Shown: in pieces, positions 1-34,015 of the stretch
Numbering within the stretch: the first letter of the stretch is position 1
Layout: each line of letters opens with the position of its first letter
NCBI GenBank assembly: GCA_029226955.1
Contig: JAQXZA010000062.1
Location: 1-34,015, forward strand
Direction of reading: 5' to 3'
Source of the DNA: Clostridia bacterium
GTDB lineage: Bacteria > Bacillota > Clostridia > Oscillospirales > Acutalibacteraceae
DNA length: 34,015 nt
Translations under genes and position numbers: made by a program
Notes under the pieces: generated by a model
The model's database searches: none
What the model saw: the letters and a program-made list of their open reading frames with translations, nothing else
Told to the model about the DNA's origin: nothing

Positions 1-1
1 T

Positions 2-2413
2 GGAAAGAAAATTGATTATTATTTAAAACGCACAGTCGATGAGGACAGTGACCGCATTTCAACCTACGCTACCGAAAGAGGAAGTGTGCCGGAAGGTGTT
101 GACGATTTTGCAGTTGTTGTTATCGCAAACAAGAACGATACCGAAACTACAAATCTGATAAACCGCTATATCCAACTCGTGACAAATACCACTACGGATT
201 ACACAGAATCAAGCGAATACTACAATATAGCTGTAAGCACTTGTAAATACAGCAACGGTAAATTTGCGATAGACAGCAGTTTAACTCCTGGTTTAAAATG
301 GAAAAACGGCACATTTGCATTGAATGGCGAAAATGCTGATTCAAAGACTACAAATACTTTTACTCTTGTTGATGTGCAGTTCAAAGATCCGCTACATACA
401 GACACGATTGCTTATCATCTGTATGTTCCTGTATATACAATCAAGCAGATGGAAGTAGGTTTCTATACATCTGTAAAGACAGGAACAAAATCAGTTTCAT
501 ACAAAACAGATGGCACAGTTTATTCTGATTATTCAGACCTGACTGATTCCGGTAAACGTGCCCACATTGACAGTCTTGAAACCTGGATTACACAATATGT
601 ACGTTTCACTTATAATGTTGATGATATTAACATACTTCTTAACAAAGGTAATGTTAAGTGGAATCATAATAAATATTTAAACTTTGACACTCAGTCAGCC
701 GGCGGTGATACAGAAGTAAGGCTTCCGGAAAGTACATTTATGGTGCTTGTTGACCCTAACGGAAACTCTGACAAGGAGTATTATGCAAATGTAAGTGATT
801 TTGATGGTTATATTAACTCGAAAGGAAAAGAGAGCTGGACGATAGATTTTACAAAATTCAAACGTGGTGAAAATAGTTACTTTAAAGAACAGACACTTAA
901 TGATATTATCGCACGAAATATCAATGTGACTGAAAATACAACAGGACAAGGTTTATACACTGACGGAACTGCCGAAGATTATAATGTTTACAGGATAGAT
1001 GAAAATGGCATAATACATTACTATAAATATTCTGCTGACGGCAATGGAAACTATGATTTGTCAGTAAATGAAGATGTAAACGAAGATTACTACATCAGTA
1101 TGTATGTCCCGAAAGAAGAAAGCTATAATAACGAGCTTTACTATTATTCTATATTCGCACCTGATGAGCTTACAGGTATTAAGTCAGCAAAAGTTAATCA
1201 AAATAATACTTATAGTGTTCTTGTAGCAGATCTCTATACCCAGAACACAACAAACAGAATGACTGTATCTCCTGATGATCAGCAAATCAGTGCCTCAAAC
1301 AAGACGATAACTGTAAAGGCATCAACATCTATCAGTATCAATAATTCTTGGGCAACATTGCACCTTGGAGGTACGACGCTATATCATTCTTTCAATCTCT
1401 CGTTGAACCGTTATACTGAATCAGGAGTAACAAGTGAAATTATCGGATTGAAACCGGATTCTATAACAGCAACATACAATATAGGAGCCGAAGCAGATGA
1501 AAATAGCACTGTTGTCAATAACAAAGATCTGCAAAGCAATTATTTGAACATTGAAACCACTGAAATTATGCAACAGCTTATCAAGGCTTTTGAAAACAAT
1601 TCTCCTCTGGAAATATATGCCTATATTGAAATGGATTTTGATGAAAACCAACTTGAAAATGAATTTCCACAGAAAAATTCAGAGTCAAACATAGGTGTAA
1701 ACGTTGCAGCTACATCAAACCTTGCGTATGACTCCGAAAGATTGGCTTATACGAGTATGTCAAAGGCATTTGACGCTGACAATCACTATTATTACCGTGA
1801 ATCTGTAAATTCCGCTATTCTCTATTATTCTGCTGTGAATGAGCTTGATGAATATGAAACCTACGGAAAGGATAGTCAGAATCAATCAAGATTAGGCATA
1901 AACGGATATTGTTATGATGAATCAACGCTAATGCCTATCAATACCCAAGCAAAATATAATGTTTCTGCTATCTCATCGGAAGATTTAAAACTTGCTAAAT
2001 CCTTACAACTAACGATAACGTTAAGTAAAAAAACGGATAGAAAAGCGGCAGATGGAAAAATTCTCAGTGTGGAATATGTACCGATAGAAAATCTGCTCTC
2101 GTATTTGGATAAGGATATGACAATAACGTCAGGAACAAAATATTCAAGGACACATTCAATTACACAATCGGCTGATTCGCTGACAGTTAATATTCCTATC
2201 GGCAGTTGTGATGTTGAATCTGATATTTATAATATCGGTATAGGTTTCAAAGCAAAAACAGGCGTTGGCTTTACCGAATATGCAAATTACAGGATTACAT
2301 TGAGAGCCGAATTGTTAAAGGAAAATGGAACGGCTATTGAAAACAGCAGTATAAGTGACTACATTGTTTATACCAATGCCAAAGTTTATCCTACGGTCTT
2401 TACTAACAATTAA
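2..2413 (+). CDS. Large secreted surface protein of unknown family, 5' partial
   Basis: The frame is open from base 2 with no start before it, so the gene begins upstream of the window; the in-frame GTG at 86 has no ribosome binding site and is probably internal. About 803 residues are visible. They are rich in Asn, Tyr, Thr and Ser, have few Cys, no membrane segment and no obvious coiled coil, which fits an extracellular beta-rich protein. No LPXTG motif or C-terminal anchor is present; the protein ends in KVYPTVFTNN. I do not recognise a domain. The next gene encodes a SipW-dependent fibre protein, so this may be another substrate or partner of the same surface system, but the missing N-terminus hides any SipW-type signal peptide. 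The reading frame is certain; the function is unknown. Confidence 0.8.
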   Translation, partial: GKKIDYYLKRTVDEDSDRISTYATERGSVPEGVDDFAVVVIANKNDTETTNLINRYIQLVTNTTTDYTESSEYYNIAVSTCKYSNGKFAIDSSLTPGLKWKNGTFALNGENADSKTTNTFTLVDVQFKDPLHTDTIAYHLYVPVYTIKQMEVGFYTSVKTGTKSVSYKTDGTVYSDYSDLTDSGKRAHIDSLETWITQYVRFTYNVDDINILLNKGNVKWNHNKYLNFDTQSAGGDTEVRLPESTFMVLVDPNGNSDKEYYANVSDFDGYINSKGKESWTIDFTKFKRGENSYFKEQTLNDIIARNINVTENTTGQGLYTDGTAEDYNVYRIDENGIIHYYKYSADGNGNYDLSVNEDVNEDYYISMYVPKEESYNNELYYYSIFAPDELTGIKSAKVNQNNTYSVLVADLYTQNTTNRMTVSPDDQQISASNKTITVKASTSISINNSWATLHLGGTTLYHSFNLSLNRYTESGVTSEIIGLKPDSITATYNIGAEADENSTVVNNKDLQSNYLNIETTEIMQQLIKAFENNSPLEIYAYIEMDFDENQLENEFPQKNSESNIGVNVAATSNLAYDSERLAYTSMSKAFDADNHYYYRESVNSAILYYSAVNELDEYETYGKDSQNQSRLGINGYCYDESTLMPINTQAKYNVSAISSEDLKLAKSLQLTITLSKKTDRKAADGKILSVEYVPIENLLSYLDKDMTITSGTKYSRTHSITQSADSLTVNIPIGSCDVESDIYNIGIGFKAKTGVGFTEYANYRITLRAELLKENGTAIENSSISDYIVYTNAKVYPTVFTNN

Positions 2414-2435
2414 CCGTAAAACCGCATATTTTGAG

Positions 2436-2466
2436 AGCCACTGTATGTAAAAATACAGTGGCTTTT
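2436..2466 (+). terminator. Rho-independent terminator after the large secreted protein
   Basis: A perfect 11-bp stem (2436-2446 with 2453-2463) encloses a 6-nt loop and is followed by a short T-run. It lies 23 bases after the stop of the preceding gene and separates it from the TasA-like gene, which has its own promoter. Confidence 0.85.
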
Positions 2467-2527
2467 GCAATATGAACAAAAAATATTTACAAAAATTATA
2501 TATATATACAATAATTAACAGAAAATC

Positions 2528-2556
2528 TTGACGAATGGTGTTTAATGCGGTATAAT
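2528..2556 (+). promoter_or_regulatory. Sigma-A promoter of the TasA-like gene
   Basis: TTGACG (2528-2533) and a perfect TATAAT (2551-2556) are separated by 17 bases. Transcription would start near 2563, giving a leader of about 54 nt that ends with GAGGAG at 2601-2606 and the ATG at 2617. The near-consensus boxes fit a strongly expressed structural protein. Confidence 0.85.
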
Positions 2557-2616
2557 CTTAACATAAATTAATATTGTTGTTTTTAAATAAAAAACAAAAA
2601 GAGGAGTGATTAAATT

Positions 2617-3735
2617 ATGGCAGAAAAAAAGAAAAAAGCATCAGCAAAGAAGAAACTTATTCCGGCTGTTGCAATGCTTGCGACATCAGCCGTTATGCTT
2701 TCATCTGCTACATACGCATGGTTTACATTAAATAAAGATGTTGAAGTTAAAGGCTTACAGATGGCAGCTACTGCCGGCGACTCATTGGAAATTACACTTG
2801 GTAAACTTGATAAGACAACAACTGACGGTTCAAAAAATGGTGGTACTCCTGATAATACAACTTTTGGTTCAGTTGGAGATTTAGGCTGGGACAGAACAGA
2901 AGCTATTGACAGTTATTATAAAACCATTGCCAAACTTAAACCTGCATCATCTGATACTGCTTTAAGTATCTATACGGTTGAAGAAGGAAAGGTATATGCC
3001 GGTGGTCAGGCAGTTAATGGTGAGGCAAAGGTTACAACTGCTACAACAACTGAAATGGCGAACATAGAATTAGATACTACATATGGTACTGCAAATCTTA
3101 ATACTGGCGACAGTGGAGAAGGTTACTATGTTGATATTCCTATGTGGATTCGTTCAAGTAATTTAGAGGCAAGAGATGTTAAAGCGTGGGTACAGATTAC
3201 TGACCCGACAGCTACTGCTGACGAGAAAAATGGTTCAGATTTGATAAATGCAGTAAGAGTTGCACTTATTCCTGTTGCAAGTACACAAGATTTGTCAACA
3301 GTAGGAACAGGTTTGGATTATACTAAAACTGCAGAATGGACTGTTGATGGTGTTGCCACTGATAGTAAAGCTACTATTTTTGGCTTGACAGAGGATACCT
3401 ATAATAGTAAGGTTCTTAATGCTGGTGGTGAGAGTGCTACTTATTCTAATTCTACTGGATCTTCACAAGACATAAAACAAGCTGCAAGCACATTTAAGGG
3501 CAATGCAAGCGAACCTACTAAATTTGTACCTAAATATGGTGAGGGTGCAAGTGCAACAGATGTTCCAGGTGTTTCAATCTTTAAAATGCCAGCAGCAACA
3601 AATGACAAATATGCGGCTGTTCTTGTAGTTGCAAGAATATGGATTGAGGGCGAAAGCACATATTGTAACGACGCAACAGCTAATCAGGACTGGAATATTG
3701 ACTTCCACTTTGAGCTTGCTGATGCTACTACCTGA
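2617..3735 (+). CDS. TasA-like secreted fibre protein with SipW-dependent signal peptide
   Basis: The N-terminus has a Lys-rich n-region (residues 2-13), a hydrophobic stretch (14-31) and the motif ATYAWFTLNKDVEV. This is the hallmark of precursors cut by SipW-type signal peptidases in the TasA/CalY (camelysin) group, with cleavage expected after Ala34. The mature part of about 338 residues is acidic, Thr- and Ala-rich, contains no Cys before a single one near the C-terminus, and looks beta-rich. At 372 residues it is longer than typical TasA (about 260). It has its own promoter and terminators on both sides, so it is monocistronic. Two SipW-like peptidases are encoded downstream. A role as a biofilm or surface fibre subunit is inferred from the signal type and context, not from a fold match over the mature region. 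Confidence 0.8.
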   Translation: MAEKKKKASAKKKLIPAVAMLATSAVMLSSATYAWFTLNKDVEVKGLQMAATAGDSLEITLGKLDKTTTDGSKNGGTPDNTTFGSVGDLGWDRTEAIDSYYKTIAKLKPASSDTALSIYTVEEGKVYAGGQAVNGEAKVTTATTTEMANIELDTTYGTANLNTGDSGEGYYVDIPMWIRSSNLEARDVKAWVQITDPTATADEKNGSDLINAVRVALIPVASTQDLSTVGTGLDYTKTAEWTVDGVATDSKATIFGLTEDTYNSKVLNAGGESATYSNSTGSSQDIKQAASTFKGNASEPTKFVPKYGEGASATDVPGVSIFKMPAATNDKYAAVLVVARIWIEGESTYCNDATANQDWNIDFHFELADATT

Positions 3736-3774
3736 TTTAACTAACCCCTACCCCACAAACTAAAAAATAACTTA

Positions 3775-3806
3775 AATCCCCGATACAAAAATGTATCGGG
3801 GATTGT
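3775..3806 (+). terminator. Strong terminator after the TasA-like gene
   Basis: A perfect 13-bp GC-containing stem (3775-3787 with 3792-3804) closes on an AAAA tetraloop. The downstream T-run is short, but stem strength and position 40 bases after the stop support termination. Confidence 0.8.
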
Positions 3807-3835
3807 TACTAATACGACATATTTGTCAAAATTAC

Positions 3836-3864
3836 TTGACCGTTGTCGGAATATATAGTATAAT
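3836..3864 (+). promoter_or_regulatory. Sigma-A promoter of the eight-gene SipW/AAA operon
   Basis: TTGACC (3836-3841), a 17-base spacer and a perfect TATAAT (3859-3864). The predicted start near 3871 leaves a leader of under 30 nt before the GTG at 3899, with AAGGAA at about 3882-3887 as ribosome binding site. No terminator is seen until 11396, so this promoter probably serves all eight genes. Confidence 0.85.
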
Positions 3865-3898
3865 TGGTACATAAGACTTGAAAGGAACGTGCTGATAC

Positions 3899-4681
3899 GT
3901 GTACGACACTCAGGAAAACAACATACAGACTACTGTTGACGGTGTGAGAGCCATTGAGCTTTTTTACCGACCTATTAAAGAAACAGCCGGTAACGAAACT
4001 GTCTTCTTTCAGTCACAGATGAGATTTAATGCTCCCGATATGGGTGTCCTTATGCCGTCAAGATATGCGGCAGTCTTTGAGGCAAGTCCGAAAAGTGTAA
4101 AAATATTTGAACTTGTTTTCAGACAATTTCTGAAAGCTCTGTCGAAATTTTCCGAGCGTGGTGTTCAGTATGACTGGATTTCCTTATGTATGCCCGTAAG
4201 ATACCTGAAAAGAATCGGTTGTTCGGTTTTTTTGTCGAATTTGTGCAAAAAAAATCTTATCCGCCCTGAACGTATATGCTTTGAAATTTCACCAATCGTT
4301 CTTGATGAAACAGACGGCAAGGCGGCTGAAACAATAAAGGAACTGACAAATCTTGGTTTTCACGTTATGATTACGGGAATAGGCGGTAGTTGCCCTGTTC
4401 TTAAATTAGGGAAGTTTAACGCTGATTATGTTATGCTTGATCCACAGGCGGCTGTTATTTCGGCTGATGATGAGAGAAGTTTAACCTGTCTGAAAGCTGT
4501 TTTGAACCTTTGTGATGAACTGAGGGCAAACCCTATTGTCTGTGATATTTCCGATAAATCTCAGCTTAAAACGCTGAAAGAACTTGAATGTTCCTATTAT
4601 ACGGGTAAACTTTCGGGTACATTTATGGCGGAAAAGTATGTTCGTTCAAGAAATGCTGACGACGAAAAGTCGGACGGCTGA
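3899..4681 (+). CDS. Degenerate EAL-domain protein, predicted c-di-GMP sensor without phosphodiesterase activity
   Basis: The 260-residue protein follows the order of an EAL domain along its whole length, but the catalytic signatures have been replaced. FYRPI (22-26) matches the opening of EAL domains. The EAL tripeptide position reads SQM (39-41). LMPSRYAAVFE matches the usual PGEFIPLAE stretch. CFEIS (127-131) keeps one Glu of the LEITE motif. The DDFG metal site reads TGIGG (159-163). IVCDISDKSQL and YYTGKLSG match the final EGVE and QGYYF blocks. Loss of the EAL and DD residues predicts no c-di-GMP hydrolysis, as in EAL-type receptors such as LapD or FimX. It is the first gene of the operon, starting with GTG. 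Whether it still binds c-di-GMP cannot be decided from sequence alone. Confidence 0.7.
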   Translation: MYDTQENNIQTTVDGVRAIELFYRPIKETAGNETVFFQSQMRFNAPDMGVLMPSRYAAVFEASPKSVKIFELVFRQFLKALSKFSERGVQYDWISLCMPVRYLKRIGCSVFLSNLCKKNLIRPERICFEISPIVLDETDGKAAETIKELTNLGFHVMITGIGGSCPVLKLGKFNADYVMLDPQAAVISADDERSLTCLKAVLNLCDELRANPIVCDISDKSQLKTLKELECSYYTGKLSGTFMAEKYVRSRNADDEKSDG

Positions 4682-4713
4682 TAAAATAAATTCTTATATG
4701 TGGAGGTGCAAAA

Positions 4714-5607
4714 TTGGCTGAATCTGAAGTTTTGACACCCGAAAAAGAAAAAGATACTTCTCATAATTCTTCGGAAACCCAAAAGCCTGAAAACGATAAA
4801 CCTCAAAAAGATCCTGACAAGAAAAAAAAGAAGTCAAAGAAAAAGTCAAAAAAACAGTCGGTTGAAGAAGTTAATATTCAGCCTGAAACCGAAAACGGAA
4901 AAGATGCCGCCACTGTTCTTACACTCCGCAGACGTGCCGGAGAAGTAAAAAAATATGCTGTTATGCGACGTCTGGCGGCTGTTCTTGCGGTTATACTGAT
5001 AGCAATTATTACGGTTGTGTATGCCGTTTCATATTTCTATGATCAATACGGCAGTTTTACCGTAAAGATTGATAAATATGATATGGTACAGCAAGGTTTA
5101 AGCCTTTCGGAAACTCCCGAATTTGACAGAACGACTTCCCGACTTAATGCAAATATTGTCTATGATATGACTAATATAAGCGGCGAGGATCTTCCGGCTA
5201 ATATTGACAGAGTTAATGGCAGTCACAATGGTGACAACTATATTGCCTATACTTTTTATCTTACAAATTCAGGTAAGGATACGCTTACATATTCAGGTGA
5301 GCTTTATATGGAGAGTATAACAGGTAATGTTGATGAGGCTATACGTGTTGCCGTTTACAGAAACGGTGAAAAAACCGTTTACGGCAAAACCAAGTCAAAC
5401 GGCGGCGGAATTGAAAAGGATTGCGACAAGGAATTTGCCTCCGCAAGAGTAATTTCTGAGGAAAAGCACGAAAAATTCCGTCCGGGTCAACAGGATAAAT
5501 ATACAATCGTTATATGGCTTGAAGGAAACGACCCTGACTGCACCGACGAAATAGTCGGCGGTCAGATGAAAATGGGTTTGAATTTTAAGATCATAGAAGA
5601 TACATAA
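4714..5607 (+). CDS. Membrane-anchored TasA/camelysin-like protein
   Basis: The start is TTG at 4714, placed 7 bases after GGAGG (4702-4706). Residues 1-82 are a hydrophilic cytoplasmic tail with a Lys-rich block (36-47). One membrane helix spans about 87-108. The outer part (110-297) has blocks typical of TasA-type beta-sandwich proteins: YTFYLTNSGKDTLTYSG, IRVAVYRNGE, YTIVIWLEGNDPDCTDEIVGGQ and a final MGLNFKI. The helix is not followed by an SPase motif like that of the fibre gene at 2617, and the long cytoplasmic tail suggests a permanently anchored type II protein. It could act as a fibre anchor or assembly platform. Lys-rich tails may contact the cytoplasmic EAL or AAA proteins encoded beside it; that is inference. 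Confidence 0.65.
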   Translation: MAESEVLTPEKEKDTSHNSSETQKPENDKPQKDPDKKKKKSKKKSKKQSVEEVNIQPETENGKDAATVLTLRRRAGEVKKYAVMRRLAAVLAVILIAIITVVYAVSYFYDQYGSFTVKIDKYDMVQQGLSLSETPEFDRTTSRLNANIVYDMTNISGEDLPANIDRVNGSHNGDNYIAYTFYLTNSGKDTLTYSGELYMESITGNVDEAIRVAVYRNGEKTVYGKTKSNGGGIEKDCDKEFASARVISEEKHEKFRPGQQDKYTIVIWLEGNDPDCTDEIVGGQMKMGLNFKIIEDT

Positions 5608-5633
5608 AATTCGTAGCACGATAGGAGAATATT

Positions 5634-6401
5634 ATGAAGAAGGTTATCAAGATAATTTTTAATGTATTTGCGTGGGTTGTGCTGATTTTTGCACTGCTTA
5701 TAACGCTTTTGGTGTTTACGGCAGACAGAAACGGCGGAACGGCAAGCCTGTTCGGATTTATTCCTATGACAGTAGAGTCTGACTCAATGAAACCGACATT
5801 TGCTAAAAACGACCTTATTATATGCCGTGAGATAGACGACATAGGAAATCTTCAAAAGGGCGATGTAATTACATACTGGACTATTATTGACGGTCAGAAA
5901 GTCAGAAATACTCACCGTATTGTCGAGATAAACGAAGTCAACGGCAATAAAAATTTCGTGACACGAGGCGACAATAACAACCGTGAAGATGACATTTCCG
6001 TATATAGTGCCGACATTATCGGTCAGTGGACGGGTATGAAAATAAACGGATTCGGTCAGGTAATGGATTTTCTGAGGTCACAGACAGGATTCTTTATATG
6101 TATTCTTCTTCCGATAGCACTGTTCTTCCTCTTTGAACTGTACAAGCTGATTGTTGTTATTATTGAAATCAGACGTCCGAAACTCACATCAGAGGACGAG
6201 GAAGAAATTAAGAAAAAAGCAATCGAGGAATACCTTGCAGAACAGAAAAAACTCAATAAGAATGAAGAAAATGTTTCTTCATCTTCTGAGAAAAGCACTG
6301 ATACAAAAGAAAGCACAGACACAAAGGAAAACACTGATGTAAAAGAAAGCACAGAAACAAAAGAAAGCACTGATGTCAAAGAAAAAGCTGAAACGAAGTA
6401 A
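5634..6401 (+). CDS. sipW: Signal peptidase I, SipW (ER-like) type
   Basis: An N-terminal membrane helix (about 6-28) leads into the catalytic domain. The nucleophile is Ser51 in VESDSMKPTF. The general base is His94 in NTHRIV, in the position where bacterial P-type enzymes carry Lys, which marks the ER/SipW type. Asp113 lies in TRGDNN. A second helix spans about 153-178. The C-terminus (184-255) is a charged cytoplasmic tail ending in six to seven imperfect copies of a six-residue unit (STDTKE, NTDVKE, STETKE and similar), which is unusual for the family. The start has GGAG at about 5623-5626. It lies 26 bases after the TasA-like gene and directly before the AAA gene. Known SipW enzymes process TasA-like precursors, so the protein at 2617 is the likely substrate. 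Confidence 0.88.
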   Translation: MKKVIKIIFNVFAWVVLIFALLITLLVFTADRNGGTASLFGFIPMTVESDSMKPTFAKNDLIICREIDDIGNLQKGDVITYWTIIDGQKVRNTHRIVEINEVNGNKNFVTRGDNNNREDDISVYSADIIGQWTGMKINGFGQVMDFLRSQTGFFICILLPIALFFLFELYKLIVVIIEIRRPKLTSEDEEEIKKKAIEEYLAEQKKLNKNEENVSSSSEKSTDTKESTDTKENTDVKESTETKESTDVKEKAETK

Positions 6402-6413
6402 GTGAGTTTAATT

Positions 6414-7997
6414 ATGGGTGATTTTTTTCAATGGTTTTTTGCATTTATCACCGAGATTCTCGGCGGCTTTGCAAAAATCTTTATCGGACTATGGGACGGC
6501 TTAAAACAAATATTCAATATATCCGCATATATTGATATTTTCAAACAGTATTCCGAAAATTTCGGAATACTTGGTTGGGTGCTGTCTATTATTGCAATAT
6601 TAGTGGTAATTGCCGTATTCGGATTGCTTATCTTTATAATCGTTCTTATGATAAGAAAATATATCCGTTTCCGTCATTCCATTGTCAGCAACGAGGATCT
6701 TCTGGAAGAAATAGCAGACCTTCAACGTAAGGTTCTGAAAATGACAAAGGAAAAAGACGAAATTATGGCAATGAAAGTGGCACAGATGGGCTTGCCTGTC
6801 GGAACTTCGCCTGTTCTTGCCGGTGCAGAGGGTTACAGCGGTGTCGGCGAAAAGGCAGAACAGAAACCCGAAAGCGAAATGGCTGTTGTTGACGCTGACG
6901 GTATCGTTCAGACAACCGACTGCCGTTTCTCAAAACTTATTGAGGTTGATAATTTCTATAAGAATTACACACCGCCTGTATATGACAACGAGATAAATCT
7001 CCGTCAGCTTTGCGAGAATTACAGAAACTTTGCCTGTTCAAGAATGCACCTTTACTATGACATAAAAACCATAAGGCTTTTCCTTGCGGGTATGGCGTCA
7101 ACAAAGCTGATTATATTACAGGGTATTTCCGGTACAGGTAAAACATCACTGCCGTACTCATTCGGTAAGTTTATGCAGAAAGATACAACAATCGCATCAG
7201 TTCAGCCGTCGTGGCGTGACAGAACCGAGCTTTTCGGATTTTTCAATGAATTTACAAAGAACTTTAACGAAACCGAAGTGCTGAAACGTATATATGCGTC
7301 AAGCTATAATAACGACATAAACTTTATTCTTCTTGACGAAATGAACATTGCACGTGTCGAGTATTACTTTGCAGAAATGCTGTCAATTCTTGAAATGCCT
7401 AATGCAGATGAATGGAAACTTGACCTTGTGCCTAATGTATGGAGTACAGACCCTGTACATCTTGACCGTGGCAAGCTGTGTATTCCGCAGAATATATGGT
7501 ATATCGGTACAGCAAATAACGACGACTCGACTTTTGCAATATCTGATAAGGTTTATGACCGTGCACAGCCTATCAACCTTGATTCTAAGGGCGTAGCATT
7601 TGACGCACCTGATACACCGCCTATGAATCTCGGCTTTGACCATCTTGATGAACTGTTCAAAAAGGCATTTGACGAGTACCCGATTTCTCAGGAAAATCTC
7701 AGAAAGATACAACATCTTGATTTGTGGGTAATTGAAAAGCTGAGAGTTGCATTCGGTAACCGTATTATTAAACAGATGAATTTGTTTGTTCCTGTTTATG
7801 TTGCCTGTGGCGGCGAGGAACTTGACGGTATTGACTATGTACTTGCCACAAAGATTTTCAGAAAGTTTGAATCTCTTAACCTTGCTATGCTCCGTGACGA
7901 GCTGAAAGAACTTTGTATATATCTTCAAAAGCTGTTCGGCAAGAACAGTATGAAAGAATCTATTGCATATCTTGAAAGATTGCAGAAACTGTATTAA
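6414..7997 (+). CDS. Membrane-anchored McrB-like AAA+ NTPase
   Basis: I chose ATG 6414 over the in-frame GTG at 6402, because 6402 abuts the previous stop and leaves no room for a ribosome binding site (527 residues). The N-terminus has an amphipathic or membrane segment (about 3-27) and a clear helix (53-80), then a short coiled coil (94-120). The AAA+ module (about 195-480) has Walker A GISGTGKTS (237-245), the McrB-like WRDRTELFG (267-275), Walker B FILLDEMN (304-311) followed by IARVEYYFAEML, and sensor 1 GTANNDD (365-371). DEMN-x-ARVEYYF is typical of the McrB/5-methylcytosine-restriction NTPase family, which may use GTP. McrB itself is soluble and has an N-terminal DNA-binding domain; here that is replaced by membrane helices. 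The next gene resembles its usual DUF2357/McrC-like partner. Confidence 0.8.
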   Translation: MGDFFQWFFAFITEILGGFAKIFIGLWDGLKQIFNISAYIDIFKQYSENFGILGWVLSIIAILVVIAVFGLLIFIIVLMIRKYIRFRHSIVSNEDLLEEIADLQRKVLKMTKEKDEIMAMKVAQMGLPVGTSPVLAGAEGYSGVGEKAEQKPESEMAVVDADGIVQTTDCRFSKLIEVDNFYKNYTPPVYDNEINLRQLCENYRNFACSRMHLYYDIKTIRLFLAGMASTKLIILQGISGTGKTSLPYSFGKFMQKDTTIASVQPSWRDRTELFGFFNEFTKNFNETEVLKRIYASSYNNDINFILLDEMNIARVEYYFAEMLSILEMPNADEWKLDLVPNVWSTDPVHLDRGKLCIPQNIWYIGTANNDDSTFAISDKVYDRAQPINLDSKGVAFDAPDTPPMNLGFDHLDELFKKAFDEYPISQENLRKIQHLDLWVIEKLRVAFGNRIIKQMNLFVPVYVACGGEELDGIDYVLATKIFRKFESLNLAMLRDELKELCIYLQKLFGKNSMKESIAYLERLQKLY

Positions 7998-8054
7998 CAA
8001 ATAACAGCAGACAAGCATTAAGCGGCTTGTTTATCCTGTGGAAAGGGAAGAACT

Positions 8055-10001
8055 ATGAGCGATTCATACAGCCGTTGGTATAACGGATTCAGCGAAATGA
8101 TGGGTACGTTTGACAGCGATGAACTGTATGAGTCGCTTTATTCTCTTATACTCTCAGGAAATAATGCCTTTTCACTCAATAATAAGGTAATGGAAAAGGC
8201 AGTTGACATTTCGTGGGTAGAAGCTATTGAAAACGGACTTGTTCACCTTGATAATGTTATACGCAGTCCGAGAATGACTATTGAAGACGTGGAAAGTATC
8301 GTGCCTATTGCCCTCTCACGTAAAATTACGGTCGAGTCTGTAAAACATCTTGCACAGCACACTAATCTCATACAGGATTATGACGCAAAAACAGGAAAGG
8401 TGACTCCCTCAAAGGTACTCAACGTTTACAAAGAAGAAAGTATGATGACATACGAGAATAAGTTTGTCAATACATTGGTTGATAAACTTTACGTATTCAT
8501 AAACAGACGTTATGATAAACTTAAAGAAGTCAGAAATGACGAGGCTGTATCAACGCTTGAATATACATCTCAGATAGGCGAATCGGGCAGTAAAATGAAT
8601 ATAAGTCTGAAACTTGAAGCGATTGACAGCCTTGAAACAGTTGATGAAAGCGGTGCTACCACTTGGGACAGAATACAGAAAATCAAGGAAACCATTGAAA
8701 GCTACAAAGGCTCACAATTCTGTATGAAGATGGGCAGTGCCTATATCCGTCCACCTGTTATGCGAACAAATGCCATTATGAAAAATGTTGACCTTAAAGC
8801 CTGTCTGACATTATGGCAATTTATTGAAAGCTATGACAAGGTGGGTTATGAACTGACTGTGTCCGATACCGCACAAAAACCTGATGAATCCTATATGCAG
8901 GATATGTATAATCTTGTTGCACTCGGATTTATGCTTATGCGTTTCCATTCCGACAGGGATAACAGTGCAGAAGACCTCAAAACAAAAAAGAATAAACCTG
9001 TTTCCCCGAGAATTATAAGAAAATTTGATAAAACAAGTCAGGACGATTATGATATGCCTGTCGGTGTAAACTCTGAGGAAAGAGAACCTAACGAGTATTC
9101 GCCGTCAAAACTTTTCCCGAGGGACGCAAACGAGATTTTAAGTCAGTTTGATAAAATCATTGAAACAGAACAACTCTATATGGAGGCGGAAGAACGCAAG
9201 CGTATGGAGGAAGAGCGTATCGAGGAGGAGAAACTTCGTCGTATTCAGGAGGAAGAACGCAAACGTCAGGAACAGGAGCGTCTTGCCGCTATTCAGGCGG
9301 AAAAGGAACGTCTGGAACGGGAGCAGCGTGAACGTGAGGAACAAGAGCGTCAACTCCAGGAAATGCTGGAAAAACAAAAGAGAGAACAGGAAGAAAGAGA
9401 ACGTCAGGAAAGAGAAGAAGCCGAAAGACGAGAGAAAGAACGTCTGGAAAGAGAGCGGCTCAGAGCTGAGGCTGAGGCAAGAATGGCGGCTGAGGAACAG
9501 GAAGAAATACGCAGGGCTGCTGAGAAACTTGCAAGAAAAGAAAAAGAAAGACAGGAGAGAGAGGCAGAAGAGCATCGTAAACGCATTGAGGCAGAAAAAG
9601 CAGAACGTCTTGAACGTGAAAAGGCAGAGCGTGAAAGAGCTATCCGACTCAGGAGAGATCGTCAGTTTATCGAACAGAAACCGTTTGAGCAGATTTATCT
9701 TGAATATTCCAATAATATCTTTGTCATTATCAAGCGTAATTTAATAAAACAATTAAAGAAAAATGGCTTGATAAAGGAAAAACCGCTTACAGAAGTAGAG
9801 CGTGGTATTAAGGAAATTGAGGAACGCTGTCAGAAATACTATGAAGAAGAACAGGAACAGCTCCGCCGTGAACGTTCGGAAAAGAGAGCTGTTGCAAACA
9901 AGTATGACAGATATTCCAGCAGTTCGCTTAAACATTTACGCATAAAATTCCGTAATCTTGCTGACAAATGGGATAACAGACATTCACGGAAGAAGAAATA
10001 A
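8055..10001 (+). CDS. DUF2357/McrC-like protein with long charged coiled coil
   Basis: Residues 1-300 show blocks resembling DUF2357 proteins that accompany McrB-like ATPases: YENKFVNTLVDKLYVFINRRY (about 133-153, split here by a gap in conservation) and the YIRPPVMRTNAIMK region (230-243). Residues about 366-537 are an uninterrupted Glu/Arg/Lys/Gln-rich helix, predicted as a coiled coil of about 170 residues. A basic helical tail (540-648) follows. I see no PD-(D/E)XK nuclease motif, which DUF2357 partners of restriction systems normally carry. Ribosome binding site GGAAAGGGAAG lies just before ATG 8055, 57 bases after the AAA gene. The likely role is a structural or regulatory partner of the membrane AAA protein. 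The DUF2357 link is by eye and moderate; the coiled coil is certain. Confidence 0.6.
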   Translation: MSDSYSRWYNGFSEMMGTFDSDELYESLYSLILSGNNAFSLNNKVMEKAVDISWVEAIENGLVHLDNVIRSPRMTIEDVESIVPIALSRKITVESVKHLAQHTNLIQDYDAKTGKVTPSKVLNVYKEESMMTYENKFVNTLVDKLYVFINRRYDKLKEVRNDEAVSTLEYTSQIGESGSKMNISLKLEAIDSLETVDESGATTWDRIQKIKETIESYKGSQFCMKMGSAYIRPPVMRTNAIMKNVDLKACLTLWQFIESYDKVGYELTVSDTAQKPDESYMQDMYNLVALGFMLMRFHSDRDNSAEDLKTKKNKPVSPRIIRKFDKTSQDDYDMPVGVNSEEREPNEYSPSKLFPRDANEILSQFDKIIETEQLYMEAEERKRMEEERIEEEKLRRIQEEERKRQEQERLAAIQAEKERLEREQREREEQERQLQEMLEKQKREQEERERQEREEAERREKERLERERLRAEAEARMAAEEQEEIRRAAEKLARKEKERQEREAEEHRKRIEAEKAERLEREKAERERAIRLRRDRQFIEQKPFEQIYLEYSNNIFVIIKRNLIKQLKKNGLIKEKPLTEVERGIKEIEERCQKYYEEEQEQLRRERSEKRAVANKYDRYSSSSLKHLRIKFRNLADKWDNRHSRKKK

Positions 10002-10002
10002 T

Positions 10003-10665
10003 ATGAAAATCAAAAAAGGTCTTTTGAAAAAAATTCTGACTATTGCCTGTAATGTTTTTCTTGGCATTTGCGTAATATTTACCGTTTATGTTATGATAAG
10101 CAGTATGAACGGTAAAGTTGTGGACATTTTCGGAAAAAGTGTTCTCAGGGTTGTATCGGGTAGTATGGAGCCATCTCTTTATGAAGGAGATTATATTCTT
10201 GTTGAGAAAATTCCCTGTGAACAGCTTGAAAAAGGCGATATTATTACATTTTATTCCACAGATAAATCCATTTACGGTATGCCGAACACTCATAGAATAA
10301 TAGGTATCAATAATGACGGCAGTTTTGTCACAAAGGGCGACGCAAACATAAATGCAGATGAAGAAGTCGTTACTCAGGACAAAGTTATCGGAAAGTATTG
10401 CGGAAAAATACGGTTTCTGAGGTGGCTTGGTTCGTTTACATCTTTAAAAAAACTTATACTGCTTGGTGTTATCATTCTTATACTGATTATGGCTGTATAT
10501 GAGTTAAGGACTATTATTAAAGTCAGCAGAATGTCCGAAGATGAGAAGAAAACAATATATGACAAGAAAAAAGAAAAACTTATCAGAGAGGCTATCGAAA
10601 AGGAAAAACAGCGGCTTTATGATGAAAATTATAACGAACAGGACGAGGGGGGCGAAAAAGATTGA
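10003..10665 (+). CDS. Second SipW-type signal peptidase I
   Basis: The start is ATG 10003, preceded by GGAAGAAG; the longer in-frame start at 9958 lies inside the previous gene. Residues 9-32 form the N-terminal helix. The catalytic Ser54 is in VVSGSMEPSLYEGDYILV, His97 is in NTHRIIGI (Ser/His type), and Asp113 is in TKGDAN. A second helix (about 149-167) is followed by a charged, helical cytoplasmic tail ending in DEGGEKD. It is only about as similar to the peptidase at 5634 as family members usually are, so this is not a recent duplication. It starts one base after the stop of the coiled-coil gene and overlaps the following small gene, so it is co-translated with them. A second peptidase suggests a second substrate class or a dedicated maturation step. 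Confidence 0.85.
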   Translation: MKIKKGLLKKILTIACNVFLGICVIFTVYVMISSMNGKVVDIFGKSVLRVVSGSMEPSLYEGDYILVEKIPCEQLEKGDIITFYSTDKSIYGMPNTHRIIGINNDGSFVTKGDANINADEEVVTQDKVIGKYCGKIRFLRWLGSFTSLKKLILLGVIILILIMAVYELRTIIKVSRMSEDEKKTIYDKKKEKLIREAIEKEKQRLYDENYNEQDEGGEKD

Positions 10666-11117
10666 ATCAGGAAAAAATAATGAAAGTCAAAATGATAATA
10701 GCTATCGTCTTGAGTATTCTTTCAGTAGTGGCTATGTGTGTTTTTATTGCGTTGTATTTTGACGAAAAGGCGAATGTTCAACGCACTTACAGGGAAAAGT
10801 ATATGGAAAATCTTACATACGCCTGTGAGGAAATAGACACATATTTTGAAACTGAAAGAGATATTGAACTTCATTATAATATGATTCTTTCAGATGTAGG
10901 TGCCGCCAGAAATATGGTTTTTCTCATTGATGATTACAGTGAGGAAAAGCAGAAAACAATGAATACATTTCATTACTGCCTTGTGAAATACCCTGAGCAG
11001 ATGAAAGAAAAACTCAAAGAATCACGGACAGCAATGGACGACATAACCGCAAATCTTGATAAGGGCTATGATGAACTCAAAAAAATAACAGATTCCATTG
11101 ACAAACTTGGTACTTGA
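10662..11117 (+). CDS. Small single-pass membrane protein, unknown
   Basis: TTG 10662 overlaps the stop of the signal peptidase gene (TTGA arrangement) and follows a GGGGGG block at about 10647-10652, so translation is probably coupled. ATG 10680 is an alternative start. The protein has one membrane helix (about residues 10-32) and then about 115 residues of mostly helical, charged sequence with three Cys. The C-terminal end (LKESRTAMDDITANLDKGYD region) looks like a coiled coil. I recognise no family. Position at the end of the operon suggests an accessory component of the SipW/AAA system. Confidence 0.65.
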   Translation: MNQEKIMKVKMIIAIVLSILSVVAMCVFIALYFDEKANVQRTYREKYMENLTYACEEIDTYFETERDIELHYNMILSDVGAARNMVFLIDDYSEEKQKTMNTFHYCLVKYPEQMKEKLKESRTAMDDITANLDKGYDELKKITDSIDKLGT

Positions 11118-11135
11118 CGGAAAGAGTGATGTTAT

Positions 11136-11360
11136 ATGTTTGAAAAGCGAAAAATCAAAAAAGAGATAAAAAAATGTCAGAAAACTATTGAACAGATAGA
11201 AAAAAAGAGGGCTCGTTCACAGGCGGCTCTTGTTCAGGCGGTTCTTCTTCAGGAAAAGACAAATGATGCTGACGTTGAATGGTTCAATAAATATACAGGT
11301 GAAATTACTGCCTGTCGTAACCGTATGCTTGAACTGAAAGACAAGCTGAAAAAATTATAA
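11136..11360 (+). CDS. Small helical coiled-coil protein, unknown
   Basis: This 74-residue basic protein is almost entirely predicted helix, with Lys/Glu heptad-like patterning (residues 3-36 and 56-74). It has no membrane segment or signal. The ribosome binding site GGAAAGAG lies about 9 bases before ATG 11136, and the gene follows the small membrane protein by 18 bases, ending just before the operon terminator. It may bind the coiled-coil partners encoded upstream, which is inference from position only. Confidence 0.6.
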   Translation: MFEKRKIKKEIKKCQKTIEQIEKKRARSQAALVQAVLLQEKTNDADVEWFNKYTGEITACRNRMLELKDKLKKL

Positions 11361-11395
11361 TTCAGAAACAGTCGGAATATTACAGATTTATTCAG

Positions 11396-11435
11396 GGACA
11401 GAGAGAAAAATTTTCATTATCTCTTTGTCCTTTTT
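11396..11435 (+). terminator. Terminator of the SipW/AAA operon
   Basis: An 11-bp stem (11396-11406 with 11420-11430, one G-U pair) is followed by TTTTT at 11431-11435. It defines the right end of the eight-gene operon. Confidence 0.85.
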
Positions 11436-11438
11436 GTA

Positions 11439-11458
11439 ATGTACAGAATGTTGTACAT
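11439..11458. promoter_or_regulatory. Palindromic operator candidate before the MBL gene
   Basis: ATGTACA (11439-11445) and TGTACAT (11452-11458) form a perfect 7-bp dyad with a 6-base centre. The right half covers the -35 box of the promoter at 11451-11479, so a dimeric repressor bound here would block RNA polymerase. The cognate regulator is not recognisable in the window. Confidence 0.55.
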
Positions 11459-11479
11459 CTGTTTATGTTATGATATAAT
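11451..11479 (+). promoter_or_regulatory. Promoter of the MBL/DUF3006 operon
   Basis: TTGTAC (11451-11456), 17-base spacer, TATAAT (11474-11479). The predicted start near 11486 leaves a leader of about 45 nt ending in GAGGTG at 11520-11525. Confidence 0.7.
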
Positions 11480-11531
11480 AACGGTGCGATAAATTTTATC
11501 GGACAAGTTATAATTAAATGAGGTGTTTTTG

Positions 11532-12449
11532 TTGAAATTAAAAAGTATTATGGCATTTATTGTTACAGCGATTATGGCATTTTCGCTGTGCGGCTGTGCG
11601 GAACTTCAAAGATTTATTGACGAGGATTTAAGCGGTTCTGAAAATTCACTGACAGAAAGCACAAACAGTACAGACGGCAACCATAAAGCTGAAAAAGGCA
11701 AACTTGTGAGTCATTATATTGATGTCGGACAGGGCGACAGTGAATTTATTGAACTTCCTGACGGCACAACAATGCTTATTGACGCAGGTACGGCGGATTA
11801 TGGCGAAACAGTGGTTAATTATATCAAGAATTTAGGATATTCAAAAATCGACTATCTTGTCGGAACACACCCTCACGCAGACCATATAGGCGGTATGCAA
11901 AAGGTTGTCAAGTCATTTGATATAGGCAGTGTTTATATGCCAAAGGCAAGCACCAATACCAAAACATACGAAAATCTTCTTAAAGAAATAAAAAACAAGG
12001 GCTTAAAAATAAAAACCGCAAAAGCCGGTGTTTCTGTAATTTCTGATAATGATTTAAAAGTCGATATTCTTGCACCGAACAGCAGTAAATATGATGAAAT
12101 TAATAACTATTCGGCAGTAATTAAAATTACATATAAGAATAATAAATTTCTTTATATGGGCGACGCTGAAAAGCTGAGTGAAGATGAAATAAAGGCAGAT
12201 GTTTCAGCAGATGTAATAAAAATCGGACATCACGGCAGTACATCGTCATCATCAAAGAATTTCGTCAAAAAAGTCAAGCCACAATATGCCGTTATCTGTG
12301 TCGGCAAGGATAATACGTACGGACACCCGAAAGATTCAATCATAAAACGCTGGAAAGATATTGGTGCAAATATATTGCGTACCGACAAGAACGGCAGTAT
12401 TACTATAACATCTGATGGCAGTGATATTTCAGTAAGTACCGAAAAATAA
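11532..12449 (+). CDS. Extracellular ComEC/Rec2-like metallo-beta-lactamase lipoprotein
   Basis: TTG 11532 follows GAGGTG by 6 bases and gives 305 residues; TTG 11529 and GTG 11523 are in frame, but 11523 sits inside the ribosome binding site. The N-terminus is a lipoprotein signal (about 1-21) with lipobox L-C-G-C and lipidated Cys22. After a Ser/Thr-rich linker, the MBL fold begins with YIDVGQGDSEFIELPDG, as in ComEC C-terminal domains. The metal motif THPHADHIGG carries His113, His115, Asp117 and His118. YMGDAE and KIGHHGS supply the later ligands. It should be a cell-surface hydrolase, probably nuclease- or phosphodiesterase-like given the ComEC resemblance; the substrate is not shown. 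The following DUF3006 gene is a common companion. Confidence 0.85.
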   Translation: MKLKSIMAFIVTAIMAFSLCGCAELQRFIDEDLSGSENSLTESTNSTDGNHKAEKGKLVSHYIDVGQGDSEFIELPDGTTMLIDAGTADYGETVVNYIKNLGYSKIDYLVGTHPHADHIGGMQKVVKSFDIGSVYMPKASTNTKTYENLLKEIKNKGLKIKTAKAGVSVISDNDLKVDILAPNSSKYDEINNYSAVIKITYKNNKFLYMGDAEKLSEDEIKADVSADVIKIGHHGSTSSSSKNFVKKVKPQYAVICVGKDNTYGHPKDSIIKRWKDIGANILRTDKNGSITITSDGSDISVSTEK

Positions 12450-12461
12450 GAGGTGAGTATA

Positions 12462-12659
12462 GTGCGAGTTATAATTGACCGATTTGAAGGGGAATATGCC
12501 GTTGTTGAAACGGACGACGGAAATTTTGTCAATCTTCCGAAAATACTTGTTCCCGACGCACACGAGGGAGATGTTGTTGACATCATCATAAATCGTGAAG
12601 AAACAGAAAAACGCAGTGAGAATATACAAAATCTTATGAATGACCTTTTTGAAGACTGA
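12462..12659 (+). CDS. DUF3006 family small protein
   Basis: GTG 12462 lies 9 bases after AAGAGG (12447-12452); GTG 12453 would touch that site and is rejected. The 65-residue protein begins RVIIDRFEGEYAVVETDDG and contains VPDAHEGDVVDI, both typical of DUF3006, a small beta-barrel-like family often encoded beside ComEC-like MBL proteins. No signal or membrane segment. Its biochemical role is unknown. Co-transcribed with the MBL gene; a terminator follows immediately. Confidence 0.8.
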   Translation: MRVIIDRFEGEYAVVETDDGNFVNLPKILVPDAHEGDVVDIIINREETEKRSENIQNLMNDLFED

Positions 12660-12663
12660 ATAA

Positions 12664-12703
12664 AACGGGGACTGTAAAACGCATACAGTCCCCGTTGATT
12701 TTT
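12664..12703. terminator. Bidirectional terminator between DUF3006 and SPFH genes
   Basis: A perfect 13-bp stem (12664-12676 with 12684-12696) has a 7-base loop. T-rich sequence lies on the plus side (12699-12703), and A-rich sequence at 12662-12665 serves the minus side. It sits between two convergent genes. Confidence 0.85.
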
Positions 12704-12721
12704 GGTTTATGGAATTGATTT

Positions 12722-13579
12722 TTATTCAGCCGGCTTGGAAGAAGTTTCTGTCTTGCTTGTTTCGCCGTCGTCAAGACCGAGGAAAAGATTTCCGTCACCG
12801 CCATAATATTTAGGCATTTCACCATTCCATTTTTTGATAAATTCAAGTTTAATGATGTTGTCTGTTACCTGATTGTTTTTAATCTTCATAGCCTCAGCCT
12901 CACCTGACGCCTCTGTGATTGTCTGTTCAGCCTCTGTTTTGATTCTTTCAAGGTCATACTGTGCTTTGAGTGCATTCTGTTCAGCAATCTGTTTTTCTTC
13001 GATAGAAGTGTTGAATGCCTCGCTGAACTGGAAGTCCGTTATGTTAAAGCTGTCAATAAGTATGTATTTGTCCTGGAGTTTTTCCTGTAATAAAGTTTTC
13101 ATTTTTTCTGAAACTTCACTACGCTTTGTGATAAGCTGTTCAGCGGTGTATTGTGAGGTTACCGCCTTTATACATTCTGAAATTGCGGGGGATATGACTG
13201 TATCTTTGTAGTTTGTGCCGATATTCTGATACAGTTTATCTACCTTTGAACTGTCAACCCTGAAATTGACAGCGATAGAACTTGTTATTGTCTGCAAATC
13301 CTTACTTGCTGAGGCATTGTCTGATGATTCGTATTTCTGTACACGTGTGTCGATTATTTCCACTGACTGAATGAACGGAATTTTGAAATTGATTCCCTCA
13401 TTATAGATTGTACCTGTAACAGCACCCATATTCATCTGTACACCTTTGTTACCGGCGGGAACGATAGATATACTTGACGCTGCAAGAAAAATTAACACGA
13501 TTGCAACAACGACAATAATAACGCCTGTTCTTATTTTTTTAGCATTCGGATTGATATTGATAACCTTGTTTTCAGCCAT
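12722..13579 (-). CDS. SPFH/Band 7 (prohibitin-like) membrane protein
   Basis: Residues 19-36 form a single N-terminal membrane helix. SIVPAGNKGVQMNMGAVTG (about 37-55) and EGINFKIPFIQSVEIIDTRVQ match the start of prohibitin-type SPFH domains. The domain runs to about 195 and is followed by an Ala/Glu-rich helix (about 190-245) used for oligomerisation in this family. The C-terminus is Ser/Thr-rich. The length of 285 residues is normal. AAAGGA precedes the ATG on the minus strand. SPFH proteins scaffold membrane microdomains and often regulate membrane proteases; no protease gene is adjacent here. Transcribed alone and convergent with the MBL operon. Confidence 0.88.
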   Translation of the reverse strand: MAENKVININPNAKKIRTGVIIVVVAIVLIFLAASSISIVPAGNKGVQMNMGAVTGTIYNEGINFKIPFIQSVEIIDTRVQKYESSDNASASKDLQTITSSIAVNFRVDSSKVDKLYQNIGTNYKDTVISPAISECIKAVTSQYTAEQLITKRSEVSEKMKTLLQEKLQDKYILIDSFNITDFQFSEAFNTSIEEKQIAEQNALKAQYDLERIKTEAEQTITEASGEAEAMKIKNNQVTDNIIKLEFIKKWNGEMPKYYGGDGNLFLGLDDGETSKTETSSKPAE

Positions 13580-13643
13580 TTTTTCTGAATCCTTTCATTT
13601 TTTGAATTTGATTTATACCGATTTTTAAAAATCAGATACGATA

Positions 13644-13672
13644 ATGATAAGGTATTATCATAGCTTTGTCAA
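13644..13672 (-). promoter_or_regulatory. Promoter of the SPFH gene with overlapping dyad
   Basis: Read on the minus strand: TTGACA (13672-13667), 17-base spacer, TATCAT (13649-13644). A 7-bp dyad, ATGATAA-GGTA-TTATCAT (13644-13661), overlaps the -10 box and could be an operator. Confidence 0.75.
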
Positions 13673-13698
13673 GAAAAAAGTAAAAATCCAAAATTATC

Positions 13699-13731
13699 AA
13701 TAATTGTAGCAACAATGTCGCTACAATTATT
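13699..13731. promoter_or_regulatory. 12-bp inverted repeat, probable toxin-antitoxin operator
   Basis: AATAATTGTAGC (13699-13710) and its perfect reverse complement (13720-13731) flank 9 bases. The right arm overlaps the first bases of the -35 box of the TA promoter. RelB-type antitoxins and their toxin complexes commonly repress their own promoter at such dyads. No T-run follows, so a terminator is less likely. Confidence 0.6.
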
Positions 13732-13758
13732 GACTTTTTATTTGTGTATGATTATAAT
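13730..13758 (+). promoter_or_regulatory. Promoter of the toxin-antitoxin operon
   Basis: TTGACT (13730-13735), 17-base spacer, TATAAT (13753-13758); GGAGG lies at 13776-13780 before ATG 13789. Confidence 0.8.
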
Positions 13759-13788
13759 ATAATTATAATGATATTGGAGGTCAGAAAA

Positions 13789-14094
13789 ATGAAAAATGTT
13801 GTTTCAGCACCGAAAACAGATATGTTCCGTTTAAGAATAAATCCTGAAATTCGTTCTGAAATTGAAGAAATTTACGCAAAAAACGGACTTACACTTACTC
13901 AGGCGATAAATATATTTATTCAGCAGTCCATAAATGTCGGAGGACTGCCGTTCAGTGTTACAGAGGATAATGCCGAATATATAAAGGCTCAGTCAATGAA
14001 AAGGTTAATGCAAGAGCTTGAATACGGCAAAAATTCGGGAGAACTTATTGACGAATCTGAGGTATATAAAATGCTTGGGGTAAATGAAGAATGA
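13789..14094 (+). CDS. RelB/DinJ-family antitoxin
   Basis: The start at ATG 13789 has GGAGG 8 bases upstream; the longer in-frame start at 13744 lies within the promoter and is rejected. The 101-residue protein has the ribbon-helix-helix signature MFRLRINPEIRSEIEEIYAKNGLTLTQAINIFI split over residues 9-41, typical of RelB/DinJ antitoxins. The acidic C-terminal half would bind and neutralise the toxin. The stop overlaps the toxin start (ATGA), so the two are translationally coupled. Confidence 0.88.
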   Translation: MKNVVSAPKTDMFRLRINPEIRSEIEEIYAKNGLTLTQAINIFIQQSINVGGLPFSVTEDNAEYIKAQSMKRLMQELEYGKNSGELIDESEVYKMLGVNEE

Positions 14095-14399
14095 AAATAT
14101 ACTACCGTCCTGCCGCAATAGAGGACATAAAAAACGTGTCCGACTATCTGGAAAACGTTTTGAAAAATCCTGTTGCGGCACAAAAACTGAAAAGAAAAAT
14201 TCTTAACGGTATCTCACTGTTAAAGGAAAATCCTGAAATGGGTGTACTGTTAAAAAATAAATATGAAGAAGTTGATTCAGATTATCGTTTTATCACAATC
14301 AACAAACATTTGGTGTTCTATGAAATCAACGACGATACAATAGAAATTGTCCGCATAATAGACGGGCGGACGGATTATATGACAAATCTTTTTCAATAA
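14091..14399 (+). CDS. RelE/ParE-superfamily toxin
   Basis: A 102-residue basic protein with the RelE/ParE layout: MKIYYRPAAIEDIKNVSDYL, two helices (about 10-50), then a beta-sheet with YRFITINKHLVFYEINDD and IEIVRIIDGRTDY. IDGR-x-DY is common in ParE/RelE toxins of this clade. Members either cleave ribosome-bound mRNA (RelE) or inhibit gyrase (ParE); the sequence does not settle which. It overlaps the antitoxin gene by 4 bases and is followed by a terminator. Confidence 0.87.
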   Translation: MKIYYRPAAIEDIKNVSDYLENVLKNPVAAQKLKRKILNGISLLKENPEMGVLLKNKYEEVDSDYRFITINKHLVFYEINDDTIEIVRIIDGRTDYMTNLFQ

Positions 14400-14403
14400 A
14401 AAC

Positions 14404-14429
14404 GGCTGAGTTATCTCAGCCATTTTTTT
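14404..14429 (+). terminator. Terminator of the toxin-antitoxin operon
   Basis: A 7-bp GC-rich stem (14404-14410 with 14415-14421), TTAT loop, and seven Ts at 14423-14429. Confidence 0.88.
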
Positions 14430-14470
14430 GATATAAGGTTGCCTGTCCGATAAAAAATAATGATTATGCG

Positions 14471-14665
14471 TCAGTTACTGTTTTGTTCGTCGTCGTTTTC
14501 GGATACGTCCCGTATTACCATATAATTCATCGGCGTAATCGGAAAATTGAATTGCGACGGAATAATTCTTGCGTCAGGATTCAGGGGATATTTTTCATTG
14601 CCTGTGGGATAAAACGGAACTCCTATTTCATTTTTGTTATCAAAGGGGTCTTTTTTTCTTGTCAT
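14471..14665 (-). CDS. Small Pro/Asn-rich protein, unknown
   Basis: On the minus strand GAGGTG lies 9 bases before the ATG at 14665, which selects this start over the one 12 bases upstream. The 64-residue product (MTRKKDPFDNKNEIGVPFYP...) is polar, rich in Pro and Asn, has an acidic end (ENDDEQNSN), no Cys, no signal and no membrane segment. I do not recognise the family. The good ribosome binding site and ordered composition suggest it is real. It is convergent with the TA operon and divergent from the DUF4830 gene. Confidence 0.5.
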   Translation of the reverse strand: MTRKKDPFDNKNEIGVPFYPTGNEKYPLNPDARIIPSQFNFPITPMNYMVIRDVSENDDEQNSN

Positions 14666-14811
14666 TATATTATTCACCTCACTCAGATATTATATGAATA
14701 TGCGACACTATAATATTCCTTTGCTTAAAAATATTCGTAAAGCACAGAAAAAATTTTCGGATAAATATATGCTTACGAAAATATATATATATAAAAGGGG
14801 AGTGTGTGAAT

Positions 14812-15288
14812 ATGTTTGTTTTTTCGTTAAGTCCGAAAAAAATTCAAAAAAAATTTATAATTATTTTTTCGTTGGTTATATTTTTTTGGGTTATGCTTGT
14901 GATTTTTGTTTTTATTCTGAAAAGACAAAATACGACAGTTAAATATGACGGCGGTTCGTATAATACAAAAGCAGAAAGCATTGAGGACATAAGAAATTTT
15001 GCGTTGCAGTTTGGCTGGAAAATAAAATCTCAGCCTGAGGAAGTAACAAATATACTTATTCCGTCATACTTTAATGATATTTATGAGCATTATAATGCTA
15101 TACAAAAGGAAATGGGACTTGATTTGTCAGGATATAGGGGCAAAGAATGTTGTAAATACAGCTTTAAAGTTCTGAATTATCCCGATAATGATGATGTAAA
15201 TTTGAATATTATTGTTTTTGACGGCAGAGTTATAGGAGGAGATTTGAGCGAAAATATTATGGACGGATTTATGAAAAAATTCACATAA
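14812..15288 (+). CDS. DUF4830-containing membrane-anchored protein
   Basis: ATG 14812 follows AAGGGGAG by 9 bases; GTG 14806 is an alternative start. Residues about 15-37 form one membrane helix. The outer domain has the DUF4830 blocks: RNFALQFGWKIKSQPEEV, IPSYFNDIYEHYNAIQKEMGLDLSGYRGK (in two conserved parts), VLNYP and FDGRVIGGDLS, ending DGFMKKF. The family is common in Clostridia, is often near sporulation or envelope genes, and has no known activity. Transcribed alone; no terminator is obvious after it. Confidence 0.75.
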   Translation: MFVFSLSPKKIQKKFIIIFSLVIFFWVMLVIFVFILKRQNTTVKYDGGSYNTKAESIEDIRNFALQFGWKIKSQPEEVTNILIPSYFNDIYEHYNAIQKEMGLDLSGYRGKECCKYSFKVLNYPDNDDVNLNIIVFDGRVIGGDLSENIMDGFMKKFT

Positions 15289-15367
15289 GCTGATTAAGTG
15301 AAATACAGATTTATAACCTTACAGGCATTATAGTACAATATAGACTTTGAATAGTCCTATTATGTAT

Positions 15368-15396
15368 TTGACACTGTAACAATGTTGTGTTATCAT
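15368..15396 (+). promoter_or_regulatory. Promoter of the acyl-CoA synthetase gene
   Basis: Consensus TTGACA (15368-15373), 17-base spacer, TATCAT (15391-15396). The leader of about 110 nt is very AT-rich and ends in AAGGAG before ATG 15513. I see no structure in it. Confidence 0.75.
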
Positions 15397-15512
15397 ATCA
15401 AATACAGGCAAAAAATATTTTTATGTAATAAAAAGATATTATTGTACTATTACGTTCTATATTGTATCTGTTATTTGTTAAAAATAAATATTAAAAAAGA
15501 AGGAGTAAAAAA

Positions 15513-17198
15513 ATGTTACTTGACCGTTTTTTACCACGCATTGAGTTTGATTCCTATGAGGATTTCAAGCAGAACTATAAGGTAAATGTACCCGAAAACT
15601 TCAATTTTGGTTTTGACATTGTTGACGAGTGGGCAAAACAGGACGAAAACAAAAAAGCACTTGTATGGTGTAATGACCACGACGAAGAAAAGATTTTTAC
15701 TTTTAAGGACATCAGCCGCCTTTCAAACAAAGCCGCAAACTATTTTAAGAGTATCGGCATAAAAAAAGGTTCGGTTGTTATGCTTATTCTCAGAAGACGC
15801 TGGGAATACTGGATTTGTGCCGTTGCACTTCATAAAATCGGAGCTGTTGTAATTCCGGGAACATTACAGCTCACAAAAAAAGACATTGTTTACCGTGCAA
15901 ATGCGGCAAAGGCTTGTGCTATTGTATGCGTACACGACAATTTTGTTATTGAACAGGTTGAAAAGTCAATGCCTGAAATTCCTGACGTAAAGCATAGAAT
16001 CATAGTAGGAGAAAAACAGGAGGGCTGGGACTTTTTTGAGGACGAAATAGAGAAGTTTTCAGATGTATTTGACCGCCCGACAGGTGATGAGGCTACAAAG
16101 TGGAACGATATAATGCTTGTTTACTTCACATCAGGTACAACAGGTATGCCGAAAATGGTTCAGCACAATTTCGCTCACCCACTCGGTCATATCGTTACGG
16201 CAAAATACTGGCAACGGGTTCAGGAAGACAAACTTCATATGAGTGTTACGGATTCCGGCTGGGCTAAATTCGGCTGGGGCAAAATCTACGGACAGTGGAT
16301 TTGCGGTGCGGTTATTTTCGCCTATGATATGGATAAATTCGTTCCGGCAAAACTTCTTGAAAAAATGGAACACTACAAACTCACAACATTCTGTGCCCCG
16401 CCTACAATGTACAGATTTATGCTTCTGGAAGATGTTGCAAGCTATGACCTTTCGTCAATTCAGCACTGGGCAACAGCCGGTGAACCGCTTAATCCTGAGG
16501 TAAACTCAAAATGGTTCAAACTCACTGGACACAATATTTATCAGGGATTCGGACAGTCTGAGGGTAGTGTACTTCTTGCTGACTTCCAGTGGGACGATAT
16601 TAAAATCGGTTCAACAGGCAAGCCGTCACCGCTTTATGACATTCAACTTCTTGACAATGACGGAAATCCTGTTAAAGACGGCGAAGAAGGTTCAATCTGC
16701 GTTATGGACGTAAAGAACAATCCGCCTGTTGGTCTGTTTACGGGATATTATCTTAACCCTGAAATGACTAACGAAAAACTGCTCGGAAAATACTACAATA
16801 CCTGTGATATGGCTTGGAGAGATAAAGACGGCTATTACTGGTTTGTCGGACGAAATGACGATGTTATCAAATGTTCAGGCTACCGCATAGGGCCTTTTGA
16901 AGTTGAGAGTGCATTACTCGAACACGACGCTGTTGTTGAATGTGCTATTACAGGTACTCCTGACCCGGTAAGAGGACAGGTTGTAAAGGCAACAATAGTG
17001 CTGAAAAAAGGCTATGAACCGTCAGAGGCACTCAAAAAAGAATTACAGGAACACGTCAAGAAATCCACTGCACCTTACAAATATCCACGAGTTATTGAGT
17101 TTGTTGATGAACTTCCGAAGACTGTCGGCGGAAAAATCAAACGTGCCCAGATAAGACACGCTGACGAAGAAGCCGTAAGAGTAAGAGATAAACAATAA
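15513..17198 (+). CDS. AMP-forming medium-chain acyl-CoA synthetase
   Basis: The enzyme activates a carboxylic acid as acyl-AMP and transfers it to CoA in the cytoplasm. Visible ANL-family motifs are YFTSGTTGMPK (204-214, phosphate loop), TAGEPL (321-326), YQGFGQSEGS (343-352), the hinge region YYWFVGRNDDVIKCSGYRIGPFE split over 441-463, and the C-terminal catalytic lysine in TVGGKIKR (Lys541). Length (561) and the TAGEPLNPEV and VRGQVVKATIVL stretches fit the medium-chain acyl-CoA ligase (AcsM/butyrate-CoA ligase) branch rather than acetyl-CoA synthetase, which is about 650 residues. Substrate chain length cannot be read from sequence. Monocistronic, with its own promoter and a terminator at 17258. 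Confidence 0.88.
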   Translation: MLLDRFLPRIEFDSYEDFKQNYKVNVPENFNFGFDIVDEWAKQDENKKALVWCNDHDEEKIFTFKDISRLSNKAANYFKSIGIKKGSVVMLILRRRWEYWICAVALHKIGAVVIPGTLQLTKKDIVYRANAAKACAIVCVHDNFVIEQVEKSMPEIPDVKHRIIVGEKQEGWDFFEDEIEKFSDVFDRPTGDEATKWNDIMLVYFTSGTTGMPKMVQHNFAHPLGHIVTAKYWQRVQEDKLHMSVTDSGWAKFGWGKIYGQWICGAVIFAYDMDKFVPAKLLEKMEHYKLTTFCAPPTMYRFMLLEDVASYDLSSIQHWATAGEPLNPEVNSKWFKLTGHNIYQGFGQSEGSVLLADFQWDDIKIGSTGKPSPLYDIQLLDNDGNPVKDGEEGSICVMDVKNNPPVGLFTGYYLNPEMTNEKLLGKYYNTCDMAWRDKDGYYWFVGRNDDVIKCSGYRIGPFEVESALLEHDAVVECAITGTPDPVRGQVVKATIVLKKGYEPSEALKKELQEHVKKSTAPYKYPRVIEFVDELPKTVGGKIKRAQIRHADEEAVRVRDKQ

Positions 17199-17230
17199 TT
17201 CGTAATTCGTAATGCGTAATTCGTAATTAT
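17196..17230. repeat. Tandem 7-bp repeat (TAATTCG)
   Basis: Five consecutive heptamers: TAATTCG, TAATTCG, TAATGCG, TAATTCG, TAATTAT. The first copy begins at the stop codon of the acyl-CoA synthetase. The array lies between that gene and its terminator, at the boundary with the truncated methyltransferase. Confidence 0.8.
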
Positions 17231-17256
17231 TTATTCGAACCGTTGGTTAAAATAAA

Positions 17257-18219
17257 TTACCGCTGTATTTCGTTTTTGAAGTACAGCGGTATTTTTTGGA
17301 AAAGAATTACATTTTCCTGTTGCAATTTCCGTTTATAGTAAATATTCAATTGATTTCTTTTTTGGCAAAGAGCAATATCACCATTTACTTGGGTATAGCT
17401 TTTTTCTCTGTTCTTTCTACTAGTAACGAATTTGATTCCTTTCTCCTTTAGAAAATATTTTGTATCAACATAATCTTCTAAAAAATCGTACATTCGATAC
17501 TCTAATTCAATTGGTGCAGGAAATTTAAACTGAGTTTTTTGCCTAAATCCTAAACAATATAGTCGCTCTCTGTTTTGAGGAATTCCATAATCCTTGCTAT
17601 TCAATACTTGAAAATGTACATCATATCCAAGTTCTTTAAAAATGTCGTAAATTATGTGCCAAGTGCGACCACCATCATGATTTAATAAACCTTTTACATT
17701 TTCAAAAAGAAATATTTTAGGTTGTGTCTCTTTTACTATTCGTGCAAATTCATAAAAAAGAGTTCCACGGGCATCTTCAAAACCTAGTCTTTTACCAACC
17801 ATAGAAAAAGCTTGACAAGGAGCTCCGCCAACTAAAAAATCTACTTTTCCTTTATATTTAGTAGCATTAAATTCCCTAATGTCATTAAACCAATCCTTTT
17901 CATCAATCTCATAGTTGGCAAAATAACTTTTTTTACAATTGGCATCTATGTCACAAGCAAATACAATTTTATGTTTTAATTTTAATCTTTGAAAAGCGTG
18001 TTCTATGGCACCAATTCCACTAAAAACAGTTCCTAATCGAACTGTATTATTTGGACAAGAAAATTGTTTGTCTTTCCATACATCTGTAGAAATTTCTTCT
18101 GGAACAATTTCTGAATTGTCGATAACAGAGGAACGCTCTTTTATGATTTTTTTAACCATATTAATTTTATCTGATTCTTCGTGGATGCTTTTTTCCACTT
18201 CTGTCATTTTTTTTTGCAT
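17257..18219 (-). pseudogene. Orphan cytosine-5 DNA methyltransferase, C-terminally truncated
   Basis: ATG 18219 follows AAAGGT on the minus strand and gives 320 residues; the longer frame to 18291 lacks a ribosome binding site. The Dcm-type motifs appear in order: I, RLGTVFSGIGAIEHAF (from 61); IV, GGAPCQAFS with catalytic Cys135; VI, FENVKG (173); VIII, PQNRERLYCLGF (from 214). The target-recognition region starts (YTQVNGDIALCQKRNQ, 275-290) and then changes abruptly into a 30-residue tail encoded by AT-rich sequence and the neighbouring gene's terminator. Motifs IX and X, needed for folding and target recognition, are absent. Full family members are usually 330-420 residues. No restriction endonuclease is adjacent. 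The gene is far more AT-rich than its neighbours. It is probably an inactive remnant of acquired DNA; a split-enzyme role is less likely. Confidence 0.75.
17258..17297 (+). terminator. Terminator of the acyl-CoA synthetase, inside the methyltransferase 3' end
   Basis: A perfect 10-bp stem (17258-17267 with 17282-17291) is followed by TTTTTT (17292-17297). It lies 60 bases after the synthetase stop. The minus-strand methyltransferase reading frame runs through it and stops at 17257-17259, so part of that protein's C-terminus is encoded by terminator sequence. Confidence 0.8.
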
Positions 18220-18517
18220 AATGTGACCTTTCTGTAATAAATTAAAGTAAAATGTATTTAGATTTTGTTTATATAAATGATAGAATGACATTTAAATTCT
18301 TATTTATATATTTAGTGGAGAATATTTGTGTAAAAGTTATTTTATTAATAAAATATTTATTTGAGTTTAGACTTCTAAATTATAAACTTTGCAACACTAT
18401 ATTACTCTTTTAGCATAACATATTTTATTGTTTAAATCAACGATTATTACAGATTTACAAAAGGAAAATATTGAAACGATAATAGATTCATTCTCAATTT
18501 TAATACTATTCTTACGG
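18220..18517. other. AT-rich gene-free stretch upstream of the methyltransferase and riboswitch
   Basis: About 300 bases between the divergent methyltransferase start and the riboswitch promoter. The composition is strikingly AT-rich, like the methyltransferase itself. I see no convincing open frame, hairpin or repeat. The methyltransferase promoter must lie at its left end, but no box pair stands out. Confidence 0.5.
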
Positions 18518-18546
18518 TTGACAAAAACAACTTTATATATTATGAT
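18518..18546 (+). promoter_or_regulatory. Promoter of the riboswitch transcript
   Basis: Consensus TTGACA (18518-18523), 17-base spacer, TATGAT (18541-18546). The predicted start near 18552-18553 coincides with the first base of aptamer helix P1, which strengthens both calls. Confidence 0.85.
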
Positions 18547-18552
18547 ATAGGT

Positions 18553-18640
18553 AACCTATAAAGAGTGCGTGAGGGACAAGCCCTGTGACCGCCGACAACC
18601 TGCCAAATAGTAAGGTGCCAAAGCTTGAACGATAGGGTTA
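18553..18640 (+). ncRNA. SAM-I-family riboswitch aptamer, variant lacking P4
   Basis: The order of elements follows the S-box (SAM-I) aptamer. P1 is CCTAT (18555-18559) with ATAGG (18632-18636). J1/2 reads AAAGAG. Lower P2 is GCG (18567-18569) with CGC (18590-18592), with a kink-turn-like internal loop. Upper P2 is GGG (18573-18575) with CCC (18581-18583), in the core GAGGGACAAGCCC. CAACC is followed by P3, ACCT (18598-18601) with AGGT (18613-18616), in AAGGTGCCAAAG. The loop bases CAAG (18577-18580) can pair with CTTG (18624-18627), the same pseudoknot that SAM-I forms as CTGG/CCAG. P4 is missing, as in the SAM-I/SAM-IV variant class. S-adenosylmethionine as ligand is inferred from this resemblance. 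Confidence 0.72.
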
Positions 18641-18654
18641 GTTATATGATAATT

Positions 18655-18689
18655 AAGCAATCCTGTTGTGACGATGGGGTTGCTTTTTT
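18655..18689 (+). terminator. Riboswitch expression-platform terminator
   Basis: A 9-bp stem (18655-18663 with 18677-18685, one G-U pair) ends in a T-run (18684-18689). A competing antiterminator is possible: AGGGTT (18634-18639), which includes the 3' strand of P1, can pair with AATCCT (18659-18664) in the terminator's left arm. Ligand-stabilised P1 would free the terminator, giving an OFF switch. Confidence 0.8.
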
Positions 18690-18730
18690 CGCTCTCTTTG
18701 GGTAAAAATTAACTTAAAGGAGCGTTTTTT

Positions 18731-19045
18731 ATGCGAAAAATCAGAAACCTTATTAACCCCGAAAAGAAAGTGTACATTTATCTGCCGAATGATACTATAC
18801 GACATCAGTTTATGAGTGACGCACAGAATGAGGGCATTACTTATTCAGACGATGTAAAGCCAACTGAACGGCTTGCAGATGAAATTATGGCATTGCAAGC
18901 TGACGGAACAATTTGTTTTGTCGGTGCTGTGGGCAGAATATGTTTTCAGAGTAATGCTGATAATGCTGTGCGTATTGATTACGAAAAATATATAAACGGT
19001 GGTGATGATTATATTATTCACACACATTTTCCGAAAAATTCTTAA
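18731..19045 (+). CDS. Unknown 104-residue protein under the SAM-I-like riboswitch
   Basis: ATG 18731 follows AAAGGAG (18716-18722) with good spacing. The protein has no signal or membrane segment. Visible stretches are KKVYIYLPNDTIRHQFMSDA (residues 13-32), a helical middle, and GTICFVGAVGRICFQS with two Cys, then YEKYINGGDDYI near the end. The pattern suggests a small alpha/beta cytoplasmic protein. I do not recognise the family. SAM-I switches normally control methionine, cysteine or SAM synthesis and transport genes, so a role in sulfur or SAM metabolism is a guess based only on the switch. It is monocistronic. Confidence 0.7.
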   Translation: MRKIRNLINPEKKVYIYLPNDTIRHQFMSDAQNEGITYSDDVKPTERLADEIMALQADGTICFVGAVGRICFQSNADNAVRIDYEKYINGGDDYIIHTHFPKNS

Positions 19046-19052
19046 CAAAAAA

Positions 19053-19083
19053 GAGTACCCTACACAATATGTATAGGGTACTC
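19053..19083. terminator. Hairpin after the 104-residue gene
   Basis: A perfect 10-bp stem (19053-19062 with 19074-19083) starts 8 bases after the stop codon. No T-run follows on the plus side. On the minus side the stem is followed by TTTTTTG (complement of 19047-19052), so it could also terminate the MerR gene transcript, whose stop is at 19133. Confidence 0.65.
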
Positions 19084-19086
19084 AAC

Positions 19087-19138
19087 TGTCGGAGAGATGG
19101 GGATTCAAACCTTTATACGATTACTTGCAAAGTTATTT
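19087..19138 (-). repeat. Decayed 3' half of a tRNA-Ser gene
   Basis: This segment aligns without gaps to 22439-22490, the 3' half of the intact tRNA-Ser(CGA), in the same orientation. I count 41 identical bases of 52; most differences are transitions. It covers the acceptor 3' strand, T arm, variable arm and the start of the anticodon stem. T-stem pairing is broken and the 5' half is missing, so it is not a functional tRNA. The MerR gene's stop codon lies inside it. It may be a displaced attachment-site copy. Confidence 0.8.
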
Positions 19139-19873
19139 ACAGTACACTTTTATCGCATCACGCATAAACTGTGCTGTGCCGTCACCGTGCCTGTCTATAT
19201 TATTCTGAAAGCGTTCATCAACAATATATATTTCGCCAAGTCCGGCGAGAATATCATTTGTACAGGTATAGTAGTTTTCGGTGATAAAATCCTGCCACTG
19301 CTTTACAAGAACCTGAGCCTCGTGGCTGTCGGGAGAAAATCCCTTTTTCTTGCAATCCGCAAATTCTGCAATTTTTTTGTCCATAGCAGAGTTTACCTGA
19401 TTCCACTTATCCTTTGAATAGCCGGCGGTTTTTTCTGCACTTTCTTTATAAGCGGCAGTGTTGCCCCACCTTTCCTTTGCCTCTTTTGCGTATTCCTGAC
19501 GTTTCGTTTCAAATTCACTGTTGTCAAAAACATTCATATTAACAATTTCTCCTTTCATTGCACTGTCAAGAGCTGAAATGAGCCGTTCAAGACGCTCCTT
19601 TTTCAGCGTCAGCAAATGTCTTTGCTCTTTCAGTGCTGTTTGTTTGTCATAATCGGGAGATGATAAAATCATCCGGATTTCTTTAAGAGGAAAATCAAGT
19701 TCACGGTAGAACAAAATCTCTTGCATACGTGTTAATGAATATTCATCATAAAAGCGGTATCCGTTCTGTTCGTCAACAGAGGACGGTTTCAGCAGTCCGA
19801 TTTCGTCATAAAAGTGTAATGTACGTACACTCACTCCCGTCAATTTTGCAAATTCTCTTATATGTAGCTTCAT
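19133..19873 (-). CDS. MerR-family regulator with TipAS-like effector domain
   Basis: ATG 19873 has GGGAGG upstream on the minus strand. Residues 1-70 are the winged helix-turn-helix: MKLHIREFAKLTGVSVRTLHFYDEIGLLKP and then GYRFYDEYSLTRMQEILFYRELDFPL. A dimerisation helix runs from about 78 to 110. Residues about 120-246 resemble the TipA antibiotic-recognition (TipAS) domain, including the KERWGNTAAYKES block. Such proteins activate multidrug efflux or their own promoter when bound by thiopeptides and other compounds. Its own promoter has the 19-base spacer expected for MerR activation. No transporter gene is adjacent, so autoregulation is the only target visible. Confidence 0.88.
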   Translation of the reverse strand: MKLHIREFAKLTGVSVRTLHFYDEIGLLKPSSVDEQNGYRFYDEYSLTRMQEILFYRELDFPLKEIRMILSSPDYDKQTALKEQRHLLTLKKERLERLISALDSAMKGEIVNMNVFDNSEFETKRQEYAKEAKERWGNTAAYKESAEKTAGYSKDKWNQVNSAMDKKIAEFADCKKKGFSPDSHEAQVLVKQWQDFITENYYTCTNDILAGLGEIYIVDERFQNNIDRHGDGTAQFMRDAIKVYCK

Positions 19874-19895
19874 TCAATCGCCTCCCTTGATTATG

Positions 19896-19926
19896 AGTAT
19901 ATACTATTACGTAACGTCAGAGTCAA
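19896..19926 (-). promoter_or_regulatory. MerR-type promoter with 19-base spacer
   Basis: Read on the minus strand: TTGACT (19926-19921), a 19-base spacer, TATACT (19901-19896). The overlong spacer contains the palindrome TTACGTAA. MerR regulators twist such promoters into an active form, so the gene is probably autoregulated. Confidence 0.8.
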
Positions 19927-19957
19927 TACCTTTTTTAATATTTTTAACGGCTGACAA

Positions 19958-20006
19958 AATAACAGCCGATGACAGATTAGTAGTCCGTTATCGGCTGTTA
20001 TTTTTT
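19958..20006 (-). terminator. Terminator of the EAL response-regulator gene
   Basis: A perfect 13-bp stem (19958-19970 with 19990-20002) with a 19-base loop. It lies about 43 bases past the stop of the minus-strand gene. T-rich sequence flanks it on both sides, so it could act in either direction. Confidence 0.75.
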
Positions 20007-20048
20007 ATATATAGTAATTCGGGTAGATTTATCCTGTATGATGTTTTC

Positions 20049-22127
20049 TCACTTATTGGAGGCGGCTTTCTCCATCAGACGCTGTATCCGCCTTTTTATG
20101 TCGGGCAGAGGATGGCACTTACATATGAAATCGTCGGTTTCCATCGCCATAGGAAGCTTTGCAGCACAATTACCTTCTGGTATGGATGCCAGAACGGGTA
20201 TATTCCAAAAAGCAGGATTCTGACGTAAAGTCTTTATCAGTGAAGCTGCATCATTATCAGGAAGTGTCATACTCAGAATAACAGTCAGAACGCTTTTACA
20301 GGATCTTATGCAACTGATGGCACTTTCCAAATTGCTTGCCTCTATAATCTGATACTGTGACTCAAAGGCTTTGCGTACTTTTTCCCGATATTCAGCGTCT
20401 TCATCAACAATCAACAGGCTGTATTTATTGTTTCTGCTTAACGATATATCCGAAGAAGAGTTATCTGTCTGTGCAAGACAGTTTTTCAGAAGTCCTTCAT
20501 ATTCTGTAACAGGCATAGGCTTGGCAAAATAATATCCTTGTATATAGTCGCAACCCACTGACAACAGTCGATCAACTTGATCACGGAATTCCACACCCTC
20601 CGCCACTACGCTCAGGGATATTCTGTGTGCCATACTAATCACATCATTCAGAATACTCTGATTCTCCGGTTTTGCAGTTTCATTTCGGATAAACTGCATA
20701 TCCAGCTTTAAAACGTCCAGTTTTATCTGACTGAGCATATTCAATGAAGAGTATCCACTGCCAAAATCATCCATCTCAACAATAAAATTCAGGCGGCGAA
20801 GTTCCTCAACAGTAGTGATAATCGGGCCAGTAGTTTCCGAATAGGCACTCTCTGTGATTTCAAGGTGCAGATAGGACGGATCAATGTCATACTTTTTAGT
20901 AAGCTTTAACAAAGTATCTACCAGATTTCCTTTGTAAACGTCCGCACGTGATACATTGACAGATACAGGCATAATCGGATATCCTTTTTCCAGCCATTCG
21001 TGAATATGTATGCACACCTGTTCCCATACATATTGATCCAGTTGAGTAATAAACCCGTTCTTTTCAAACAGCGGAATAAATTCTCCTGGTGACATAAAAC
21101 CCCACTTTGGATGAATCCAGCGTACCAGTGCCTCAGCTCCTGCCATACAATTATTGTTTATGTTGTACTTTGGCTGATAGTACACAATAAAATGTCCCTC
21201 AGCCAAAGAGTTTTCCATTGAGCTGGTGATTGTTTTCTCACGCAATAGCTTTTCCCTGAGGGAATCGTCATACAAGGCGAAAGATTGGTCATACTGTCCT
21301 TTAATACTGTTTACTGCCAGCATTGCCCGGTCACACATTTGCTCCACTGGAACAGATCGGTCGGTAATCTCATAAGTACCCCATTTGAATGATATATTTT
21401 CTGCTCCTTCAAAAAAATCCGAAAATGATTTATTGAAATACTTTTGACGGGCAGCCCTTTCATTTTCCAGTTTGTCCAGATACAGAAAGCGATCTGCACC
21501 ATAACGGCAACAGATTCCGTCCTCTCCCACCAGTTTCTGCATAACAACGGCAATTTCCCGCAACAGTTTGTCACCTGATTCAACACCAAAAATATCATTA
21601 TAGAGCTTGAAGTTTTCAATATTGGAAAAGGTGATGGAATACTCTCCCTCAGGATCTGAATCCAGTTTTTCCCGCACTTTCTTGTAAAAGAACTCCTTAT
21701 TGTAAAGACCGGTTAGCCGGTCAAACTTAATCTGATTAACCATAGCGGCATTTTCACGCAGTTTAATAAGACTTGCTACACGGTGAAGTATAACCTGAGG
21801 ACGATATGGCTTTGGCACAAAATCTGTGGCACCGTGAGCCAAAGCAGCTACTTCGTCTGCTTCACTTCCGCTCTGCGTCATCACAATTACCGGAATCAGT
21901 GAAAGTTCTTCATCGTCCTTAATAATGTTCAAAAAGGTATAGCCGTCCATAACCGGCATTACCACATCAAGCAGTATCAGTGCAATTCTTCTCGAATGAC
22001 AGTGCAGAACATCTAATGCCTCCTGTCCGGTTTCCGCTTCCAGAACCTGATACTCGTCAGACAGAATTTCACTTAGCATTGCACGATTCAATTCATTATC
22101 TTCTACAATCAGAATTTGTTTTTTCAT
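20049..22127 (-). CDS. REC-GGDEF(degenerate)-EAL-REC c-di-GMP signalling protein
   Basis: Residues 1-125 are a receiver domain with acidic Asp10, phosphoacceptor Asp54, Thr84 and Lys106. Residues 130-290 are a GGDEF domain that starts FDRLTGLYNKEFF, but its active site reads RYGADRF (208-214) in place of GGDEF, so it should not make c-di-GMP. Residues 300-550 are an EAL domain with EALVRW (332-337), LEITES (422-427), DDFGSGYSS (453-461), EGVE (510-513) and QGYYFAKP (530-537), all intact, predicting c-di-GMP phosphodiesterase activity. Residues 568-692 form a second receiver-like domain whose phosphoacceptor position reads ILSMTLP with no Asp. No histidine kinase is adjacent. There is no clear ribosome binding site before the ATG. 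It lies between the two tRNA-Ser copies. Confidence 0.9.
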   Translation of the reverse strand: MKKQILIVEDNELNRAMLSEILSDEYQVLEAETGQEALDVLHCHSRRIALILLDVVMPVMDGYTFLNIIKDDEELSLIPVIVMTQSGSEADEVAALAHGATDFVPKPYRPQVILHRVASLIKLRENAAMVNQIKFDRLTGLYNKEFFYKKVREKLDSDPEGEYSITFSNIENFKLYNDIFGVESGDKLLREIAVVMQKLVGEDGICCRYGADRFLYLDKLENERAARQKYFNKSFSDFFEGAENISFKWGTYEITDRSVPVEQMCDRAMLAVNSIKGQYDQSFALYDDSLREKLLREKTITSSMENSLAEGHFIVYYQPKYNINNNCMAGAEALVRWIHPKWGFMSPGEFIPLFEKNGFITQLDQYVWEQVCIHIHEWLEKGYPIMPVSVNVSRADVYKGNLVDTLLKLTKKYDIDPSYLHLEITESAYSETTGPIITTVEELRRLNFIVEMDDFGSGYSSLNMLSQIKLDVLKLDMQFIRNETAKPENQSILNDVISMAHRISLSVVAEGVEFRDQVDRLLSVGCDYIQGYYFAKPMPVTEYEGLLKNCLAQTDNSSSDISLSRNNKYSLLIVDEDAEYREKVRKAFESQYQIIEASNLESAISCIRSCKSVLTVILSMTLPDNDAASLIKTLRQNPAFWNIPVLASIPEGNCAAKLPMAMETDDFICKCHPLPDIKRRIQRLMEKAASNK

Positions 22128-22355
22128 AAATTTTAACAGGCACAGAAACCCACTTCATTCAGGTGGTGGGAGGAGTGTCTTCTCCTTTCCGGATTTTTTA
22201 ATAGATGGTAATTTTTTTCTCCGCATATAGTGTAAAAAACAAAATACGAATAATTTTGCACAATAATTTAAACAGAAAATTGCCGATTAAGCTACTTTTT
22301 TTGTATCTGAATTTTTTAGACCGATTTGTATTTAATTTATATATTATACAGTTTA
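22128..22355 (-). other. Long leader of the EAL gene with hairpins
   Basis: If the promoter at 22356-22384 is used, about 220 nt precede the start codon. The part near the gene has a GC-containing block (22141-22190) in which CCCAC and GTGGG can pair on the minus strand, preceded by GGAG/CTCC pairing. This block is unlike the surrounding AT-rich DNA and resembles the hairpin ends of IS200/IS605-type elements, but I cannot confirm that. It does not match a GEMM c-di-GMP riboswitch. Confidence 0.4.
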
Positions 22356-22384
22356 AGTATAACAAATTTCGTTAAATAAATCAA
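22356..22384 (-). promoter_or_regulatory. Promoter candidate of the EAL gene
   Basis: Read on the minus strand: TTGATT (22384-22379), 17-base spacer, TATACT (22361-22356). Confidence 0.55.
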
Positions 22385-22401
22385 TAATTATTTTCATTAA
22401 A

Positions 22402-22437
22402 TAAAAAATCCTGTAAACGTATTTGCTTACAGGATTT
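22402..22437 (-). terminator. Terminator of the tRNA-Ser gene
   Basis: A perfect 11-bp stem (22406-22416 with 22427-22437) followed on the minus strand by a T-run (complement of 22403-22408). It starts 2 bases after the tRNA CCA end. Confidence 0.85.
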
Positions 22438-22438
22438 A

Positions 22439-22527
22439 TGGCGGAGAGAGGGGGATTCGAACCCCCGTGCGATTACTCGCAAACTGATTTCGAGTCAGCC
22501 CCGTTATGACCACTTCGATACCTCTCC
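22439..22527 (-). tRNA. tRNA-Ser, anticodon CGA
   Basis: On the minus strand the molecule starts GGAGAGG and ends TCTCTCC-G-CCA, giving a 7-bp acceptor stem with the CCA end encoded. The anticodon loop CTCGAAA carries anticodon CGA, which reads UCG. The long variable arm (TGCGAGTAATCGCA) is typical of class II tRNA-Ser. The T arm is GGGGG-TTCGAAT-CCCCC. All stems pair. A terminator follows directly. Confidence 0.95.
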
Positions 22528-22613
22528 GTATATTCAGTTTAAAAATTGCAACAACACTATTTTATATGTTTTAATGCAAAAAGTCAATACATATATTTAT
22601 TAAATTTTGATTT

Positions 22614-22658
22614 TATAAAAAACCCGATAGCCGTTGAATTTATACGGTTATCGGGTTT
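22614..22658 (-). terminator. Terminator of the queH operon
   Basis: A 14-bp stem (22620-22633 with 22645-22658, one G-U pair) lies 7 bases past the queH stop on the minus strand and runs into a T-run (complement of 22617-22622). Confidence 0.85.
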
Positions 22659-22664
22659 TGAATA

Positions 22665-23282
22665 TTATTTATTGTTTCGTGAGAAAACACAGCCACAAAA
22701 ATTTTGTCTGTAAAGATTGAATTGTGCGGAGAGTTCTATTGAACGCTTGTAACCGCCACGCTTTTTAAAATCAGAAAACAGATAGGGAATGTTGTGTTCC
22801 GTGCTTAACTGTCTGCCAATTTCATTGAGTACGGCGGAATCCTTTTGCGGACTGATTGAAAGCGTTGTCGTGAAAAAATCAAAATTACCGTTTTTTGCGG
22901 TTTCAGCAGTTTTTTCAAGACGCATACGGTAGCATTTAAGACATCTTGCACCACGCTCAGCTTCATTTTCAAGACCTTTTGCCATTTCATAGAATTTTTG
23001 CGGTTCATAAGTGCCCTCAATGAATTTTACGTCAGGACACATTTCGGATATAAGACGCTTTTGTTCTTCGACACGATGACGGTATTCCTGTTCGGGAGAA
23101 ATGTTCGGGTTGTAATAAAAAACCGTAATGTCAAAATATTTCGTCAGATATTCCAATACATAACTGCTGCACGGGGCACAACAACTATGAATTAAGAGTT
23201 TCGGGCGGATATTTTCAGCCGTTATTTGTTTAAGTGTTTTGTCGAGTTCAAGCTGATAGTTTATTTTCGGAGTTTGTTTCAT
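22665..23282 (-). CDS. queH: Epoxyqueuosine reductase QueH
   Basis: QueH reduces epoxyqueuosine to queuosine in the wobble position of GUN-anticodon tRNAs and is the non-B12 alternative to QueG. The 205-residue protein shows the family signatures: HSCCAPCS (32-39), YYNPNISPEQEYRHR (56-70), GARCLKCYRMRL (111-122), TTTLSISPQKD (138-148) and LYRQNFCGCVFS (190-201). The paired Cys at 34/35, 114/117 and 196/198 supply the iron-sulfur cluster and dimetal ligands. It starts 13 bases after the HAD gene and is the last gene of the minus-strand operon. No other queuosine genes are in the window. Confidence 0.93.
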   Translation of the reverse strand: MKQTPKINYQLELDKTLKQITAENIRPKLLIHSCCAPCSSYVLEYLTKYFDITVFYYNPNISPEQEYRHRVEEQKRLISEMCPDVKFIEGTYEPQKFYEMAKGLENEAERGARCLKCYRMRLEKTAETAKNGNFDFFTTTLSISPQKDSAVLNEIGRQLSTEHNIPYLFSDFKKRGGYKRSIELSAQFNLYRQNFCGCVFSRNNK

Positions 23283-23295
23283 AAAATATCACCGT

Positions 23296-23949
23296 TTAAA
23301 GCTGAGTGAGAATTTCTGATGGTTTGTCGGCAATAAATTCTGCACCGGCATCGGAAAGTTCCTTTTTCGGACGGAATCCCCAGCTTACCGCACAACATTT
23401 AAGTCCGGCATTTTGTGCTGTGAAAACATCAACATTGCTGTCGCCGATATAAAGACATTCGCTTTTATCAACACCGACTTCTTTAATAAGTGCAAGAACC
23501 GCTTGTGGAGAGGGTTTGCGTTCGTAATTATCACGCTTGCCCCATATTGTCGCAAATTTGTTTTCGGGGAAAAGCTTTTCAACGATAATTTTTGCAAATT
23601 CGTCGGGTTTGTTGGACATTACCGCATATTTAATGTTACGTTTGTCGAGTTCGTCGAGGACATCTTTTATTCCGTCATAAGGAACGGTTTTATCCATACA
23701 GTGTACATTATAATATTCGTTAAAATCCGCAAGAACCAGCTTTTTTTGCTTGTCTGTTGCCATTCCCTTTGGAATAACCATTGCCCTGTCGGCGAGGGAG
23801 GAAATTCCGTTGCCCACCATAAAGCGATATTTTTCACGGTCGTGCGGTTCAAAGCCGTTTTTCACAAGTGCATAATTCATTGCGTCGGCAAGGTCATAGA
23901 GTGAATTTACCAGTGTTCCGTCAAGGTCAAATATACATAATTTTGTCAT
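23296..23949 (-). CDS. HAD-family phosphatase, phosphoglycolate phosphatase-like
   Basis: The 217-residue protein has HAD motif I FDLDGTLVNS (Asp8 nucleophile, Asp10), an alpha-helical cap (about 15-90), motif II MSNKP (Ser112), motif III Lys145 in ERKPSP, and motif IV IGDSNVDV (Asp170, Asp174). The layout fits the Gph/PGP subfamily (HAD-IA). The substrate is uncertain; these enzymes remove phosphoglycolate or other small phosphates. The start overlaps the preceding lipoprotein gene by 4 bases (ATGA), with AGGAA upstream. Confidence 0.88.
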   Translation of the reverse strand: MTKLCIFDLDGTLVNSLYDLADAMNYALVKNGFEPHDREKYRFMVGNGISSLADRAMVIPKGMATDKQKKLVLADFNEYYNVHCMDKTVPYDGIKDVLDELDKRNIKYAVMSNKPDEFAKIIVEKLFPENKFATIWGKRDNYERKPSPQAVLALIKEVGVDKSECLYIGDSNVDVFTAQNAGLKCCAVSWGFRPKKELSDAGAEFIADKPSEILTQL

Positions 23950-25799
23950 TTCCTGTTATTCCTTTCTCTTTTTGCGAGTTTGTTATTTTTATCTGAAAAT
24001 ACTTTGTTTTGTTCGGACTGAGGCAAAGATGTGAATACTTTTTTGTTTTTGAATAAGAATATCAGTGCTATTGCGGCGGCAACTATAAGAACAGCAAATA
24101 TACTGAAAATTACAATATCCGCTGTGTTCGGAACGGATATGTCAAATTTTACATCTGTTACGGCATTGTTCAGCCTTATGCAGTAAGTGCCTTTGCCGTC
24201 GTCTGAAAATTCTGCTGAACTTTCAGCGGCTGAATTTTCGCTTTTTGAACTTTTTTCGGCGGTGAGTGATTTTATAATATCTCCGCTCTGAACGGTAACA
24301 TAATAATTAACAGGAGTATCGGCATTTTTGCCTGTAAGTATTGACGAAAAATCTATACTGTCGGTGAACTGCCTTAATGTACGCAAGGTCATAGACGGAT
24401 TTGTGTAAGAATGTGATATATTGTTGTTATTGCCGAATATTGTTGAAATAACGGAATTTATCTCGGTGTCTGTGCCGCTGAATGTTATTGTACAGGTGTT
24501 TTGTGCGTTCTCGACTGACTGAACCGCACCAATATTCAGATTATCAAAATATGATTTTGTATAATCGGACGCTTCGTTGCCGCCTGTTGCAATATCATAG
24601 CGGAATGTTATTGATTTCTGTATAGTGTCGTTATCGGGAGAAGTGACTTTTATATCTATTGATGAGGCTGTGTATTGCTTGCCGTCGGTGATTTTGAGTT
24701 GGAGAAGTGAATCGGAATTTTTAATGGCGACTTTTTTGCCGTATATGTTTGTGTCAAGAAGGTCTGTTGCAGGAGTCCACTCACAATCCTTATAAATCAT
24801 ACATTCGCCGAGTTCGGCTGAACCGCTTACAGAATAGCTATATTCAACGGGAACATTACCGTTATTGTTTCCGACATAGTTTGAAAAATCAAGCGTTTCA
24901 TAAAAACAGTTCTGTTCGGCAAGCGGTGTACTGCCCTTTGATTTATCCTCGTAGGCAATATCACTGTAAACTGAGCTGAGGAGTTTATTGGTGTAGCCTT
25001 CAAGTTCTTTGAGAGAAACATCAGTGAATTTTACTGTATAAAGATAGGCATTGTTTTCCAGAATCCAGTCGGCAGATGATGCGGAATTATCTGTAATATT
25101 TTTGAAATAGTCGGATACTTTGCTGCCGAGTTTATCAAATGTCGTCTGAGATATTGTGAAAATAAATGTACGGTCATAGACTGAATTTTTCTTGTTTACT
25201 GTATCAATCACGATTTTTTCGATAGGATAGCCCGAAAGATTATTGACTTTAATCATCGGTTCTGATGTATGAACATCATCACCTAATGCGGCGGTGGTTT
25301 TCGTTTCCTTTATATTAAAGTCAAAGCCGTCAAAATTTTCCTGTTTTGCACCGTCATAAATCCACTTCAAAAGCTGAGAACTTTCAAAGTTTTCTTCGAT
25401 TTTCCAGCCGCTTGCAAGAATTGTATCGGGATTTGAAAAACTTACGGCAACCTGTAAGCCTGTTATGTCGTCAACTTTGTCGATATAATCGGTGGCGGAA
25501 GTGAATTTAAGCTGAAAACTGTAAGAAAAGCTGTCTTCGGAAATATTCTTTGTATAATCAAGCGAATCGGGACAGTATTTCTGAATTACTTTATCAAGAT
25601 TTGTTTCCTGCTGAGAATTTGCGGGAATAATACTTCGTGGAAAAGTACAGACTATTGTGCGTTTGCCCGAAAAAGAACTGTCAACCGAAAGTGCCGTTTC
25701 AAGCGTTACATTTTCGGGTTCGGTTTTGTTACAGGCGGAAAAAATCATAATCGAAAGCACGGCAATAATCAACGCCGCAAGTTTTATATGTTTTGACAA
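23946..25799 (-). CDS. Large lipoprotein with C-terminal membrane anchor, unknown
   Basis: TTG 25799 has AGGA 9 bases upstream on the minus strand; GTG 25808 is too close to it. The 617-residue protein starts with a lipoprotein signal ending IMIFSAC (lipidated Cys about 23). The outer region has two similar-looking halves, each with long Ser/Thr/Asn-rich stretches and an ETALSVDSSFSGKRTI or SYSVSGSAELGE start, suggesting repeated beta-rich modules. A membrane helix lies near the C-terminus (VIFSIFAVLIVAAAIALIFLF, two parts, about 563-583), then a basic cytoplasmic tail. Anchoring at both ends is unusual. I do not recognise the family. It is the first gene of an operon with the HAD and queH genes. 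Confidence 0.75.
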   Translation of the reverse strand: MSKHIKLAALIIAVLSIMIFSACNKTEPENVTLETALSVDSSFSGKRTIVCTFPRSIIPANSQQETNLDKVIQKYCPDSLDYTKNISEDSFSYSFQLKFTSATDYIDKVDDITGLQVAVSFSNPDTILASGWKIEENFESSQLLKWIYDGAKQENFDGFDFNIKETKTTAALGDDVHTSEPMIKVNNLSGYPIEKIVIDTVNKKNSVYDRTFIFTISQTTFDKLGSKVSDYFKNITDNSASSADWILENNAYLYTVKFTDVSLKELEGYTNKLLSSVYSDIAYEDKSKGSTPLAEQNCFYETLDFSNYVGNNNGNVPVEYSYSVSGSAELGECMIYKDCEWTPATDLLDTNIYGKKVAIKNSDSLLQLKITDGKQYTASSIDIKVTSPDNDTIQKSITFRYDIATGGNEASDYTKSYFDNLNIGAVQSVENAQNTCTITFSGTDTEINSVISTIFGNNNNISHSYTNPSMTLRTLRQFTDSIDFSSILTGKNADTPVNYYVTVQSGDIIKSLTAEKSSKSENSAAESSAEFSDDGKGTYCIRLNNAVTDVKFDISVPNTADIVIFSIFAVLIVAAAIALIFLFKNKKVFTSLPQSEQNKVFSDKNNKLAKRERNNRK

Positions 25800-25838
25800 T
25801 ACGATCACGTCCTGTCGGTGTTTTTTTATTATTTTACT

Positions 25839-25868
25839 ATTTTACTTTAATAATGTAAAGAGTTTCAA
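25839..25868 (-). promoter_or_regulatory. Promoter candidate of the lipoprotein-HAD-queH operon
   Basis: Read on the minus strand: TTGAAA (25868-25863), 18-base spacer, TAAAAT (25844-25839), about 40 bases before the TTG start. Confidence 0.5.
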
Positions 25869-25949
25869 AAAATATTCCAAAATCTTCAAATTAATATATA
25901 GTAACGCTAATGTTTACAGGAAATTACAAAAAAATATGTGCAAAATGAC

Positions 25950-25978
25950 TTGACGATAATATAATGTAATGGTATAAT
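25950..25978 (+). promoter_or_regulatory. Distal promoter of the fibro-slime adhesin gene
   Basis: TTGACG (25950-25955), 17-base spacer, perfect TATAAT (25973-25978). It gives a leader of about 190 nt. The rest of the gap 25800-26177 is AT-rich with no open frame of note. Confidence 0.8.
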
Positions 25979-26048
25979 GAAAAAATAATACAGGTGAAAG
26001 TATTTTAATGGATAAATTTTCCAAATAATAATTTATTTAATTTAACGA

Positions 26049-26077
26049 TTGACTTTATTATCAAAAAATGATATGTT
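26049..26077 (+). promoter_or_regulatory. Proximal promoter candidate of the fibro-slime adhesin gene
   Basis: TTGACT (26049-26054), 17-base spacer, TATGTT (26072-26077). Weaker than the distal promoter; the two would form a tandem pair. Confidence 0.5.
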
Positions 26078-26177
26078 ATGTATATATATTGAACGGACTG
26101 TTATATTATTTTGTATATATTTAAATAAAAAATAATCGTATATAAAAATATCACCATAGTTTTGGAGGTAGAAAGTT

Positions 26178-29100
26178 ATGACAACAATCAAGAAAAAAAT
26201 TATTTCAGTCGTTGCACTATTATGTACTGTTATGCTTTTGATAGGTATTCTGCCGACAAGCGTGTTCAGAAATAATAACGCAAGTGCGGCAAGCACAGGT
26301 TGGACGGTTTATTTTGACGGAAGTAAAACGGCTTGGTTTAACATAGATTTAAACACTGGTCAAGATAACGGTGGTAAAGCATATATAAAAGTCAATAATA
26401 GTGGCGGTTGGCAAGAGATGACACTATTATATGGAGCTATATATGAATATAAACTTACAAGTGAACCGTCAAAAATACAATTTGCTCGTGGTACAAGCAG
26501 TTCGGATAACGATATATATGGTTCTACTACAATTTATAGTAATGATTTTAATGAACAAAACAATTACTTTTATGTTGGTTCTGAATGGAATGGCGATAAA
26601 GATAGTCAAAGCAACAGAGGTACTTGGACAACAGCTAAAAAATACTATTTCGATACATATAATAATGATACTGGCAGTTATAATGGTTGGAGTGTAAGCT
26701 GTAATATGTACGCTCACGCATTTAATGGTTCAACGACGAATACAGGTTCTCCAATATTGATGAAAAAAGAAACAGGTATTACATCAGAAAATGGAGGAAC
26801 TATTTGGAGTGTTATAATTGGTGGTGTTTATAGTGATTTAATGTTTGTAAACAAAGAAAGTTGGGGTAGTAGTAAAGCATATGAAACAGAATCAGTATCT
26901 TTAAGTGAATATTCATCTTATGAAAATCCTTGTTTTTATTTAGATGGTGGATATGTTCAAGGTGTAGGTCAAAAAACACTTGGTTGCTATGACCTGTCTG
27001 TTTCAATCGCCGGTAAACAAATAAACTTCCGTGATATGACAGGTACACTGACAGGAAATATTACCGCAGTGTTCAGCGGTGATAGTATTGCTGATAAAAC
27101 TGAAACATTCGCAAGTGGTGGTTCAGTTAATGTTCCTAATGATGAGAATAATACACCATATACAAAAGTAGAGTTTAAAGATACAAACGGAAACTCTCTT
27201 GGTAAATATAACCTCTTTAATGACAGTACAGACTCTGAATATACAGCAGTAGAATATAACGAAACAAGTCGCAATACATTTTTCTATGGTGCAACTGAAA
27301 AAGCTGACAACACAAAGGTTTCTTATTGGGGAACATTGCCAACGGGTAGCGGTACAATAACAGACCAAAAACTTTATCTTGATGATTCTATTTTCCCTAC
27401 AAGCGGCACAGAACCAACAATTCAATTCAATAGTACAAGTGGTGCATTTACTATTGGTCAAGATGGTGGTACAGCTGAAACTGCATACAGCTATAATATA
27501 TCAAGCATTAGTACAAACGATATAATTACTGTTACATATAGTGGTACTAAATATCACTTTATGTGGAGTGATACTGATAACAATATGCTTACTGTAAGCA
27601 GTGATATAGCTACTGTTTCAAGTGTATATGGAAATTCTAACACAATATATTTTGACGCAACACTTTCTAAGTTGTCATACGCATATGTTGATCATAGTGC
27701 GTCAATGCCATCATACAATAATGATAAAATATATGTTCAATTAAAAAATTCTTCAACTAATGCAATTACAACTAGACCAATGACGCTTGCAACAAAAACA
27801 ATAGGTTCTAATAAATGGAATGATGTATATAAAATTGACTTATCAGATTATGATTTTAACACTTATGATAAAATCATATTTTATAGTACAAATGATGGAA
27901 GTTGGGTAAATGAAACCACCAGTAAAGCCAGCAGAACGGTTGAATTAGATTTACCTAAAAACACCAATAAAACTTGTTTTTATGCGGATTCCAGTGATGA
28001 CTGTATTTATAATAACGGATACCGTGACGGTTACTGGGGCAAGCCTTATACAATCCGTGACGCTGAAAAAAATAAAACAGGTAAAGATGTAGTTGATATA
28101 AAAACAGGTACTTTTGTTGAAGATCAAAACAAAATGTATATAAATTCTACATTTTATGATTACTACACCGACTATGAACTCAACGGCAATAACAGAGATG
28201 AGTATGGAGTTTCTACGGGAAAGTCACATAGAAACTATGTTAATTTCCGTCAGTTCGACCAGGCTTTGAGTGACTATTATGAAAATAAAAATGTAAGTGT
28301 TAATGACGCAATTTATACAGGTCATTTTCAGCCAACATATAGTAACTGGGGCTGTCCGTTTAATGCGATAGCAGGTACTATGGGTTTGTATGGTTGGAAT
28401 AATAATTATAACATATTTATTTCTAATAACAACTCTAATGTAGATTCTGATGGTAATGTAAAGACAGGTTCTGACGGATACTATAAGTATGCAACACAGG
28501 GAATTGTTAATAATACATTGGATAATGGCATATTAAAAACATACGACGGTGAAGCCGCTTCTCCATACTTTGATGAAGATTTTTTGAGTAAAAACAACAG
28601 TAAGAATACTAAATTAGGTGAAGTTTATCCAAATGTTGCTTTTCCGTTCACTAAAAAAGATGTATTTAACGAGGGTGTTGATTATTGGTGCTTTGACAGT
28701 GCAAAAACAACCCTTGCAATGCAACAGGATATAACAACAAACAGATATTACCTTGAAGACCATACTAACGATGATGATAAAAACTGGAGTAGAAATGTAA
28801 ATAGTACAGGAACGTATGATGGTACAGATGGTGTTTCTACTACATACGGTTTCTTCCCGTTTAACTATGGCGATAAAAAATCAACCGATAATGCCGCTTC
28901 TACATACAATTATGGTTTCGGTACAAAGCTTGAATTTAATTTCCGTCTTGAAAATGGTGGTAAGGTTCTTAATAACAATGGTCAACCGATAAGTACCAAG
29001 TTCCTGTTCTCAGGTGACGACGACGTATGGGTATTCATTGACGGTCAATTAGCACTTGATGTTGGTGGTGACCATGGACAGGTTACAGGTATGTTGGATT

Positions 29101-31700
29101 TTGCTGAAAAAACGGCTTATGTAAGCCAAGTAAAAAAATCTGCCAACAATAGTAGCAATTTGTCCGGCACAGATTTAAAAAAATCTATAACATATAATTA
29201 TGACGGTACTTCTGAAACATACAAATTCTATCAATCAAGTACTTTTGAAATGAACGACTCAAATACGCACACTCTCACAATGTTCTATATGGAACGTGGT
29301 ATGTGGGAGTCAAATATGAAATTAGCATTTAATACCACTATTGATACACAGCTTGATGTTGAAAAAGAAGTAGATATGTCAAATGTTGATGAGGAGATTA
29401 AAAATGCAATTTCTGCTAATGTAAATGCTCTTGATTTCAACTTTGACATCAGAAGTGCAGATGTTGAGGACGGTCATGTTGTTGTAAATGATTGTACATC
29501 AATAGATCAAAAATATGTTAAATATGGTGATCAAACAAAGCTTAGTTTGGCAAGCGGATATGATAATCAAACTTCTTCAGCTATACAATGTATTCTTGAC
29601 AATGTAGGTACTGGTGGAGATTATGGTTCGACATTTTATTTTAATCAAACACTTGAAACTGAAGGTTTGTATCCTGTTAATTTAAATAATGTTGACTATT
29701 TTTATTTCTATGTTAAGTGCAATAGTCTTTCAGAAGGTAATATTGGGGGGCTGAATCTACGTATTACATTGCAAGATACCAGTGATCAATACTTGTATAG
29801 TGGTGGTTATAATGGATTTGATAGTGGTAAAGGTTGGGTTGATTTTTTAACCTATGATAATGAGCATAGCAATAAGATTAGTAAATATAATGAATGGACA
29901 GAAATAAGAATAGACAAAGCAAAACTGCTAAATTCAATAAACAATAATGACTTTGATACAAGTCAGGTAAAAGCTATAACCGTTACAAGCAACTACAAGG
30001 GTACATTTGTTTTTGATGATTTCGGCTATATCTCAACAAAAAAAACTTGGAATATGTTGGAGTCTGTCGGTAGTAAAGAGTACACCCTTAACGCTGATAC
30101 AGCAACAAACACTACTAATAACGGCAGTTTTACCCTTAAAAATAACAATATCGCTCATTTTGTAAATCAGTTTGATAAAGGTGTTGCTTTGAGCGTACAC
30201 GAGGGAGAAACTTTTAACGGTGGGACTAATATGTCAAGTCTTTTCTCTACAAAATGGGAGCTTTACAGAGGACAGGTAGTTGAAAAAACAGGAACAGATT
30301 ATTACACTGATGACGGTGATACTTCGACTCCGGAAAATTCATTTCTGTTTCTTGGTACAACGGCTACACCTGATAAGGTAAAGTTTATCAATGAGATGAA
30401 AACTGCAACTATTACCATAAATAAGCAGTTGAAAAATGCCAATGGTCAGAATTTAACTGTTAATGAAGATAAGACGTTTAATTTTACAGTTAATTTCAGC
30501 AATGTTGGCGGTATAAATCTTGCAAATCAAAGTATCACTAAAACTGTAAGCGTAACAGTGCCAAGTGGTCGAAGTTCCGCCTCTGTTGAGATAACGGGTA
30601 TTCCTGTCGGAACAACCTATACTATTGTGGAAACGAACAGTAGTGGTTATGATGTTGGCTATGCTTATGGTACAGGAACAATTATTGATGGTTCAACCAA
30701 AAAACTTAACAGTGATACAACCGTAACAGTAACAAACACAGAACAGCGTCAAGTAGGCGAATTGATACTTACTAAGCAAGTTTATGTTGCTACGGGTACA
30801 GTATCTGACGACGACAAAAATAAAAAATTTGACTTTGAGGTTGAACTTACAGGTACAGACAGCTTTAATATTTCTACCTATGTAAACAGCATAAAGTATC
30901 GGACAGGTACAAATAATGGTTCTACTGTAAATTGGGGTTCAGATACCGCTTTTGCTGATAATACTTGGACAGCTAACGGTAATAAAATAACGGCGACTAT
31001 TAAGGTTTCCGAGAATATCCCTATAAAGATTGTAAATATACCTTATGGTACAACGTATAAAGTTACTGAAACGGAGGATAGTGGTTATACATTAGTTACA
31101 CTAACTAATAACAATGGCACTATATCAACAAATACTACAACTGTCACTATAACAAACATAAAAAAAGAAGTGACACATTCGCTCACTGTACGTAAGGTTG
31201 ATGGTGCAGATACAAGACACAGTCTTCCAGGTGCTCAGTTTACACTGAAACAAGGCGAATATTATGTACCAATCACAAGAGTATCAGACGGCAATTACAA
31301 GTATGATACAAGCAATACAACAGTATCTTATCTTGTTACCGATAGCGGCGGTTCATTTACCATAACAGGCTTGCCTAATGGTACATACACTCTCACAGAA
31401 ACCCAAGCACCAAGCGGATATTTAATGAATAGTAATGAATATACCATTACATTTGGCGTTGATGAAAATGGTACTGGTACGTGTTCTTGTAAGATCGGTA
31501 CAGAAGATACTGACATTAATTACGATAACGTTAACAATACAGCTACTCTGACAGTAACAAACCGTCAGATTGTCCTCCCGTCAACAGGCGGTACAGGTTC
31601 AGGCATAAACATTGTGTTTGTGGGCATTGTGCTTGTGCTTATTGCCAGTGCAGTATTTGTAATTGTGAACAGAAAGGCTGTTTTCAGAAAGAAACATTAA
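26178..31700 (+). CDS. Giant LPXTG adhesin with fibro-slime and CnaB/SpaA domains
   Basis: ATG 26178 follows GGAGGT. A signal peptide (about 1-39, ending NNNASAAS) leads to repeated Tyr/Asn/Ser-rich modules; the first (GWTVYFDGSKTAWFN, about 40-140) resembles starch-binding-type beta modules. A fibro-slime (PA14-related) domain lies at about 890-1085: FLFSGDDDVWVFIDGQLALD, GGDHG and FYMERGMWESN. A jelly-roll-like segment follows (about 1110-1295), with WTEIRIDKAKLL and FVFDDFGYI. Three CnaB/SpaA-type domains start near 1407, 1527 and 1667; the last has KVDGADTRHSLPGAQFTLK and TLTETQAPSGY, typical of isopeptide-forming domains. The cell-wall signal is LPSTG (1800-1804), a hydrophobic helix and RKAVFRKKH. 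With the pilin and sortase downstream it is probably the pilus tip or ancillary adhesin. Confidence 0.9.
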   Translation: MTTIKKKIISVVALLCTVMLLIGILPTSVFRNNNASAASTGWTVYFDGSKTAWFNIDLNTGQDNGGKAYIKVNNSGGWQEMTLLYGAIYEYKLTSEPSKIQFARGTSSSDNDIYGSTTIYSNDFNEQNNYFYVGSEWNGDKDSQSNRGTWTTAKKYYFDTYNNDTGSYNGWSVSCNMYAHAFNGSTTNTGSPILMKKETGITSENGGTIWSVIIGGVYSDLMFVNKESWGSSKAYETESVSLSEYSSYENPCFYLDGGYVQGVGQKTLGCYDLSVSIAGKQINFRDMTGTLTGNITAVFSGDSIADKTETFASGGSVNVPNDENNTPYTKVEFKDTNGNSLGKYNLFNDSTDSEYTAVEYNETSRNTFFYGATEKADNTKVSYWGTLPTGSGTITDQKLYLDDSIFPTSGTEPTIQFNSTSGAFTIGQDGGTAETAYSYNISSISTNDIITVTYSGTKYHFMWSDTDNNMLTVSSDIATVSSVYGNSNTIYFDATLSKLSYAYVDHSASMPSYNNDKIYVQLKNSSTNAITTRPMTLATKTIGSNKWNDVYKIDLSDYDFNTYDKIIFYSTNDGSWVNETTSKASRTVELDLPKNTNKTCFYADSSDDCIYNNGYRDGYWGKPYTIRDAEKNKTGKDVVDIKTGTFVEDQNKMYINSTFYDYYTDYELNGNNRDEYGVSTGKSHRNYVNFRQFDQALSDYYENKNVSVNDAIYTGHFQPTYSNWGCPFNAIAGTMGLYGWNNNYNIFISNNNSNVDSDGNVKTGSDGYYKYATQGIVNNTLDNGILKTYDGEAASPYFDEDFLSKNNSKNTKLGEVYPNVAFPFTKKDVFNEGVDYWCFDSAKTTLAMQQDITTNRYYLEDHTNDDDKNWSRNVNSTGTYDGTDGVSTTYGFFPFNYGDKKSTDNAASTYNYGFGTKLEFNFRLENGGKVLNNNGQPISTKFLFSGDDDVWVFIDGQLALDVGGDHGQVTGMLDFAEKTAYVSQVKKSANNSSNLSGTDLKKSITYNYDGTSETYKFYQSSTFEMNDSNTHTLTMFYMERGMWESNMKLAFNTTIDTQLDVEKEVDMSNVDEEIKNAISANVNALDFNFDIRSADVEDGHVVVNDCTSIDQKYVKYGDQTKLSLASGYDNQTSSAIQCILDNVGTGGDYGSTFYFNQTLETEGLYPVNLNNVDYFYFYVKCNSLSEGNIGGLNLRITLQDTSDQYLYSGGYNGFDSGKGWVDFLTYDNEHSNKISKYNEWTEIRIDKAKLLNSINNNDFDTSQVKAITVTSNYKGTFVFDDFGYISTKKTWNMLESVGSKEYTLNADTATNTTNNGSFTLKNNNIAHFVNQFDKGVALSVHEGETFNGGTNMSSLFSTKWELYRGQVVEKTGTDYYTDDGDTSTPENSFLFLGTTATPDKVKFINEMKTATITINKQLKNANGQNLTVNEDKTFNFTVNFSNVGGINLANQSITKTVSVTVPSGRSSASVEITGIPVGTTYTIVETNSSGYDVGYAYGTGTIIDGSTKKLNSDTTVTVTNTEQRQVGELILTKQVYVATGTVSDDDKNKKFDFEVELTGTDSFNISTYVNSIKYRTGTNNGSTVNWGSDTAFADNTWTANGNKITATIKVSENIPIKIVNIPYGTTYKVTETEDSGYTLVTLTNNNGTISTNTTTVTITNIKKEVTHSLTVRKVDGADTRHSLPGAQFTLKQGEYYVPITRVSDGNYKYDTSNTTVSYLVTDSGGSFTITGLPNGTYTLTETQAPSGYLMNSNEYTITFGVDENGTGTCSCKIGTEDTDINYDNVNNTATLTVTNRQIVLPSTGGTGSGINIVFVGIVLVLIASAVFVIVNRKAVFRKKH

Positions 31701-32030
31701 CATAAATAAACAAAATATCCAAAAAATATAAAAAAACTCTTGAAAAACCGTATTATTTATGTTACAATTATCAAAAGTTCAAAAATGGGCATTATATTTC
31801 AAAGAAATTCAGGAAGGAGGAACATTAAGGGCAGAGCAGTCCTCTGGTTGCAGTGTAAACATTCACAGCGGAACACCATAACGGTTAGGGGAAGATTTCT
31901 TAATCGGCTCAATGCACAATGTGCATATAAAACAGTCAAACATACATCTTGCCGCAGATGTGCGTAACGGTAGGCTGTATTATAAAACATTCGCACAAAA
32001 AACAATAAACTATAAAAGGTGGTTAAAATC
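31701..32030 (+). promoter_or_regulatory. Long structured leader of the backbone pilin gene
   Basis: About 260 transcribed bases precede the pilin ATG. They contain an AGGAAGGAGG block (31811-31820) with no ATG or GTG at useful distance, a small hairpin ATGCAC-AAT-GTGCAT (31912-31926), and a two-part hairpin (31932-31978) pairing ACAGTC with GGCTGT and ACATCT with AGATGT. A frame running through it to a stop at 31967 is probably not a gene. It may be a regulatory RNA leader of a class I cannot name. Confidence 0.5.
31740..31768 (+). promoter_or_regulatory. Promoter of the pilin-sortase operon
   Basis: TTGAAA (31740-31745), 17-base spacer, TACAAT (31763-31768). No terminator is visible between the adhesin stop (31700) and this promoter, so some read-through from the adhesin is possible. 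Confidence 0.65.
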
Positions 32031-33692
32031 ATGAAAAAAAGCAAAAAATTCCTTAAAGTCCTCAGTGCCACAGCTATCGCAGCAATAATGGCAACAACTA
32101 TGGCATCAACAGCAGCTTTTGCGGCAGTTGCTACACCTACACCTCAAAACATAGCTGTAAAATCTTCAAGCACAGCAACTGTTACTGGTACATGGAAAGC
32201 ATATAAAGTAGCAACAGCAACTGTAGATGGTAATGTTTATAAGTATGAGTGGGTAGCAGGTCTTAGTGATTTTGTAACAGATTTGCCTGACATGAATACA
32301 CTGTCAGGATATAGTGACGAACAAGTAAAGGCTTTTGCAGTTAAACTTACAAAGGCATTCAAAGATACAACTAAAACAAATTCTTCTGGACAAACTTTAG
32401 GTGCTACTATTGTTCCTAAGACTGGTAGTATAGGTGAAACAAAGCAAGATTTTGATCCTGGTTATTATCTTATTGTTACAGAAGATGCAGCAATAGCAAA
32501 AGGTACTACTGGTGAAAAAGAAGGCGTTATAATTGACCCTGTTCTTAGAGAAGTTTCAAGCAAGGTTACAGGCGATGTTACATTGAAATATAGCACAATT
32601 TCTGTTGATAAGGCAATAACTGGCATTGATGTTGGTTCATATGATATATCAGGCAACATAGCAGAAGGTACTGCTGGTTCTGTTGTAAATTATAGCATTA
32701 CAACAACTTTACCTGAATATGATACTACTTTAACTGCTGGCACAAACATTGAAGACTTTGTAATTACTGACCAGCCGTCAGCTAATCTTACAATAAATAA
32801 TGATATTGCTGTTACAGTAAATAACACACCAGTTTCTGCAACTTCTGGTGAAACTAAAACTTATACATTAACATCTTCTAATAGTACAACAGATGGCTAT
32901 GCTCCTGGTAAGAATGGTGGTACTGGTTTTAATATTGTGTTTGATGATGACTATGTTCTTGCTCATAAAGGTGAAACAGTAGTTGTTACTTTCACTGCAA
33001 CTATCGCAAAAACTGCTGAACTTGAAACAGCTACACCTAACGATGTAAAGCTTACATATGGTAACGACTTCTCAACTGGTGGCGGAAAGAAAGAACTGAC
33101 AGATGAAACAGATGTTTTCAGAACAGAACTTAATGTTTTCAAGAAAGATTCTAACGGAGATGCTCTTGCAGATGCAGGATTTACTCTCTACTCAACTGAA
33201 ACATTCACAGATGAAGCAACACAATACAAAATAGCTGAAACTATTTTTGGCGAAACTGAAACATACTCAATAGATGCTAATGGTCTTGTATATAAGACAA
33301 GCGATACAAATAAGACTGTCTTAAATGATAAAATGGCAGATGAGAAAGTTACAACTGCAACTGGTAAACTTAGCTGGGACGTTCCAGCCGGAAAATATGT
33401 ACTTCGTGAAACCACTCTCCCGGGAAATAATTACAGGGCACAAGAAGATGTAGCTCTTACAATTACAGCTACTCCTGATACTAATAAGACTTCATATACA
33501 TATGAAAAGACTAATTTTACAGACAATAATACAAATACTGTAGATATTACAAACTATGAAGGTTCATCACTCCCAGGTACAGGTGGCGTTGGTACAACAA
33601 TGTTCACAATCGGCGGTATCGCTCTTGTAGTAGTTGCCGGCGGTATGCTTACAATCTATATGAAGAAAAGAAAAACAAGTGAAGAAGAATAA
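32031..33692 (+). CDS. Sortase-assembled backbone pilin (SpaA/FimA-like)
   Basis: ATG 32031 follows AAAGGTGG by 7 bases; the GTG at 32019 lies inside that site. Residues 1-31 are a signal peptide ending STAAFA. The N-terminal domain (to about 190) includes DFDPGYYLIVTEDA, typical of fimbrial major subunits. A middle isopeptide-type domain starts at about 186 (STISVDKAITGID; this Lys is the candidate pilin-motif lysine). A CnaB/SpaA domain follows at about 365-505 (TELNVFKKDSNGDALADAGFTLY, two blocks, and YVLRETTLPGNNY). The sorting signal is LPGTG (514-518), a hydrophobic helix and KKRKTSEEE. A class C sortase gene follows, which fits polymerisation of this subunit into a pilus shaft. Confidence 0.9.
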   Translation: MKKSKKFLKVLSATAIAAIMATTMASTAAFAAVATPTPQNIAVKSSSTATVTGTWKAYKVATATVDGNVYKYEWVAGLSDFVTDLPDMNTLSGYSDEQVKAFAVKLTKAFKDTTKTNSSGQTLGATIVPKTGSIGETKQDFDPGYYLIVTEDAAIAKGTTGEKEGVIIDPVLREVSSKVTGDVTLKYSTISVDKAITGIDVGSYDISGNIAEGTAGSVVNYSITTTLPEYDTTLTAGTNIEDFVITDQPSANLTINNDIAVTVNNTPVSATSGETKTYTLTSSNSTTDGYAPGKNGGTGFNIVFDDDYVLAHKGETVVVTFTATIAKTAELETATPNDVKLTYGNDFSTGGGKKELTDETDVFRTELNVFKKDSNGDALADAGFTLYSTETFTDEATQYKIAETIFGETETYSIDANGLVYKTSDTNKTVLNDKMADEKVTTATGKLSWDVPAGKYVLRETTLPGNNYRAQEDVALTITATPDTNKTSYTYEKTNFTDNNTNTVDITNYEGSSLPGTGGVGTTMFTIGGIALVVVAGGMLTIYMKKRKTSEEE

Positions 33693-33732
33693 TATTATCT
33701 TTTGAAGTTGTTTCTTTGACTTTTTGACAATC

Positions 33733-33762
33733 CGCTGTCGCTCACTGATGTGGGCGACAGTG
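33733..33762 (+). terminator. Intercistronic hairpin 1 between pilin and sortase
   Basis: A 9-bp GC-rich stem (33733-33741 with 33754-33762, one G-U pair) followed by GGTTTT. It is a likely partial terminator that lowers sortase transcription relative to pilin. Confidence 0.65.
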
Positions 33763-33767
33763 GGTTT

Positions 33768-33804
33768 TCCGAAAGGCTCGGTCACTACGGGCGAACCTTT
33801 CGGA
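33768..33804 (+). promoter_or_regulatory. Intercistronic hairpin 2 between pilin and sortase
   Basis: A 13-position stem (33768-33780 with 33792-33804) with one mismatch and an 11-base loop, directly after hairpin 1. It has no T-run. It may protect or process the pilin mRNA, or work with hairpin 1 as an attenuator. Confidence 0.6.
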
Positions 33805-33829
33805 AAGCTTTGTGAAAGGAAAGCTGATT

Positions 33830-34015
33830 TTGAAACGCAAAAAAACTAAACAAACACTGATACTATGCCTGATAGCACTGGTTTTCTTTACAGGTGTTGC
33901 CGCAATACTTTATCCGTCTTTCAGTAATCTGCTTTCACTGTTTACCGCTAATACCACTATTGCACAGTATAAAGAACAGGTAGAAAAAATGCCTGAAAAC
34001 GATATTCAGGATATA
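33830..34015 (+). CDS. Class C (pilin) sortase, 3' partial
   Basis: TTG 33830 lies 9 bases after AAAGGA (33815-33820). The 62 visible residues show a basic start (MKRKKTKQ), a membrane helix (about 9-28, LILCLIALVFFTGVAAI) and LYPSFSNLL followed by ANTTIAQYKEQVEKM. This N-terminal pattern (helix, YP-x-x-SN, then Tyr-rich helix) is characteristic of pilus-assembling class C sortases. The catalytic His, Cys and Arg are beyond the window. Its position after the backbone pilin fits that role. Confidence 0.85.
   Translation, partial: MKRKKTKQTLILCLIALVFFTGVAAILYPSFSNLLSLFTANTTIAQYKEQVEKMPENDIQDI

Follow-up and report, generated by a model that had tools for sequence, protein, structure and literature searches.

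What would a pair of proteins related to the restriction components McrB and McrC be doing between two signal peptidases, close to a gene for a TasA-like surface protein? The question is raised by a stretch of DNA of 34,015 nucleotides from a Clostridia bacterium (the window, as it is called here), which forms the start of contig C62 in a genome of 2.6 Mb and carries a set of genes on the forward strand that we designate B, C, D, E, F, G, H, I and J (2617-11360). The set lies downstream of an open reading frame of 775 residues (86-2413), upstream of which no stop codon closes the frame before the contig begins. The pair itself is formed by F and G.

The AAA+ protein F (6414..7997, forward strand) is a membrane-anchored, McrB-like NTPase of the NxD type, for which a GTG at 6402 is a possible start and the ATG at 6414 is the one favoured by its relatives. 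The McrB-type motifs that had been read in this protein at the outset are upheld by a comparison of 20 homologues (at least 51% identical to the window), in which little or no variation is seen in GISGTGKT, LDEMN and the NxD-type motif (read as GTANNDDST in the window), RVEYYF is nearly invariant, and the N and the D of NxD are invariant in all 20 rows. At E ≤ 0.01, the profile made from these homologues matched three McrB sequences of the PDB, the best of them at 6e-7, and no other entry, and the search with the single sequence gave an McrB match at 0.003. The first-pass annotation had also assigned N-terminal membrane helices to this protein, and this was retained in part: with residues numbered from 6402, hydrophobicity peaks at 63-81 (mean 3.61), and a second, weaker hydrophobic stretch covers residues 12-30 (1.78), which suggests a single clear membrane helix, with a second in doubt, rather than several. 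The stretch at 63-81 falls inside a helix predicted at residues 56-129 (structure model, low confidence overall). Family scans matched no DNA-recognition family in the N-terminal part of F, where residues 1-130 look membrane-bound or helical and residues 130-180 are variable and unmodelled.

The partner G (8055..10001, forward strand) combines DUF2357, the N-terminal domain of McrC, with a coiled coil of approximately 190 residues. A Pfam scan of the whole protein matched no family; the scan of the N-terminal 195 residues found DUF2357 at 33.6 bits and that of 370 residues at 31.9 bits (cut-off 23.3), and a search with the Pfam DUF2357 model over 60 genomes found it at the same place in this protein with 32.4 bits. 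The comparison of G with eight McrC-like control partners by hhalign gave a probability of 96.6 (E 6.8e-10, 101 columns), and the resemblance to DUF2357/McrC-like proteins that had been suspected is thus confirmed. The coiled-coil region (residues 356-545) is 32% Glu and 21% Arg, and it is modelled as long helices. Four of the eight controls, taken from the class of weak F matches defined below, were scanned, and all four contain both DUF2357 (217-238 bits) and PDDEXK_7 (148-160 bits), while in a fifth control, the partner encoded at locus L120, the DUF2357 match stays below the threshold at 16.6 bits and PDDEXK_7 is not found. The profile scan detected neither a nuclease nor PDDEXK_7 in the G of the window, with the reservation that a profile could miss a strongly diverged nuclease, and it detected no PDDEXK_7 in the relatives of G from L027 (first 336 residues only), L104, L117, L106 and L112. 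The original description of G as a protein with a coiled coil and no PD-(D/E)XK nuclease therefore stands; the structure model, in which a confident nuclease fold at the C-terminus would have spoken against it, yielded no useful fold match and for that reason is a weak test of the C-terminal fold.

On both sides of the pair there is a signal peptidase, as was first described, and both are of the SipW type by profile: E (5634..6401, forward strand), with two transmembrane helices, and H (10003..10665, forward strand), which begins one base past the stop codon of G. Against the Bacillus SipW equivalog model, SigPepSipWBacil, E and H score 113 and 91.9 bits, under the cut-off of 190, and against sigpep_I_arch they score 90.3 and 89.6 bits, over the cut-off of 51.85. 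The reading frames of G and H are distinct in the window, with a single base between them; in 35 of 88 G reading frames (35 of the 73 found among loci L024-L103) the frame of G continues into that of the second peptidase, SipW2, and some of the other 53 end at contig edges. The active site of the fused SipW2 conforms to a strict pattern in 29 of the 35 cases and to a looser one (GSM, THR, GD) in all 35. A tree of 65 F proteins, of which 35 come from fused and 30 from separate loci (row L105 sits on a very long branch), requires six changes between the fused and the separate state, at least two of them forced by the starred branches. The fusion also occurs within the genus of the window (L266, L267 and L290), where L266 is probably the same record as L102 and would already be among the 35; as L252 and L095 are related in the same way, the locus sets overlap somewhat.

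The remaining members of the set are B, C, D, I and J. B (2617..3735, forward strand) encodes a TasA-like secreted subunit with a SipW-type signal region (SSATYA-WFT); it matched no Pfam family and no PDB sequence, and its likeness to TasA is suggested by the type of signal and by the gene context. D (4714..5607, forward strand) has an N-terminal tail, a transmembrane helix at residues 87-105 and an outer domain. The family of this outer domain aligns to that of the TasA-like subunits, in the C-terminal part of the latter (probability 97.7, E 1.8e-12, 120 columns), so D is a membrane-anchored protein with a domain in common with TasA-like subunits. C (3899..4681, forward strand; Pfam EAL, 94.6 bits) departs from the window's own EAL domain at the Glu of the EAL motif and at the DD and Lys positions, which agrees with the earlier view of a dead EAL protein; we take these positions to be catalytic residues. 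The distant EAL protein of locus L112 keeps the DD and not the Glu, and C is perhaps a c-di-GMP sensor with no enzyme activity. The set is completed by I (10662..11117, forward strand), a small protein with one transmembrane helix, and by J (11136..11360, forward strand), a charged protein of 74 residues that was absent from the initial gene list.

The notion that all these genes form one operon, the TasA-like gene included, has to be qualified. The genes share a strand and recur as a set, but B has its own promoter-like site (2528-2556, 11 of 12 consensus positions matched) and is separated from C by a hairpin of 13 pairs (3775..3804), with a terminator-like score on the reverse strand, and by a second promoter-like site before C on the forward strand (3836..3864, TTGACC-17-TATAAT, 11 of 12), which is a consensus match only. 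Given these two sites and the hairpin between them, B may be expressed apart from C-J and may lie on another transcript than the pair; single sites are little proof of this, since 64 such sites were found in positions 1-12500 where 38.4 were expected.

How widely the set is conserved was evaluated in GTDB r220 contigs, where 156 stretches with relatives of F were found and the best 80 of the 156 (L024-L103) were used. These 80 loci belong mostly to Ruminococcus, Oscillospiraceae and other Clostridia, including strains of Ruminococcus bicirculans, R. albus and R. flavefaciens. Counting only matches with 60% cover or more, C occurs at 72 of the 80 loci, D at 74, E at 78, G at 75, I and J at 66 each and B at 12; genes counted as absent include losses at contig ends, and H was left out of the count because E cross-matches it. 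B diverges fast, and in several of the 80 loci the TasA-like match lies on the opposite strand. The median identities are 77.6% for F (a value inflated by the selection of the loci through F), 71.6% for J, 64.8% for D, 59.8% for E, 55.2% for the N-terminal part of G, 46.7% for I, 37.9% for C and 33.0% for B, and J is 59% identical over 64 residues to its counterpart in a locus of the same family.

The specificity of this association is best appreciated by comparing strong matches to the F profile (at least 550 bits) with weak ones (below 200 bits) and with a middle class between them. Strong matches occur in 6 of 64 genomes of the genus, 24 of 295 of the order, 12 of 341 of the class and 1 of 348 of the phylum (own genome included), and the other 48 matching genomes of the phylum score at most 128.5 bits. 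F is 77-79% identical to the window in Ruminococcus strains and 51-59% in the strong matches of the same family, with one partial match at 67%; horizontal transfer was considered in view of the closer identity in Ruminococcus and of the 6 genomes of 64 in the genus. The flanks were compared at 48 strong loci (47 genomes), 9 middle loci and 23 weak loci, the last being the 20 best-scoring of the 48 phylum genomes and three loci of the family; outside the 48 there are further strong matches, namely the window itself, partial matches in G122, G247 and G696:C2, and three more loci of the genus, of which one shows a G-SipW2 fusion and the other two a SipW-type gene.

All 48 strong loci contain a SipW-type gene on the strand of F within 8 kb, 36 also have a TasA-type signal peptide there and 32 have at least two SipW-type genes; the N-terminal transmembrane helix and NxD are present in 48/48 and G in 46/48. 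The profiles were built in part from 16 of these loci (L104-L119), and among the other 32 the figures are 32/32 for SipW and 22/32 for the TasA-type signal. The EAL count in this comparison, 25, takes gene C together with EAL proteins of greater length. At the weak loci, the N-terminal helix was found in 1 of 23 and neither SipW-type genes nor TasA-type signals in any of them (0/23 for each), and the nine middle loci lack both as well (0/9 for each). Fisher values for these counts were set aside, since they take no account of how closely the loci are related. A G-like partner accompanies F in 8 of the 23 weak loci, and a defence-type make-up was seen in the few that were scanned; transglutaminase-core proteins adjoin two of the middle-class relatives. 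The two kinds can coexist in one genome, G110, which has a strong locus with SipW (L110) and a second McrB-like locus without it (L120), and in eight sister loci the NTPase is present and SipW is absent. In the reverse direction, a SipW-like match is found in 106 of the 295 genomes of the order and reaches at least 100 bits in 23, of which 22 have a strong F; the remaining two genomes with a strong F (G074 and G478) have a lower-scoring SipW match on the same contig. The exception, G492, has two SipW-type genes and D-like pieces with neither F nor G, so that SipW-type processing as such is independent of F. Taken together, these observations make it very probable that the pair is linked to the SipW/TasA-type pathway, and the close relatives of the pair, at the loci compared, do not prove to lie mostly in defence islands apart from SipW and TasA genes, the outcome that had been named as contrary to the idea.

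The protein families, the membrane anchor, the lack of a detected nuclease, the conserved gene set and the fusion were computed directly, and the reading of them that we favour, and consider somewhat probable, is that F and G constitute an NTPase complex derived from McrBC, held at the membrane and lacking a nuclease, which takes part in both the processing and the assembly of a TasA-like fibre. F would form a ring at the inner face of the membrane, anchored through its N-terminal helix, and the DUF2357 domain of G would dock on this ring and switch it on, as McrC does for McrB, thereby putting the energy of the NTPase to use. The coiled coil of G would position the second SipW-type peptidase, to which G is covalently joined in some species. 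As for the order of events, TasA-like pre-subunits would leave Sec and would then be trimmed by the SipW-type peptidases, which would free the N-terminal strand, the one that joins TasA subunits in Bacillus. If a fibre is made at all, D would be its base, by analogy with TapA of Bacillus, and C would report or feed in c-di-GMP. The recruitment of a restriction-type NTPase pair for the export or assembly of fibres, as first suggested, thus gains from the McrB/McrC kinship, the anchor and the SipW- and TasA-type neighbours, and the export or assembly step is what we infer. The more specific proposal, of a type that we did not find described, is that this nuclease-less complex powers or times both the processing and the donor-strand assembly of TasA-type fibres in Clostridia through the joining of a McrC relative to a peptidase, and it is made tentatively.

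The main rival is a switch or scaffold: nucleotide and c-di-GMP would act as signals to which F and G respond by gating SipW activity or marking the site of export, with no mechanical work on subunits. The fusion of G to SipW2, which binds the pair to the peptidase, and the presence of a degenerate EAL gene within the set are consistent with such a role, as is the precedent of McrB, whose activity is raised by its McrC partner (PMC11090510). The conservation of the NTPase motifs in the 20 homologues fits sustained turnover, although a switch would keep these motifs too, and we regard this role as possible and rather doubtful. A further proposal is that the pair is an old McrBC remnant carried along in the fibre operon by gene order, with no function of its own. 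G492, which retains the peptidases and not the pair, can be read in this way; the conserved motifs of F, the presence of G next to F at 46 of the 48 strong loci and the repeated fusion or fission of G and SipW2 make it most improbable.

It has also to be considered that F and G could be an antiviral system embedded in the fibre operon, for instance one whose response is to remodel the surface. The kinship with McrBC speaks for it, and so do the match of F to the PADLOC candidate family PDC-M26A (2.4e-38), the match of a flanking protein of L027 to PDC-M03A (65.9 bits; one of ten flanking proteins scanned at five sampled loci) and the interpretation of the CoCoNuT relatives as defence systems (PMC11090510). 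Against this, no nuclease was detected in G, SipW accompanies 48/48 strong and 0/23 weak loci, and the other two PADLOC-matching proteins among the ten sampled, a pyridine-nucleotide oxidoreductase and a radical-SAM protein, look generic. A defence role is unlikely. If the assembly reading is correct, a restriction-type machine has been converted into an envelope machine, and an energy-using version of TasA-type fibres exists in gut and rumen bacteria.

Among known systems, AAA+ proteins linked to the envelope are found in the MoxR operons, together with membrane proteins of transglutaminase core, and differ from the locus described here in both AAA+ family and partners. To our knowledge, no NTPase pair belongs to the tapA-sipW-tasA operon of Bacillus, and we know of no NTPase for Bacillus TasA-type fibres. 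Compared with tapA-sipW-tasA of Bacillus subtilis (PMC9674648; PMC10269814), the window differs in having two signal peptidases, a degenerate EAL protein and a further two small proteins. In Bacillus, TasA is described as assembling through its N-terminal donor strand after cleavage by SipW, and TapA as anchoring and nucleating TasA (PMC9674648). Type IV restriction systems of the McrBC/CoCoNuT kind share with the window the McrB-like AAA+ protein and the DUF2357 partner in adjacent genes, and differ in that here no nuclease or DNA-recognition domain was detected, a membrane anchor is present and the context is one of surface-protein genes; in McrBC it is the DUF2357 of McrC that stimulates McrB (PMC11090510).

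The first-pass annotation had known of no described system with this composition, which no longer holds, since Bell et al. (2024, eLife; PMC11090510) devote a few sentences to this class and give it the name CoCoPALM. As outlined there, CoCoPALM comprises an NxD McrB-type NTPase with an N-terminal transmembrane/coiled-coil region, a McrC homologue with a coiled coil and neighbours of the signal-peptidase family, called 'likely pilus assembly factors' (PMC11090510); all of these features are the same here. The N-terminal region is given as FtsB-like (PMC11090510), and the helix at 63-81 within the predicted helix 56-129 matches it by layout. Neither 'TasA' nor 'SipW' occurs in the main text of that paper, and in its sentences on the class no TasA, SipW, EAL protein, anchored subunit, peptidase fusion or absence of a nuclease is named (PMC11090510). 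A full-text literature search, with most subscription journals outside its coverage, found the gene set studied only in that paper and its preprint, and no experiment on export or assembly of fibres by the pair. All the CoCoPALM features that were checked are present in the window, and by its sequence the locus is a member of this named and uncharacterised kind. Beyond what the sentences on the class in that paper (PMC11090510) offer, the present analysis contributes the TasA-type partner, the absence of a detected nuclease, the fusion of G to SipW2, the relation between D and B and the comparison set, and CoCoPALM thereby gains a concrete partner pathway, a physical link to it and a comparison that shows this link to be specific.

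The degenerate EAL gene (C) of the TasA-like set lies about 15 kb from a gene on the reverse strand of the window (20049-22127) that encodes a response regulator containing both a GGDEF and an EAL domain, and it was against this regulator that the residues of the degenerate protein were judged. Loci L105, L233, L234, L235, L237, L238, L240, L255, L256 and L262 share a recurring protein of 729-796 residues, which scores 45-55 bits against the EAL profile and is a possible second link to c-di-GMP.

The window also carries, on the forward strand, a RelB/ParE-type toxin-antitoxin pair (13744-14399) and a surface system different from the TasA-like set (26178-33692). The latter includes an 1840-residue protein that contains SpaA and related domains, as well as a pilin-like one that carries an LPXTG anchor. 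A C-5 cytosine DNA methylase (17257-18291) and a 620-residue protein without any Pfam match at E<=0.01 (23946-25808) are encoded on the reverse strand.

At locus L288 (3694-6536), pieces resembling the TasA-related one-helix protein D accompany two SipW-type signal peptidase genes, with neither the McrB-like NTPase F nor its DUF2357 partner G alongside; this is a natural example of a locus without the F-G pair.

Loci L248, L249, L250 and L263 present a sister arrangement, in which a DUF2357-type protein lies between two F-like NTPases bearing transmembrane segments; L247 shares it, with a single F found. SipW is absent from these five loci as examined. Giant membrane proteins with a transglutaminase core occur close to the F-like NTPases at L249 and L263. 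SipW is likewise absent at L121, where a weak-class AAA+ protein (F-profile match below 200 bits) of 454 residues (7648-9009, reverse strand) has its own N-terminal hydrophobic helix and neighbours that we take to resemble mraZ and mraW.
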